DNA from: Corynebacterium phoceense
Lineage (GTDB): Bacteria > Actinomycetota > Actinomycetes > Mycobacteriales > Mycobacteriaceae
NCBI RefSeq assembly: GCF_900092335.1
Contig: NZ_LT596208.1
Coordinates: 100,789-150,515, forward strand
Direction of reading: 5' to 3'
Length of the DNA stretch: 49,727 nucleotides
The position numbers and the translations under genes are program-made. Position 1 is the first letter of the stretch; each line of letters starts with the position of its first letter. This document shows positions 1 through 49,727 of the stretch, one piece after another. The notes beneath the pieces are model-generated. The model had not been told where the DNA came from, searched no databases, and saw only the letters and a list, made by a program, of their open reading frames with translations.

Positions 1-1
1 C

Positions 2-1030
2 TATGTCAAGTCATTCCGCGCATTTTGGCGATGGCAACAGGAAACCGGATACCGCTTTGATAATCCCGCCATTGACCTAAAGCTCACTTTCACCGCAAGC
101 GAAGAACGGGACCAGGACCGCCGCGCCGCCGCAAATGACGACCCGCGGCAATATGGTCCACAACCGCGCGAACTGCCCACAGAATGGTCAAAGCTGTTGA
201 CGGACTGGACAAAGTACGCGCGCGCGGGTGGAACGCCGGAGTCAACACTAAAAACGCGCCTGTCTCATTTGCGCAACCTCGTCAAATTCCTTGAAAATAC
301 CGCCCCGGAACTCGTGACGCTGGACGACCTAATTGAATGGATGATTAGCAAAGATTGGGCACCCGAGACAAAGCGGCTAGCGCGTAGCTCTGTCAAGGGG
401 TTCTTTGAATGGGCCGTATTGGCAGGTCGGTTGACTCATGACCCGTCGCATGGATTACCGAAAGTCAAAGGCACTATTGGTATCCCGCGCCCTGCTACTG
501 AATCCGCCTATCAATTTGCACTCGTGGTCGCTAAACCACGGGAACGCCTTATGCTACGTCTAGCCGCTGAACTAGGTCTAAGGCGCGCGGAAGTTGCAAG
601 CGTACACAGCCGGGACATCATAGAACTTGAACATTGTCGCGCCCTCGTTATCAACGGCAAAGGACGAAAAGAACGAATCTTGCCATTAACGAATAGTATC
701 TACAGCGACTTACAGGAATTTGGACCGGGCTGGATATTTCCTAGCAAGTCAAAAACCGGACACATTACGCCGCACTATGTAGGGAAATTGGTAAGCGAGT
801 TGCTGCCGGAGGGCGTGACAATGCATAAACTCCGCCACCGTTTCGCAACCGTCGCTTATGACCAGACTGGCGATGTACTGGCCGTGCAACAAGTACTGGG
901 ACATAGTTCCCCCGCAACCACGCAACGATATGTGGCACTGTCTCAACGTAAAACCGAAGAACTTATGTCGAAAGTTGGTGCCATTTCCAACCCCGCAACA
1001 AGACCGCTGAATATATCAAAGTCACTGTGA
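2..1030 (+). CDS. Tyrosine recombinase (phage/element integrase A), 5' end cut by window
   Basis: Site-specific recombinase of the lambda-integrase class that would insert the first element into its att site. The frame is open from the left edge, so the start lies outside; 343 codons are visible. A SAM-like core-binding domain (about 190-460) is followed by the catalytic domain. The catalytic pattern is clear: Arg in GLRRAEV, HKLRH, LGHSS and a Tyr in TQRYVAL near the end. The first 150 bases (SFRAFWRWQ, then FDNPA) look like the tail of another core-binding domain, which could be a longer N-terminus or a remnant fused in frame. A TTG at 197 is possible but has no Shine-Dalgarno site. A terminator follows, then the hexamer array, then an att copy 1.4 kb downstream, so this integrase probably made that junction. 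Confidence 0.85.
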   Translation, partial: YVKSFRAFWRWQQETGYRFDNPAIDLKLTFTASEERDQDRRAAANDDPRQYGPQPRELPTEWSKLLTDWTKYARAGGTPESTLKTRLSHLRNLVKFLENTAPELVTLDDLIEWMISKDWAPETKRLARSSVKGFFEWAVLAGRLTHDPSHGLPKVKGTIGIPRPATESAYQFALVVAKPRERLMLRLAAELGLRRAEVASVHSRDIIELEHCRALVINGKGRKERILPLTNSIYSDLQEFGPGWIFPSKSKTGHITPHYVGKLVSELLPEGVTMHKLRHRFATVAYDQTGDVLAVQQVLGHSSPATTQRYVALSQRKTEELMSKVGAISNPATRPLNISKSL

Positions 1031-1037
1031 CGTTAAT

Positions 1038-1085
1038 CCCCCTTAGCCCTTATAAAGGCTACTAGGGGGCTTTGGGCTTTTCTAC
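1038..1085 (+). terminator. Rho-independent terminator of integrase A
   Basis: CCCCCTTAGCC (1038-1048) pairs with GGCTACTAGGGGG (1057-1069), leaving a small bulge, and a T-rich tail (CTTTGGGCTTTT) follows. It starts 8 bases after the integrase stop codon. Confidence 0.7.
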
Positions 1086-1096
1086 AAAAGACTTTC

Positions 1097-2305
1097 GTCT
1101 GTTCCCCCTCGTCGTCGTGGCCGTCGTCGTGGCCGTGCTCGTGCTGCCGTCGTGGCCGGAGCCGTGGCGGTGGCCGTCGTGGTCCTCGTCCTCGTCGTCG
1201 CCGTGTCCGCGCTCGTGGTCGTCCTCGTCGTCGTGCCCGTTGCGCTCGTGGCCGGAGCTGTGGCGGTGGCCGTCGTCCTCGTGCTCGTGCTCGTCCTGCC
1301 ATCGTGCTCGTGGCCGGAGCCGTGGCCGTCCTCGTCCTCGTCGTCGTGGCCGTGCTCGTGCTGCCGTCGTGGCCGGAGCCGTGGCGGTGGCCGTCGTCCT
1401 CGTGCCCGTGCTCGTGGTCGTCCTCGTCGTCGCCGTGTCCGCGCTCGTCGTGCTCGTGGCCGGAGCTGTGGCGGTGGCCGTCGTCCTCGTGGTCGTGGCT
1501 GTGACCGTAGTATCTCCGCTCTGGTATGGCTGTGACCGTAGTTTTCCCGTCGTCGTGCCCGTGGCCGGGGCCGTGGCGGCCGTGCTCGTCCTGCCATCGT
1601 GCTCGTGGCCGTCCTCGTGCTCGTGCTCGTGCTCGTGGCCGTCCTCGTGCTCGTGGCCGGAGCCGTGCCCGTCCTCGTGCCCGTGCTCGTCCTGCCATCG
1701 TGCTCGTGGCGGCCGTGCTCGTCCTGCCATCGTGCTCGTGGCGGCCGTGCTCGTCCTGCCATCGTGCTCGTGGCCGTCCTCGTGCTCGTGGCCGGAGCCG
1801 TGGCCGTCCTCGTCCCGGTCGTCGTCCTCGTCGTCGTGCTCGTGGTCGTCGTGCTCGTGGCCGGGGCCGTGGCCGTGCTCGTCGTGCTCGTGGCCGGAGC
1901 CGTGCCCGTCCTCGTCGTGCTCGTCCTCGTCCTCGTGGTCGTCGTGCTCGTGGCGGCCGTGCTCGTCCTGCCATCGTGCTCGTGGCCGGGGCCGTGCCCG
2001 TCCTCGTGCCCGCGCCGTCGTGCCCGTGGTCGTCGTCCTCGTCCTAGTCGTCGTGCTCGTCCTCGTCCTCGTGGTCGTCGTGCTCGTGGCCGGGGCCGTG
2101 GCGGCCGTGCTCGTCCTGCCATCGTGCTCGTGGCCGGAGCCGTGGGGTGGCCGTCGTCGTCCTCGTCCTCGTCGTCGTGCTCGTCCTCGTCCTCGTGGCC
2201 GGGGCCGCGCTGTCGTGCCCGTCGTCGTCGTCCTCGTGGCCGCGCTGTCGTGCCCGTGGTCGTCGTCCTCGTGCTCGTGGTCGTGGCGGTGGCTGTCGTC
2301 GTCTC
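1097..2305. repeat. 1.2-kb degenerate hexanucleotide array, almost A-free on the plus strand
   Basis: The stretch is built from 6-base blocks such as CGTCGT, CGTCCT, CGTGCT, CGTGGC and CGGAGC. By my line-by-line count there are only about 23 A residues in 1.2 kb of plus strand, six of them in one small insert (1497-1542). Every stop codon contains A, and the complement of every stop contains T, so lack of A on one strand opens all six frames at once. This explains the long overlapping open frames here. On the minus strand one phase reads as His/Asp/Glu/Gly dipeptides (CAC-GAG, GAC-GAG, GGC-CAC), but that phase changes repeatedly, because longer repeat units are not multiples of three. I see no single maintained frame and no ribosome site. 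A decayed acidic/histidine-rich gene or a non-coding structural repeat are both possible. Confidence 0.85.
1679..1774 (+). repeat. Three tandem 32-bp units within the hexamer array
   Basis: Units at 1679-1710, 1711-1742 and 1743-1774 are identical except for one base in the first. The core GTGCTCGTCCTGCCATCGTG recurs at four more places in the array (near 1290, 1587, 1965 and 2110). 32 is not divisible by three, so each copy shifts the reading frame. The copies abut without spacers. Confidence 0.85.
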
Positions 2306-2334
2306 GTTTCGTTCTGTGTGTTCGAACGCGGATA

Positions 2335-2357
2335 TTTTGTGTCTGTGCGACACAAAA
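2335..2357. terminator. Perfect hairpin at the right end of the hexamer array
   Basis: TTTTGTGTC (2335-2343) and GACACAAAA (2349-2357) form a 9-bp stem with a 5-base loop. With A and T at its ends it could act as a terminator in either direction and would isolate the array from its neighbours. No gene clearly needs it. Confidence 0.45.
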
Positions 2358-2471
2358 ACGACACACTTTCCACAAAAGCGGGTGCTACTGACTGGTGATT
2401 GTGCAACCTATAGTTACACCTAGTGCGACTGACTAGCGTTACCGATAACCTGAAAGTGTCGATATTCGTAA

Positions 2472-2500
2472 GTCGTAGGTTCGAATCCTGCCCCCGCTAC
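2472..2500 (+). repeat. att copy 1: 3' end of tRNA-fMet (junction between the two elements)
   Basis: A 29-bp sequence identical to 43281-43309. It contains the T-arm (GTAGG, TTCGAAT, CCTGC) and the 3' acceptor strand CCCCGCTAC, followed by CA, so an encoded CCA is complete. No 5' tRNA half precedes it, so this is an attachment core and not a gene. It lies between the end of the integrase A element and the left end of the 40.8-kb element. Confidence 0.85.
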
Positions 2501-2510
2501 CAACTTCCTG

Positions 2511-2548
2511 CCCCTACCAGTGGAAACGCTGGTAGGGGCTTTCTTTAT
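2511..2548 (+). terminator. Rho-independent terminator next to att copy 1
   Basis: CCCCTACCAG (2511-2520) and CTGGTAGGGG (2529-2538) form a perfect 10-bp stem, followed by CTTTCTTTATTTT. Its position 11 bases after the tRNA CCA is typical of a tRNA terminator brought in with the attachment site. Confidence 0.8.
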
Positions 2549-2994
2549 TTTCGGTAAAATACGCCATTTGGTGCACTAGATGGTGCACTAGGGTCTGAAT
2601 CCTGCACTAGATGAGACTGCAACACTCCAACAAAGCGGCGCTGTCTCCAGAGCTGTTGGTGGCCTAAACGACAGGATGTGTTGGTGAGGGGCTACGGCAA
2701 CGAGGAACGCCATGGGAGCCGGCAGTTCGGGGGGAGATCTGCCTGTGTGTATCGGGGGTGACACTGCTCAACCGTGGCGTTCCGAGAAAAGTATGGCACG
2801 GCTTTTGTTGTTCCGCATGTCGAGCGGTGAAAAGAAACTCTCTGCTGTACGTTATCGTTAATTTGTGAGTTGTGTTACACTTGATCTTACGTATAGCGCT
2901 TTCGTACACCTTCATCCTGCTGCTATGCCCTCATGGCGGCGCTGCAATCAGGAGGTACGGATCGACCGAATGTGAATACGAAGGATGTTGACGC
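2549..2994. other. Left-end intergenic region with integrase-type direct repeat
   Basis: No credible gene. GGTGCACTAGATGGTGCACTAG (2570-2591, given here as 22 bases in two halves: GGTGCACTAGA and TGGTGCACTAG) is identical to 43145-43166 near the right end, and a third partial copy TGCACTAGATGA is at 2603-2614. These look like integrase arm-type binding sites. The rest (2620-2980) holds only scattered short frames; a promoter for mod should lie here but I cannot place it with confidence. Confidence 0.5.
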
Positions 2995-4977
2995 ATGCGA
3001 TTCTTGCAAGAACTTGAAGAGGCCCTAAAGGGTGACGCCCGGTTCGTGTCCCAAGACGGCCGACTTCTCAAGCCCGTCATCCGAGATGCGGCGCACCGTT
3101 TAGATTCAGCGCTGCTCGAAACATTGCTGAGTTCCCCTCGGCTGGGTACCCACTTGTTCAAGGAGGTCGGTGGCTATACAGTCTTCGACTTGGAGAAGTT
3201 CATGTGGGTGGTTAATTCGAAGGAGTTCTTGCCCGACAGTTACACGAGCTTCCGTAACAAAATTGGGCTCTCCGCTGCGGACGGGGCGTTGGTGAGTTCC
3301 TTGAATGACGTTAGCCTCGTTTGGCCTTACAAAGACTGTGTTCTTGAGGGTGGGCAGGACAAAGAGGACGAGAAGCGAGACGAGGTCTTTTATAACGAGA
3401 CACTCGCCTCGGACGAGGTTGCTCGTTTGCTTGCGCCGAAAGCTTTTGTCAACGCGGTGCGGTACGACTCTGATGGCTCTAGCGCTGTGACGGAATTAAA
3501 CGAGGATGACAACCTCATCATCAAAGGGAACAATCTCCTTGTCCTTAGCTCGCTAGTCGAGCGCTTTGAAGGCAAAGTCAAGTGCATTTACATTGATCCG
3601 CCATACTACTTCCATGCTTCGAAGGAGCAGGACACCTTTGCTTACAACAGCAATTTCAAGAAGAGTACATGGCTAACTTTCATGGAGAAGCGGCTTCGTA
3701 TCGCCAAGCGGCTTCTTGCCCCGGACGGTGCCGTCTTCGCACAGATCAGCGATGACGGCGTGGCTGAACTCCATCTCCTGATGAAGGAAATTTTCGGGGA
3801 GGAGAATTTCCTCAACAAGATCACGGTAAGGACAAAGTCCCCTTCAGGGTTCGCCAGTGTCAATGCCGGTGTTTTTGAGACAGCGGAATATGTTTTGGCA
3901 TTCGGAAAAGATAAGCGCCGTTGGACGTTCAACACCCAGTACGTTGAGACTGGGTGGGATAGCAATTATAAGTTCGTCGTTGTCAACAAAGATGACCCGT
4001 TTGAAGATTGGGTCGTCTCCAATATTTACGACATTCTCGCTGAACAACACGGTTTTGACTCCGTGGCGGCAATGCGGAAAAGATGGGTAAAGCCGTCGTA
4101 GCCGAGATGGCTGCTGAGTACGCGCTAGCACATGCAGATGCCGTTTTCCGTTATACGGCGATCAGTAACAAAGCTGGTTCCGAAATTGTCGAAGTGCGAG
4201 GACTATCTAAGGAAAATCCAGACCGTATCTACGCAGTGGAGCGAGAAGGACAGTACACGGTATACGTCCACAATGGGCAAGAGATTGCTTTCTACTCGAA
4301 GAAAGTTCGCAACATCAACGGAGTCGATGCGCCAAGCATGGCTGTCACGAATATCTGGACAGATACCCCCTATGAAGGTATTGCGGCAGAAGGCGGCGTG
4401 AAGTTGAAAGGCGGAAAGAAGCCCGAAAAGTTGCTGCAGCGTATCATCGCGCTCAACACCAACGAGGGCGACCTTGTGCTTGACTACCACCTGGGCTCAG
4501 GAACCACAGCGGCTGTCGCGCATAAGATGGGGCGGCGCTACATCGGTGTGGAGCAATTGGATTACGGTCCCCAGGGAGCCGTCAAGCGTCTCAAAGGTGT
4601 GATAGACGGTGAACAGACTGGTATCTCGAAAACCGTTGAGTGGCAGGGGGGGCGGAGCGTTTGTCTACCTCGAACTCGCCCAACAAGGTGAGCAACTAAT
4701 GGATGCGCTCGAATCCGCAAAAGACTCGCAAGGTGTTCAGCAGGTTCTGGACCAAGCTACCAACGACGGCCTGCTAAGACCTTCGGTACTCCCGGAGTCG
4801 CTCCAGGGCGCTCAAAATGAGTTCGCCGGGTTGTCGCTCGCACAACAGAAGTCGGTCGTTGCTGAGCTTATTGACAAGAACCGTCTGTACGTCAATGCCT
4901 CTGAAATTAATGACATTACATACGAGCTAGACGAATCAGATGTTCTCTTCACTAAGAATTTCTATGAGGGGCGTTAG
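2995..4977 (+). pseudogene. mod: Type III N6-adenine DNA methyltransferase (Mod), split by two frameshifts
   Basis: Modification and specificity subunit of a type III restriction-modification system; it methylates adenine in a short non-palindromic site. The start ATG has AAGGA 9 bases upstream. The motif order is that of a beta-class enzyme: DPPY at residues 201-204, then LGSGTT near base 4490. Frame 1 ends at 4101 (about residue 361 of the protein). The protein continues in the frame opened at 4083 and then in the frame reaching 4977. The first shift fits loss of one A in AAAA (4078-4081, restoring Lys-Lys-Met-Gly). The second fits one extra G in a seven-G tract (4646-4652, restoring Gly-Gly-Gly-Ala-Phe). 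Joined, it is about 660 residues, the usual Mod length. res follows after 2 bases. The breaks may be real, phase-variable, or sequencing errors at homopolymers. Confidence 0.85.
4646..4652 (+). repeat. Seven-G homopolymer tract in mod (frameshift point)
   Basis: With seven G the frame reads Trp-Gln-Gly-Gly-Arg-Ser and soon stops. With six it reads Trp-Gln-Gly-Gly-Gly-Ala-Phe and continues to the natural end of mod at 4977. Homopolymer G tracts of this kind switch type III mod genes in some pathogens by slippage. Confidence 0.7.
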
Positions 4978-4979
4978 TC

Positions 4980-7649
4980 ATGACTACACCTACATCCCAT
5001 GACATGTTCCTATTTCAACAGCTTGATATGTTCTATGATTTTGGGAAGCGGCACCCCTTGCCCGCGCATCTCAAGAACAATTTGAGCGATCGTATCTCCC
5101 TGCGTGAATATCAGGAACGTGCTTTCTCCAACACTTTGGAGTACCTGGGGAACACTCAGTTCTCAAAGAATCGTCAAACTCACTTGCTGTACCACATGGC
5201 AACTGGGTCCGGGAAGACGGTGATGATGGCAGGGCTGATTCTTCACTACTACAGCCTGGGGTATCGTAACTTCATTTTCTTTGTTAATCAGTCCAACATC
5301 ATCGAAAAGACTCGGTCCAACTTTCTGGATGCCTCGTCAAACAAGTATTTGTTTGCAGAGGCTATCGAGATCAATGGTGTCCGAGTTCGGGTAAACGAAG
5401 TTTCTAACTTCGCTAGCACCGATCCTCATGCCATAAATCTGTGCTTCACAACCACTCAAAAGTTGCACTATGACTTCTTCGATGCGAAAGAAGACTCTCT
5501 CACCATAAGTGATTTTGAAGATACCCCTGTTGTCTTGATCTCCGACGAGTCCCACCATGTGAATACTCGCACCAAGAAGGCGACGAAGGCTGAGGCAGAA
5601 GAGGACAGGTCCTGGGAGTACGTTGTTAACACCGCGTTTCAAGCAAACCGGGAAAATGTCCTGCTTGAATTTACAGCCACTGTAGACCTACGCGACCCCA
5701 ATATCCTTGCCAAATACAAGAACAAGATTGTCTTTGACTATCCGCTAGCAAGATTCAGGGAGTCCGGTTTTACTAAGGACTTCAAGAATTACCAGTCTGT
5801 TCTTGATCCGTGGGGGAGAACGCTCCAAGCGCTCATTCTGTCGGAGTATCGCCGTAGCCTCTTCGCGGACCTCAAAGTCGCCGCCAAACCTGTGGTGCTG
5901 CTTAAGTCACAACGCGTCGATGATTCGCGGGATTTCTACGACGAGTTTTTCCAGCGCTTAAAGCGGCTAACGCCAGATGAAATTCGTGGGCTGGATACCG
6001 AAGGTCTGATCCACGAGGCTATAGAGTATTTCAGTGATAGGGACCCCAGTCTGCATTCCCTCTGCTTGAGTATTCAGCACGCTTTTGATGAAGAAAACGC
6101 CATCATCATGAATGGCAAGACGGATAACTCAGCTGAGAAGCAGCTGGCCGTGAACTCCCTGGAAGACGTCTCGAACCCCTACCGGATCATCTTCACTGTT
6201 GACATGCTCAACGAAGGGTGGGACGTACTAAATCTCTATGACATCGTGCGGCTCTATGAAACACGTCAAGGCGGTAAAGCAGGAAAGCCTGGTGCTTACA
6301 CCATCAAAGAAGCGCAACTTATCGGTCGAGGAGCGCGCTACTTCCCATTCCTGCCCGACGATGGAGAGCTTGACATAGAACCCGATGAAGCGTTTGTCCG
6401 TAAGTACGATTATGACCTAGGCAGTCCCTATCGACTGTTGGAGACTTTGTTGTACCACTCAAAGCAGGACTCCAAATACATCAATGAGTTGCGCACAGCT
6501 CTTCGAGGCACCGGTCTTCTTCCTCCAGTCGGCGTCGAGGTCACGTATGAGCTGAAAGAGTCCTTTAAGAAATCTACTTTCTTCCATGAGGCCCAGTTGT
6601 TCAGCAACAGACGGGTCGAGGTATCACGCGACGAAGTTACTGCACTAGACAATCGGGTCAAATCAGCGCTGTACCAAGTCGATGTCCGACGGACACCTTC
6701 TACGCTCAACAGTCTGCTGGATGAGGAGCCTTCTGCGCGTACAGCTGTATCCAGCACTAAGAGCGTGATTCAGCGCAAGAAGATCTCTGACATCCCTGCG
6801 AACATCCTGCTCGGGACCCTCGCTCGGTTCGACGGACTACGTTTCGATGTTCTAAGGCACTACTTTCCGAGCCTGAAGAGTGCTCACGAATTCGTGTCTT
6901 CAAACGCTTTTCTAGGCGACGTAGAAATTGTGTTCCAGTCCGACAACCGCGACCTAACCGCTGTTGACCTCGTGGAGGGACTTTCCAAGGTGTTCGAGTC
7001 CGTGGCAAGGTACTTGGAAACGGTTCAAGTAGCGTATCGAGGTACCACCAAGTTCTACCCGAGGCGGTTGAGTGAAGTTCTGAGGGACAAGAAACTTCAG
7101 ATTTCGGAGGTCATTGAGGGCGGCTTCGGAGACAGCCAGACCCGTGATCAAAGTAAAGATCATTACGTGGATCTGGACCGTGCGGAGTGGTACGTGTTTA
7201 ATGACAACTTCGGTACCAGTGAAGAAAAGGCGTTCGTCAAGTATTTCGCAACAGTGGTTGAGGATCTTAAACAGGACTATGACGAGGTCTATCTGATTCG
7301 AAACGAACGTCTCGCTCCGCTGGCAATCTACTCTTTTGAGACCGGAGAACGGTTCGAACCAGATTTCCTACTGCTACTACGTAAAGACGGCGACGTCGTT
7401 TCGCAACAGCAAATCTATATCGAACCTAAAGGTGAACACTTACTAGAAACAGATCAGTGGAAGGAAGATTTCCTGCTTTCACTTGACGCCAACGCTATTC
7501 CTCACAAGGTCTACGTGGACAACACCGACTACCGGATCATTGGTCTTCCGTTCTTCAACGAGGAGAACAGAATGAGTGAGTTTAGTACGGCATTTTCCAG
7601 TGCCGTTGATCCAAACCGAAGCTCGCAAATCCCTGAGCAAGGTGATTGA
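4980..7649 (+). CDS. res: Type III restriction enzyme, Res subunit (helicase-nuclease)
   Basis: 889 residues, normal for Res. It is the ATP-dependent motor and nuclease that cuts unmodified DNA in complex with Mod. Seen in order: an early Q-motif-like region with LREYQERA, Walker A MATGSGKTV (about 73-81), DEAD-type box DESHH (189-193), an SF2 helicase C-terminal half with MLNEGWDV and QLIGRGARY, and a C-terminal PD-(D/E)XK nuclease (PDFLL about 795, then IEPKG). It starts 2 bases after mod, so the two are co-transcribed and translationally coupled. Res needs Mod for site recognition, so the mod frameshifts should silence restriction too. The serine recombinase gene overlaps or follows its stop directly. 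Confidence 0.93.
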   Translation: MTTPTSHDMFLFQQLDMFYDFGKRHPLPAHLKNNLSDRISLREYQERAFSNTLEYLGNTQFSKNRQTHLLYHMATGSGKTVMMAGLILHYYSLGYRNFIFFVNQSNIIEKTRSNFLDASSNKYLFAEAIEINGVRVRVNEVSNFASTDPHAINLCFTTTQKLHYDFFDAKEDSLTISDFEDTPVVLISDESHHVNTRTKKATKAEAEEDRSWEYVVNTAFQANRENVLLEFTATVDLRDPNILAKYKNKIVFDYPLARFRESGFTKDFKNYQSVLDPWGRTLQALILSEYRRSLFADLKVAAKPVVLLKSQRVDDSRDFYDEFFQRLKRLTPDEIRGLDTEGLIHEAIEYFSDRDPSLHSLCLSIQHAFDEENAIIMNGKTDNSAEKQLAVNSLEDVSNPYRIIFTVDMLNEGWDVLNLYDIVRLYETRQGGKAGKPGAYTIKEAQLIGRGARYFPFLPDDGELDIEPDEAFVRKYDYDLGSPYRLLETLLYHSKQDSKYINELRTALRGTGLLPPVGVEVTYELKESFKKSTFFHEAQLFSNRRVEVSRDEVTALDNRVKSALYQVDVRRTPSTLNSLLDEEPSARTAVSSTKSVIQRKKISDIPANILLGTLARFDGLRFDVLRHYFPSLKSAHEFVSSNAFLGDVEIVFQSDNRDLTAVDLVEGLSKVFESVARYLETVQVAYRGTTKFYPRRLSEVLRDKKLQISEVIEGGFGDSQTRDQSKDHYVDLDRAEWYVFNDNFGTSEEKAFVKYFATVVEDLKQDYDEVYLIRNERLAPLAIYSFETGERFEPDFLLLLRKDGDVVSQQQIYIEPKGEHLLETDQWKEDFLLSLDANAIPHKVYVDNTDYRIIGLPFFNEENRMSEFSTAFSSAVDPNRSSQIPEQGD

Positions 7650-7651
7650 TC

Positions 7652-8230
7652 GTGCTCATCGGTTACGCCCGTGTGTCCACGTCCAAGCAGGGGCAGAGTC
7701 TCGACACCCAGCGCGAGGCGCTCATTAACGCTGGGTGTGATGAAAACCACATCTACTCAGACACCATCTCGGGCACCAAATGGCAGCGGCCTGGCCTCGA
7801 TGACGCTCTCGCGTACATGCGCCCGGATGACACACTGGTTGTCGCGCGCTTAGACAGGCTCGGCCGCAGTCTCGCTGAGACGGTCAATACCATCGCTGAC
7901 CTTGCGGAACGTGATATCAACGTCAAAGTGCTCGAACCAGCGCTCGACACCTCGCGGCCTGCGGACAAGGTGGTCATTAACGTCATGGCCTCACTCGCTG
8001 AGTGGGAGCGCGACCTGCTGATCCAGCGCACACGCGAAGGCGTGGCACACGCCCGTGCACAGGGCAGGGTGGCTGGGCCGAAGCCGAAGCTCAGCGATGA
8101 GCAGGCGCAGGTAGCCAAAGAACTCATCGACGGTGGTAAGTCCGTGAGTGCTGTCGCTAGGACGTTCAACGTCTCGCGGCCAACGATCTATTGTGCCATC
8201 GAGCGTATGGAAGAACAAACCCAGCAGTGA
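7652..8230 (+). CDS. Serine recombinase (resolvase/invertase family)
   Basis: Small serine recombinase of the Pin/Hin/Tn3-resolvase type, 192 residues from GTG 7652 (AAGG about 10 bases upstream; a TTG at 7646 is an alternative). The nucleophile Ser is in GYARVSTS near the N-terminus, followed by the conserved RLDRLGRSL and WERDLL patterns. A C-terminal helix-turn-helix (about 145-190, VARTFNVSRPTIY) binds the recombination site. It catalyses inversion or resolution by a covalent Ser-DNA intermediate. It overlaps or abuts the res stop (7647-7649), so it is probably in the same transcript. A perfect inverted repeat just downstream is a candidate target. Such genes are often carried by plasmids to resolve multimers. 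Confidence 0.9.
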   Translation: MLIGYARVSTSKQGQSLDTQREALINAGCDENHIYSDTISGTKWQRPGLDDALAYMRPDDTLVVARLDRLGRSLAETVNTIADLAERDINVKVLEPALDTSRPADKVVINVMASLAEWERDLLIQRTREGVAHARAQGRVAGPKPKLSDEQAQVAKELIDGGKSVSAVARTFNVSRPTIYCAIERMEEQTQQ

Positions 8231-8234
8231 CTGC

Positions 8235-8284
8235 GTCGCTAGTGCTTGCACCCTGCTAGTGCACCCCAAATAAGCACTAGCGAC
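8235..8284. repeat. Perfect 12-bp inverted repeat after the serine recombinase
   Basis: GTCGCTAGTGCT (8235-8246) and AGCACTAGCGAC (8273-8284), 26 bases apart, with another CTAGTGCA between them. No T-run follows, so it is not a standard terminator. It starts 5 bases after the recombinase stop and could be its res/crossover site. Confidence 0.5.
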
Positions 8285-8398
8285 GCCCTGAGCACGCTGG
8301 GGTGCTGTACAGCGAAGATGGGTGGGGTACAGCCCGGCAAAGCCGGGACCAAATACGAGGATGACCGCATTTATCCGTATTTGGCAAGGAGTGTCCAC

Positions 8399-9424
8399 AT
8401 GTCCACTTATTCGCAGACCCTCACATCCCACGGCGATATTCTCGCGAATATCCCAGGTATTTTAGGCTTCTACCCACAAGACTCCCTGGTGCTAGCATTC
8501 TTCAAACAAGCGGAAGACTCACCGCAACTCGCCCTCAGTCCGCTTGCCCGGCTCGATCTTGACGACGTTGTGGAAACGTTGATCAACAACAAGGATCAGT
8601 TCACTACATGGTCTGAACACGCCAACACCGACGCCGTCATCGCCTACGTGGTCAACGAAGACCCATCTGCTGCAGATGAGCTGGCGAAGTTCCTGCTCAG
8701 CGAGGACTCGCCGCTACCAACAGTGCTTGCGATCATCCAAGTCTCTGAGATCGCTTCCGGGACTGGATGGTGGACTGTGTACCAGCAGTCAGACCTTTCA
8801 GCACCGAGCACAGGCGTAGTCAGCGAAGTGGCCAGCTCAGCTGCACTGCAGCAGATGGTTTTAGATACGGGACAGCTACCAGCCCTGTCTCGTGGTGAAC
8901 TAGATGAGCGCCTCAACAGTGCTGAACACGGTATCGACGAAGATGAATACCAGGACATCATCACCGACGTTGAGGCTTACGAAAAAGAGATACACTTCCT
9001 CCGCGATGATCTCCAGCTTGAGTATGAAAAGGCGACAGGGGGTATCGCTGATCCTGCTAACACACGAGCCATTCGTGCAGCACTGAGGTGTTTTACCACA
9101 CCCATGCTGCGGGACCCGTTGCTTGCCGCGCTGCTGGATGAGCCGGAGCAGGGTCTGGCGTTCGCAGAGCTTCTCATGCGAGTGGTACCGCAGGATTGGC
9201 TCAAGATGCGCTCGCAGATAACCGCGACCGTGGCTGTACTGGCTCAAGCGACAGGCCAAACAGGATTTGCAGGCGTAGCCGCGAACAAAGCTACAGAGTT
9301 GAGCGAGACAGAGAATTTCCCTTCTCTAGTGGCTAGATCCATCAACCTTGGTCTGGGCAGCAAGCTGATTACAAGCGTCAAACAGGGTGCAGCGAGGGCG
9401 CACTATCTTTTGTTCGATGCTTAA
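8399..9424 (+). CDS. DUF4192 family protein
   Basis: 341 residues. The N-terminus DILANIPGILGF, then QDSLVL, is the signature of DUF4192, a family confined largely to actinobacteria and common on their plasmids and chromosomes; its biochemical role is unknown to me. I chose ATG 8399 because AAGGA lies 8 bases upstream and homology begins there. The longer in-frame extension to 8246 runs through the inverted repeat and is unlikely. No signal peptide or membrane segment is visible. It is followed by a strong terminator and lies in a run of plasmid-type maintenance genes (recombinase, ArdA, SSB). Confidence 0.8.
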   Translation: MSTYSQTLTSHGDILANIPGILGFYPQDSLVLAFFKQAEDSPQLALSPLARLDLDDVVETLINNKDQFTTWSEHANTDAVIAYVVNEDPSAADELAKFLLSEDSPLPTVLAIIQVSEIASGTGWWTVYQQSDLSAPSTGVVSEVASSAALQQMVLDTGQLPALSRGELDERLNSAEHGIDEDEYQDIITDVEAYEKEIHFLRDDLQLEYEKATGGIADPANTRAIRAALRCFTTPMLRDPLLAALLDEPEQGLAFAELLMRVVPQDWLKMRSQITATVAVLAQATGQTGFAGVAANKATELSETENFPSLVARSINLGLGSKLITSVKQGAARAHYLLFDA

Positions 9425-9434
9425 AAACTTTCAT

Positions 9435-9466
9435 CCCGTTGCAGCACCTGCTGCAGCGGGGTTTTC
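9435..9466 (+). terminator. Rho-independent terminator after DUF4192 gene
   Basis: CCCGTTGCAG (9435-9444) and CTGCAGCGGG (9451-9460) pair with one G-T wobble, followed by GTTTTCG. Confidence 0.8.
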
Positions 9467-9507
9467 GCTTCTACCACCGGGTATCGACTAACAAGGAGGG
9501 CCAAGCT

Positions 9508-10092
9508 ATGTTCACTCAACGAGAAGTACCCGATACTGCTTTAGAGCGCGAGCCTGGAGCAATTGTCGTCTGCAAGCACTGCTATACCGCCAGCGGTGTC
9601 GACAAAGGCAAATTCATTAAAGTATCTGAATGGGAAGACATTCCGACGGCTAAAGACGTTCACGAATGGACGGGGTATCCCATATCAAATAATTGCGATA
9701 CCACGATAATCTTCCGATCTTATGGCCTACCCGAGGGTTACACACTTGAGTCGGGGAGTGTTGAATCATGGGCTGACGCATATGACCGAGTCGGTCACCT
9801 ATTATGGCCAGCGTTTTGCCGCTGGGCTGAAGATGGCGTTGTCGTTGAAGACGCGAACAATGTTCCCGATGTAGCAACATTCAGAGAACAGTTCTGCGGA
9901 TGGTGGCAAGACTTCGAGGAATATGCGCTGAGATTTTCCGAAGATACTGGATTAATGGATGGAGTAGACGCAGACTCGCAGCTTAGGATCTACTTCGACT
10001 GGAGTTCGTGGATCAACGACTTATCCTATGACTACACCGTTTCCGCGACCCGTACCTGTGAAGGCGGCGTGTTCGTCTATCGAAACTTTTAA
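9508..10092 (+). CDS. ArdA-like antirestriction protein
   Basis: 194 residues, strongly acidic. ArdA proteins are DNA mimics that inhibit type I restriction (and often modification) and protect incoming DNA during transfer. The C-terminal half fits the family: a Glu/Asp-rich helix region (FREQFCGWW, then FEEYALRFSEDTGL), YFDWSSWINDL, and the terminal GGVFVYRNF, equivalent to the GGVYVFRN end of ArdA. The start ATG 9508 has AAGGAGG 8 bases upstream. A CxxC pair (VVCKHC, residues 24-27) near the N-terminus is unusual for ArdA and may be a divergent N-terminal domain. Terminators on both sides make it a single-gene unit. The assignment rests on C-terminal resemblance, without a database search. 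Confidence 0.7.
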   Translation: MFTQREVPDTALEREPGAIVVCKHCYTASGVDKGKFIKVSEWEDIPTAKDVHEWTGYPISNNCDTTIIFRSYGLPEGYTLESGSVESWADAYDRVGHLLWPAFCRWAEDGVVVEDANNVPDVATFREQFCGWWQDFEEYALRFSEDTGLMDGVDADSQLRIYFDWSSWINDLSYDYTVSATRTCEGGVFVYRNF

Positions 10093-10099
10093 CTGCTAA

Positions 10100-10136
10100 A
10101 ACCCGTTGTAGCTGAATTCTACAGCGGGTTTCCTTG
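10100..10136 (+). terminator. Rho-independent terminator after ardA-like gene
   Basis: AACCCGTTGTAG and CTACAGCGGGTT (10119-10130) pair almost perfectly around a short loop, followed by TCCTTGTTTTG. Confidence 0.75.
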
Positions 10137-10258
10137 TTTTGTTGGCTCTGTGAACAGGGCAGATGTTCAACTTCTGCAAGTAGGGGAGAAGAGTCTAGAC
10201 AGCAGAGCTGTCTCCAAAGAACGGATTGAATATCCGATTCCAAAACAGGAGGCACACC

Positions 10259-10423
10259 ATGCCGGATTACATGAACACGGACCTAGAGCTGCTCTACATG
10301 CTCGCAGACGGCATCGACGGCGAGGACGCTGACCCGGGTTCAACGCAGGAACTGCGCGACCTGGAAGCAGAGGGGCCAGCCTTCCCTGAGTCGTGCTCTA
10401 ACACGGCACAGCAGCAGCGGTAA
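10259..10423 (+). CDS. Small acidic hypothetical protein (54 aa)
   Basis: ATG 10259 is preceded by AGGAGG at 6 bases, an excellent ribosome site, which supports real translation. The product is acidic (DLELLYMLADGIDGEDAD) without membrane segments or cysteine motifs. I do not recognise the family. It sits 62 bases before ssb and may share its transcript; small acidic proteins in this position on mobile elements can be accessory antirestriction or regulatory factors, but nothing in the sequence proves it. Confidence 0.6.
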   Translation: MPDYMNTDLELLYMLADGIDGEDADPGSTQELRDLEAEGPAFPESCSNTAQQQR

Positions 10424-10485
10424 AACCACTGCTCAAACACAAAATCGAAAGACTACACAGTCAACTACTCATAAGGAGAAAACTA

Positions 10486-10911
10486 ATGTCCAACCCATTC
10501 AACGCAGGCGTCATCACCGGCAATGCAGCACGCGCTCCCAAGCTGTTCGAGCACGCAAACGGCAGCGCAACGGTGAAACTCAATGTCTATGCGCGCAACG
10601 CCTTCAAAAACAAGTCCACCGGCGAGGTTGAGTCCGAGATGGTTGAGCTGACCGGCTACGTCAAGGACGCTGATAACCCCGGCGTCTTTAGCTGCATTCA
10701 TGCCGGAGATCGCATTGCAGTGAGCTACTCGCTGAAAACCGATGTCTTTACCGACAAGGAAGGCGTGAAGCACTACCCGCTGGTCGCACGAATTGATACT
10801 GTGCAGCTCATCGACTCTAAGGCTGAGTCTGCGGCGCGTGCTGCCCGTCGAGGCAACGACGCTGCGGCAGCCGCACTGGCAGGCGCTGGCACCAATGAGA
10901 CACCGTTCTAG
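10486..10911 (+). CDS. ssb: Single-stranded DNA-binding protein (SSB-like)
   Basis: 141 residues, shorter than typical chromosomal actinobacterial SSB. One OB-fold: AGVITGNAARAPKLFEH, VKLNVYARNAF, then VELTGYVKDA, GDRIAVSYSLKTDVF, and a Lys/His strand VKHYPLVARIDTVQL, followed by an Ala/Arg-rich tail and the end NETPF. That end resembles the Asp-Asp-Ile-Pro-Phe tip by which SSB recruits partners, but keeps only one acidic residue. AAGGAG lies about 8 bases upstream. It would coat single strands during transfer or replication of the element; the polymerase/helicase encoded at 34.6-38.8 kb is a natural partner. A strong terminator follows. Confidence 0.85.
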   Translation: MSNPFNAGVITGNAARAPKLFEHANGSATVKLNVYARNAFKNKSTGEVESEMVELTGYVKDADNPGVFSCIHAGDRIAVSYSLKTDVFTDKEGVKHYPLVARIDTVQLIDSKAESAARAARRGNDAAAAALAGAGTNETPF

Positions 10912-10917
10912 TACCGA

Positions 10918-10950
10918 AACCCCGCAGGGAAACCTGCGGGGTTATCTTTT
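10918..10950 (+). terminator. Rho-independent terminator of ssb
   Basis: AACCCCGCAGG (10918-10928), loop GAAA, CCTGCGGGGTT (10933-10943): an 11-bp perfect stem followed by ATCTTTTCTT. Confidence 0.9.
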
Positions 10951-10962
10951 CTTCAAAATACT

Positions 10963-11109
10963 GGGGATGCCGGGTCTGTACGGCGCCGGAGCGTCGACGG
11001 TAAGGAGTGGGCACCCCTCATCACGTACCGCCATTTCGCTAACCACTACACAGTGCAGTACGCGTGTTGTTTTACCCACTGTGTACATGTCTTTTCGTTA
11101 GGTACGGGC
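10963..11109 (+). pseudogene. Coding fragment of unknown family, diverged duplicate of 30117-30285
   Basis: Reading from GATGCCGGG near 10966, the frame gives a peptide containing TYRHFANHYTVQYACCF and runs to a stop at about 11127, inside the IS3 left end. The sequence at about 30130-30285 encodes THCHVANHYRVHYVSCF in an alignable frame. The two DNA copies differ mostly in wobble positions, so both come from a gene, now a 3' fragment in each place. I do not recognise the family. The IS3 left end begins within this fragment. Confidence 0.4.
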
Positions 11110-11204
11110 CTGTCTCCCGAAAAGTAGACATGTTATGAGGTTACCCTCGTTTAGTGGACACCCTATTTGTACGGATCTTGTGTCCGTAAGAGAGGATGTT
11201 CATT

Positions 11205-11513
11205 GTGAGTCAACAGCGCAAGAAATACACGCCGGAGTACCGGCGTGAAGCCGCAAACCTGGTAATCGAGTCAGAGCGACCGATCGCTCATGTGGCTAAG
11301 GAAATCGGTGTTTCCGCCGGGCTTTTAGGCCGGTGGGTCAAACTCGAGCGTGAACGCCGAGGATCCTCAGATGGGATGAGTGAGGCTGATCTTCGTGCTG
11401 AGAATGCTCGTCTGCGCCGTGAGTTGGCAGAAGCCAAGATGGATAATGAGTTTTTGTCAAAAGCGACAGCCTTCTTCGCCGCGAAGCAACGCGAGCAGAA
11501 AAGTTCGAACTAA
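11205..11513 (+). CDS. IS3 transposase OrfA (helix-turn-helix)
   Basis: 102 residues from GTG 11205 (AGAGGA 8 bases upstream; ATG 11196 is the alternative). N-terminal helix-turn-helix (about 15-45: RREAANLVIES, then VAKEIGVSAGLLGRW) binds the inverted repeats. A leucine-zipper-like C-terminal helix (LRAENARLRRELAEAK) mediates multimers. The stop overlaps the orfB start as TAATG, and an AAAAG run just before it is a plausible site for the -1 slip that makes the OrfAB fusion. Confidence 0.88.
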   Translation: MSQQRKKYTPEYRREAANLVIESERPIAHVAKEIGVSAGLLGRWVKLERERRGSSDGMSEADLRAENARLRRELAEAKMDNEFLSKATAFFAAKQREQKSSN

Positions 11514-12412
11514 TGCAGCAGGAGAAGGCAAACTACAGCATCAAACGCATGGCACGGCTATTAAAAGTGTCTCGGTCTGGATACTACAAATGGGCCCATG
11601 CGCAGCAGAAACGACTATCCGGAAAGGATGATCGGTCAGCATTTTACGATGATGTTGACCGAAAGATTCATCAGATTTGGAAAGACTCCGATGAGGTTTA
11701 TGGTGCTCCGCGGATCACCGCAGAGCTCGCCGAGCGCTACTACATTTCACTTAACCGTAAGACTGTGGCGAAGCGGATGCGCATGATGGGCATTGAAGGG
11801 ATTTCACCGCGTGCCTTTGTCCCGGTGACAACCATTCAATCCAAGCGTAAGTCAACTCTTCCTGACCTGGTCAAGCGCATGTTTGATACTGGTCAGCTCA
11901 ACCGGGTGTGGATGTCGGATATTACCTACCTTCGCACCGGTGAGGGCTGGCTGTATTTGTGCGCGGTCCGCGATGGTCATTCCCGCAGGGTACTGGGCTG
12001 GGCAATGGATAGCGTTCAAGACACACACCTGGTTGAACGGGCCCTGCGGATGGCGCATACGCTACGCGGTGACGTTCCTGATGGGCTGGTGTTTCACGCT
12101 GACCGTGGAACGCAATTTACCAGTGAGAAGCTCTGGGAAGTGTGCCGCAACCTGGGCATCGCTCAGTCTGTGGGGCGCACTGGCGTGTGCTTCGATAACG
12201 CGATGGCCGAGTCGTTCTGGTCGACGCTAAAGACTGAATTCTACGACCGTAAGCGATGGCCTACCCGTGATGCTGCACGCAAGGCCGTTGCCTACTGGAT
12301 GGAAGTCGTCTACAACCGCCGGCGCCGGCACTCTGCACTCGGAATGGTCAGCCCCGTCGACTTCGAGAACCACACCGGCTCAATCAACAGCAGAAAAGAA
12401 ATAGCTGCCTAA
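11513..12412 (+). CDS. IS3 transposase OrfB (DDE integrase domain)
   Basis: 299 residues. An HTH_21-type N-terminus (KRMARLLKVSRSGYYKW) is followed by an rve catalytic core with the three acidic residues in WMSDITYL, HADRGTQF and a Glu in NAMAESFWSTLK, the standard DDE spacing of IS3. All catalytic residues are present, so it looks active. It carries out strand transfer of the IS as the OrfAB fusion. Confidence 0.92.
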   Translation: MQQEKANYSIKRMARLLKVSRSGYYKWAHAQQKRLSGKDDRSAFYDDVDRKIHQIWKDSDEVYGAPRITAELAERYYISLNRKTVAKRMRMMGIEGISPRAFVPVTTIQSKRKSTLPDLVKRMFDTGQLNRVWMSDITYLRTGEGWLYLCAVRDGHSRRVLGWAMDSVQDTHLVERALRMAHTLRGDVPDGLVFHADRGTQFTSEKLWEVCRNLGIAQSVGRTGVCFDNAMAESFWSTLKTEFYDRKRWPTRDAARKAVAYWMEVVYNRRRRHSALGMVSPVDFENHTGSINSRKEIAA

Positions 12413-12472
12413 CCACTAGGTAGCTCCACTACGTGTCCACGATTTGCGGGCAACCCCAGTTAGGGGTTAGCT

Positions 12473-13090
12473 ATGCTGCTTGGGCCGTGGACCATGATGT
12501 TTATTTCGCCTTGGCCTAAAGCCATCGATGCCATGCTTGCTGCCATCCACGAACAGACCGTATCCATTGCCGGCGCAGAATACGCCGAACTTGGCGTAGC
12601 AATGTCCGCCACAGATGCACTAACCAAACTCGAGCATCGTAAAGAAATCGAAGCGCAGGTACTCAAGCTGATTCAGGACATTCCGCAGACCGAGATTCTT
12701 TTATCCATGCCTGGTATCGGCCCGCGTAGCGCAGCGCAGATCCTCATGACTGTTGGCGATATGTCCGACTTCCCCGATGCAGCGCACCTAGCATCCTATG
12801 CAGGGCTATCACCGCGGACGAATCAGTCAGGAACGTCTATCATGTCGAATTCGCCTAACCGGGCTGGCAACAAAAAATTAAAGAACGCCCTATGGCAATC
12901 GTCTTTTGCATCGATCAGATTCCACGAGCGTTCCCGGCAATTCTATGAACGAAAACGCAAAGAAGGCAAAAGACACAACGCCGCAGTCGTCGCACTCGCA
13001 CGCCGGCGCCTCAACGTTCTCTTCGCCATGATGCGAAACGGCGAGCTCTACCGAGACATCTCCACAGTCCAGGAGGCCGCAGCAGCCTAG
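12473..13090 (+). pseudogene. IS110-family transposase, 3' fragment
   Basis: About 205 codons of the C-terminal Transposase_20 region: LSMPGIGPRSAAQIL, then DAAHLASYAGLSP and RAGNKKLKNALW, as in IS110/IS1111 transposases. The N-terminal DEDD nuclease domain is missing, since the frame begins directly after the IS3 right end, so the gene is dead. Downstream to about 13235 is the presumed IS110 tail. Confidence 0.8.
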
Positions 13091-13239
13091 AACCAACAGA
13101 CCCTCACCTCAAGCCGATTGCACAGCAAGCCCAATCGGCTCCTCACCGTGCCCGAAAACAACATCCACAAGGAAAAGCAGAAACCCTTCACACCCCCCAA
13201 CAAACTCACCCACGGAATTGACAAACTATATAGGAACAC

Positions 13240-13570
13240 CTCCCTGGGCGATGGTGCAGGCGCGGAGAGCGCCGCTGTTGCCGATGCCGCGCCCAACACC
13301 GCGACGGTAGTAGAGTACCCGCTGCCGGTGCAGGAGTTTGCGGTGACCCGCTACGATTTGCCCGCCGGCACCACGGTTTCCACGCAGCTTCCCGGACCGG
13401 CCATCGCCCTGGCTACTTCTGGTGTGGTCACGGTAAACGACCTGGAGCTAGCCCCGGGCGAGGCCGCCTGGTTGCCGGTAACCGGCGGCGACACTACCCG
13501 CCTTAGCGCGGCCGCGGGTAAAGATTCGCAGCTCTTTATCGCGGCGGCGCGCCCTGCGCGGCAAGTAGCG
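13240..13570 (+). pseudogene. manA: Mannose-6-phosphate isomerase (ManA), C-terminal fragment
   Basis: The peptide matches the C-terminal cupin of class I ManA: PVQEFAVTRYDLPAG, then a beta-strand series through LELAPGEAAWLPV and SQLFIAA. ManA interconverts mannose 6-phosphate and fructose 6-phosphate. Only about 110 residues remain, without a start; the 5' part appears lost at the IS110 insertion. The true stop is unclear because the frame happens to run on through 13828, antisense to the permease gene. It suggests that the downstream ABC and siderophore block was once next to a chromosomal manA in a donor strain. Confidence 0.6.
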
Positions 13571-13595
13571 CTACCGCGCCGCTGGGGACGCCGCC

Positions 13596-13619
13596 GCGCG
13601 ACAAGTAGCACTGTCGCGC
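13596..13619. terminator. Hairpin at the 3' end of the ABC exporter operon
   Basis: GCGCGACA (13596-13603) and TGTCGCGC (13612-13619) form a perfect 8-bp stem just beyond the stop of the minus-strand permease. No clear T-run follows, so termination is only inferred. Confidence 0.5.
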
Positions 13620-13632
13620 TAACCGGCGCTAT

Positions 13633-14454
13633 TTACGACATGGTGGGGCGGCGGAACGCAGCTGCGGCGGCTAGCAGCACTACGGTGAGTGCTACCATCC
13701 AGGCCACGAAAGCCCAGACTGCGGTGCCGGGCTGGCCGGTGGCAAGGATTTCGGCGCTTGGCGTGCCGTCGATGGCGGCGCCGGCGCGGGCGGCGAAGGT
13801 AAGCGGATTCCACCGGGCGATGGGTTGAACCACACCAGCGAATTGCTCCACGGGCACGAGGCCGCCGTTAAGTGCCATGGCCGCCATGATGATGGGGGCC
13901 GGGCCAATGGCGGCCTCCGGGGTGGCGCACATCGCGCCCACCATGGCCGATAGCGAGGCGGCCACCACCGCGCCGAAGATGATGACTAACAGCACCCAGC
14001 CAAACCCGGCCAGCGTGTGAATACGCAGGCCAGAAGCCACGGAAGCCAGCAGCACCGCGCAGCCGGAGATAAGGCTGCGTAAGGAATCGAAACACCAGCG
14101 GCCGAAGATCTCCGGGCTGGTGCCGTAGCGCGTGGTCGCGATGCGGGTGGTGATACCGCGTTGGCGTTCCTTAATTATCTGCGCGGCGGCGGAGGTGCCA
14201 TTCATCAGTTCGCTGGAAAGGATGAGCGCGATGGTAAGCGGTAACGCGTCGAGCGTGGCAGAGCCTTGCGAGGCCGCCATGAGGTCGCCAAACAGCCACC
14301 GCATGACCAGGAACATCAAAACGGGACCAGCCACGGTATTGGTAATTACCGCGCTATCGCGGCGGGCGGCGCGCAGGTGCCTTCCAAAATGCGTGGCGAC
14401 AGTGGACAGCCAGGTGGTGTCGTGCGACACGGTGGCGGTGGTGTGGTTAGTCAT
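13633..14454 (-). CDS. ABC-2 type transporter permease (DrrB-like), second subunit
   Basis: 273 residues with about six hydrophobic segments in the C-terminal two thirds, typical of an ABC-2 exporter permease (DrrB family). ATG 14454 follows a GGAGG site and overlaps the stop of the previous permease gene by 8 bases, so the two are translationally coupled. An N-terminal cytosolic stretch (THFGRHLRAARRDSAV) precedes the first membrane helix. With its partner permease and the ATPase it would export a drug, lipid or natural product. It faces the truncated manA fragment convergently. Confidence 0.85.
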   Translation of the reverse strand: MTNHTTATVSHDTTWLSTVATHFGRHLRAARRDSAVITNTVAGPVLMFLVMRWLFGDLMAASQGSATLDALPLTIALILSSELMNGTSAAAQIIKERQRGITTRIATTRYGTSPEIFGRWCFDSLRSLISGCAVLLASVASGLRIHTLAGFGWVLLVIIFGAVVAASLSAMVGAMCATPEAAIGPAPIIMAAMALNGGLVPVEQFAGVVQPIARWNPLTFAARAGAAIDGTPSAEILATGQPGTAVWAFVAWMVALTVVLLAAAAAFRRPTMS

Positions 14455-15208
14455 GTTTCCTCCCCTGGAAAGCGGTGATAAAGCCCCATACGCCAACGAC
14501 GGTCATGGCGATGAGCCAGCACAGTGCTTCGACTCCGCGCGCCCCCAGGGCAGCGCCACCTAGTAGGTTGCGGGCGGTGTCCAAGATGGGAGATAGCGGT
14601 ACGTGCCGGATGATGGGGCCAATGCCGCCGGGCAGCGCATCCGCAGGCACGAATGCGGTGGAGAACATCACCATGACCAGCACGAGGTTTTGGAAGAGCA
14701 AGGACGCCGAGGTGGGCTTGGGGGCCAACAGGCAGGAGCCATCGATAAACGCGGAGAGGATGATGGTGAGGGCGGCGAAAAGGGCGATGGTAAGGATAAT
14801 ACGACCCGGTCCGGCAGCGTAGCGGGCACCGAGCAGGATCGTGGTGAGGACGACGATGCTGCACGACCACGCGGCGCGGGTGAGATCTGCCAGCAGCCGG
14901 CCGACGACCGTGGCCCAGGCGGGCGTCCCGGTGGCGCGGATGCGGTCGTGGATGCCGTTTTCGGCGTCACGCGTAATCGCCAAGGAGGAGCCCCCGGCGG
15001 CGAACACAATCGCCTGAATAACGCCGGCGGGCAGGAGGAAGGCGGCGTAATCGATGCCGAGTTCCGTCGAAGCCTTGGCGAAGGTGGCGTAAAAGATGAC
15101 CATGAACAGGCTGGGTATTGCCACGGCGGAAACCATTACGGCCTTGTTGCGGACGGTGCGCAGGACATTGCGGTGCCACGAGGCAGCGACTGCTCCGAGC
15201 GCGTTCAC
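14447..15208 (-). CDS. ABC-2 type transporter permease (DrrB-like), first subunit
   Basis: 253 residues from GTG 15208, which overlaps the ATPase stop as GTGA, a coupled start; the longer upstream reading would run through the ATPase gene. ABC-2 features: an amphipathic N-terminus (SWHRNVLRTVRNKAV), six predicted membrane segments, and a conserved middle loop with NGIHDRIRATGTP. It probably forms a heterodimer with the next gene product. The operon is divergent from the acetyltransferase/glycosyltransferase/thioesterase operon, which suggests export of the product of that pathway; this is inference. Confidence 0.85.
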   Translation of the reverse strand: MNALGAVAASWHRNVLRTVRNKAVMVSAVAIPSLFMVIFYATFAKASTELGIDYAAFLLPAGVIQAIVFAAGGSSLAITRDAENGIHDRIRATGTPAWATVVGRLLADLTRAAWSCSIVVLTTILLGARYAAGPGRIILTIALFAALTIILSAFIDGSCLLAPKPTSASLLFQNLVLVMVMFSTAFVPADALPGGIGPIIRHVPLSPILDTARNLLGGAALGARGVEALCWLIAMTVVGVWGFITAFQGRKHD

Positions 15209-16269
15209 TGGGAGCCTCCACCGGTGTGGGGAGCCTGCTGCGCGATGTCGCCGGACCCGGCGATAGCGAAGTAGACATCGTCCAAGGAGGGCGGAACCAA
15301 GGAGACGTCCGCGACCGAGGTGTCGTCGCCATCCCACAAGGCCAGCGCCCGGACTAGGGTGCGGTGGCCATCGGGCGCATCGACGCGCAATACGGTGTCC
15401 TCTTGGCGGCAGTCGATGCGGTGTTCTTGCAAGGTGTGGGTGAGGCGTGCGGCATCGTCCGGGCTAGACATCGTGATGAGGCACACCGTGGTGCCATAGC
15501 GGTCCTTGAGCTCGGCGGGGGTGCCTTCGTCGAGCACCTTGCCTCCGGCGAGCACGGCGACGCGGTCTGCGAGCTGGTCAGCTTCTTCCAGGTATTGGGT
15601 AGTAAGCAGGATCGAGGTGCCGTCGGCCGCCAGCCCGCGGACGGTATCCCACACGGAGCTGCGCGCGGCGGGGTCGAGGCCCGTGGTCGGCTCGTCGAGG
15701 AACAGCAGCGCGGGCGGGACAGTGAGGGAGGCGGCGATATCTAACCGCCGACGCATGCCGCCCGAGTATGCCGAAACCAGGCGGTCGGCGGCGCCAACCA
15801 GATCGAAGCGCTCAAGAAGTTCCGCGGCGCGGGCCTTCGCATCGCTAGCTTTAAGCCCTGCCAGGCGGCCAAAGAAGATGAGGTTTTCCTTGCCGGTAAG
15901 CTCCTCATCCACTGCGGCGTATTGCCCGGTCAGCGCGATGGAAGCGCGCACCTTGGAAGGATCCGTGGCTAAGTTGTGGCCATCGATGATGGCGGTTCCG
16001 CCCGTGGCGGGCAGCAGCGTGGAAAGGACATTGACCAAGGTTGTCTTGCCGGCACCATTGGCGCCTAGGACGGCGAGGATGCCCCCGCGCGGAATGGCGA
16101 GGGTCACACCGCGCAGGATTTCCGTTCGCTTCTTGACTTTTCCCAGGCTACATCGCAGATCTTGGACATCAAGCACCAGGTCGCGGCCTTTTGCGTGGGC
16201 GCTGGTTGAGGGGACTGCGGTGGCGCTGGGGTCACCGCTAGCGGTTGCCGTGGTGGGGTTTTCTTTCAT
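15205..16269 (-). CDS. ABC transporter ATPase (DrrA family)
   Basis: 354 residues. Walker A GANGAGKTT, signature YSGGMRRRLDIA, Walker B LLFLDEPTTGLDP, and an H-loop position replaced by Gln (LLTTQYLEEADQLADR), which is usual for DrrA-type ATPases of antibiotic exporters. The C-terminal region (DRYGTTVCLIT onwards) is the DrrA-associated DUF4162-like domain. A 25-residue low-complexity N-terminal extension (TATASGDPSATAVPSTSA) is unusual. It energises the two downstream permeases. The promoter should lie between 16270 and about 16400, where a palindrome is seen. Confidence 0.92.
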   Translation of the reverse strand: MKENPTTATASGDPSATAVPSTSAHAKGRDLVLDVQDLRCSLGKVKKRTEILRGVTLAIPRGGILAVLGANGAGKTTLVNVLSTLLPATGGTAIIDGHNLATDPSKVRASIALTGQYAAVDEELTGKENLIFFGRLAGLKASDAKARAAELLERFDLVGAADRLVSAYSGGMRRRLDIAASLTVPPALLFLDEPTTGLDPAARSSVWDTVRGLAADGTSILLTTQYLEEADQLADRVAVLAGGKVLDEGTPAELKDRYGTTVCLITMSSPDDAARLTHTLQEHRIDCRQEDTVLRVDAPDGHRTLVRALALWDGDDTSVADVSLVPPSLDDVYFAIAGSGDIAQQAPHTGGGSQ

Positions 16270-16295
16270 GATTCATCCCTGGATATACGTCAATG

Positions 16296-16306
16296 GTCTA
16301 TTAGAC
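16296..16306. promoter_or_regulatory. Palindrome upstream of the ABC exporter operon (possible operator)
   Basis: GTCTA-T-TAGAC, 27 bases upstream of the ATPase start codon. Short perfect palindromes in this position are typical of repressor sites; the regulator is not in the neighbourhood. Confidence 0.3.
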
Positions 16307-16532
16307 GGCGCACCGATTCTCCTACCGCAGAAGGAAAACCGATTATTGCCCGCGAACGATGGATTGTGGTCCACGGAGCAAGCGCCTGGGGTAGTGCCAA
16401 CTAATCCTTAGAAAATGATGTATGTCTAGCGGCACCGGGTCGTGCACAGCGCCCCGCAGGAGAGGGCTGCACAGGTCGGCTGATCGGCGGCGACGCTGCA
16501 GGTTGCTGCAAAGTTGAGCATACCATAATTAG

Positions 16533-16572
16533 GCATGGCATGCTTGACAATTAAGTCGAAGGCCTGTAAGCT
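16533..16572 (+). promoter_or_regulatory. Promoter of the acetyltransferase-glycosyltransferase-thioesterase-ABC operon
   Basis: TTGACA (16544-16549), 17-base spacer, TAAGCT (16567-16572), about 110 bases before the ATG at 16681. Directly upstream and touching the -35 box is the palindrome GCATG-G-CATGC (16533-16543), a good place for a repressor. The flanking TTAGG at 16529 is weakly like a DtxR box, but the full site matches only about 11 of 19 consensus positions. The rest of 16307-16680 shows no gene. Confidence 0.5.
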
Positions 16573-16680
16573 ACCAAGTGTGAGCTAAGAATCTGGGTAT
16601 TCCGACTAGTCAGGGTCAAACCGCGTGGCTGACCGTAATTCGTATTGTGGCTCGCGCCTCTCAAGCGCAAAGGAGTATCC

Positions 16681-17310
16681 ATGGATTCTCGAGAGCAAAT
16701 CGAAGATAAGATTCTCTGCGGTCAGCCCTTCCGCCCTATTGAGGACCCGGATCTCTATTACGAGATGATGGAGGCGGCGGAGAAGTGTCACGATCTCAAC
16801 CAGCTTCGTCCACTTCAAACAGCGGAGAAGCAGGCAGTGATGGCAGACCTGCTTGGTGAACTGGGGGAGCGCTTAATGGTTTTCCTGCCATTTCATGTCC
16901 AATATGGCTCGAAAATCAAGGTCGGAGATGGCGTGACCTTCAATCGAGGAACGACGGTACTTGATATGGCCCCGGTGACATTTGGCAATGAGGTCATGGT
17001 TGGTCCATGGTGTTCCTTCTTTGCTGGCAATCACGCCTTAGACCCCGTAGAGCGGCAATACATGGTGTGTACCGGGGGTGCGATCACCATACAAGACCAT
17101 GTGTGGCTTGGTGGCAATTGCACGGTAACTGCGGGTGTCACGATTGGGCATGGTGCAGTAATTGGTGCTGGCAGTGTTGTGACAAGAGATATTCCGCCCA
17201 TGGTACTCGCAGCCGGTAATCCGTGCCGAGTCATTCGTGATATTGGCCCGGAAGATAAGCTCATGGGGGAGTCTTGGGTTCCTGAGTGGCCTAGTTGGAT
17301 TACGGATTGA
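16681..17310 (+). CDS. Hexapeptide-repeat O-acetyltransferase (maltose/galactoside acetyltransferase-like)
   Basis: 209 residues; AAGGAG lies just before ATG 16681. The N-terminal helical cap (REQIEDKILCGQPF, then YYEMMEAAEK) and the left-handed beta-helix of hexapeptide repeats (IQDHVWLGGNCTVTAGVTIG, IGAGSVVT) place it in the NodL/LacA/Maa group. The acetyl-CoA-dependent enzyme puts acetyl on sugar hydroxyls; the catalytic His is probably in AGNHALD. It is first in an operon with a glycosyltransferase 8 bases downstream, so the likely substrate is the sugar added by that enzyme. Confidence 0.87.
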   Translation: MDSREQIEDKILCGQPFRPIEDPDLYYEMMEAAEKCHDLNQLRPLQTAEKQAVMADLLGELGERLMVFLPFHVQYGSKIKVGDGVTFNRGTTVLDMAPVTFGNEVMVGPWCSFFAGNHALDPVERQYMVCTGGAITIQDHVWLGGNCTVTAGVTIGHGAVIGAGSVVTRDIPPMVLAAGNPCRVIRDIGPEDKLMGESWVPEWPSWITD

Positions 17311-17317
17311 GACGGCT

Positions 17318-18535
17318 GTGAAAGTTCTCGCGGTCGTCCTGGGTTCTGAGGGTGATATGCTGCCATTTGCGCACCTTGGTGTCGCACTTCGAGATCGTGG
17401 CCACCAGTTTGTTTTGGCTGGGTTTAGCGAATTCGGCGGGAGTTTTCGTGCAAACGGGGTGGACTACATCGAGTTACCCGGTGATTACCGGGCGTTAATG
17501 AAGCGCCTTTTGGGCGATAGTAAAGGCATGATGGACACTGTCTTAGGTATCCGTGAGATGATATCTGAAGCCCACGTTTTCGATGTGTTAGAGCATGCCA
17601 TGGATGGCGTTGACGTGGTCATGTACACCCAATTCAGTGAAGTTGCTCGGTTGTTAGGGGCTGCACGCGGAGTCCCCAGCGTTCGGGTGCAGGTTTTCCC
17701 TAGCGAACCCTGCCTCCGTTACAGCCTCGTGGATCCGCGAAAACTGGACGGCTCTGTCGGAGCTCTGGTCACCCACTGGATGTCCAATACTCTGATGGCT
17801 TGGGCGATGCGCCCAGTGATAGCGGCATGGCGCCGTAGGTTGGGGCTGCGTCAGCGAGCGCTCTCCTCTCCACCAACCACGATCTACCAATTCAGTCCCG
17901 CGTTGAGTCCGCCGGCGCCGGAATGGAAAAACCACATTCACGTCACTGGCGAGTGGCTTGACCCGCACCACAGTGAACTCGCCCTAGACCCAGCAGTCGA
18001 GGAGTTTGTGGCTGCCGGCTCGGCCCCGGTTCTGGCAAGCTTTGGGAGTATGGTCTCAGATCGCGTTTATGACCTTCAACGATGGACTCGAGACGCGTGC
18101 ATCGAGCATGGTCTGCGGGCGATAATCGTCGATCCCGATCATGAGCCTGGTGTGAGAGAAGGAATCCTCACCGTCGCCCGGGTCCCGTTCGCGACTGTGC
18201 TTCCGTGGTGCCGTGCAGGCATCTGCCACGGCTCACTGGGCACCACCGGGGCGATCCTGCGCGCCGGCAAGCCGTGCCTTGCGGTTGCATTCGGTGGTGA
18301 CCAACATTTCCATGCCAACGCAGTTTGTCGAAACGGTGCCGGGCCGAACTATATTGACGCCCAGCGAGGCGAACTGAGTGCCCAGTCCCTGGCCGCCGGA
18401 ATTGCCGATTTGGTAAGTGGAGCATACGACTCCGCAGCCCGCAGGATGCCCGAGTTGCTTGCCACAGACCCGGGTACCGTCGCAGCAGTAGAAATCGTGC
18501 TTAATCAGTCCGACCTAGCGAAAGGCGAAAAATGA
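17318..18535 (+). CDS. UDP-glycosyltransferase-like protein (GT-B, MGT/GT1 family)
   Basis: 405 residues from GTG 17318, where homology begins (KVLAVVLGSEGDMLPF, a GSxGD N-terminal nucleotide-sugar enzyme signature). The C-terminal GT-B half has SFGSM, then VPFATVLPWCRAGICHGSLGTT, the usual HGG-type donor site loop in variant form (HGSLGTT). Such enzymes glycosylate lipids, macrolides and, in the case of IroB, catecholate siderophores. The start lies 8 bases after the acetyltransferase stop, and the stop overlaps the thioesterase ATG (ATGA), so all three are coupled. The acceptor is unknown. Confidence 0.85.
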   Translation: MKVLAVVLGSEGDMLPFAHLGVALRDRGHQFVLAGFSEFGGSFRANGVDYIELPGDYRALMKRLLGDSKGMMDTVLGIREMISEAHVFDVLEHAMDGVDVVMYTQFSEVARLLGAARGVPSVRVQVFPSEPCLRYSLVDPRKLDGSVGALVTHWMSNTLMAWAMRPVIAAWRRRLGLRQRALSSPPTTIYQFSPALSPPAPEWKNHIHVTGEWLDPHHSELALDPAVEEFVAAGSAPVLASFGSMVSDRVYDLQRWTRDACIEHGLRAIIVDPDHEPGVREGILTVARVPFATVLPWCRAGICHGSLGTTGAILRAGKPCLAVAFGGDQHFHANAVCRNGAGPNYIDAQRGELSAQSLAAGIADLVSGAYDSAARRMPELLATDPGTVAAVEIVLNQSDLAKGEK

Positions 18536-19317
18536 CAGAAATCAGCTGCGAGGGAGTCTTTCCGTTTGTGGCCGGACATCGCACTGGAACCCTCTTGTTT
18601 TGCTTCCATCACGCAGGAGGCAGCGCTTCCGTCTATCGTGGATGGGTGGGGGTCAACCCAAGCATTGACGTGGTGCCGGTGGAGCTTCCCGGAAAGGCAA
18701 CCCGTCGCCGAGAGAAATGGGTAAGCGACTTTGACAAGCTCGCCGATATGTGCGCAACCGAGATAGTAGATCTGGCGGCGGGCGCGCCGATTGCGTTGTA
18801 CGGCCACTCCATGGGGGCAGCGCTGGCCTACCAGGTTGCTGCCTGCCTGCAGCAGATGCATCGGCCCACTATACCGGAAGCCGTGGTGGTGGCCGCACGG
18901 CAGGCGCCCGGAGAAACCGTGCCTGGGGAATACCACTCGTCAATGGGGTTCGGTGCGCTGCGCAGGGAGTTTGAGAAGGTAGGTGGCACACCACCTGAGA
19001 TCCTTGCCAATGATGATGTGATGAAGCTGCTGCTCGCTGACATTCGTCGCGATTATGTGTTACACGAGGGCTTTCACCATGCAACCACGGTGCTTCGCTC
19101 TCCTGTGCTGGCATTGGCGGGGGATAGCGACCCAGCTGTCAGCCCAGAGATGCTTTCCCGGTGGGAAAGTTTTACCAGCGGTAGTTTTGAACTGAAGGTC
19201 CTGCCGGGTGGGCATTTCTTCCCGCTCGATACTGGAACCGAGTTCCTCGACCTGCTTGCCGGTTTTCTAGCGGGAATTACTGGGAACACTGCCTGGTTAG
19301 CGCGGAACAATGCGTGA
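18532..19317 (+). CDS. Type II thioesterase (alpha/beta hydrolase, NRPS editing)
   Basis: 261 residues. LLFCFHHAGGSASVYRGW and the nucleophile elbow YGHSMGAALAYQVA are the hallmarks of GrsT/YbtT-type editing thioesterases; the catalytic triad is completed by Asp (LAGDSDPAV) and a C-terminal His (LPGGHFF). These enzymes remove wrong acyl groups from carrier proteins of NRPS and PKS assembly lines. ATG overlaps the previous stop by 4 bases. Its presence supports that the NRPS fragment 6.5 kb away belongs to the same pathway. Confidence 0.9.
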   Translation: MTEISCEGVFPFVAGHRTGTLLFCFHHAGGSASVYRGWVGVNPSIDVVPVELPGKATRRREKWVSDFDKLADMCATEIVDLAAGAPIALYGHSMGAALAYQVAACLQQMHRPTIPEAVVVAARQAPGETVPGEYHSSMGFGALRREFEKVGGTPPEILANDDVMKLLLADIRRDYVLHEGFHHATTVLRSPVLALAGDSDPAVSPEMLSRWESFTSGSFELKVLPGGHFFPLDTGTEFLDLLAGFLAGITGNTAWLARNNA

Positions 19318-19344
19318 TTGTGACTGTTAAGTAAAGAGGCCCCG

Positions 19345-21111
19345 ATGACCGAACAAAAACCACCCATTACATTTAGGCAAATATCTCAACCTGCCCACCG
19401 GCAGATCACGGTGTCGCTGCTATTGGCGGTGCTGGCGGCGGTTTTGTCGCTGGTGCCGGTAATCGTGCTGGTTGAGCTGGTGCGCACCGTAATGCTGTCC
19501 TTCCAGGGAGAGCCGATAGATGCGTCAAAGCTGTGGCTGCTAGTCGCGGCGCTCATGGTGGCCACCGTCCTACATGGACAGGTAACCGTGAAGAGCCTCC
19601 AGGTAAGCCACCAGGCCGACGGCCTTTTGGGCGAGCACTTACGCCAGCAGCAGATTACCAAGCTGGGTAGGCTCCCGCTGTCTTGGTTTACGCGGACACC
19701 TTCGGGGACTGTGAAAACCTACATCGAAGACGACGTCACCAAGATCCACCAGCTCATCGCCCACGCGCCGCACGATTATTCGGCCGGTGTACTCGTACCG
19801 CTATTGAGCCTGGGATACATGTTCGTGGTGGACTGGCGGATAGGCCTGCTGGGCCTGGTACCACTGCTGTTGGCAGTGGCCACCATGCCGTTTATGATGC
19901 GCGAGTTTCAAGAAAAGGCGGAGAAATTTAAGTCCAGCCAGAAGCAGCTAGACGCCGCCGTCGTAGAGTTGGTGCGCGGCATCCCGGTTATCAAGGTGTT
20001 TGTTCCGGAAGGCTACGACGAGAGCATTTTCCTTAGTCGTTCCCGGAGTTTTGGTGGGTTCTATCGCGAGTGGTTGCACGCCACCGTACACCCCACCGCT
20101 TTGATGAAGATCTTCACCTCCACCGGGTTTGGCCTGCTGGTGGTAGCCGCGGCCAGCCCGTGGCTCATCACGTCTGCGGGCGTACCAGTGGCCGATGTGC
20201 TGGCAGCGTTTTTGTTCATCAACAACATCGCCGCGCCTCTGCTTATGCTTTCGCGCACTAACATCATGTTTTCGGAGGCGAAGGCTGCCGCGGCGGATCT
20301 CACCGAGTTCTTCAACATCCCGGTATTGCCGCCCGCTGCTGGCGGCAGGGAGCCTGCAAACGCCGGAATTGAGTTGAAAGATTTAAGCTTCTCCTACGTG
20401 CCGGACACCCCGGTGCTTTCCGGCATTAACCAAAAACTTACCGCCGGCAGCATCACTGCGGTGGTGGGACCTTCCGGCTCGGGGAAGTCCACGTTAGCCG
20501 CGCTCATCCCCCGGCTATTAGACCCCACGGAGGGGTCGGTGCGCATTGGTGGCGTCCCTAGTACTGATCTCCGATCTGACCAGCTCTACCGTAGGGTAGG
20601 GTTCGTCTTCCAGGACCCTTACCTTATGCGGATGAGCGTGCGGGATAACATTCGCCTCGCTCACCCGGAGGCCACCGACGCAGACGTGGTTCGCGCCGCC
20701 CGCGCCGCCCAGATTCATGAGCGCATTACCCATCTGCCGCGCGGCTACGACTCGGTGGTGGGAGAGGACGCGCAGCTTTCCGGTGGCGAGCAGCAGCGGC
20801 TGGCTATTGCCCGGTCCATCTTGCTCGACGCGCCGATCCTCGTGTTGGATGAGGCCACCGCTTTTGCGGATCCGGACTCCGAGGCCGCGATCCAGCGGGC
20901 CATTACCGAGCTGGTGGCCGGGCGCACGCTAGTAGTTATCGCACACCGGCTCCACACGATCACCGGCGCTGACCGGATCCTCATGCTGGAAAACGGTGAG
21001 GTCACCGAAGCAGGCACTCACGAAGAGTTAGTGGCGGCAGGCAAGGGCTACGCCACGATGTGGGCACGCTACCAAACCGCGCAGGCGGGCATCCAAGGGG
21101 AGGAAAAATAA
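19345..21111 (+). CDS. ABC transporter half-molecule, YbtP/IrtA-like (membrane plus ATPase domains)
   Basis: 588 residues: six-helix ABC type 1 membrane domain (about 20-310) then an ATPase domain with GPSGSGKST, LSGGEQQRLAIA and LVLDEATAFADP. Although of exporter fold, this subfamily (YbtP/YbtQ, IrtA/IrtB) imports ferric siderophores. It lacks the N-terminal siderophore-reductase domain of mycobacterial IrtA. AAAGAGG precedes ATG 19345. The stop overlaps the next gene's start (TAATG), so the two products form an obligate heterodimer. Confidence 0.9.
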   Translation: MTEQKPPITFRQISQPAHRQITVSLLLAVLAAVLSLVPVIVLVELVRTVMLSFQGEPIDASKLWLLVAALMVATVLHGQVTVKSLQVSHQADGLLGEHLRQQQITKLGRLPLSWFTRTPSGTVKTYIEDDVTKIHQLIAHAPHDYSAGVLVPLLSLGYMFVVDWRIGLLGLVPLLLAVATMPFMMREFQEKAEKFKSSQKQLDAAVVELVRGIPVIKVFVPEGYDESIFLSRSRSFGGFYREWLHATVHPTALMKIFTSTGFGLLVVAAASPWLITSAGVPVADVLAAFLFINNIAAPLLMLSRTNIMFSEAKAAAADLTEFFNIPVLPPAAGGREPANAGIELKDLSFSYVPDTPVLSGINQKLTAGSITAVVGPSGSGKSTLAALIPRLLDPTEGSVRIGGVPSTDLRSDQLYRRVGFVFQDPYLMRMSVRDNIRLAHPEATDADVVRAARAAQIHERITHLPRGYDSVVGEDAQLSGGEQQRLAIARSILLDAPILVLDEATAFADPDSEAAIQRAITELVAGRTLVVIAHRLHTITGADRILMLENGEVTEAGTHEELVAAGKGYATMWARYQTAQAGIQGEEK

Positions 21112-22835
21112 TGATCCGCACGCTCTATTCACTGGGCAGTCCGGCTGATCGTCGCCGTCTGGTGCTGGTCCTTACGCTAATTGGGATTTCCGCGGTGGCG
21201 TTGGCCATTGGCCTTATCCTCATTGCACTGTTTTTGGACACGCTGTTTAGCGAAGATCCCGCGCAGGCCGCAGCATGGTTGCCCTGGATCATTATCTCCG
21301 TCCTCGTCTACGCCGCCGCAGACTGGCCCACTGAGGTTATTGCCCAGGACCTGGGGCATGATTACGTGCTGCGCATCCACCGGCTTATCGCCGATCGCAC
21401 GGCACAGCTACCCCTGGGCTATTTTGAAGAAGATCGCGCCGGCCAGATCGGTGTTGTAGCCACCAGCGGTGCGCTGTTTGCCGCTAACGCGCCGGCAATG
21501 ATGCTGCGGCCCATGCTGCACGGTGCTGCCTCGGCCGGTTTGGCTTGCGTGTTTCTCATCGCCGTGGACTGGCGGCTGGGGCTGGTTACCGTTGCAGTGG
21601 CTGCCGTGGTGTGGTTCGCCTATAACCGCCTAATGCGGCAGTACCGCGTGGCAGAGCGCCAGAAGGGCGAGCGCAACGAGCACGGCGCCGCGGAGGTGCT
21701 GGAGTTCGCCCAGGTGCAGCCGGTGCTGCGCATGGCTGGGCCGGATTCGCTGGGGGAGCGCGCCGTGCGCGCCTCGATTCGAGAGCAGCTTAGCGCCCAG
21801 CAGCACACCCAGAAGACAGGTGAGATGATCATGGGTCGTCTGGCTTTAATCATCATGGTCGGTACCGTGGTCATTGATGCCCTGGCCACCGTGCTACTTC
21901 TCAACCACTGGCTAGAAGCAGGCACCTACATTGGCGTCATTGTGTTGGTGTTCATCCTGGCTCGCGTTGCTATGTCGGGCATACCCTACGGCGAGGGCTT
22001 GGAATCCGCGCGCAATACCTTAGATGAGATCCAAAAGATCCTCGATGCGCGGGTGTTGCCGGAGCCTGCGGTTCCGGCGGCGCCACGCGACTATGGCATC
22101 GAGTTCGATGGGGTGGGCTTTGGCTACGAACCCAACACCCCAGTGGTCCGCGACGTGAGTTTCCGCGTGGCGCCCGGAACTACTACTGCGTTGGTGGGTC
22201 CCAGCGGCTGCGGCAAGAGCACCTTGCTAAAACTTGCGGCACGCTTCTATGACGTTGACCAGGGGACCATCCGTATCGGTGGTGTGGATATTCGCGATCT
22301 TGGCTCCCGGGCGGTGTTGGATTCGCTGGCTATGGTGTTCCAATACGTGTACCTCTTCGAGGACACACTGTATGAAAACATCCGCCTGGGCTGCCACAAT
22401 GCAACGCGGGAGGAGGTGCTCCGCGCAGCGGAGTTGGCCGGTGTCACCGAGATTGCCCGGCAGCTGCCGCAGGGGTTTGACACCCTGATTAGCGAGGGCG
22501 GGCAGAATCTCTCCGGTGGTGAGCGTCAGCGTGTCTCCATCGCTCGTGCGCTACTGAAGGACGCGCGGATCGTGCTGCTTGATGAGGCGACTAGCTCTCT
22601 AGACGTGCAGAATGAGCACCTTGTGATGCGCGGTATGAAAACGCTTTCTGCCGAGCGCACCATCGTCGTCATTGCGCACCGGCTGCACACCATCCGCGAC
22701 GCGGACCAGATTGTGATGATGAGTCCCTCCGGCACCGTGGAGTCTATCGGCAACCACGAGGAACTCATGGAGAGTTCCCCACGCTACCGCAGCTTCTGGG
22801 GTGAAAAGAGCGACGCCACCAGCTGGAAGCTGTAG
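21111..22835 (+). CDS. ABC transporter half-molecule, YbtQ/IrtB-like
   Basis: 574 residues; partner of the preceding half-transporter. Membrane domain about 15-320, then an ATPase domain with GPSGCGKST, NLSGGERQRVSIA and VLLDEATSSLDVQ, and the H-loop His in IAHRLHTIRD. ATG 21111 lies in TAATG with a GGGGAGG site. The gene ends 3 bases from the stop of the convergent ECF ATPase gene, leaving no room for a terminator, so the two transcripts must overlap at their ends. Confidence 0.9.
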   Translation: MIRTLYSLGSPADRRRLVLVLTLIGISAVALAIGLILIALFLDTLFSEDPAQAAAWLPWIIISVLVYAAADWPTEVIAQDLGHDYVLRIHRLIADRTAQLPLGYFEEDRAGQIGVVATSGALFAANAPAMMLRPMLHGAASAGLACVFLIAVDWRLGLVTVAVAAVVWFAYNRLMRQYRVAERQKGERNEHGAAEVLEFAQVQPVLRMAGPDSLGERAVRASIREQLSAQQHTQKTGEMIMGRLALIIMVGTVVIDALATVLLLNHWLEAGTYIGVIVLVFILARVAMSGIPYGEGLESARNTLDEIQKILDARVLPEPAVPAAPRDYGIEFDGVGFGYEPNTPVVRDVSFRVAPGTTTALVGPSGCGKSTLLKLAARFYDVDQGTIRIGGVDIRDLGSRAVLDSLAMVFQYVYLFEDTLYENIRLGCHNATREEVLRAAELAGVTEIARQLPQGFDTLISEGGQNLSGGERQRVSIARALLKDARIVLLDEATSSLDVQNEHLVMRGMKTLSAERTIVVIAHRLHTIRDADQIVMMSPSGTVESIGNHEELMESSPRYRSFWGEKSDATSWKL

Positions 22836-22838
22836 GGA

Positions 22839-24317
22839 CTAGCTGTCGCGGCCGCGTAGATACCGCACCGTGCGCGCCAGTGCGAGATCATCGCACGGTT
22901 CGCAGGCGGTAAGGCGGCCTTTTTCCACGCGCAGGAGAAGATCGCAGCACCGCGCCACCAGCTCCATGTCATGGGTTACTACCAAAACGGTCTTGCCCTG
23001 CCGGGCTAGGGCGTCTAGCAGGTGGGCCACCCGGTGCATGCGGCACAGGTCCAGCCCGCTGGTGGGTTCATCGAAGACGATTACCTCGCGCTCACTTAGG
23101 ACTGCTGAGGCGATGGCCACGCGCTGGCGTTCGCCGCCCGAAAGCGACATCGGGTGCCGGGCCCGCTTGTCCGCGAGATCAAGTGCACCAAGCACCTCGG
23201 TAAGGCGCGCTTCGTTTTTCCCATCCGGTCCACTGGTGCCGATGATTACGTCGGACTCCACGCTCTCCCCGAAAAGCTGGTGGTTTACGTCCTGCATTAC
23301 TAAATAGGACTGGCGCAGGCGCTGCCGGGGACCCGAGAGCGAGCGGTTATTGATGTCCACCACGCCGGTGGCCTTAGATTCCAGGCCAGTCAGAACGCGC
23401 ACAAAGGTAGATTTTCCGGCCCCGTTGCGTCCTACCACGCCGATGACTTGTCCTTGCGGCAACTCCGTGTGGCTGATGCTCAGGGATGGCTCTGTAGCCT
23501 TGGGGTAGGTGAACTGTAGCTTTTTGAGCACCATCGTGCCACTTGAAGGGCGTGGCTCGCGGGTCACCTCGGGGACCTGCTGCGCTGAGCGCAAGCCCAT
23601 GCGGTACAGTTCGGCCTTGTCTAGGGTGCGAAACTCCGAGCCGCTGAGATCATGAGCGATCTGCCCGTCCTGCATAACCAGCACTCGGTCCACGATGTCA
23701 ACTAGGTAGGAAAGCCGATGCTCAGCGATCAGGACGGTGCGGCCCTGTGTCTTCCACTGCGCGACGATGCGGCGCAGCTCATCGACGGCGGCGAGGTCGA
23801 GATTTGATGATGGTTCGTCTAGTAGTAGTACCTGTGGGTGCATCGCGGCCACTGAAGCGCATGCTATTTTTTGTTTCTGGCCGCCGGAAAGTGTGAACAG
23901 GTGCCGGTCGAGGAGATGAACCATGCCGAAATCTGCGGAAAGTTCCCCAATACGCTGTCGAATCTCGTTGGGCGCCACGCCGAGGTTTTCGCAGCCAAAG
24001 GCGAGTTCGCTGGCTACTTCCAGCGTGAAAAATTGCGACTTGGGGTTTTGGAACACTGAGCCTACGCGTTCGGCGATGTCGTGTGGGTGGGCATGAGTGA
24101 TGTCTTCGTCGTCCAGCAGCACCTCCCCCGAAATCTGGGCGTCGCAGAACGTGTGCGCCACGCCGTTTATCAGGCGTAGCAGGCTGGACTTACCGCAGCC
24201 TGATTCGCCACACACTAGAATTAGTTCGCCCTTCGCCACGGTGAGATTTACGTGGTGCAGCACCGGCTCCGCTGTGTTTTGACCATAGGATAGTGACACA
24301 TCGTGCAGCTTTATCAC
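22839..24317 (-). CDS. ECF transporter ATPase, fused A-A' (two ATPase domains)
   Basis: 492 residues with two complete ATPase domains. First: GESGCGKSS, FTLSGGQKQKIA, LLLDEPSSNLD. Second: GRNGAGKST, MSLSGGERQRVA, IVFDEPTSGLD. This tandem arrangement is typical of ECF-type importer energising units. GTG 24317 overlaps the stop of the T-subunit gene (GTGA), and homology starts there; the much longer upstream open frame only mirrors the T-subunit gene. It works with the T and S proteins encoded just upstream. Confidence 0.92.
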   Translation of the reverse strand: MIKLHDVSLSYGQNTAEPVLHHVNLTVAKGELILVCGESGCGKSSLLRLINGVAHTFCDAQISGEVLLDDEDITHAHPHDIAERVGSVFQNPKSQFFTLEVASELAFGCENLGVAPNEIRQRIGELSADFGMVHLLDRHLFTLSGGQKQKIACASVAAMHPQVLLLDEPSSNLDLAAVDELRRIVAQWKTQGRTVLIAEHRLSYLVDIVDRVLVMQDGQIAHDLSGSEFRTLDKAELYRMGLRSAQQVPEVTREPRPSSGTMVLKKLQFTYPKATEPSLSISHTELPQGQVIGVVGRNGAGKSTFVRVLTGLESKATGVVDINNRSLSGPRQRLRQSYLVMQDVNHQLFGESVESDVIIGTSGPDGKNEARLTEVLGALDLADKRARHPMSLSGGERQRVAIASAVLSEREVIVFDEPTSGLDLCRMHRVAHLLDALARQGKTVLVVTHDMELVARCCDLLLRVEKGRLTACEPCDDLALARTVRYLRGRDS

Positions 24318-25060
24318 GGCAGCATCACTATATTTACCAGTAGTAGGATCAGGGACACGACGAGCACGCTTATGACTATTGCGTCGCCTACGCGGAAGCC
24401 TATCTCGCACAGCGTGGTTCGTCGGCGAGGCGAGCCCAATCCGCGGGTCACTGCAGACATAGCCAGCTCGTTGCCGATGCTCACAACGGACGCCAACAGT
24501 GGCACAAAGCGGTATTCGAGCATAGCGATCGGGTTGCGCAGGCCCGAGATGCCACGCATCTGCATGGCGGTGCGGATATCGCGGTATTCCTCGAGAATCG
24601 TCGGGAAGAACCGGAACATGATGGACGTGGGGATGGTCAGGGCGTCGGGGCTCCGCATGCGCTGCATCGCGGCCATGAATTCGCTGGCCGAGACGGTGCG
24701 TAGTAGGTACCAGCAGCACGTGATGCCAGGGAGGATGAGCGAAAGCCCTGCGAACCACGTAGCGCACACGTCCACGATGATGTGGCGCTCGGGCAGGGCC
24801 TGTACCACCACCGCAGGAAAGCCGGCGAGCACCGCGAAGGTGAGTGCGTATCGCAGTGCAGCGGCCACCATGCCGGAGGCGAGGAAAAGTGCCCCGGGAA
24901 CGGCAATGAGCATCCACCGGGCGGTGCTGCCCAGCGCCCCACTGGACCCGGCCGGTGAGATGAGCACCGAGGACACCACGAGGATGACCAGCACCGTGGT
25001 GCGTGGGTCCAGATGGAGTCCCGCTGTGTGCGTGCCTGATCCGGGCAAAGTGGGCGACAT
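24314..25060 (-). CDS. ECF transporter T component (EcfT-like)
   Basis: 248 residues with about five membrane segments. The cytosolic coupling helix region contains two short Ala/Arg motifs (MRGISGLRN and SAVTRGLGS), equivalent to the Ala-Arg-Gly coupling motifs of EcfT. ATG 25060 overlaps the stop of the S-component gene (TGATG). It links the substrate-binding S protein to the double ATPase. Confidence 0.88.
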   Translation of the reverse strand: MSPTLPGSGTHTAGLHLDPRTTVLVILVVSSVLISPAGSSGALGSTARWMLIAVPGALFLASGMVAAALRYALTFAVLAGFPAVVVQALPERHIIVDVCATWFAGLSLILPGITCCWYLLRTVSASEFMAAMQRMRSPDALTIPTSIMFRFFPTILEEYRDIRTAMQMRGISGLRNPIAMLEYRFVPLLASVVSIGNELAMSAVTRGLGSPRRRTTLCEIGFRVGDAIVISVLVVSLILLLVNIVMLP

Positions 25061-25686
25061 CAGGCGATTCCTGCTCGCTGGAAGTGCTTGGTGAAGATGC
25101 GCCGGCCGAGGATCCCGCCGAGGATCCCGCATACGAAGGTTACTATCACAATGATGAGGAATAGCCAAGTCATCTGGCCAATAGAGGTGAGGCCATCCGC
25201 GAAACTAGCACCATATTTGGTCTGCATGCCGCTGCTCTCTATGTAGCGCCGAGTGGTGAAGAAAAGCGGAATATATGATGCGGTGGGTGACACTGCTATA
25301 AAGGCATAGGCGATCACACTGTGTATTGCGCTCGTATACTTGCCGGCGCGCAAAATTAACTCGGCAAACACGGCCATGACCAAGCTGAGCAGCAGTGGCC
25401 ATATGCCTAAACCAAGCAGCAGGCTGGCGAGGCCGCTGAGAAGAAGGAATATGAAGACCATGCCGGGCTTGTGCACCTTGGCCAAGAACAGCATCATCGG
25501 GATGCCCAGGATGAGGGCCTGAACGCTGGTGATCATCACGTAGGTGATGGGGGTGATGCCGATGAAGGCGATGACCACGCCGGCTACCAAGTTGATGACG
25601 AAGAAGATGCCGATGTTCATCAGGTCGGTGATGTTCAGCCGTCCTGCTTTTGCATCTTTCGGGGTGGTGTGGGGAGTACTGGGCAT
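25060..25686 (-). CDS. ECF transporter S component, MptE/Trep_Strep family
   Basis: 208 residues, five or six hydrophobic segments. The N-terminal LNITDLMNIGIFFVIN and the stretch GIPMMLFLAKVHKPGMVF match the Trep_Strep/MptE family of ECF substrate-binding proteins, whose ligand is not firmly known. AAAGGA precedes ATG 25686. It is followed by T and AA genes with overlapping starts, the complete importer. The combination of this S family with YbtP/Q-like half-transporters and an NRPS resembles Gram-positive yersiniabactin-like loci, so a siderophore or its precursor is a reasonable ligand; this is inference. Confidence 0.85.
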   Translation of the reverse strand: MPSTPHTTPKDAKAGRLNITDLMNIGIFFVINLVAGVVIAFIGITPITYVMITSVQALILGIPMMLFLAKVHKPGMVFIFLLLSGLASLLLGLGIWPLLLSLVMAVFAELILRAGKYTSAIHSVIAYAFIAVSPTASYIPLFFTTRRYIESSGMQTKYGASFADGLTSIGQMTWLFLIIVIVTFVCGILGGILGRRIFTKHFQRAGIA

Positions 25687-25777
25687 GATGTTTCCTTTCA
25701 GATTAGGCTGCTTGTGCGTAGCACTGGGTTGGGGGCAAGTGGCTTGTCAGGTGAGTGAAACAGGTGTGGCATGAACT

Positions 25778-28562
25778 CTAAATTTCGCCTTCTTCTACGT
25801 CGCTGCCGACGATGTCGGCGATCAGGTCGGACAATTCTCGGACCGTTGGATGGTTGAATACGTCACGTATGGAGATCTCTACTGACATTTCTCGACGAAT
25901 CGAGTTAGTAAGCCGCACGGCCGTGAGCGAGTCGGCACCGATGGTGAAGAAGTCATCGTCGATGCTGATCTCCTTGGGCCCGAGGAGTTCTTGCAAGACG
26001 GTAATGATACCCGAATCTCGGTGATTACGAGAGCGTTCCCTTGTTTGTGGTTGTTCAAAGGTTTTTCCTTCTAAACTCTTGCGATCAATCTTGCCGTTCC
26101 AAGACCGTGGTAGCCCATCAATGCGTGATATCACGCGTGGACGCATATAGGCAGGGAGAGACTCGGCGAGGTGGTTATTGAGTGCTGCCATGTTAAAGCC
26201 CTCATGCGTAACAACGTAGAGAACAATGCCATGGTCGTTGACAGCGACGCAATCGCGGAGTTCGTTGAATTTTCGTGCTGTTGACTCGATCTCACCGAGT
26301 TCGATGCGGTAGCCGTTGACCTTAACCTGACCGTCCTCGCGCCCCAGGAAGATGATGTGACCAAGGTGATTGTAGAGGGCCTTGTCGCCCGTGCGGTACA
26401 TTCGTTCGCCGGTGCGGGGGTGGGTGATGAATGATGCTGCGGTCTTCTCTGGGTCCTTCCAGTACCCCATGGCCAGGCCACGTCCGGCAATGTAAAGGTC
26501 TCCCGGCACATGCGTGGGTCGGGGGTTCAGGGCCTCATCGAGGATGTACATTCGCTGATTTGCCAGCGGCGTTCCATAGGGAATGCTGGTACGCGAGGCA
26601 TCATCGACGCCTACCTCGTACCAGTTTGACCATATCGATGCCTCGGTAGCACCCCCAGCAGCGAAAACTGTGCAGTCCCGGAAGAGGGTGCTGACCTGGT
26701 AAGCGATATTTACAGGTATCCAATCTCCGCTGAGTAGTGCCGACCGTACGGAGGAACCAATGAGGCTCCGTTCGCGGAGGTGTTCCACGTACATCGAAAA
26801 AAGTGCTGGCACAGAGTTCCACAGCGTCACCGAGTGCGTAGTTACGGCATCTGCCCAGCACTGCGGATCACGTTTGTCTGCTGGAGATGGCAACACCAAG
26901 GTAGCACCCCGCGCGAACATCCCGAAGATGTCGTATACCGATAGATCGAAGTTTAGCTCTGAAATCCCCAATATCCGGTCGGTCGGAGTCACCCCGAGGC
27001 GTTCGTTGACATCGACAATCGTATTGACCGCCGACTCGTGGGTGATGGCTACTCCTTTGGGAGTGCCCGTCGTACCAGACGTGTAGATGACGTACGCAAG
27101 CGAGCTGGGTGTCGGACTCGATTCGCTTAAGGCCTGGTCACCTGGCCGATGCCGGGCGACATCGGCCAGAGTGATGACTGTGCAGTGCTCGGCTAACGCA
27201 GCGAAATCATCGTCCGGATGGTCCATCGCAACAATGGATGCACCCGCATCGTTGATGATGGAAGTGTTACGCCCCACCGGTTGGTCCACGCTCAGCGGCA
27301 AGTAGGCGCATCCGGCCTTCATTGCGCCTAGTACCGCTGCGATCTGTTGTGCGGACTTTTCCATCATGATGCCAACGAGATCACCAGGCGCCGGGTCAGT
27401 TGCAGCAATAAGCTGGGCCCACTTATCCGACTGCTCATTGAGTTGCTCGTATGTCCATTGCGTGGTGGCGTCTATCACCGCGAGGTTGTCACCATGCTCG
27501 GCAAGTCCCTTCTGATACAGCCCCAGTAGGCTCTTATCCGCTCCGGGGAGTTCCCGGACTGTGTCGTTGATTCGATCTGCGGTGGGCGCGTTGGTCGTCG
27601 GAGCTATGGTACTGGTGGGCGCGTTCCAGAGTTCAGGGGACTCTGCGAGGTGCGAGAGAGTGGCTGTAAGGCTGGTGAAAAGCTCCGCCACCATGTCGTC
27701 GGGGAAGATCGCCTCGACCGCGTCCATATTCAGCATCAGGCCACCATCGTGTTCATAGACCTGGAGGTCCATCCATACCTGTGGCGTCTGCGATAGGCCA
27801 TGATCGATTACGCCCAGGTAAGGACTCTGATCTGACTCGGGGTGCTCCACGACGCCCAGGCCACACGTGAAGACCACCGGCATGGTTACCCGAGCACCGC
27901 GTTGCTTAGTAAGCATTCGCTGCACCGACACGCCGGAGACACTGCCGTGATCGAGATTGCTGAACATGCGCCTGTGTAGCGCTGCAGCGCGGTCCCGGAA
28001 CGATGGTGCACACTGGGTATCCACGCTGAGAATAGATAGGCTGGTGAAGTCGCCAACTATGTGGTCAACCTCGGGGGCGAACCGAGTGCGGTCGAACCGG
28101 GTCAGGTTGATGCTAAGTCGCGGCTCATCGCTGTACCTCGCTAGGACTTCGGCGTATACCTCGGCTAGGAATACGGCTTCGGTCATCCCCTCCTCACGTA
28201 CCCGTTGCTTAATCCGGCGCCACTTCGCAGCGTCCACCAGGGCGTGGTGGCGGCAAAACTGCGAGGTATTAGCGCCGTTTGTGTCGGTCACCGGCAACTG
28301 CGGTGCAGGATAAATAGTATCCACTGCCGATTCCCAATAGGCTTGGTCACGCTTATGGATGTCGCTGTGTGACAGTTCAATCGTGGCTTCGACATAGTCT
28401 TTAAATGAATAGGGGATTGCCGGATTGAGACTGTCTACGCCGTGGTCGTAGGCCTGCTTCCACTCACGGAAAATGTGGAACATGCTCCAGCCGTCGATAA
28501 ACAAGTTATCGAAACTTAAAAGCAGTCGACCCGCGTCGGGCTCGGCTACGTAGCGTCCGTCG
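25778..28562 (-). pseudogene. NRPS, cyclization-adenylation-carrier module, 5' end lost
   Basis: About 928 codons remain without a start. Cyclization domain: DNLFIDGWS (DxxxxDxxS, the heterocyclization signature replacing HHxxxDG), VVFTCGLG and SQTPQVWMD. Adenylation domain: YVIYTSGTTGTPKG, YRTGDKALY, VNGYRIELGEIE, NGKIDRKSL. Carrier protein: FFTIGADSLTAVRL near the C-terminus. Cyclization modules turn Cys, Ser or Thr into thiazoline/oxazoline rings in yersiniabactin, pyochelin and mycobactin. The reading frame continues upstream into the permease gene on the opposite strand, and no N-terminal half of the Cy domain is visible, so the gene was cut at about 28560 by a rearrangement. No thioesterase domain is present; further modules would be needed. 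Confidence 0.88.
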
Positions 28563-29870
28563 ATGTTCGCTATCTGGGTTGGATTTGGGTACGTGCCAAC
28601 AGGATCGATTGTGGGCGGTCAACTCGCTGGGCAGGGAGGCGCCGAGGGGATGACATTCGGGCAAGCCCTTTTGGCAATCTCAGTAGGCGAGGGCCTCCTT
28701 CTTATTCTCACATTCCTGCTCGGTCTCGCGGCAATGCGTACAGGGCTTAACCTTTCCCTGATTTCTCGCATTTCCTACGGCAAGATGGGCATGATTTTGC
28801 CAATGCTCATCATGGCGCTTTTGACCCTCGGTTGGTTTGCGTCAATCGTAGGCATGGTTGGTTCAATTTTCGACGTAGCTGTAGGCGATCTCACGGGCAT
28901 CACAGTTGTTAACGGGTTGTCTCTTGAATACGTGCTTTTGTGCCTGTTCTGGGGCGCTGTGTTTACCTACTCCGCGTGGAGGGGCATCACGGCTATCGAA
29001 ACGATTTCAGGCTGGGCTGCACCATTTGTTCTCATCGTTGCACTGGTAGCCGCGGTCTTGATGGTTGGTGAATTTGGCGGATTTGATAAGGTAATTGATG
29101 AAGCTTCAACCCGTTCGGGCATGTCCCAAGGCACGGGCGTGACAATCATGCTTGGTGCATGGATTGCGGGTGTCATTATGGGTGTAGATATCTTCCGCTA
29201 CGCCAAGAAGGTGACTCACGTGTTTATCGGAGCTGCAGCCTGTTTTATCTTGACTAATCCTTTGCTCAATATTGTCGGTTATGTCGGTTCAATTTCGACA
29301 GGTGACTCGAATTTTATTACCTGGATGGTTACAAAAGGCCTATTCTTAACTATTGTCGGCGTAACGCTGTGGGTCTTGGCTCTGTGGACAACCAACATGT
29401 CTGAGTTGTACTGCAATGCCCTCTACGTTGGCCCTGCCGCCGAGAGCGCCGGCCTTCGCCTGCACCGTGGCAAGATCGTTATTTTAGTTGGAATTGTTGG
29501 CACCATTCTCGGTTCCCTTGGTTTCTATGAATATTTCTTCTCCGACTTCATCACCATTCTTGGTGCTGCATTCGTTCCACTGGCCGGACCTATCCTTGCT
29601 GACTATTACCTACTTCGTCGCGATGAGTACTCGACCGCAGATCCTAACCATATGCCTCCGCTTCGCCTGCCTGCTGTACTTTCATTCATTGTTGGTGCCC
29701 TATGCGGGATCGCATTCCAATACTGGTTCGCCCTCCCGCTTGACTTCCCTGCTGGACTTGGCGCGCTGATTGTCACTTTTGTTCTTCACATCATCTTGTC
29801 AAAGGCTATGGCATCACGTCCCGAGCAGCAGCAGGTCATCTCGGAGGGTTTCTCCTCGCCAGCTGCGTAG
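28563..29870 (+). CDS. NCS1-family cytosine/purine permease, 5' truncated
   Basis: 435 residues, about 11-12 membrane segments, similar to CodB-type cytosine permeases: IWVGFGYVPTGSIVGG near the start, GMTFGQALLAISVGEG, ISRISYGKMG, and a repeated late hydrophobic core. Normal members have about 25-40 further N-terminal residues before this point. In-frame sequence upstream meets TAG at once, and there is no ribosome site, so the first exonic part was lost at the same junction that truncates the NRPS. Function is doubtful. Confidence 0.75.
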   Translation: MFAIWVGFGYVPTGSIVGGQLAGQGGAEGMTFGQALLAISVGEGLLLILTFLLGLAAMRTGLNLSLISRISYGKMGMILPMLIMALLTLGWFASIVGMVGSIFDVAVGDLTGITVVNGLSLEYVLLCLFWGAVFTYSAWRGITAIETISGWAAPFVLIVALVAAVLMVGEFGGFDKVIDEASTRSGMSQGTGVTIMLGAWIAGVIMGVDIFRYAKKVTHVFIGAAACFILTNPLLNIVGYVGSISTGDSNFITWMVTKGLFLTIVGVTLWVLALWTTNMSELYCNALYVGPAAESAGLRLHRGKIVILVGIVGTILGSLGFYEYFFSDFITILGAAFVPLAGPILADYYLLRRDEYSTADPNHMPPLRLPAVLSFIVGALCGIAFQYWFALPLDFPAGLGALIVTFVLHIILSKAMASRPEQQQVISEGFSSPAA

Positions 29871-29891
29871 CAAACGCTCTATTTTTATCCT

Positions 29892-30020
29892 CTAGCCCGC
29901 GCAATGCAGCGAGGCACGGTTGATGCCGAGCTCTGCTGATGCTGAGTTCAGTGAGAGCTCCTCGTTGTTCTCATAGAGGGTCACGGCATCACGTTTGAAC
30001 TCTTCGGAGTACCTGGACAT
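29892..30020 (-). pseudogene. IS3-family OrfA remnant (N-terminal 42 codons)
   Basis: Reads MSRYSEEFKRDAVTLYENNE, then LSLNSASAELGINRASL: the helix-turn-helix of an IS3 OrfA, ended by TAG after 42 codons as the sequence runs into the permease side. A ribosome site GAAAGG and an IS end (GGCCCCCATTTGGTGGACAC on the minus strand, 30078-30097) lie upstream. The remainder of the IS is gone, which shows that the permease junction was once IS-associated. Confidence 0.75.
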
Positions 30021-30116
30021 GGTGGTAGATTACCTTTCTTCCCCGCCCGACTGGGCTGGATATCAGGTGTCCACCAAATGGGGGCCAGTTCAAAAACCTC
30101 CGGGGGTATTTTTCAA

Positions 30117-30285
30117 AATTACTAGGGCCCGGGGTGCCAAGGCTATGCGGCATCAGAGCTTTGCCGGTGAGGCGCGGGCATCTTTCATGACGCACTGCCA
30201 TGTCGCTAACCACTACAGAGTGCACTATGTGAGTTGCTTTGGGTTCGGGCACATCCTGGTCAAGGGCTACATCGAGATCGCCTGA
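30117..30285 (+). pseudogene. Second copy of the unknown ANHY-motif coding fragment
   Basis: The frame ending at the TGA at 30283-30285 encodes THCHVANHYRVHYVSCF and then GHILVKGYIEIA. It aligns with 10963-11109 over about 110 bases, with changes concentrated in wobble positions. No start or upstream part is visible. A hairpin (GTAGGGGTC 30307-30315, GACCCCTAC 30331-30339) follows and could be its terminator. Family unknown. Confidence 0.4.
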
Positions 30286-30459
30286 TTGCCGAAAGTCCTA
30301 GAGCAGGTAGGGGTCGCCGAGGTCGTGGCTGACCCCTACATCGGTCCGTACAGGTTGCATGTCGCTGAAATGATATTCATCCAACTTAGCCCCTGTCTAG
30401 CCTAGTGTAGGTTGCCGACCACCTACGGGATCCCCTGGTTCTACAAGTCCAGGCACCTG

Positions 30460-30831
30460 TTACGGTTCCCAGAAGTGCAAGATCTGACCCCTGCGGATGT
30501 CGCCTCGGACCTTGAGGCCGTCGGTTCCCCTTTCGTAACTGCGCAAGATGTCGCGCAGGATGCGCATCACGGTTTCGTAGCTGACGTCGGTAGGCTCCGC
30601 GAAGGTATCCGGAAGCTGACACAACACGTCCTCGGGAAGATGATGAAGATAAAGTTTCGATGTTGACGCGACGGCAATTTTGCCCCGATACTTTAGGACC
30701 ACACTGAAGATGGTGTCCTTGAAACTCGTCTCCTGCTCATCGATCTCGAAGAGATCCAAGAATTCCTCCTGGGTATCCCGGTTATCAAATGCGGTCGGAA
30801 CCGCAAAAATGTCGTATTCATAATTACACAT
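30460..30831 (-). CDS. Hypothetical protein (123 aa)
   Basis: Starts MCNYEYDIFAVP; a mixed acidic protein without membrane segments, signal peptide or recognised motif. A possible GAAAGG site lies 6 bases before ATG, inside a perfect palindrome (30832-30845), so the gene may be controlled by a repressor that also covers its ribosome site. I do not recognise the family. Codon use looks genuine and the frame is uninterrupted. The gene lies alone between IS3 remnants, downstream of the mob genes and on the same strand. Confidence 0.55.
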   Translation of the reverse strand: MCNYEYDIFAVPTAFDNRDTQEEFLDLFEIDEQETSFKDTIFSVVLKYRGKIAVASTSKLYLHHLPEDVLCQLPDTFAEPTDVSYETVMRILRDILRSYERGTDGLKVRGDIRRGQILHFWEP

Positions 30832-30845
30832 GTGAAACCTTTCAC
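30832..30845. promoter_or_regulatory. Palindrome at the start of the 123-aa hypothetical gene (possible operator)
   Basis: GTGAAACCTTTCAC: arms GTGAAA and TTTCAC with a 2-base centre, directly upstream of the start codon on the minus strand. Confidence 0.4.
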
Positions 30846-30939
30846 TTGAGCTAAATAATTACTTGTATAGGCTAATAACGTCCGGCTTATTCGTTTAGTT
30901 CCCGAGCTTCTGACCTATGCAGTGGGGCCTGGCCACCGG

Positions 30940-31225
30940 ATAGTGGGCACACTGAAACCAGTATTTCGCTGGCGGAAGGAGGAACCTTTCCGCCATGCCA
31001 CGCAAGACCTACACCGAGTAGTTCGGTGTCACCCAGTAGGTGGGGTCGATTGGGGTGAATGCGGACAGCCCGTTGGAGGGGTCGCTTAACGCATCACTGA
31101 AGCGGGAAGTCCTTCAGGATGAGTCTGTTTTCCCACGTCAGCTGGTGAGCCGCTAGACCAGCGACCCTGACTATCGCACCTTGGTGAATCCCCCGTGTCC
31201 ACTTTCCGGAGTTCAGTCCCCTAAG
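30940..31225 (+). pseudogene. IS3-family remnant (degenerate OrfA and inverted-repeat end)
   Basis: After GGAAGGAGGAACC, an ATG at 30995 begins MPRKTYTE, then TAG, FGVTQ, TAG: a corroded IS3 OrfA start. The right part ends with TGTCCACTTTCCGGAGTTCA (31196-31215), a typical IS3-family terminal repeat. Internal sequence is too short for a whole element, so most was deleted. Confidence 0.6.
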
Positions 31226-31243
31226 GGGTTTGTTCTTCTCCAG

Positions 31244-32188
31244 CTAATCGTCTCTGGTCAGTTTCAAGGCAAGGTAGAACATAGGACCGACGATGAGGCC
31301 AATGACTGTCATTGTGACAGTTAGCCACCCTATCGTCGAGTACCATGTCTCAGCATCAGCGACGTGACCCCAAAGTGCCCCCAGGCCGTCAGGGAAACCG
31401 AGGTACGTCATAACGCCTACGCCAAGACCGCCAATGGCCACGAATCCCACACTTGCCATAAGGGCTGCTAGGACAGACCAGAGCGCGAACCTTTTGGTGT
31501 TATCTATCCGATCAGTGTCTTTCTGTATGGCTTCGGCCAACTTCTGTCGCTCTGCGCTCACCTTCTCCAGCTCTCTCGAGAGTCGGGCACTCTCCTTCTC
31601 CAATCGTGAAACGGCTGCGTTGACCGTACTGTCGAGGTCGGTCTGGACCCGCTCGAACGACTCGTTAACCACGGGCCTAATACCGGAACTCAGGCAAGCC
31701 GTTAACTGCCTGGTTAAGCCGCGCGAGACGCTCATGGCGCTTTCGTCGCTGAGCCTCACTGGGTGTTTCGCGACTTCGATTGTTGCTCGGTACATCTTCG
31801 CCAGATCGAGCAGTGTTTTCTGAATGTTCCGCATAGCCGGACCCATATCTGTCAGCATGTTGACCAGGCTGCTGATGGTTTCTGCGACTGCTTTCTGCGT
31901 TTGGTCGTACTCCTTTGTGCCGACCGTTGTCCGAGCGAGCTTCTTCAGCTGCTTGTTGAGCTTCTGCTGCTGCTCGGACAATGTGTTCAGTTCCCCCTCC
32001 GAGGCCGCGATGCTCGAAATCCTGCTCTCCAGTGCGTCCATCGCTTTGAGTGCGGTGGCCATCTTCGCTGAGTCCTTCGTGCGCTGCTCCTGCATAGTCT
32101 CCAGGGCTTCCAGGACGGGGTCGAGGCTCTCTTCGAGGTACGTCTCCAGGGCCTGCTGTTGTTGTCCGGTAAGCGCTTGTTTGATCAC
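31244..32188 (-). CDS. MobB-like coiled-coil membrane protein, nested in the relaxase gene
   Basis: 314 residues from GTG 32188 (GAGGAAGA upstream). Long coiled-coil regions (about 20-105 and 195-235, for example SEQQQKLNKQLKKLART and SRLEKESARLSRELEK) are followed by two membrane helices near the C-terminus (SVLAALMASVGFVAIGG and VTMTVIGLIVGPMFYLAL). It begins inside mobA in another frame and overlaps it by 512 bases, the arrangement of MobA/MobB in mobilizable plasmids. It probably tethers the relaxosome to the membrane or to a foreign coupling protein. The last part lies beyond the relaxase stop. Confidence 0.75.
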   Translation of the reverse strand: MIKQALTGQQQQALETYLEESLDPVLEALETMQEQRTKDSAKMATALKAMDALESRISSIAASEGELNTLSEQQQKLNKQLKKLARTTVGTKEYDQTQKAVAETISSLVNMLTDMGPAMRNIQKTLLDLAKMYRATIEVAKHPVRLSDESAMSVSRGLTRQLTACLSSGIRPVVNESFERVQTDLDSTVNAAVSRLEKESARLSRELEKVSAERQKLAEAIQKDTDRIDNTKRFALWSVLAALMASVGFVAIGGLGVGVMTYLGFPDGLGALWGHVADAETWYSTIGWLTVTMTVIGLIVGPMFYLALKLTRDD

Positions 32189-33182
32189 TGTCTTCCTCGC
32201 TTTCTTTTAGTTTCTTCAGTCGTTCAATTCGCGTCTGGCGCGCCAGTGCTGCCGCCAGTTGTGCCTGTGCCTCCGCGATACGGTCGCGCAGGCCGTTGGT
32301 GGTGTAGCCAGGCCCAAATTTCGAGCCAGCGTCTGCCGCTTTCCGCCTGCGACTACGACCCTTAGGCGTGCGTGTCGTGTAGACCGCTTCCTCGCCGTCG
32401 TCACCGATCAAGCCGATGCTGAGATCGCCGTCTGTTGACCTCAACGAGAGGTTGTACTCGGCGGCGATCTCGTGGGCCTTCTGTAGTCCATCTGGGGCGG
32501 TGAGGACCCGCTCGTCACTCACAAGCGCATCAACGCGTTTACGCAAGAAATCCGCCCAGGTTTCACCTGTCAGTTCGTCGATCTCCAGACCAGTTGAGTC
32601 GACGCTCTTGCCATCTCGGAGTGCCAGTCGCTCGGCACGTCGGAGCTTGACAAAGCCCTTCGGTTGCAAAGTTCTCATGCCCCAGTCACGCATGACGGAA
32701 TCGTTAATAGCTTTGACCGCGTGCCAGTTGCTCGTACGCCTAGGCGCTGCCTTTCCAGTATTCAGGTCGTGGTTGAGCAAGATGATGTGATTATGGACGC
32801 ATCGTGACTTGCCGTCAGTGTGGGTGGCGATGACGTACGGTGTGCCGGGAGCTAACCTCTGCGCAAGGTCCGCGCCCATGGCATTGGCCTTCTGCACGTC
32901 GGTGGAATTGTCCCCGTCGAGTTCGTCACGCGACCAGGATTGAACCAGCGTAATGGCCTGGTTGCTGCGACTGCCGTAGCGACCCATAATCTCGCGTCCG
33001 GATTCGATGAACTCGAGCCCGGCCCAGCGCCCGCCGCTGTCGTTTTTCATTTCTTCGCCGCAGACGACGGTCAGCGCTGCCGCACGGACCCGGCCAGCTT
33101 TCGCATTCGCTCGTGTGCCGTAGACCGCGTAGACGACGGGCGAGGAGAGACTCTTTGACCTATCGACTGTTGTGACGGACAT
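31677..33182 (-). CDS. mobA: Relaxase (MobA/VirD2-like, conjugative mobilisation)
   Basis: 501 residues from ATG 33182. It nicks oriT and pilots the strand to the recipient. The N-terminal nuclease domain shows the three-His metal site in ATHTDGKSRCVHNHIILLN; the nucleophile Tyr is likely in VVYAVYGTR near the N-terminus. A basic region and a long hydrophilic tail (about 330-500, Arg/Glu/Gly rich) follow. The start overlaps the mobC end by 23 bases, and the 3' third is overlapped by the MobB-like gene. A longer start at 33227 exists but lies within mobC. No transfer-pore genes accompany it. Confidence 0.9.
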   Translation of the reverse strand: MSVTTVDRSKSLSSPVVYAVYGTRANAKAGRVRAAALTVVCGEEMKNDSGGRWAGLEFIESGREIMGRYGSRSNQAITLVQSWSRDELDGDNSTDVQKANAMGADLAQRLAPGTPYVIATHTDGKSRCVHNHIILLNHDLNTGKAAPRRTSNWHAVKAINDSVMRDWGMRTLQPKGFVKLRRAERLALRDGKSVDSTGLEIDELTGETWADFLRKRVDALVSDERVLTAPDGLQKAHEIAAEYNLSLRSTDGDLSIGLIGDDGEEAVYTTRTPKGRSRRRKAADAGSKFGPGYTTNGLRDRIAEAQAQLAAALARQTRIERLKKLKESEEDSDQTSAYRTTTAGPGDVPRREPRPRPGSPGDYAGAAHEGLSEDGHRTQSDGRTGEQDFEHRGLGGGTEHIVRAAAEAQQAAEEARSDNGRHKGVRPNAESSRRNHQQPGQHADRYGSGYAEHSENTARSGEDVPSNNRSRETPSEAQRRKRHERLARLNQAVNGLPEFRY

Positions 33183-33552
33183 ATCGGCCCACCGCCTCTT
33201 TGAGTCGCCGCAAATCCTCCTGTGCAAGGCGAATGATGCCCATCAACTCCGCATCACCGGACGTGTGTGCGAGACGCGAGAGCTGATTGATGTTTACACC
33301 GATGCTGTTGATCTCTTTCCAGAGCCGCCTTACATCGTTTTGGAAATCCTCGGGAGGGTCGTTCATTCGTTCAGCCCACCCACGTGGTAGGCGGTCGGAA
33401 AGGGTATATATCGCCCCCCGCATGACCTCAGCAGGAGTCAGGTTCGTTCGCTTGGCGACCTCACTGACAACTTCCCACTGCTCAGCGTTGAGACGCAGCG
33501 TTAACCGCTTACTTACCGGGCCATCTAACTTCAATTTTTTCGTATCCTTCAT
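33160..33552 (-). CDS. mobC: MobC-like mobilisation accessory protein
   Basis: 130 residues. An N-terminal ribbon-helix-helix-like part (SKRLTLRLNAEQWEVV) is followed by the MobC hallmark INSIGVNINQLSRLAHT. Such proteins bind oriT and help the relaxase melt and nick it. The gene is 25 bases from the oriT-like hairpin region and overlaps mobA. The ribosome site is weak (TAAAAG). Confidence 0.9.
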   Translation of the reverse strand: MKDTKKLKLDGPVSKRLTLRLNAEQWEVVSEVAKRTNLTPAEVMRGAIYTLSDRLPRGWAERMNDPPEDFQNDVRRLWKEINSIGVNINQLSRLAHTSGDAELMGIIRLAQEDLRRLKEAVGRYVRHNSR

Positions 33553-33559
33553 CTTTTAT

Positions 33560-33680
33560 TACTTTGTGTTACGTAGATCTCCCAACTCGCTTACGCGAGT
33601 TGGGAGATAGCCCTTATTTCTCGCACGCTTCGCGCTACCTCCGTCTCACGGATTACTGCGTATTCCGTGAGCACTGGTGG
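33560..33680. other. Candidate oriT: two perfect inverted repeats upstream of mobC
   Basis: ATCTCCCAACTCGC (33577-33590) and GCGAGTTGGGAGAT (33595-33608) form a 14-bp stem with loop TTAC. CTCACGGA (33645-33652) and TCCGTGAG (33664-33671) form a second 8-bp repeat. Location directly upstream of mobC-mobA is where oriT lies in mobilizable plasmids. The nick site cannot be fixed from sequence. The stem could alternatively be a terminator of the upstream genes. Confidence 0.6.
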
Positions 33681-33797
33681 TAGTCGAAGTCGGCTCCAAA
33701 GAAGGGCGGCCAGCATCGCCCTGAGCACCTCCGGCGCTCACCCGGCTGGCACCGGGCCTTCGGGGGACGGCTGGCAAGGGGAGGACCCCTTGACCCC

Positions 33798-34121
33798 CTA
33801 ATCTGACCAGCCGACAGGCTGGTCAGAATCTCCCGCTGGTCGCACCGCTCCCACCGGCTCTGCTTCGCCACGTGGGGCATCGGATGTGGTCTTTCCAACC
33901 ACCTCCAGCCCCAGTGCGGCGAGCAACTCCGCAACCGTCCGGTCGCGGTATGTCGCCCACTCGGAAGCAGGTTTCTCGGCGGCGTCGGCGAGTACTCGGC
34001 CAAGCTCCATCTGGAGCTTGTCCTGCTGTTCCTTCTCACGCCGTTTGGCTTCCTCGCGAGCGCGCTTCTCAACCTCGATTCGCTCCAGAGCGATCTCGAT
34101 CTTCGTTTTCTTCGTGGCCAT
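33798..34121 (-). CDS. Hypothetical coiled-coil protein of the mobilisation region (107 aa)
   Basis: A charged helical N-terminus (KIEIALERIEVEKRAREEAK, then RREKEQQDKLQMELG) suggests a coiled coil; the C-terminal 40 residues are acidic and flexible. ATG 34121 is 2 bases after the stop of the preceding gene, so it is co-translated with it. I do not recognise a family. Position between the replication gene and oriT suggests a role in replication or mobilisation. Confidence 0.65.
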   Translation of the reverse strand: MATKKTKIEIALERIEVEKRAREEAKRREKEQQDKLQMELGRVLADAAEKPASEWATYRDRTVAELLAALGLEVVGKTTSDAPRGEAEPVGAVRPAGDSDQPVGWSD

Positions 34122-34123
34122 GC

Positions 34124-34462
34124 TTAGAACTCCACCTCAACATCGTTACGGCTCTTTAACGGTGACCTCTGCGAGGTCACCGTCCGGGACACCATCGCCT
34201 GCTTGAGGCGACGGTTATTGGTTTTCTGGCGCGACCTCTGAGAGACTTTGATGATGTCCTTGGCGGCGCTTTGGACATCACGTTCGGCTGAAGCAGCGGG
34301 CGCTCCTTCAGCCACCTCGCGCATGTCGTTCTCGGCTTGCGTGGCCTTTGTGGCCAGCCGCTGCCAGTCAGCGCCGAGCACACCAGCTGTCTCGGGTGTT
34401 AGTGGTTGCTTTGTTCGCGCGCCAGTCACGCTTTCTGTCGCTGTTGAAGTCAGGTTGCCCAT
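34124..34462 (-). CDS. Hypothetical protein of the replication region (112 aa)
   Basis: Good AAGGAG site 9 bases before ATG 34462. A predicted helical protein (ATKATQAENDMREVAEGAP) with a basic C-terminal stretch (RSRQKTNNRRLKQAM) that could bind nucleic acid. Lies 93 bases downstream of the polymerase fusion on the same strand, so probably the same operon. Family not recognised. Confidence 0.65.
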   Translation of the reverse strand: MGNLTSTATESVTGARTKQPLTPETAGVLGADWQRLATKATQAENDMREVAEGAPAASAERDVQSAAKDIIKVSQRSRQKTNNRRLKQAMVSRTVTSQRSPLKSRNDVEVEF

Positions 34463-34555
34463 GACGGTTTACTCCTTAGTTCAAAGTTGTTTTCGGAATG
34501 TTGCGCGGGACTCCTGAGGCGGTCCACGTGTGCGCCGTTTCGTGCTCATCTTCGG

Positions 34556-37500
34556 TCAGTCCTTACAGCCAGCCCAGGACTCAGCAGGGCCTGCGAAGTC
34601 TGACAAGACAGGTACTTCTACGCCGTCCTTGCCGGGCAGCGTGACAGCGTTGAAGGCAGCCATAACTGTCTGCGTGATCTCGTCAGCACGGTCACGCGGG
34701 ACCGACAACACAATCTCGTCGTGGACGAAGATGCGGACCATCTCCAAGACCTCCTGCGGGAGGTTCATTACACCTTCGAGGAACACGTCTCGGGCCGTCC
34801 CCTGGCCGTAGGCGGCAGGGGCTTGGGTGTACGCCGAGCCACGGCTGACAGCCACACGGCGGCCGAACCCCGTGGCAACCCAACCAAGTGCCTCGGCGTG
34901 CTTTCGTAGGTGTTCTTTCAAGTGTTCAAGCCCCGGAAACTCGAAACGCAGACGATCTAGCTGCTTCTGTGCCTCCATCACAGGGATATCGGCGTACGCG
35001 GCAAAACCTTGCGCGCCCATGCCGTAGTTCATGGCATGGGCTAGCTTCTTCGCATCAGGCCTGCGAGACGCATCGTCGAAGACGCGAATAGCCATCTCGG
35101 TGTGGGCGTCGCGACCGGGAGCAAACAGCGCAGCATAGGCAGGATCGCCGCTCCCTGCTGCCAGGCATCGCGCGTCAATCTGCGAGAGATCTACAGAGAT
35201 CAACACCTCGCCTGCGTTGTCCGGGAGGATCATCTCGCGCTGGTGGATGAGTCGCTCATTACGCTTGCCAAAAACCGCCATGGCGGGTTTCGTGGTACTG
35301 AGACGGCCTGTGACTTGTTCTGCCCGGATACTCGGATACACCCTATCTCCGTGAAGGTTTTCCATGACCGTCGAGGCCGGTGTGGAAGACCTAAGCAGTT
35401 TCTCCATCTTGGCTGCCAGCTCGACGATCTCGGGCACGTTTGCGTGCTGTTCGGCAAGCTGGCTAAACGCCTTCGCGCTGATACTGATCTCATCCGTGTC
35501 CGTGAGTAGCGCAGCAACGCCGAAACTATCTAGATAGTCCGAGATAGCCTGTTTGCCTTCCTTGGTCATCCAAGGCTCTTTCCCCTTATTGGGGATACCG
35601 ACCACATCGACAAGCCAGGTGCGAATCTCAGATTTGACGGCTGCCTCTTCTGCCAAGGCCTCTTTGACCTTGACCATGTCCACTCGAACGCCGTGAGACT
35701 CCACAACACTGAGGGCGTGCATCTTCTCGTGTTCACGCTGCAGATACTCTGCGCTGACAGCTTCCAAGGCAGCAGGCAGCATTTTCTCGTAGACAGCGGA
35801 GGTTGAGCGTACGTCCTGTAGTGCGTAAGCAACGTACTCGGCGTTATCCACGGGAATCTTGTCAAACCCACCGAACCGTTCCTCCAGGGCCTCAAGAGCC
35901 GTCTTACCGTCGTCCAGCAACTTGCCGTCCACACCACAGCGCTTAGCTACGGCATTGAGCTTGTATTTGAGGCTGCGGTCCCCACCTGCAGCCAGCTGGG
36001 AGAGGACCATCGTGTCATGCACCTTGCCAGCGTCGATGAGCGCCTTGTCATCGAGGCCATAGAGCCGTCGCAGTGCAGCCAGGTCAAACTGCACAACGTT
36101 GTGACCAACGATGGTGTCGGCAGTCTCCAGCAGCGGAATAAGTTCACCAGCGATGTCGGTGGTGGTCACAGGCTCAGCACCGTTGATCGAGTAAGCAGCA
36201 AGACGCACGAATCCTGGATCATCTGTGACCTGCACAACACCTGCGTCACCCGTTTCAAGGTCGAACACGACGGTTGTACTGTCGGCGGGTGCTGAGGGTA
36301 CTGCCTGCCCGTCTGCTGTTTCTGCAGGTGTTGGTGTTGGTCCCGGTGTCGGCGGAGGAGTACCACCGCTGCCACCGTCACCACCGTTACCGCCATTGCT
36401 ATCGTCACCGTCGTCATCGTCAGGATCGACACGTACGACCTGGAACCGCTTCGTATGGTTAACCATCCCAGCGCTTCGCATGACGTAACCATCGAAGGGC
36501 CTGTCTTGGAAACGGGTGTACATACGTCCAAGGCGCTGGGCCGTGGCGTTATCAATTGTCCAAAGCCCAGAAGGCAAAGGAACAAACTGACCGCCGACGT
36601 TGCGCGCTTCAATAGCCTTCTGCGCGTCGAAAGCACGGAATGGCTTGCCGTCGAAAACCTCGTCTAGCCACGCGATATGGGCAAGATCTTCCAGCTCGCT
36701 GTCGTCCGACTCCTTGCGCCACTCGCGCACACCCTCCATGAGGTCACTACGACCTGCGAAGGCGAGAATGCCACCTACGGTTAAATACCACTCTTCAAAA
36801 CTACCTACGTCATATCCAGAAGGAGGTGCGGGTTTACCGGCAACAACCCAGGCACGGATCATCGTGTGAGCAGCCTCAAGAAGCCTTTTTCGATTCTGGA
36901 ATACCCATTCTTTGAGGTTTGGATGCTTAAAATCATCACGTGCCTCAGGGTTGACTAAATCCGAATGTAAAATAATAGGAATGGTACGGCGCGACATGTC
37001 TTTTCGGGCTGCAACCTTCTTGCCAATAGCAAACACACACGCACTGTTCGGTACTGACTTGTGTTCAGACTTGCCGAGGATGCGACCAGAGTAGACCTCG
37101 GCGGTGATCATCGAAGCCAACGCTTCGCTCTCCAGCCCCCCACTAGCCTCATCGAACATTAACGTGGTGCGGCCGGACAAAAGCGCAGAATACAGCACCT
37201 TTTCCATCTCTTCTTCGCTGACGGGAATCTTTTGAAACTGTGCAACCCGACCCGTCGCAATAATGCTGGCAACGTGCAGACATAGGTTTTTGCCAGTACC
37301 CTGGTTATTTGCCGAGATGAGGCCCAAGGGGGCCGTTGAACACACAGACCTTGTAAGCAATGTAAGAGGCATGGACACCGCGCGGGTGAGATCGGCCTCT
37401 GAAGCAAACGGGAAGTCACAGAACGGCTCCAACAGCGTCTCCAGCGCTTCCAGAGCATCGTCAGCGGTAGGAGCGTCAGGTACGTGGAAGCCTTCGAGAT

Positions 37501-38785
37501 CGTCTGAAAGATCCAAGAACTTACGCGTCTCAGCGTTGTAGCCAGACTCACAGACAACATTTCCACTCTCCGAGAGGATAGGGGCTTCGGCAATACCCTC
37601 AATGGAGGGATACTTCGACACACGATTCTTGTTAAAAATCACAGCGGCCTCAGTCATGCCGAGTGGCCTGACCACTACTTTCTTAGCCATGTGTTGTTCG
37701 ACCTGAATCGTCTGCGCAGCAAGGTCAATAGCATAGGGAAGATCAACGGTGTCAAGGCTCTTACGTCCGTCTCGTTTCTCCAAGGCCATGAGCTTGTCGT
37801 TGGTACGAAACAGTCTCGTACCTGCGTATTTGTCGTAAACGGCCTTATCCACGGTGTCGTAGAAGACCGACGGCTCAAGATCAGAGTTGACGGATGGCTT
37901 CATACTGCCCGCCTGCGGAGTTGATGCAGTTTGCGAGGGTGCCTGAGTCATCGAGGGCCGCTTCTGACAGGGCTTATCGCCTGCCTGCTTAATCCACAGC
38001 TCAAGCATCGTCTCGCGACGATCCGCGGGGATATTACCGAGCACGTCATCGATGCCTTGCTTGCCGCCGCCAGGAACATTTACAAAACGAACGGGGGTCG
38101 CACCCCACCGGCGGCACAGTGTGCCAAGTCCCTGGGCACCGTCATAGACCAGACGGTTTGCTGCAGCATCAGCGTCTGCGATGATGTAGGTGGGCAGGCC
38201 ACCAACAAGTTGGAATGCGGGGGAAGGGCCAGCGTCACCACCCTGCCAGGACGTAATGCCGGGCAGAGCGTACACAGCAGTGTCATCGTCAGTGATCGAC
38301 ATCACGGCCAGGGGTTGTTTCGTACCCTCAACCAGCAGCACACGGCGTGTGCCAGCATGGACTGCGCGCCGCTCGATCAGCGAAGGTACGGGATGGCCGG
38401 AGTCCTTCGAAGGACCGATGTACTTGGGTGCACGACCATCTGCCAGTACTACAGTGCCGGGCTGAGGTTTTACCTGCCAGGTCGTTCCTTTATCTGCTTC
38501 TTGAAGTTCATAGACCAGGAATGGGGCTGCGTCTGGGAACCTGCCGATCCACTGCAGCGGCTCGGGTAGATCCTCAGTGGCATAAGCCGTGTATGCACCA
38601 CAGCTTGCGATGACCTCATCAGAGATACCAGAGGCACGCAGCTCAGCGAGGTGCTCATCCGACAGGGAATCTAACTCTAAACCTTTACTTGAGGTTGATG
38701 GTTTAGTGTCAACGGTAGTAATATCGGTGTTAGTGGTTTTGGTGCCCTCATCAGCGGTGATGGGGGCGCTTTCTTTTGTCTCCAT
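34556..38785 (-). CDS. TOPRIM-like / AAA+ helicase / 3'-5' exonuclease / family A DNA polymerase fusion
   Basis: 1409 residues from ATG 38785, which overlaps the HTH gene's stop (TAATG). (1) About 60-280: DUF3854/TOPRIM-like fold with VEGTKQ (152-157) and ADADAAANR (203-211), as in replicative primases. (2) About 310-780: P-loop helicase, Walker A ISANNQGTGKN (490-500), Walker B TLMFDEASGG (541-550). (3) Linker 788-835, Asp then Gly/Pro rich. (4) 836-1000: DnaQ-like exonuclease, FDLE (841-844), GHNVVQFD (894-901), and D991. (5) 1010-1409: Pol I-type polymerase, motif A VDLSQIDAR (1198-1206), motif B K1246-K1247 to YG 1254-1255, motif C HDE (1355-1357). All catalytic residues I can check are present, so it could be a near self-contained replicase for the excised or transferred element. 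A catalytic primase active site is not proven. Confidence 0.9.
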   Translation of the reverse strand: METKESAPITADEGTKTTNTDITTVDTKPSTSSKGLELDSLSDEHLAELRASGISDEVIASCGAYTAYATEDLPEPLQWIGRFPDAAPFLVYELQEADKGTTWQVKPQPGTVVLADGRAPKYIGPSKDSGHPVPSLIERRAVHAGTRRVLLVEGTKQPLAVMSITDDDTAVYALPGITSWQGGDAGPSPAFQLVGGLPTYIIADADAAANRLVYDGAQGLGTLCRRWGATPVRFVNVPGGGKQGIDDVLGNIPADRRETMLELWIKQAGDKPCQKRPSMTQAPSQTASTPQAGSMKPSVNSDLEPSVFYDTVDKAVYDKYAGTRLFRTNDKLMALEKRDGRKSLDTVDLPYAIDLAAQTIQVEQHMAKKVVVRPLGMTEAAVIFNKNRVSKYPSIEGIAEAPILSESGNVVCESGYNAETRKFLDLSDDLEGFHVPDAPTADDALEALETLLEPFCDFPFASEADLTRAVSMPLTLLTRSVCSTAPLGLISANNQGTGKNLCLHVASIIATGRVAQFQKIPVSEEEMEKVLYSALLSGRTTLMFDEASGGLESEALASMITAEVYSGRILGKSEHKSVPNSACVFAIGKKVAARKDMSRRTIPIILHSDLVNPEARDDFKHPNLKEWVFQNRKRLLEAAHTMIRAWVVAGKPAPPSGYDVGSFEEWYLTVGGILAFAGRSDLMEGVREWRKESDDSELEDLAHIAWLDEVFDGKPFRAFDAQKAIEARNVGGQFVPLPSGLWTIDNATAQRLGRMYTRFQDRPFDGYVMRSAGMVNHTKRFQVVRVDPDDDDGDDSNGGNGGDGGSGGTPPPTPGPTPTPAETADGQAVPSAPADSTTVVFDLETGDAGVVQVTDDPGFVRLAAYSINGAEPVTTTDIAGELIPLLETADTIVGHNVVQFDLAALRRLYGLDDKALIDAGKVHDTMVLSQLAAGGDRSLKYKLNAVAKRCGVDGKLLDDGKTALEALEERFGGFDKIPVDNAEYVAYALQDVRSTSAVYEKMLPAALEAVSAEYLQREHEKMHALSVVESHGVRVDMVKVKEALAEEAAVKSEIRTWLVDVVGIPNKGKEPWMTKEGKQAISDYLDSFGVAALLTDTDEISISAKAFSQLAEQHANVPEIVELAAKMEKLLRSSTPASTVMENLHGDRVYPSIRAEQVTGRLSTTKPAMAVFGKRNERLIHQREMILPDNAGEVLISVDLSQIDARCLAAGSGDPAYAALFAPGRDAHTEMAIRVFDDASRRPDAKKLAHAMNYGMGAQGFAAYADIPVMEAQKQLDRLRFEFPGLEHLKEHLRKHAEALGWVATGFGRRVAVSRGSAYTQAPAAYGQGTARDVFLEGVMNLPQEVLEMVRIFVHDEIVLSVPRDRADEITQTVMAAFNAVTLPGKDGVEVPVLSDFAGPAESWAGCKD

Positions 38786-38991
38786 TAGGCTGCACCCCCG
38801 ATCGTGGGTTGTGCGTTGAGCCAAGCATCAAGATATTTGACGCGATAGAGGATTTGTCTACCAGATTTAATGTAGCGGGGACCGCGTCCCTCGGCACGCC
38901 AGTTTGCAAGAGTGCCGCGCGACAAACCAAGCATTTCAGCAGCGGCTGTCGGCTTAACAGAAAGACGGGGAATATCTACATGGGTACTCAC
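38785..38991 (-). CDS. Small helix-turn-helix protein (excisionase/MerR-like)
   Basis: 68 residues with a winged HTH_17 motif: TAAAEMLGLSRGTLANWRAE, GRGPRYIKSGRQILY. This is the form of phage and element excisionases and of small plasmid replication regulators. Stop overlaps the replicase ATG, so it probably regulates that operon or the excision step, or both. It is 3 kb from the integrase, with an ISL3 element inserted between. Confidence 0.85.
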   Translation of the reverse strand: MSTHVDIPRLSVKPTAAAEMLGLSRGTLANWRAEGRGPRYIKSGRQILYRVKYLDAWLNAQPTIGGAA

Positions 38992-39660
38992 GATTAAGTG
39001 TCTCCAGACATGAAAAATTCACCCCAGCCTGCGCAGTTTGCGCTTAGGAGCTATTTCATGTCCGGTTCTAATCCGTGATTCCACTTTCATTTTCGAGGAC
39101 CGATAAATAGGGGTAGGACCGATAAATGGGACCTCGCTGGCGACACCCGGAAGGCTAACAACCACCCTATCCCATTGCGGGCCATTTGACAAGGGGTAGC
39201 AGTCTGGGTTGAGGCAGGCGTAAATGCACCCCCTAGCGCATGTTCGTCGCGTAGTTCTGCATCGTTTCGTTGCTTGAGGCTCAAATAATAAAAAAGGACG
39301 AAACGCTTGACCGGTGGTTTTGTAAAACTACGAAAATCAAAAATGCGAAACAAGCTACAGGGCTGCGACCTGTGTGGATCGGCATGATCGCGGTGGTGTT
39401 TCGTAATTCAGCCACTTTTCGGTCCAACTCTTTCAAAGTAGAGAAGCATAGACGTTGTGAGTGACGTGGCTTGCGTATGGCAGATGTCGAAACGGGGGCA
39501 GGGAAATAAGGGGGATAAGGGGTAGGATTCAGCGCCTGCCGTGTGGAAATTTCAAAAAACACATTAGTTGGTAAATACCAATGAGTGTGTTTTTTCATTT
39601 TCTCTAGAGTTAGGGTGAAACAAGCCCCGTATCCCCCCGGATTCCCTAATTTCATGACGG
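38992..39660. other. Non-coding region upstream of the replication operon (possible origin/control region)
   Basis: No credible gene in 670 bases. Two direct repeats AGGACCGATAAAT (39096-39108 and 39115-39127), 19 bases apart, lie about 110 bases upstream of the HTH gene and look like iterons or operators. An AT-rich block is at 39281-39296. A long imperfect hairpin (39554-39595; AAAAAACACA with TGTGTTTTTT, inner palindrome TTGGTAAATACCAA) could be a terminator in both directions. Confidence 0.5.
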
Positions 39661-39668
39661 GTATTATG

Positions 39669-41130
39669 GGCTCTTCCGGTTTTAGAGTGCATTGATTTTG
39701 TGTCGGATGTTGGCGGCGTGAATCAGGCACCGCAATATGTAGTGGTCGAGGTTGCGGAATCCCAGGGCGATGCCGCGTAGGAATTCCAACCGACCGTTAA
39801 TCGCTTCGACAGGTCCGTTGGATACTCCGTGGTCGAAGTAGGCGAGGATGTCCTTGCGGCGTTTGTTCATGGTCCTGCCTAGCTGCGCGATCTCAGCGAT
39901 CCCGGCGTCTTTGATGTCAACAAGCGTGTCAATGAGCGTGCTCATGGCTTTCTTGGCTGCTTGCTTGTTGGGATTGTTGTAGCAGCTTATGACTTGTTGG
40001 TAGTAGGTCCAGGTCTCTTGTAGCGGCGCGTAGTCGTCGTCGAAGTCAAACAGTTCCTCAAGCCTCCCGCGCTGCTTGTCGGTGAGCAAGCCCTCGGTGG
40101 TCAACAGAGTTTTCCGGTTGCGGTAGAGCGGGTCTTTGCTGCGGCCACGTCGGCCTGTTGTTTCTAACTGGAGCCTGGCGCGGCACTTGGTGAGCTTGTC
40201 ACCGGCCAGGCGTACAACGTGGAACGGGTCCATGACTTGGGTGGCGTTGGGAATGACTTCGCCAGCGGCGGTGGCATAGCCTTGGAAGCCGTCCATGCTG
40301 ATGATCTTGACCTGATCGCGGAACTGCTCGCTGTGATTATTCAGCCATGTTCGTAACGCGTCAGCGCTTCTGCCTGGGACAACGTCAAGAAGCCGAGCGG
40401 GGCGGATGACGTTTCCATCCTTGTCGTGGTGGTCGGTCATATCAACGATGACGGTGACGTATCCGTCGCGCCATGTGCGTCGGTTGTGCGACCAGCGATG
40501 CTCATCAACACCGATGACCTTGACCCCGTCGAGGTAGTGCTCGTCGTTGTAGATCAAGTCCTGGACAGCGGCTAAGGCCAAGGCGTTGGTGGTATCCCAC
40601 CCCAGGCCTAATGACTTGGCTGCAGCGGCAACGCTCATCCGATCTAGGCAGAGTCGTTGCAGTATCCAGCGGGTCACCCTGTCCGTGGTCTTTGAATTGT
40701 CGGGCGCGCAGGTAAGGCCCGCGCGGAAGATCTTCTGCAAGCAGCGCTTGTTGGTGCACCGGTAGCGTGGAAGGCGCACATGAAGGCGTGTTGGGTGGCC
40801 GACGATGGGCAGATCGACCAGGCTGCGGATGACGTGGTCGCGGAATACTCCAGGCTGACCGCACGTGGGGCATTCATTGATGGGCTCGACGGGCTCGGCT
40901 TCGATGACGGTGACATCGCCGTGTTCTGCGGCCCCGGTGATAGTAACTCCTAGTTCTGCGGTGCGGCAGATGGTATCGACGATGACATTTCCGTTAGGCT
41001 GCACAGTAGGTCCTTGGTTTGTACGGATGGATTAGACACCCTTATTCCTACAAAGCCAAGGACCCCAATATCTTGTGCCACGCCCGAACCCCCGGCGAAC
41101 TAATCAATGCACTCTAAAACCGGAAGAGCC
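39669..41130 (-). mobile_element. ISL3-family insertion sequence (IS31831/IS13869 type), intact
   Basis: 1462 bp with perfect 29-bp terminal inverted repeats; the outer bases read GGCTCTTCCGGTTTTAGAGT at both ends. Flanked by a perfect 8-bp target duplication GTATTATG (39661-39668 and 41131-41138), the ISL3 value. One complete transposase gene. Perfect ends and duplication indicate a recent insertion. Confidence 0.95.
39682..41004 (-). CDS. ISL3-family transposase
   Basis: 440 residues from GTG 41004 (CCAAGGA upstream). N-terminal zinc-binding pair (NECPTCGQPG, then YRCTNKRCLQK) and helix-turn-helix, followed by the DDE core of ISL3: VIGVDEHRW, ISMDGFQGY and a C-terminal Glu in SNGPVEAINGRLEF. 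Size and motifs match the corynebacterial IS31831/IS1207 group. The gene is whole and should be active. Confidence 0.95.
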   Translation of the reverse strand: MQPNGNVIVDTICRTAELGVTITGAAEHGDVTVIEAEPVEPINECPTCGQPGVFRDHVIRSLVDLPIVGHPTRLHVRLPRYRCTNKRCLQKIFRAGLTCAPDNSKTTDRVTRWILQRLCLDRMSVAAAAKSLGLGWDTTNALALAAVQDLIYNDEHYLDGVKVIGVDEHRWSHNRRTWRDGYVTVIVDMTDHHDKDGNVIRPARLLDVVPGRSADALRTWLNNHSEQFRDQVKIISMDGFQGYATAAGEVIPNATQVMDPFHVVRLAGDKLTKCRARLQLETTGRRGRSKDPLYRNRKTLLTTEGLLTDKQRGRLEELFDFDDDYAPLQETWTYYQQVISCYNNPNKQAAKKAMSTLIDTLVDIKDAGIAEIAQLGRTMNKRRKDILAYFDHGVSNGPVEAINGRLEFLRGIALGFRNLDHYILRCLIHAANIRHKINAL

Positions 41131-41138
41131 GTATTATG

Positions 41139-41507
41139 GTTCCGAGGCGCTCTTGGTGGCACAGGTCATGCAAAGGTGCTCGCTATGGGGGTTGACGTGG
41201 AGGCTGGTCAATGTGTGGCATAACACACAAACAGTGCAAGGTGTCTTACTTCGATTAGAGGCCCGTCAACGGGTGAGAAATAGTGAAACACAATGCATGT
41301 CCGCTGTTCGAGCTATGTTTTCGCGTTTCGTAAATTGCTTCTTTTCGCTATATGTATATCGCTGCCTCGCGTCCTCGTTCGGCTGCCGTGTGTGCTTCGT
41401 GGTTTCAATGTTAGTGCCTCCACTGTTGCGTGTAATGGGGTTTTCTCTTGAGCGGTGTGGTAGAACACTGCTAATCGACGGCTGTGAACCATTTTCGACC
41501 GTTATAA
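41139..41507. other. Intergenic stretch right of the ISL3 element
   Basis: About 370 bases continuing the region that was interrupted by the IS. Frames here are short or merely run out of the IS end. I see no convincing gene, hairpin or repeat. Confidence 0.5.
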
Positions 41508-41891
41508 CTATTTGATCAGGGGTGGAAACCATTTATCAACGGGGAGATTGGTCTTAGAGGGTAAAGGCCAGTGGAAGCCCGCATAGGCAGTGGGCGCCAA
41601 TTCAGCTATAAGGCCTGGCGCAGGCAGTCGTCCATATCGAATCACGCGTAGGCGATCTGTGAGCTTCTTCTTCGCTAGTTTCAGTTCACGCCTGGCCGAG
41701 GCAAGCGCTCTATCGCCATGTGCGGTCTTAATCTGAGTAGTTAACTCCTCGAGGCGAGCATTGATGATCTTGAGGTCGCGTCCGAGCGCTGCGCGCTCAG
41801 CTTCATATTCTTCCTCAGGGGTTGCGCCATCATCGAGCCGGAGCTGTACGAGTTCGGGGGAGTCCCAGGGGGCTGGGCGTTGTGTGTTCAT
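41508..41891 (-). CDS. Hypothetical coiled-coil protein divergent from the integrase (127 aa)
   Basis: Begins MNTQRPAPWDSPELVQLRLD; the middle (EEEYEAERAALGRDLKI to AKKKLTDRLR) is a strong amphipathic helix with Lys/Arg. No membrane segment. Divergent from the integrase with 56 bases between starts, a position often held by an excision or regulatory protein, but no helix-turn-helix is visible. Family not recognised. Confidence 0.6.
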   Translation of the reverse strand: MNTQRPAPWDSPELVQLRLDDGATPEEEYEAERAALGRDLKIINARLEELTTQIKTAHGDRALASARRELKLAKKKLTDRLRVIRYGRLPAPGLIAELAPTAYAGFHWPLPSKTNLPVDKWFPPLIK

Positions 41892-41934
41892 GTTTACCAG
41901 GCTACCAACATTCGAACCATTACAAAAGTGGTGC

Positions 41935-41948
41935 TATAGTCTTGTGTA
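41935..41948 (+). promoter_or_regulatory. -10 box for a leaderless integrase transcript
   Basis: TATAGT at 41935-41940 lies 7 bases before the integrase ATG (41948), so transcription would start at or next to the A of ATG. There is no Shine-Dalgarno sequence before this start. Leaderless mRNAs are common in corynebacteria. Confidence 0.5.
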
Positions 41949-43174
41949 TGGTAAAGAGGCAACAAGCATCACGCGCACCACTACAGCCGGGCGAAGATAC
42001 TGTTGAGCGAGTCCTGGACACGCTCTCACGAGGGCCGTTTGACGCGTTTGTCACCGTCAAGACTTGGGAAGGGCGCTCCAAACGCATTCACATCCGCGCG
42101 AAGACGAAAGGTGAATTTCGGACCAAGGCACGAGAAAAGATTGATGTTATCCTCAATACGTCAGCGAGTAGCTGGACGAAGGCGCAACGCCTTACGACCT
42201 TTATGGATGAGGTGAGTGAACCAGCGGTTAAAGCCGCGCGCCTGAGATTGAACACGAGAAAGCGCTATGAACTAGCCTTATCACAGCTACGCCGCCATCT
42301 TGATGGACTCACGATCGGCCACGCCGTGAGATTTAGGACTCTTGAAAAGGCGTTGCAGGACATAGGGACAGGCCATGGTGCCGAGTCCGCGCGACAAGCG
42401 CGCACGGTCTTAAGCAAGTACGTGTTAGACCAACTCATCCGTGAAGGGGTTATCGAACATAACCCACTGCGAGGCATATCAATAGATCTCGGGGACACTC
42501 GCAAGGGGAACAAGCCTAAACAATCGCATGCGCTTACGGATGCTCAGTATGACGCTGTTGTTGATCATCTTTTGGTGCGAGACACAGCAGGGCCTATACC
42601 GCCGGGAACGGATAGGCGGCACACATCTATTAGGAAGCATGAGTTAACGGTCGCTCTAACTATTCTCCAGGCCGGTACAGGATTGCGTATTAGTGAAGCG
42701 CTCGCGCTTACCCGTGAGGATGTAACTATCACGCAGAACTCACTGGCAATAACAGTTCAGGCGGAACGGTCAAAGACGCATAGGGGACGTACCGTGCCGA
42801 TGCTGGACAAAAGATGCGAAAAGTTCTGGCGAGAGCGAATCGAAACAATTGGTCCCGGTGATCCGCTTATCCCGGCGCCGGGGGATGTGCACTTGCACTG
42901 GCGGACGGACAACGCCGTTAAGGCATGTGCGGCGCTCTATAAGGACATTGGCGTTCAACTGGAAGATGAGGTTGTTTCTTCTATGAGATCACACGCTTGG
43001 CGCACGGTACTCAACAACCGAGCAATTGCTCGCGGAGTTCCCGCCGAGATTCGCAGCGCATTCTTTGGTCACACTGAGGCCATGAACGCCCGAAACTACA
43101 CGGACCTTACCGACGTTTCGGCCATGCAGTCGGCACTTGAAGGTGGTGCACTAGATGGTGCACTAGAGGGATGA
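41948..43174 (+). CDS. Tyrosine recombinase (integrase B of the mobilizable element)
   Basis: 408 residues. An AP2-like arm-binding N-terminus (GPFDAFVTVKTWEGRSKRIH), a core-binding domain (about 75-170), and a catalytic domain with Arg in TGLRISEAL, HAWR (SHAWRTVLNN), FFGH, and the nucleophile Tyr in ARNYTDLTD. It inserts and, with a helper, excises the element at the tRNA-fMet 3' end. The extreme C-terminus (EGGALDGALEG) is encoded by the repeat that reappears at the other end of the element, so coding sequence and arm-site DNA overlap. ATG 41948 was chosen for the TATAGT box; the 126-base upstream extension lacks a ribosome site and overlaps the divergent gene. Confidence 0.92.
   Translation: MVKRQQASRAPLQPGEDTVERVLDTLSRGPFDAFVTVKTWEGRSKRIHIRAKTKGEFRTKAREKIDVILNTSASSWTKAQRLTTFMDEVSEPAVKAARLRLNTRKRYELALSQLRRHLDGLTIGHAVRFRTLEKALQDIGTGHGAESARQARTVLSKYVLDQLIREGVIEHNPLRGISIDLGDTRKGNKPKQSHALTDAQYDAVVDHLLVRDTAGPIPPGTDRRHTSIRKHELTVALTILQAGTGLRISEALALTREDVTITQNSLAITVQAERSKTHRGRTVPMLDKRCEKFWRERIETIGPGDPLIPAPGDVHLHWRTDNAVKACAALYKDIGVQLEDEVVSSMRSHAWRTVLNNRAIARGVPAEIRSAFFGHTEAMNARNYTDLTDVSAMQSALEGGALDGALEG
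43145..43166 (+). repeat. 22-bp repeat shared with the left end (integrase arm-type site?)
   Basis: GGTGCACTAGA plus TGGTGCACTAG, itself two copies of GGTGCACTAG, identical to 2570-2591. It lies within the last codons of the integrase, 115 bases from the right att core; the left copy lies 70 bases inside the left att core, in the same orientation. Confidence 0.6.
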
Positions 43175-43280
43175 TTCTGGATGATTCTAAATGGTTCTAA
43201 ATGATCGAAAATGCCTCTAAACAGCATGGTCAGAATCGAATAATGCCTGTTAGGCTCGAATGTAATCCGATAACCCAGAG

Positions 43281-43309
43281 GTCGTAGGTTCGAATCCTGC
43301 CCCCGCTAC
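43281..43309 (+). repeat. att copy 2: 3' end of tRNA-fMet (right boundary)
   Basis: Identical to 2472-2500 over 29 bp. To its left the tRNA likeness extends further (ATAACCCAGAG, the 3' side of an anticodon stem with the CCC typical of initiator tRNA), but no anticodon or 5' half follows upstream. To the right the bases are AAAG, so CCA is not encoded. It is an att remnant, not a tRNA gene. Confidence 0.85.
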
Positions 43310-43318
43310 AAAGTTCTT

Positions 43319-43349
43319 AAGTCCCTCTCCTTCGGGAGAGGGACTTTTG
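43319..43349 (+). terminator. Rho-independent terminator right of att copy 2
   Basis: AAGTCCCTCTCC (43319-43330), loop TTCG, GGAGAGGGACTT (43335-43346), then TT: a 12-bp perfect stem. Probably the original chromosomal terminator of the tRNA-fMet gene. Confidence 0.9.
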
Positions 43350-43385
43350 ATGTTTTCTGAACTTTCGGGCTAGGGGGGCTAGGGG

Positions 43386-44863
43386 CGGGTTAAGGGACAA
43401 AAGGGCATGCGGACGAAATCTTGGAGGATTTCCCGTATGACTAATGTGCGATACACGGATGCCCAGCGGCTTAAGGCATTAGAGGTATTCGATAGAACAC
43501 AATCTGCTACCAAGACCGTTCGCGAGTTGGGCTACCCAGGCCGTTGGACACTCCATCGATGGATCAGAGAGCGTGATGTACCCCCAGCTGCCCCCATTCG
43601 GCGTACGACCTTAAAGCGCTACCCACTTGCGACAAAGCTCAAAGCCGTTGAGCTTTTTACCGCTGGTATGTCTCCTGAGGCCATCGCATCTGAGCTTTCG
43701 CTGAACTCGAAAATGAGCGTCTATGCTTGGGCCCAACGATTCCGCGAAGAAGGAAAGTGGGGCTTGATGAGCGCAACTGAACGCAAACAGTCTGCCGGCA
43801 TTGTTACTCGTAAAGCCTTTGAGAAATCGCTTCCAGATGATGCGGCTGAACTCAAGAAGCTGGCAGCACGCCTATCAGCAGAAAAGGCCGTGTTAGAAAA
43901 AGAACTGGAAGAATTAAAAAAAGACGACAGCATCGACCCAGCCAACCTCAGTAACAAGTTCAAAGCCATTGTGGTCGATGCGTTACGGTCTTCTTTTCCA
44001 ATTTCATTGTTGCTCGACATTGTTGGTCTCTCTTCATCCAGCTTCTATTACCAGCTCAAAGCCCTAAATGGCCCGTCAAAATATGCAGAACTGACAGAGG
44101 TGGTAACCAAAATCGTCGAGCATTCTGGATTCAGCTATGGATATCGTCGCGTATGGATCCAGTTGAAGAAACTGGGTATCAAGGTCAGTGAGAAAGTCGT
44201 GCGTCGAATCATCTCTGCCGAAGGACTCACGGTGCGCTACGTGAAGAAAAGGCGTCGCTATTCGTCCTATCGTGGTGAGATTTCGGAGGCGCCACCGAAT
44301 CTGGTTAAACGAAATTTTCATGCCGAAGCGCCGGGTTTATTGTGGTTGACGGATATTTCTGAGTTTCCTGCTGATGACGGGAAAATATACTTTTCGGCGT
44401 TAGTGGACTGTTTCGATGGAAAGATTGTTGGGGCGACAACGAGCCGACACCCTAATCAGCAGCTTGCCGACGACTGTCTGAAGCAGGCGCTTGAAAACAA
44501 TGCACCGCCTGACCCCGCAAAACTAGTAGTTCATTCCGATCGAGGTTGCCATTATCGGGGCAACAGTTGGATTCAAGCCTCACAGGACATCGGCTTTACG
44601 CGTTCGATGTCGAAGAAGGGATGTTCGCCCGACAATTCAGCGTGCGAGGGATTGTTCGGCAGAATGAAAAATGAGATGTTCTATGGACGTAAGTGGCCCC
44701 ATTGTGATGAATTAGAGCAAGCAATTCATGAATATGTTGGCTTCTATAACGAACATAGAATCAAGCTTGAGTTCGATGGATTAAGCATCAATCAACGCAG
44801 GCGCGAACTGCTACTCTAAACATTCCTAAAAAATGTCCGCATCCCCTTCTGTCCCTTAACCCG
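43386..44863 (+). mobile_element. IS3-superfamily element with one long transposase frame
   Basis: About 1.48 kb. Terminal inverted repeats match at 27 of 29 positions: left begins CGGGTTAAGGGACAAAAGGG, right (other strand) CGGGTTAAGGGACAGAAGGG. No obvious target duplication. Inserted about 35 bases beyond the terminator at the right boundary of the mobilizable element, on the chromosomal side. Confidence 0.85.
43437..44819 (+). CDS. IS3-superfamily transposase (single-frame HTH plus DDE)
   Basis: 460 residues; GGAGGA 8 bases before ATG 43437. Two N-terminal helix-turn-helix units (QRLKALEVFDR and ATKLKAVELFTAG), a coiled coil (KKLAARLSAEKAVLEKELEE), then the rve core with Asp in LWLTDISEF, Asp in VHSDRGCHY and Glu in NSACEGLFGRMKNE. 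OrfA and OrfB functions are fused without a frameshift, as in some IS3 relatives. All catalytic residues are present. Confidence 0.92.
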   Translation: MTNVRYTDAQRLKALEVFDRTQSATKTVRELGYPGRWTLHRWIRERDVPPAAPIRRTTLKRYPLATKLKAVELFTAGMSPEAIASELSLNSKMSVYAWAQRFREEGKWGLMSATERKQSAGIVTRKAFEKSLPDDAAELKKLAARLSAEKAVLEKELEELKKDDSIDPANLSNKFKAIVVDALRSSFPISLLLDIVGLSSSSFYYQLKALNGPSKYAELTEVVTKIVEHSGFSYGYRRVWIQLKKLGIKVSEKVVRRIISAEGLTVRYVKKRRRYSSYRGEISEAPPNLVKRNFHAEAPGLLWLTDISEFPADDGKIYFSALVDCFDGKIVGATTSRHPNQQLADDCLKQALENNAPPDPAKLVVHSDRGCHYRGNSWIQASQDIGFTRSMSKKGCSPDNSACEGLFGRMKNEMFYGRKWPHCDELEQAIHEYVGFYNEHRIKLEFDGLSINQRRRELLL

Positions 44864-44921
44864 AAAACTGTCCCTTACGACGACACGCCGCAGATCCCAC
44901 ACATTTGTTCCTTGAGCCCGA

Positions 44922-44960
44922 TAAAAGCCGCCTACCCAGTACTTGCTGGGGAGACGGCTT
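44922..44960 (-). terminator. Terminator of the protease operon
   Basis: AAGCCGCCTACCCAG and CTGGGGAGACGGCTT form a stem around TACTTG; read on the minus strand it ends in TTTTAT. It lies just beyond the protease stop. Confidence 0.75.
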
Positions 44961-44980
44961 GTGGTTGTGGTTAGACGGTT

Positions 44981-46054
44981 CTACTGTCGGCCTTTCCTCA
45001 TGCGCGACCAGGCTGCTGCGACAACCAGGCCAACGCACGCGATGGCGAGGTAACCCCACATGTGATCGGCGCTGGTCTGAATGGTCTTTGGCGGAGCAGG
45101 AGTGTTCTCTGCGGTTAGGACGCTTTCTGTGTCGCGACCAGAGGTGACACCGTCAATCCAGTCGGCGGTGCCTGCGAGGGTAGTGATTGCCGCACTGGGG
45201 GAGGGCAGGTCGGGATCGCCATTGGAAGTTTGGGCGGTAGCGAGCCCGGCGAGCTTTCCATCGACGAAGAATGGTCCGCCGGAGTCGCCGCCCTGCATAC
45301 CTGCGCCAGATACGGAATGTGCGTCCAGGATGGCGCTTTCGATCATCGGCATCATGGCAGCGTCGGCAGGGATGCTTTCGGTTCCAGCAGGGATCGACTC
45401 GGTTTGGGAATCATCTGGCTTAACTGCGTCTGGCTTAGCTGCATTTGGCATTGCTGTACCTGGCATGACGGCATCTGGCTGCATTTCCATTGATTCCATG
45501 GCACCGCCTGGAATAGCCTCACCTGGAGTAGCTTCACCAGGCGCAGCCTCGCCTGGAGTTCCTTCAGAGGGGCCTCCGCCCAGCAGCTCATTGACGACCA
45601 TCTTGGTCATCGGAAGCTGTCCGGATCGGGCCATCGATGAGCTGTTGCTCCAACCGTAAAGAGTTCCCGTCTGCCCAGGTGCCGGGATATCGCGGGAAAC
45701 CTTCGCCGGAGTTGCGTCAGTGACCTTCTCGGTCAAGTGAAGTAATCCTGCATCGGACACTGGAGACAGTGCCCAAGAATCGGCATCGTAGACCTTCCCG
45801 CCGATGCGGGCCTGGGTTCCTTCGTTGTTCACAGACTCCAGGCAGTGGCGTGCTGTGAGCACCCACTGATCTGCAACCAGCGCTCCAGTGCAGTCACCAA
45901 AATTTCCGATTTTGCCAATCCTTAGCTCGGCCACAGAACCGCTTTCAGCATTTGCAGGTGCGGGTTCGCCGTTTTCCAATGCAAGAGCCGGGCCGGCAGA
46001 TAGAAGCAGGGTGCTGCTAACAAGTGCTGCGATGGAAAAAGATGTTTTCTTCAC
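44981..46054 (-). CDS. Secreted, membrane-anchored trypsin-like serine protease
   Basis: 357 residues. Signal peptide (KKTSFSIAALVSSTLLLSA, cleavage near ALA), chymotrypsin fold with the triad His70 (TARHC), Asp101 (VSDAGLL) and Ser258 (GGDSGGP). A C-terminal membrane helix (WGYLAIACVGLVVAAAW) followed by RMRKGRQ holds it on the cell surface. Between Asp and Ser is a 75-residue low-complexity insert (about 161-235) of Gly/Glu/Pro and Met/Pro/Asp/Ala repeats (GEATPGEAIPGGA, DAVMPGTAMPNAA), not part of the fold; it may be a length-variable surface loop. ATG 46054 is 2 bases after the stop of the membrane protein gene, one operon. Confidence 0.9.
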   Translation of the reverse strand: MKKTSFSIAALVSSTLLLSAGPALALENGEPAPANAESGSVAELRIGKIGNFGDCTGALVADQWVLTARHCLESVNNEGTQARIGGKVYDADSWALSPVSDAGLLHLTEKVTDATPAKVSRDIPAPGQTGTLYGWSNSSSMARSGQLPMTKMVVNELLGGGPSEGTPGEAAPGEATPGEAIPGGAMESMEMQPDAVMPGTAMPNAAKPDAVKPDDSQTESIPAGTESIPADAAMMPMIESAILDAHSVSGAGMQGGDSGGPFFVDGKLAGLATAQTSNGDPDLPSPSAAITTLAGTADWIDGVTSGRDTESVLTAENTPAPPKTIQTSADHMWGYLAIACVGLVVAAAWSRMRKGRQ

Positions 46055-46056
46055 GG

Positions 46057-47013
46057 TTATTTCCCTTTCCCAGAAGGAACAATGGCCTTGATCGCGGTGG
46101 CAACGAGCTTTTCAGCAGGGCCCTGTCCCACAAACTTCTTCCAGAGACTTGCGATGACGAGGAAGAATACGATGAATCCTGCTGCGGACAACGTGGAATG
46201 CAAAGCCACATTCTGCTGCCAATAAAACGCGGTGAGAACGTGCAGGATGTAAATGGTCAGCGACATTGTTCCCATGGCCGCGAACGGGTAAACCGCGGTC
46301 GCAAAGCGGTCGCCTACGAACAGGCACACATGCAGCACAATAGCGGCAACGGCGACGGAGAGAATGATTTCGCCGAAGACACCGGTGTGGCCGGTAAAAC
46401 GGAGCCAGCCAGCAATCTCGGGATCAAATCGGAAGTACATGCCGACGGCTGTGATGACAACGCTGACAGTGGTAACAATCCCACTCAACCGAGTATTAGC
46501 GCTGGTCTCGGAGGTAGAAGTGCCTTGCAGACGACCACGTAGGTAGACGTCGTAAAGCAGCATGCCGCCGATGAAATATGCGATCCACGCCAGTAGCGGA
46601 TAAATCTGTGGCAGCGTCATGGGCGCGTACTTAATTGTTGCGGCGATAGTCGCGGCGATGAAGAAGCCGACTCGCCACCAGGTTCCGAGTGCTGGCATCC
46701 AGGAAACCAACATCATTACCAGACCCATGACAACGAGGACTACTTGAATTTCTCCACCGACCGGCAACAAGGCCAGGCCGATGAGAATAATCAGAGCGCC
46801 GCGAGTGATGAGGCGCAAGAAAGTGGTGCTGCTGTAATTGCGCCCGATAATCATCATGGTGGCGCCGGCAATGATGGCGAACAATGATGAAGGCAGACCG
46901 GAGAGCACAATCTTTGTGCTCCAAAGCAGTGAGGCCATATGGACAATGATCATGCCGATGATGGCGAGTGAGCGCGCTATATCAAGCCCCACAATTCGTG
47001 AAGGTTTATTCAC
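46057..47013 (-). CDS. Multi-pass membrane protein, DUF1624/DUF418-like (acyltransferase fold)
   Basis: 318 residues, about nine to ten membrane segments. The N-terminus RIVGLDIARSLAIIGMIIVH is the signature of the HGSNAT/DUF418-type acyltransferase superfamily (R-x-x-x-L-D-x-x-R). AAGGAG before GTG 47013. Co-transcribed with the surface protease, which suggests a role in envelope modification; substrate unknown. Confidence 0.8.
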   Translation of the reverse strand: MNKPSRIVGLDIARSLAIIGMIIVHMASLLWSTKIVLSGLPSSLFAIIAGATMMIIGRNYSSTTFLRLITRGALIILIGLALLPVGGEIQVVLVVMGLVMMLVSWMPALGTWWRVGFFIAATIAATIKYAPMTLPQIYPLLAWIAYFIGGMLLYDVYLRGRLQGTSTSETSANTRLSGIVTTVSVVITAVGMYFRFDPEIAGWLRFTGHTGVFGEIILSVAVAAIVLHVCLFVGDRFATAVYPFAAMGTMSLTIYILHVLTAFYWQQNVALHSTLSAAGFIVFFLVIASLWKKFVGQGPAEKLVATAIKAIVPSGKGK

Positions 47014-47216
47014 CCCAGATTTCTCCTTTGCTACAACTGAACGGGAGGTGTTCTTTGGTAAGAAGTACTCCCTATAACCGTCTTAATAAAAACGATTTCC
47101 TAGTTGTAGCAACCGAATCTGACAATACGTTAAGTGACGACGTGTAAAACACAGTGATTTGTCTGTATATTTTCTGGCCTGACTTTCACAATGTGGTTTA
47201 GTCCGCGATTCTCGGC

Positions 47217-47340
47217 TCAGTCTTCAAGGATTGTGGTGATGAGGTTCGTGGCTTCTTCGTTGGTGTCGGGTGGAATGTCGTAGCGGTGTGTGCCGGTATC
47301 AACGGTGGCGTGGCGCAGACGCCTTTTCTGGGGAATCCGA
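47217..47340 (-). pseudogene. Short C-terminal coding remnant of unknown family
   Basis: A frame ending at 47217 reads PQKRRLRHATVDTG, then YDIPPDTNEEATNLITTIL, with coding-like codon use. It has no start of its own; upstream the frame only mirrors the ADP-ribosylglycohydrolase gene. It may be the 3' relic of a deleted gene. Confidence 0.3.
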
Positions 47341-47347
47341 TGGACAG

Positions 47348-48142
47348 TTAGCGGCGCGCCTCGATGGCGTCGATGACCTCGAGGAACTCCTCCGGCACCG
47401 TCTCGCGTGCGTGGTCGACGAAGCGCTGTGGCACCTCGAAGAACTGCTCCGCGACCGCGCCGGTGATAGCGCCCATGGTGTCTGCGTCGCCGCGCAGGTA
47501 AATCGTGTTGCGAATGGCGGACTCGAAGTCGTCCGCCTCGAGGAAAGCGATAAGGGATTCGGGGACGGTCTTCTGGCAGGAATCTTCGAAGCCATACCCG
47601 GCCGCGCGCAGACTGGCGCACGTCCGGGTGAGGTCATAACCGTAGGCTCGCGAGATGTACTCGCGAATCTCTGCCGCTGGTGAGCCGGTGCGGGCAAGGT
47701 AGCCGGCCGCCGCGGTGGCCTGCGCGCCCTTGATGCCTTCCTCGTGGTTGTGAGTGACGGACGCAGTGATGCGTGCGAGGTCCTCGGCTTCCTCGAGGCT
47801 CCGCGCATAATCGATGACGGCGGAGACGCGCATGGCGGACCCGTTGCCCCACGAGTTATACGGCTCGCGCTTGCCGGAGCGCAGCCACTCGCTGAAGCTA
47901 CCGCCATAGGCACCTTTCGGCGTGGGGTACTTTGCGCCGTAACGATGGAAGGCATCGATAAGCGCCTCGGCGAGCGCTGCCTCATCGGAGCCTGCCTCGA
48001 GCAATGCTGCACCCACGGCAACCGTGAGGATGGAGTCGTCCGTAAAGCTGGAATCCGACGGGAAGAGCTCGAAGTCATACGTGCTCACGGGGTTGAACTC
48101 GTAGTCGCTGCCTGCAATGTCTCCAATAATTGCGCCAATCAT
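47348..48142 (-). CDS. ADP-ribosylglycohydrolase family protein
   Basis: 264 residues; AAGGAGG before ATG 48142. Begins MIGAIIGDIAGSDYEF, as in the DraG/ADP-ribosylhydrolase superfamily. The metal-binding residues are present in SSFTDDSILTVAV and GDADTMGAITGAVAE, which hold two Mg2+ ions for cleavage of ADP-ribose from proteins or nucleic acid. No ADP-ribosyltransferase partner is adjacent, so the substrate is unknown. Confidence 0.93.
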   Translation of the reverse strand: MIGAIIGDIAGSDYEFNPVSTYDFELFPSDSSFTDDSILTVAVGAALLEAGSDEAALAEALIDAFHRYGAKYPTPKGAYGGSFSEWLRSGKREPYNSWGNGSAMRVSAVIDYARSLEEAEDLARITASVTHNHEEGIKGAQATAAAGYLARTGSPAAEIREYISRAYGYDLTRTCASLRAAGYGFEDSCQKTVPESLIAFLEADDFESAIRNTIYLRGDADTMGAITGAVAEQFFEVPQRFVDHARETVPEEFLEVIDAIEARR

Positions 48143-48325
48143 AGGGGCCTCCTTGAAGCTAGGGAATAGGGGAGTGTGCGGGAAGCGTGGCTGGAAAGGC
48201 CGTCACGCGCACTGTGCCCTTTCATATTATTGCGAGGCGCGACATGGGGCGTGGGCATTCGAAGGGGTGTTCGTATTAGAAAGCTCGGCGCGCACATTCG
48301 TTCTCGGTATGGAAGTGGAATGCCG

Positions 48326-48718
48326 CTAGACCCAACAGATAGTGTCCGCGCGCTTCCCGATGCCCCATGCCAGCGCAACGCCGTCTACCCCAGCGTCAAG
48401 GTACACGACGTAGGAGTTATGAGTTTGCGGCGCCGCGCTCGCAGGCCACAGCGCGTAGTCTACGTCGCTCCCGCCCAGTGACCATTCCGTGTGCTTGCCG
48501 TCATCGAGAACTTCGTCAAACCTGCGACGCAGATGAATAACCAGAATTTCCAGGAAATTGTCCTCCTCGACGGCGAAGAGCCGCTCACCGGGGCGATGCC
48601 TAGCGAAGAGGAAATCGCGTGTGGCCATGAGCGCCCCGTGTGCGCGCGATCCGTCCGGATCCGCGTTGCGCAGCACAGCAGCTAGACGCTCTGATTCAAG
48701 GTCGACGGTTGCTGGCAT
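48326..48718 (-). CDS. Hypothetical protein (130 aa)
   Basis: From ATG 48718 (CGGAG 8 bases upstream; an upstream ATG at 48763 has no site). Soluble, acidic; contains LEILVIHLRRRFDEVLDDG and a C-terminal YVVYLDAGVDGVALAWGIG. Not recognised. Lies alone between the AspT-like transporter and the ADP-ribosylglycohydrolase on the same strand. Confidence 0.6.
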   Translation of the reverse strand: MPATVDLESERLAAVLRNADPDGSRAHGALMATRDFLFARHRPGERLFAVEEDNFLEILVIHLRRRFDEVLDDGKHTEWSLGGSDVDYALWPASAAPQTHNSYVVYLDAGVDGVALAWGIGKRADTICWV

Positions 48719-48840
48719 ACATGCTCCGTTTCGGGTGGGGTTACCGCGCATGGTAGCCGGCATGAGATGGATATCTTCTCATGGCGCAGTTGCTTGATGT
48801 CTTCTTTCTCGCTTGTTCCGGGGATGCTTGTGTAACAGCG

Positions 48841-49727
48841 CTATGCCACCACCGCCAACCCATGCGTCACCAAAATCTTCGCAATCATCGCGGCGGGGTA
48901 GACGAGCGCATAGCCGAGGGACACGCGGGGGTCGGTATTCGTGCGGGTGTTGGCGAAGGCGAGGACGGCGGGCTGGGTTTGCGCGCCGGCGAGCACGCCG
49001 GAGGTCTTCGTGGCTCCCATGTGGAGCACGCGGCGCATGAGTAGCACGACGCCTACGGCGACGGTGAGCGTGACGGCCGCGCCGAGCAGCAGGATCTTCC
49101 ACCACGCGCCGCCGGTAAAAGCACCGGCGATCTGGCCGCCGGCGTTCGTGCCGGCTTGGGCGAGGAACATGAGGAGGCCGAACTCGGCAAGCACGGTGTT
49201 CGCGGAGTGAGGAAGTGCCGTGGGCAAGGAACCCACGCGCCCCACGCGCGCCATGATTAGCGCGACGATGAGCACGCCTGCGGCCGCGCCCAAGCTAAAC
49301 GAACCGCCGCCGGGCATGGGGATGGAAAGCTCACCCAGGCCCACGCCGACCGCCATGCCCAGGCCAAGCGAGATGGGATTGATGTCAGTGAGACCCTTGG
49401 AGGAGTCACCGAGGAACGCGGAGATTTCCTCCAAAGAGTCCGCGGGGCCGACGACACGAACGCGGTCGCCGAGTTCGACGACGAAGTCGGGGATGGCTAC
49501 CTGGTCCTCGTCGGCGCGACGGATGCGCGAGATACGCGCGCCCCAGCGGTCCGCGAGGGTGTCGTTGAGCTGCGCGATGGTCTGGCCCGCATGGATATGA
49601 CGGGAAATCGTAATGCGTCGGAAGTCCAAATCATGACGGTCCTCGTTGAGAATCTGTGGCGACTCGCGGCCGAAGGCCTCGGTGACGACGTGGAGGTATT
49701 CGGGCGAGCCGACGATGCTTACCACGT
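48841..49727 (-). CDS. AspT/YidE-type transporter, C-terminal part (cut by window edge)
   Basis: About 295 codons visible, open to the right edge. An RCK_C/TrkA-C-like regulatory domain (about 30-105; QTIAQLNDTLADRWGARISR, FVVELGDRVRVVG) followed by six membrane segments (LGLGMAVGVGLG; GVLIVALIMARVG; FGLLMFLAQAGTNAGG; a late GVLAGAQTQPAVLAFA) is the layout of the aspartate:alanine exchanger and YidE families. The N-terminal half would lie beyond the window. Confidence 0.88.
   Translation of the reverse strand, partial: VVSIVGSPEYLHVVTEAFGRESPQILNEDRHDLDFRRITISRHIHAGQTIAQLNDTLADRWGARISRIRRADEDQVAIPDFVVELGDRVRVVGPADSLEEISAFLGDSSKGLTDINPISLGLGMAVGVGLGELSIPMPGGGSFSLGAAAGVLIVALIMARVGRVGSLPTALPHSANTVLAEFGLLMFLAQAGTNAGGQIAGAFTGGAWWKILLLGAAVTLTVAVGVVLLMRRVLHMGATKTSGVLAGAQTQPAVLAFANTRTNTDPRVSLGYALVYPAAMIAKILVTHGLAVVA

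Follow-up and report, generated by a model that had tools for sequence, protein, structure and literature searches.

A phage-type one-polypeptide replicase that probably replicates a mobilizable element of Corynebacterium

Several described systems can be compared with the locus reported here. According to the published accounts, PREX of Plasmodium combines a primase, a helicase and a polymerase within a single polypeptide (PMC9631997), and the OS3173 polyprotein of Aquificae viruses consists of a helicase-like part, an exonuclease and PolA, which are split in some relatives (PMC7689252). In SCCmec, the CCPol-MP-Cch2 proteins provide a family A polymerase, priming and a helicase as a mobile-element replication module (PMC7581432), and CyRepA, with DUF3854 at its N-terminus and a helicase-like domain behind it, works as a plasmid Rep (PMC10079941). 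By the same accounts, all of them differ from the protein studied here: PREX is an organelle enzyme that is cleaved after import, OS3173 has DUF927 and belongs to hyperthermophilic viruses, the SCCmec module comprises three proteins and primes by the polymerase with MP and without TOPRIM, and CyRepA has a DEXDc domain and no polymerase. PREX and OS3173 were likened to our protein by published description only. Related modules in SCCmec, PREX and OS3173 provide precedents for replication of mobile elements or organelles (PMC7581432, PMC9631997, PMC7689252).

Here we analysed a stretch of 49,727 nucleotides from Corynebacterium phoceense (the window), which encodes a fusion of primase, helicase, exonuclease and polymerase domains. 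The closest full-length database match of this replicase was Pas55 of the Actinoplanes phage phiAsp2 (1415 aa), which aligns in the same order with 29% identity across 97% of the query (E 2e-139) and was also the top structural match (E 5.8e-67). Pfam recognizes both DUF3854 and DNA_pol_A in Pas55. Given full-length homology in the same order, we class the window protein as a Pas55-type replicase. Streptomyces phages such as TP1604 have homologous parts in the same order, but in two adjacent genes for a primase and a DNA polymerase I, and with a Pfam-recognized D5_N/DUF5906 in the primase-helicase. A 1446-aa protein of the Streptomyces plasmid pS1D4-14.2 unites DUF3854, D5_N, DUF5906 and DNA_pol_A; tblastn aligned it solely across exonuclease and polymerase, which make up 39% of the query, and the plasmid is typed as non-mobilizable and contains phrog_2 matches. 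Uniqueness of the replicase, which an earlier note on this DNA had implied, was ruled out by Pas55 and by 11 fusions of the same order among 242 Corynebacterium genomes. That note would have counted a known, widespread plasmid replicase family of identical domain order as a refutation, and this applies in part: Pas55, by Pfam the pS1D4-14.2 protein, and the 11 Corynebacterium elements share the order, but the literature matches listed contained no named mobile-element family of the one-piece kind, nothing relevant on Pas55 or phiAsp2, and no title on Corynebacterium islands or replication of integrative mobilizable elements (IMEs) that describes a window-type element.

The replicase gene is located on the minus strand, which the earlier note had left unstated, and encodes 1409 aa with no internal stop, from an ATG at 38785 to the stop codon at 34556-34558 (Table 1). 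A TTG at 38824 is an alternative start that would add 13 aa, and the plus strand across the gene is stop-rich. Comparison with the nearest relative, G152, resulted in a dN of 0.126 and a dS of 0.94 (dN/dS ~0.13), with purifying selection in every segment and a dN/dS of ~0.11 in the helicase segment. A chance open frame at 34556-38785 was ruled out by conservation and dN/dS. PHROGs profiles matched as DNA primase at residues 92-279 (2e-25) and as DNA polymerase at 833-1409 (9e-92), and Pfam found DNA_pol_A at 1096-1379 (E 1.1e-37). The AlphaFold2 model of residues 1-835 had a mean pLDDT of 79.9 and a pTM of 0.54. The single frame of 1409 residues, the list and order of its domains and a flexible Asp/Gly/Pro hinge at 788-835, all read earlier from the sequence, were borne out by the frame itself, by Pfam, PHROGs, the model and the fold comparison, the hinge being predicted as disordered at 789-835.

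Table 1. Coordinates of the replicase, its domains and further features of the element in the window.
Feature	Position	Strand	Evidence
Small serine resolvase, common backbone	7646..8230	+	Comparison with related elements
DUF4192 protein, common backbone	8246..9424	+	Comparison with related elements
SSB	10486..10911	+	PF00436 E 4.6e-9; homologues in four related elements
Middle 36-bp att repeat (94% identity), perhaps the left boundary of the 40.8-kb unit	2472..2507	+	Repeat comparison
Relaxase (MOBP-like)	31677..33182	-	PF03432 E 4.9e-12; motif HTDGKSRCVHNH
MobC mobilization protein	33160..33552	-	PF05713, 25.0 bits vs cut-off 23.2
139-aa ORF, conserved in G063 and G033	33653..34072	-	Comparison with relatives
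112-aa protein without Pfam match, conserved in G063 and G033	34124..34462	-	Pfam, comparison with relatives
Replicase, primase-helicase-exonuclease-polymerase fusion	34556..38785	-	ORF, Pfam, PHROGs, homologues, dN/dS
Family A DNA polymerase domain, residues 1021-1409	34559..35725	-	Pfam, motif strings
3'-5' exonuclease domain, residues 836-1020	35726..36280	-	PHROGs, motif strings
Asp/Gly/Pro-rich hinge, residues 786-835	36281..36430	-	AlphaFold2, pLDDT <50 from 789
SF3/D5-like AAA+ helicase domain, residues 294-698, atypical Walker A (GKN) and sensor 1 (GKK)	36692..37906	-	Alignment, fold
DnaG/T7-like primase domain with TOPRIM (DUF3854-like), residues 37-288	37922..38677	-	PHROGs, alignment, fold
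HTH_17 protein, 68 aa, directly upstream of replicase	38785..38991	-	PF12728 E 6.8e-12; HTH genes likewise placed in relatives
Candidate origin (presumed function), non-coding, conserved with G152 and G127	39212..39637	.	GTTTCGT/ACGAAAC repeats
Tyrosine integrase, right end	41822..43174	+	PF00589 E 1.6e-9; homologue adjoins replicase in G096
Right-hand att repeat, 45 bp identical to the tRNA-Met 3' end (tRNA gene at G000:C2:94024-94098, outside the window on its left)	43270..43314	+	Identity

The C-terminal part has the features of a proofreading family A polymerase, with a PF00476 match, motifs A, B and C and three exonuclease motifs. From the located strings we take D842/E844, N896/D901 and Y987/D991 to be the exonuclease motif residues, and D1199, R1242/K1246/Y1254 and D1356/E1357 to be those of the polymerase. 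At the N-terminus, residues 37-288 aligned in VIA-align with the RNA-polymerase domain of B. subtilis DnaG (Z 15.1, 220 residues, rmsd 5.5), and the TOPRIM Glu and DxD, presumably E153 and D204/D206, are present, as in DnaG/T7-type primases. Since the DnaG/T7 RNA-polymerase domain was matched as a whole, we favour a primase over a DUF3854 accessory fold, two options between which the earlier note had left the choice. DUF3854 had no Pfam match in the window replicase at E up to 1; it was above the cut-off in Pas55 (E 4e-8) and sub-threshold in the G028 homologue. Pfam matched no zinc-binding domain in the replicase, and only one Cys (C62) precedes residue 224. Such a domain is dispensable in some TOPRIM primases. 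When the alignment of N-terminal parts was searched as a profile against PDB, histone matches alone were returned, which prompted the fold comparison.

The fold of residues 294-693 matched the SaPI5 primase-helicase (Z 14.1, 313 residues, rmsd 5.6), and comparison of the helicase domain with MPXV E5 and NrS-1 gave Z 12.9 and 11.9, which places it in the AAA+ fold of the D5/SaPI group. The earlier note would have been refuted by a predicted structure with no TOPRIM or P-loop ATPase in the first 780 residues, and the model did not refute it. We take K499 to be the Walker A lysine and D545-E546 to be Walker B, by the position of the strings. These three residues and E153, D204 and D206 are invariant across 11 sequences including phages. 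The window replicase has GKN and GKK in place of a canonical Walker A GK[S/T] and a sensor-1 Asn. In all 11 aligned sequences, the Walker A lysine precedes N, G or E and never S/T. At position 589, ten of them have the sensor-1 Asn and the window replicase alone has Lys; this Lys is common to the window replicase and G152, whereas the G063 and SN15 homologues retain the Asn. Recognizable catalytic residues, as claimed before, are thus present in the exonuclease and polymerase, while in the helicase the invariant residues stand beside an atypical Walker A and sensor 1.

A Walker A that is atypical family-wide and the sensor-1 Lys in two replicases would fit a protein whose helicase or TOPRIM part is defunct and whose polymerase alone serves second-strand synthesis or repair after transfer. 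The CyRepA paper notes that it is unknown what DUF3854 does in the replication of plasmids (PMC10079941). The invariance of all six residues, the low dN/dS of the helicase segment and the match to a whole DnaG domain argue against such an accessory role, and we consider it unlikely.

The element in the window carries MobC, a PF03432 relaxase and a tyrosine integrase with att repeats of a tRNA-Met end, and it is located at a tRNA-Met array. With integrase, att repeats and relaxase gene it has the features of an IME, in agreement with the mobilizable element proposed earlier. A scan by eye of the window ORFs noticed no conjugation genes. The SSB at 10.5 kb, named before as partner, is a likely one: G088, G127, G152 and G166 have elements that encode close homologues of it, in the vicinity of the resolvase and DUF4192 genes also present in the window. 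The candidate origin contains 3 GTTTCGT/ACGAAAC repeats in the window, and 9 and 10 in G152 and G127, respectively; of the 11 regions tested against first-order Markov shuffles, the remaining 8 showed no enrichment of the repeats upstream of the replicase. Insertion sequences are present in the window element, one of them close upstream of the replicase at 39669-41130, and the element may now be immobile.

The N-terminal module was detected in 18 of 242 Corynebacterium genomes and forms a single-frame fusion with the polymerase in 11 of the 18. All 11 intact fusions have a relaxase-type gene at most ~2 kb downstream on the same strand. Six of these genes encode PF03432 relaxases. The other five belong to a Mob_Pre-like family on weaker evidence, as the Mob_Pre match is below the Pfam cut-off and was obtained solely with the trimmed N-terminal region; the longer protein gave nothing useful against Pfam and NCBIfam, and a PDB profile search with the family gave coiled-coil-type matches only. 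Replicases are split or broken in G015, G122, G170, G127 and G084, and G212 has no polymerase.

In all seven relatives examined for it, the element interrupts eccC, a gene of ESX-4, at the codon for the Walker A lysine, and a large serine recombinase adjoins it. We did not expect this site, and the window copy is instead found at tRNA-Met with a tyrosine integrase. An AA core was read by eye at the eccC junctions, our script found no long repeat common to both, and no title describing such an element was among the literature matches listed for eccC integration.

Could the replicase be the replication gene of a decayed prophage, with a mobilization cassette adjacent by chance? Its closest full-length match is a phage protein and fused homologues occur on viral contigs. 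The first viral scan, with the whole replicase as query, resulted in one weak locus. In G028, a terminase-like match is located ~25 kb from the replicase, and the locus is in IMG/VR as viral contig L047; this match, however, falls outside the eccC-bounded unit. Pas55 and the fused viral-contig homologues are in phage records with a terminase match and without PF03432, unlike the window element, and in the tree of N-terminal modules the Corynebacterium fused group stands apart from the viral one. The relaxase-type gene, which all 11 intact fusions have at a constant position and on the strand of the replicase, also argues against a remnant. There was no phrog_2 match in G000, but since phrog_2 matches were mostly weak elsewhere and 11 of 14 genomes gave a signal with the control, this is a noisy and poor negative test. 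We regard a prophage remnant as quite improbable. That the replicase is a decayed passenger, out of use in the window genome, would agree with the nearby insertion sequence and the broken relatives and is very unlikely in view of the uninterrupted frame and a dN far below dS.

Taken together, we interpret the protein as a phage-type replicase in one polypeptide that is carried by a Corynebacterium IME and probably serves to replicate that element, a reading based on sequence and models. It is supported by the intact frame, the primase and helicase folds, the exonuclease and polymerase motifs, purifying selection, the relaxase-type gene beside every intact fusion, the contrast with terminase-bearing phage homologues, the repeat region common to three genomes, and the SSB-resolvase-DUF4192 backbone. 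The atypical helicase active site with its sensor-1 Lys, the regions without repeat enrichment, the broken relatives and polymerase-less G212, the unrecognized zinc-binding domain, the insertion sequences and the sub-cut-off Mob_Pre match count against it. Replication would follow excision of the element or the entry of a single strand into a recipient. Together, perhaps, with the HTH protein encoded upstream, the helicase part would load at the repeat region and unwind the DNA, the TOPRIM part would lay primers, and the polymerase would extend them and proofread. The displaced strand would be coated by SSB, and host ligase and repair would finish the process. The flexible hinge may tether the polymerase to the primase-helicase or be a cleavage site as reported for PREX.

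The genus-wide occurrence of related elements with the same all-in-one replicase and a DNA-transfer gene suggests, at the level of sequence, a family of self-copying elements. With evenly balanced confidence we propose a distinct, so far unnamed Corynebacterium IME family that combines a one-polypeptide replisome with interchangeable relaxases (MOBP- or MOBV-like) and integration systems. Most members would use a large serine integrase at the eccC Walker A lysine codon, breaking the ESX-4 ATPase gene, and others, such as that of the window, tRNA-Met; they would form plasmid-like circles whose replication does not depend on the host replicase, and once excised they would leave eccC joined again. 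Single-polypeptide replisomes have been reported from an organelle and hot-spring viruses, and phage phiAsp2 has one; here the arrangement recurs in relaxase-bearing bacterial elements. As one purified protein, it offers a simple system for rebuilding a replication fork. With a one-piece replicase, a mobilizable element would not need that of the host for its own copying. The eccC site raises the testable question of whether the type VII system ESX-4 of corynebacteria is reversibly switched by these elements.

The 1409-residue replicase frame, in which an earlier note had placed five replisome functions, was confirmed as a single polypeptide by the open frame, Pfam, PHROGs and fold comparison. 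Pfam placed a family A polymerase at residues 1096–1379 (E 1.1e-37), and PHROGs assigned a DNA primase family to 92–279, a DNA polymerase family to 833–1409, and primase/polymerase and unknown families within 374–708. By sequence, solved structures align only from residue 974 (Klenow fragment, 2.6e-23). The catalytic residues expected of both C-terminal activities appear in the sequence, at positions that we take to be the named exonuclease (842/844, 896/901, 987/991) and polymerase (1199, 1242–1255, 1355–1357) motifs. Compared with its nearest relative, in genome G152, a codon alignment (80% identity) gave dN 0.126 and dS 0.94, with dN below dS in every segment (helicase segment, 0.16 vs 1.50). 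The dN/dS values against G063 and SN15, an element with another replicase homologue, are rough because dS is near or at saturation.

The N-terminal module (residues 1–835) was modelled with mean pLDDT 79.9 and pTM 0.54; residues 1–36, 280–294 and 789–835 are of low confidence. Structure prediction recovered the TOPRIM-type and P-loop ATPase folds suspected in the first 780 residues. In VIA-align, the RNA-polymerase domain of DnaG superimposed on residues 37–288, at Z 15.1 for the B. subtilis protein (5guj; rmsd 5.5 over 220 residues) and Z 14.8 for the Aquifex one (2au3). T7 gp4 (6n9u) matched residues 39–271 with its primase domain at Z 13.6. For residues 294–693 the matches were the primase-helicase of SaPI5 (7ola; Z 14.1, rmsd 5.6 over 313 residues), MPXV E5 (Z 12.9) and NrS-1 (Z 11.9). 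Whole-model TM-scores from Foldseek stay low (TMq 0.16–0.28 among the matches listed), as expected when single domains are matched to a multi-domain query. The first match in a viral structure library was Pas55 of the Actinoplanes phage phiAsp2 (E 5.8e-67). In an alignment of the module with ten homologues, drawn from both genome and viral contigs, E153, D204, D206, K499, D545 and E546 were unchanged in 11/11 sequences, and N, G or E replaced the usual S/T of Walker A in all of them. Sensor-1, GN(N/Q), reads GKK in the window (residues 589–590 are KK, window 37016–37021) and GKN in G152. Based on the fold matches and the altered Walker A and sensor-1 motifs, the putative helicase part is SF3/D5-like by predicted fold, with an atypical active site.

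To assess the distribution of the replicase, we surveyed 242 Corynebacterium genomes, one per species. The N-terminal module was present in 18, and in 11 of these it shared one open frame with PF00476: the window's own genome (G000) and G028, G063, G088, G096, G112, G152, G159, G166, G175 and G190. The one-frame architecture in a mobilizable element stood, but not the idea of a sole occurrence, and the interpretation in the earlier note was supported in part. G084 carries a partial fusion (1128-aa frame); module and polymerase are adjacent genes in G015 (polymerase further broken), G122 and G170 (polymerase in two pieces); the G127 replicase is in four pieces in different frames; the G032 module lies at a contig end, and that of G212 has no polymerase alongside. 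In G033 (L025 9896–13130) the polymerase is reduced to a C-terminal remnant, and the replicase position is occupied by a 922-aa protein that matched neither Pfam nor NCBIfam. A broader genome scan gave 12 loci, 6 of them Corynebacterium; split versions outside the genus came from one Nocardioides, two Cryobacterium, one Nesterenkonia, one Helcobacillus and, more weakly, one Streptomyces. PF03432 occurs in three of these six genomes and adjoins the locus only in Nesterenkonia. SN15 accounts for one of the 11 viral-contig loci. Seven of the other ten are fused, two are split and one matches partially; among these ten, the terminase profile phrog_2 matched in the records of seven and PF03432 in none. 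In an unrooted PMSF tree of 28 modules, the fused Corynebacterium copies, G032 and G212 form one group and the seven fused viral copies another, with eight split copies on the viral side; the long branches G159 and G032 are unsurely placed. The split label requires at least two changes on this tree.

Of the fused replicases, 6/11 (G000, G028, G063, G096, G159, G175) are followed on the same strand, within about 2 kb, by PF03432. In the split loci G015 and G122 it occurs within 6 kb, and G170 encodes a homologue of the relaxase in the window. A different family holds this position in the other five (G088, G112, G152, G166, G190) and in G127. Its N-terminal region matched Mob_Pre, the MOBV relaxase family, in 4/4 tested (G127, G152, G166, G190) at E 1.8e-4 to 2.6e-3, below the Pfam cut-off, and a histidine motif, DESTPHIQF, was read by eye; the G112 copy is shortened at the N-terminus. 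A relaxase-type gene is therefore found downstream of all 11 intact fusions, five of them on weaker evidence, and none was seen near the G084 or G212 modules. The window and G152 carry relaxases of different families although their replicases are 79% identical, so the modules recombine.

Features of the window's element and its surroundings (window positions unless a contig is named)
Feature	Position	Description
Replicase	34556–38785	minus strand; intact frame, ATG at 38785
Two small ORFs, then MobC (PF05713), then PF03432 relaxase		downstream of replicase, same strand
HTH_17 protein		68 aa; upstream of replicase
Repeat-bearing non-coding region		upstream of replicase; conserved with two relatives
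ISL3-family insertion sequence	39669–41130	29-bp perfect ends; upstream of replicase
Tyrosine integrase		upstream of replicase, beyond insertion sequence
Right att copy	43270–43314	45 bp, exact repeat of tRNA-Met 3′ end; right of integrase
Third (middle) att copy	2472–2507	36 bp, 94% identical
Intact tRNA-Met gene	C2:94024–94098	6.7 kb left of window
217-aa protein	9439–10092	homologues near replicases of G015, G028, G122, G159
Cargo, by eye resembling a siderophore-type cluster	15205–28504	two ABC exporter genes, NRPS-like adenylation protein, thioesterase, glycosyltransferase, transport ATPases
Second element	G000:C2:97019–99329 (window −3769 to −1459)	between tRNA-Met gene and middle att copy; different replication set, by eye DnaB-N-like, helicase-like, SSB-like
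Highly repetitive Arg/His/Asp/Pro-coding DNA	1033–1974 and C2 just left	unresolved bases left of window; probably an assembly weak spot
Stretch 100% identical to contig G000:C8 (L034, 3806 bases)	41058–44863	integrase-attR-IS

Judging from the three copies of the tRNA-Met end, the replicase lies in a 40.8-kb unit (2478–43309), or in a 50-kb array should the outer att pair mark the real boundaries. Besides a restriction-modification locus, the 40.8-kb unit carries a resolvase, a DUF4192 protein and an SSB, all three of which recur in elements of G088, G127, G152 and G166. In the window, this left backbone and the mob-replicase part are some 20 kb apart, with other genes in between; the distance between the resolvase and relaxase genes of G063 is about 1 kb. 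Contig G000:C8 either arose as a duplicate in assembly or represents a genuine second copy.

An eccC-like gene with FtsK_SpoIIIE domains lies near the replicase, or its G033 remnant, in ten loci; we take the split gene to be ESX-4 eccC. Frame lengths were compared in 14 genomes. At replicase loci the gene is short in ten (792–900 aa; pieces of 551 and 271 in G166), and it is long in G000, G096, G112 and G159 (1227–1397 aa; one stop in G159). The unbroken G000 frame is on a contig other than the window's, and G033 has a second, longer copy elsewhere. In G028, G063, G088, G127, G152, G166 and G033 the missing N-terminal part, in some cases with further stops, lies 21–31 kb away on the same strand, with the replicase or remnant between; for G032, G175 and G190, each part is on a contig of its own. 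By eye, the break falls within the first P-loop codons (GSG-K-S-E) in the first FtsK domain, around the AA in the codon for the Walker A lysine, in 7/7 junction pairs (L105/L076, L106/L077, L107/L084, L108/L081, L109/L021, L110/L087, L111/L025). A large serine recombinase starts the element at the eccC N-terminal junction in all seven; PF00239 and PF07508 matched in 5/5 tested, and the other two were assigned by homology.

In our literature search, none of the matches listed described a Corynebacterium element family with a fused replicase or reported integration into eccC. Published precedents are the OS3173 viral polyprotein (PMC7689252), PREX (PMC9631997), the SCCmec CCPol-MP-Cch2 module (PMC7581432) and DUF3854 Rep proteins (PMC10079941). 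Architecture, conservation, relaxase linkage and integration sites were observed. The replicase would prime and unwind from an origin, and the element could thereby replicate autonomously. On the simplest account, the elements of this family are integrative and mobilizable, and a phage-type replicase serves to copy them.
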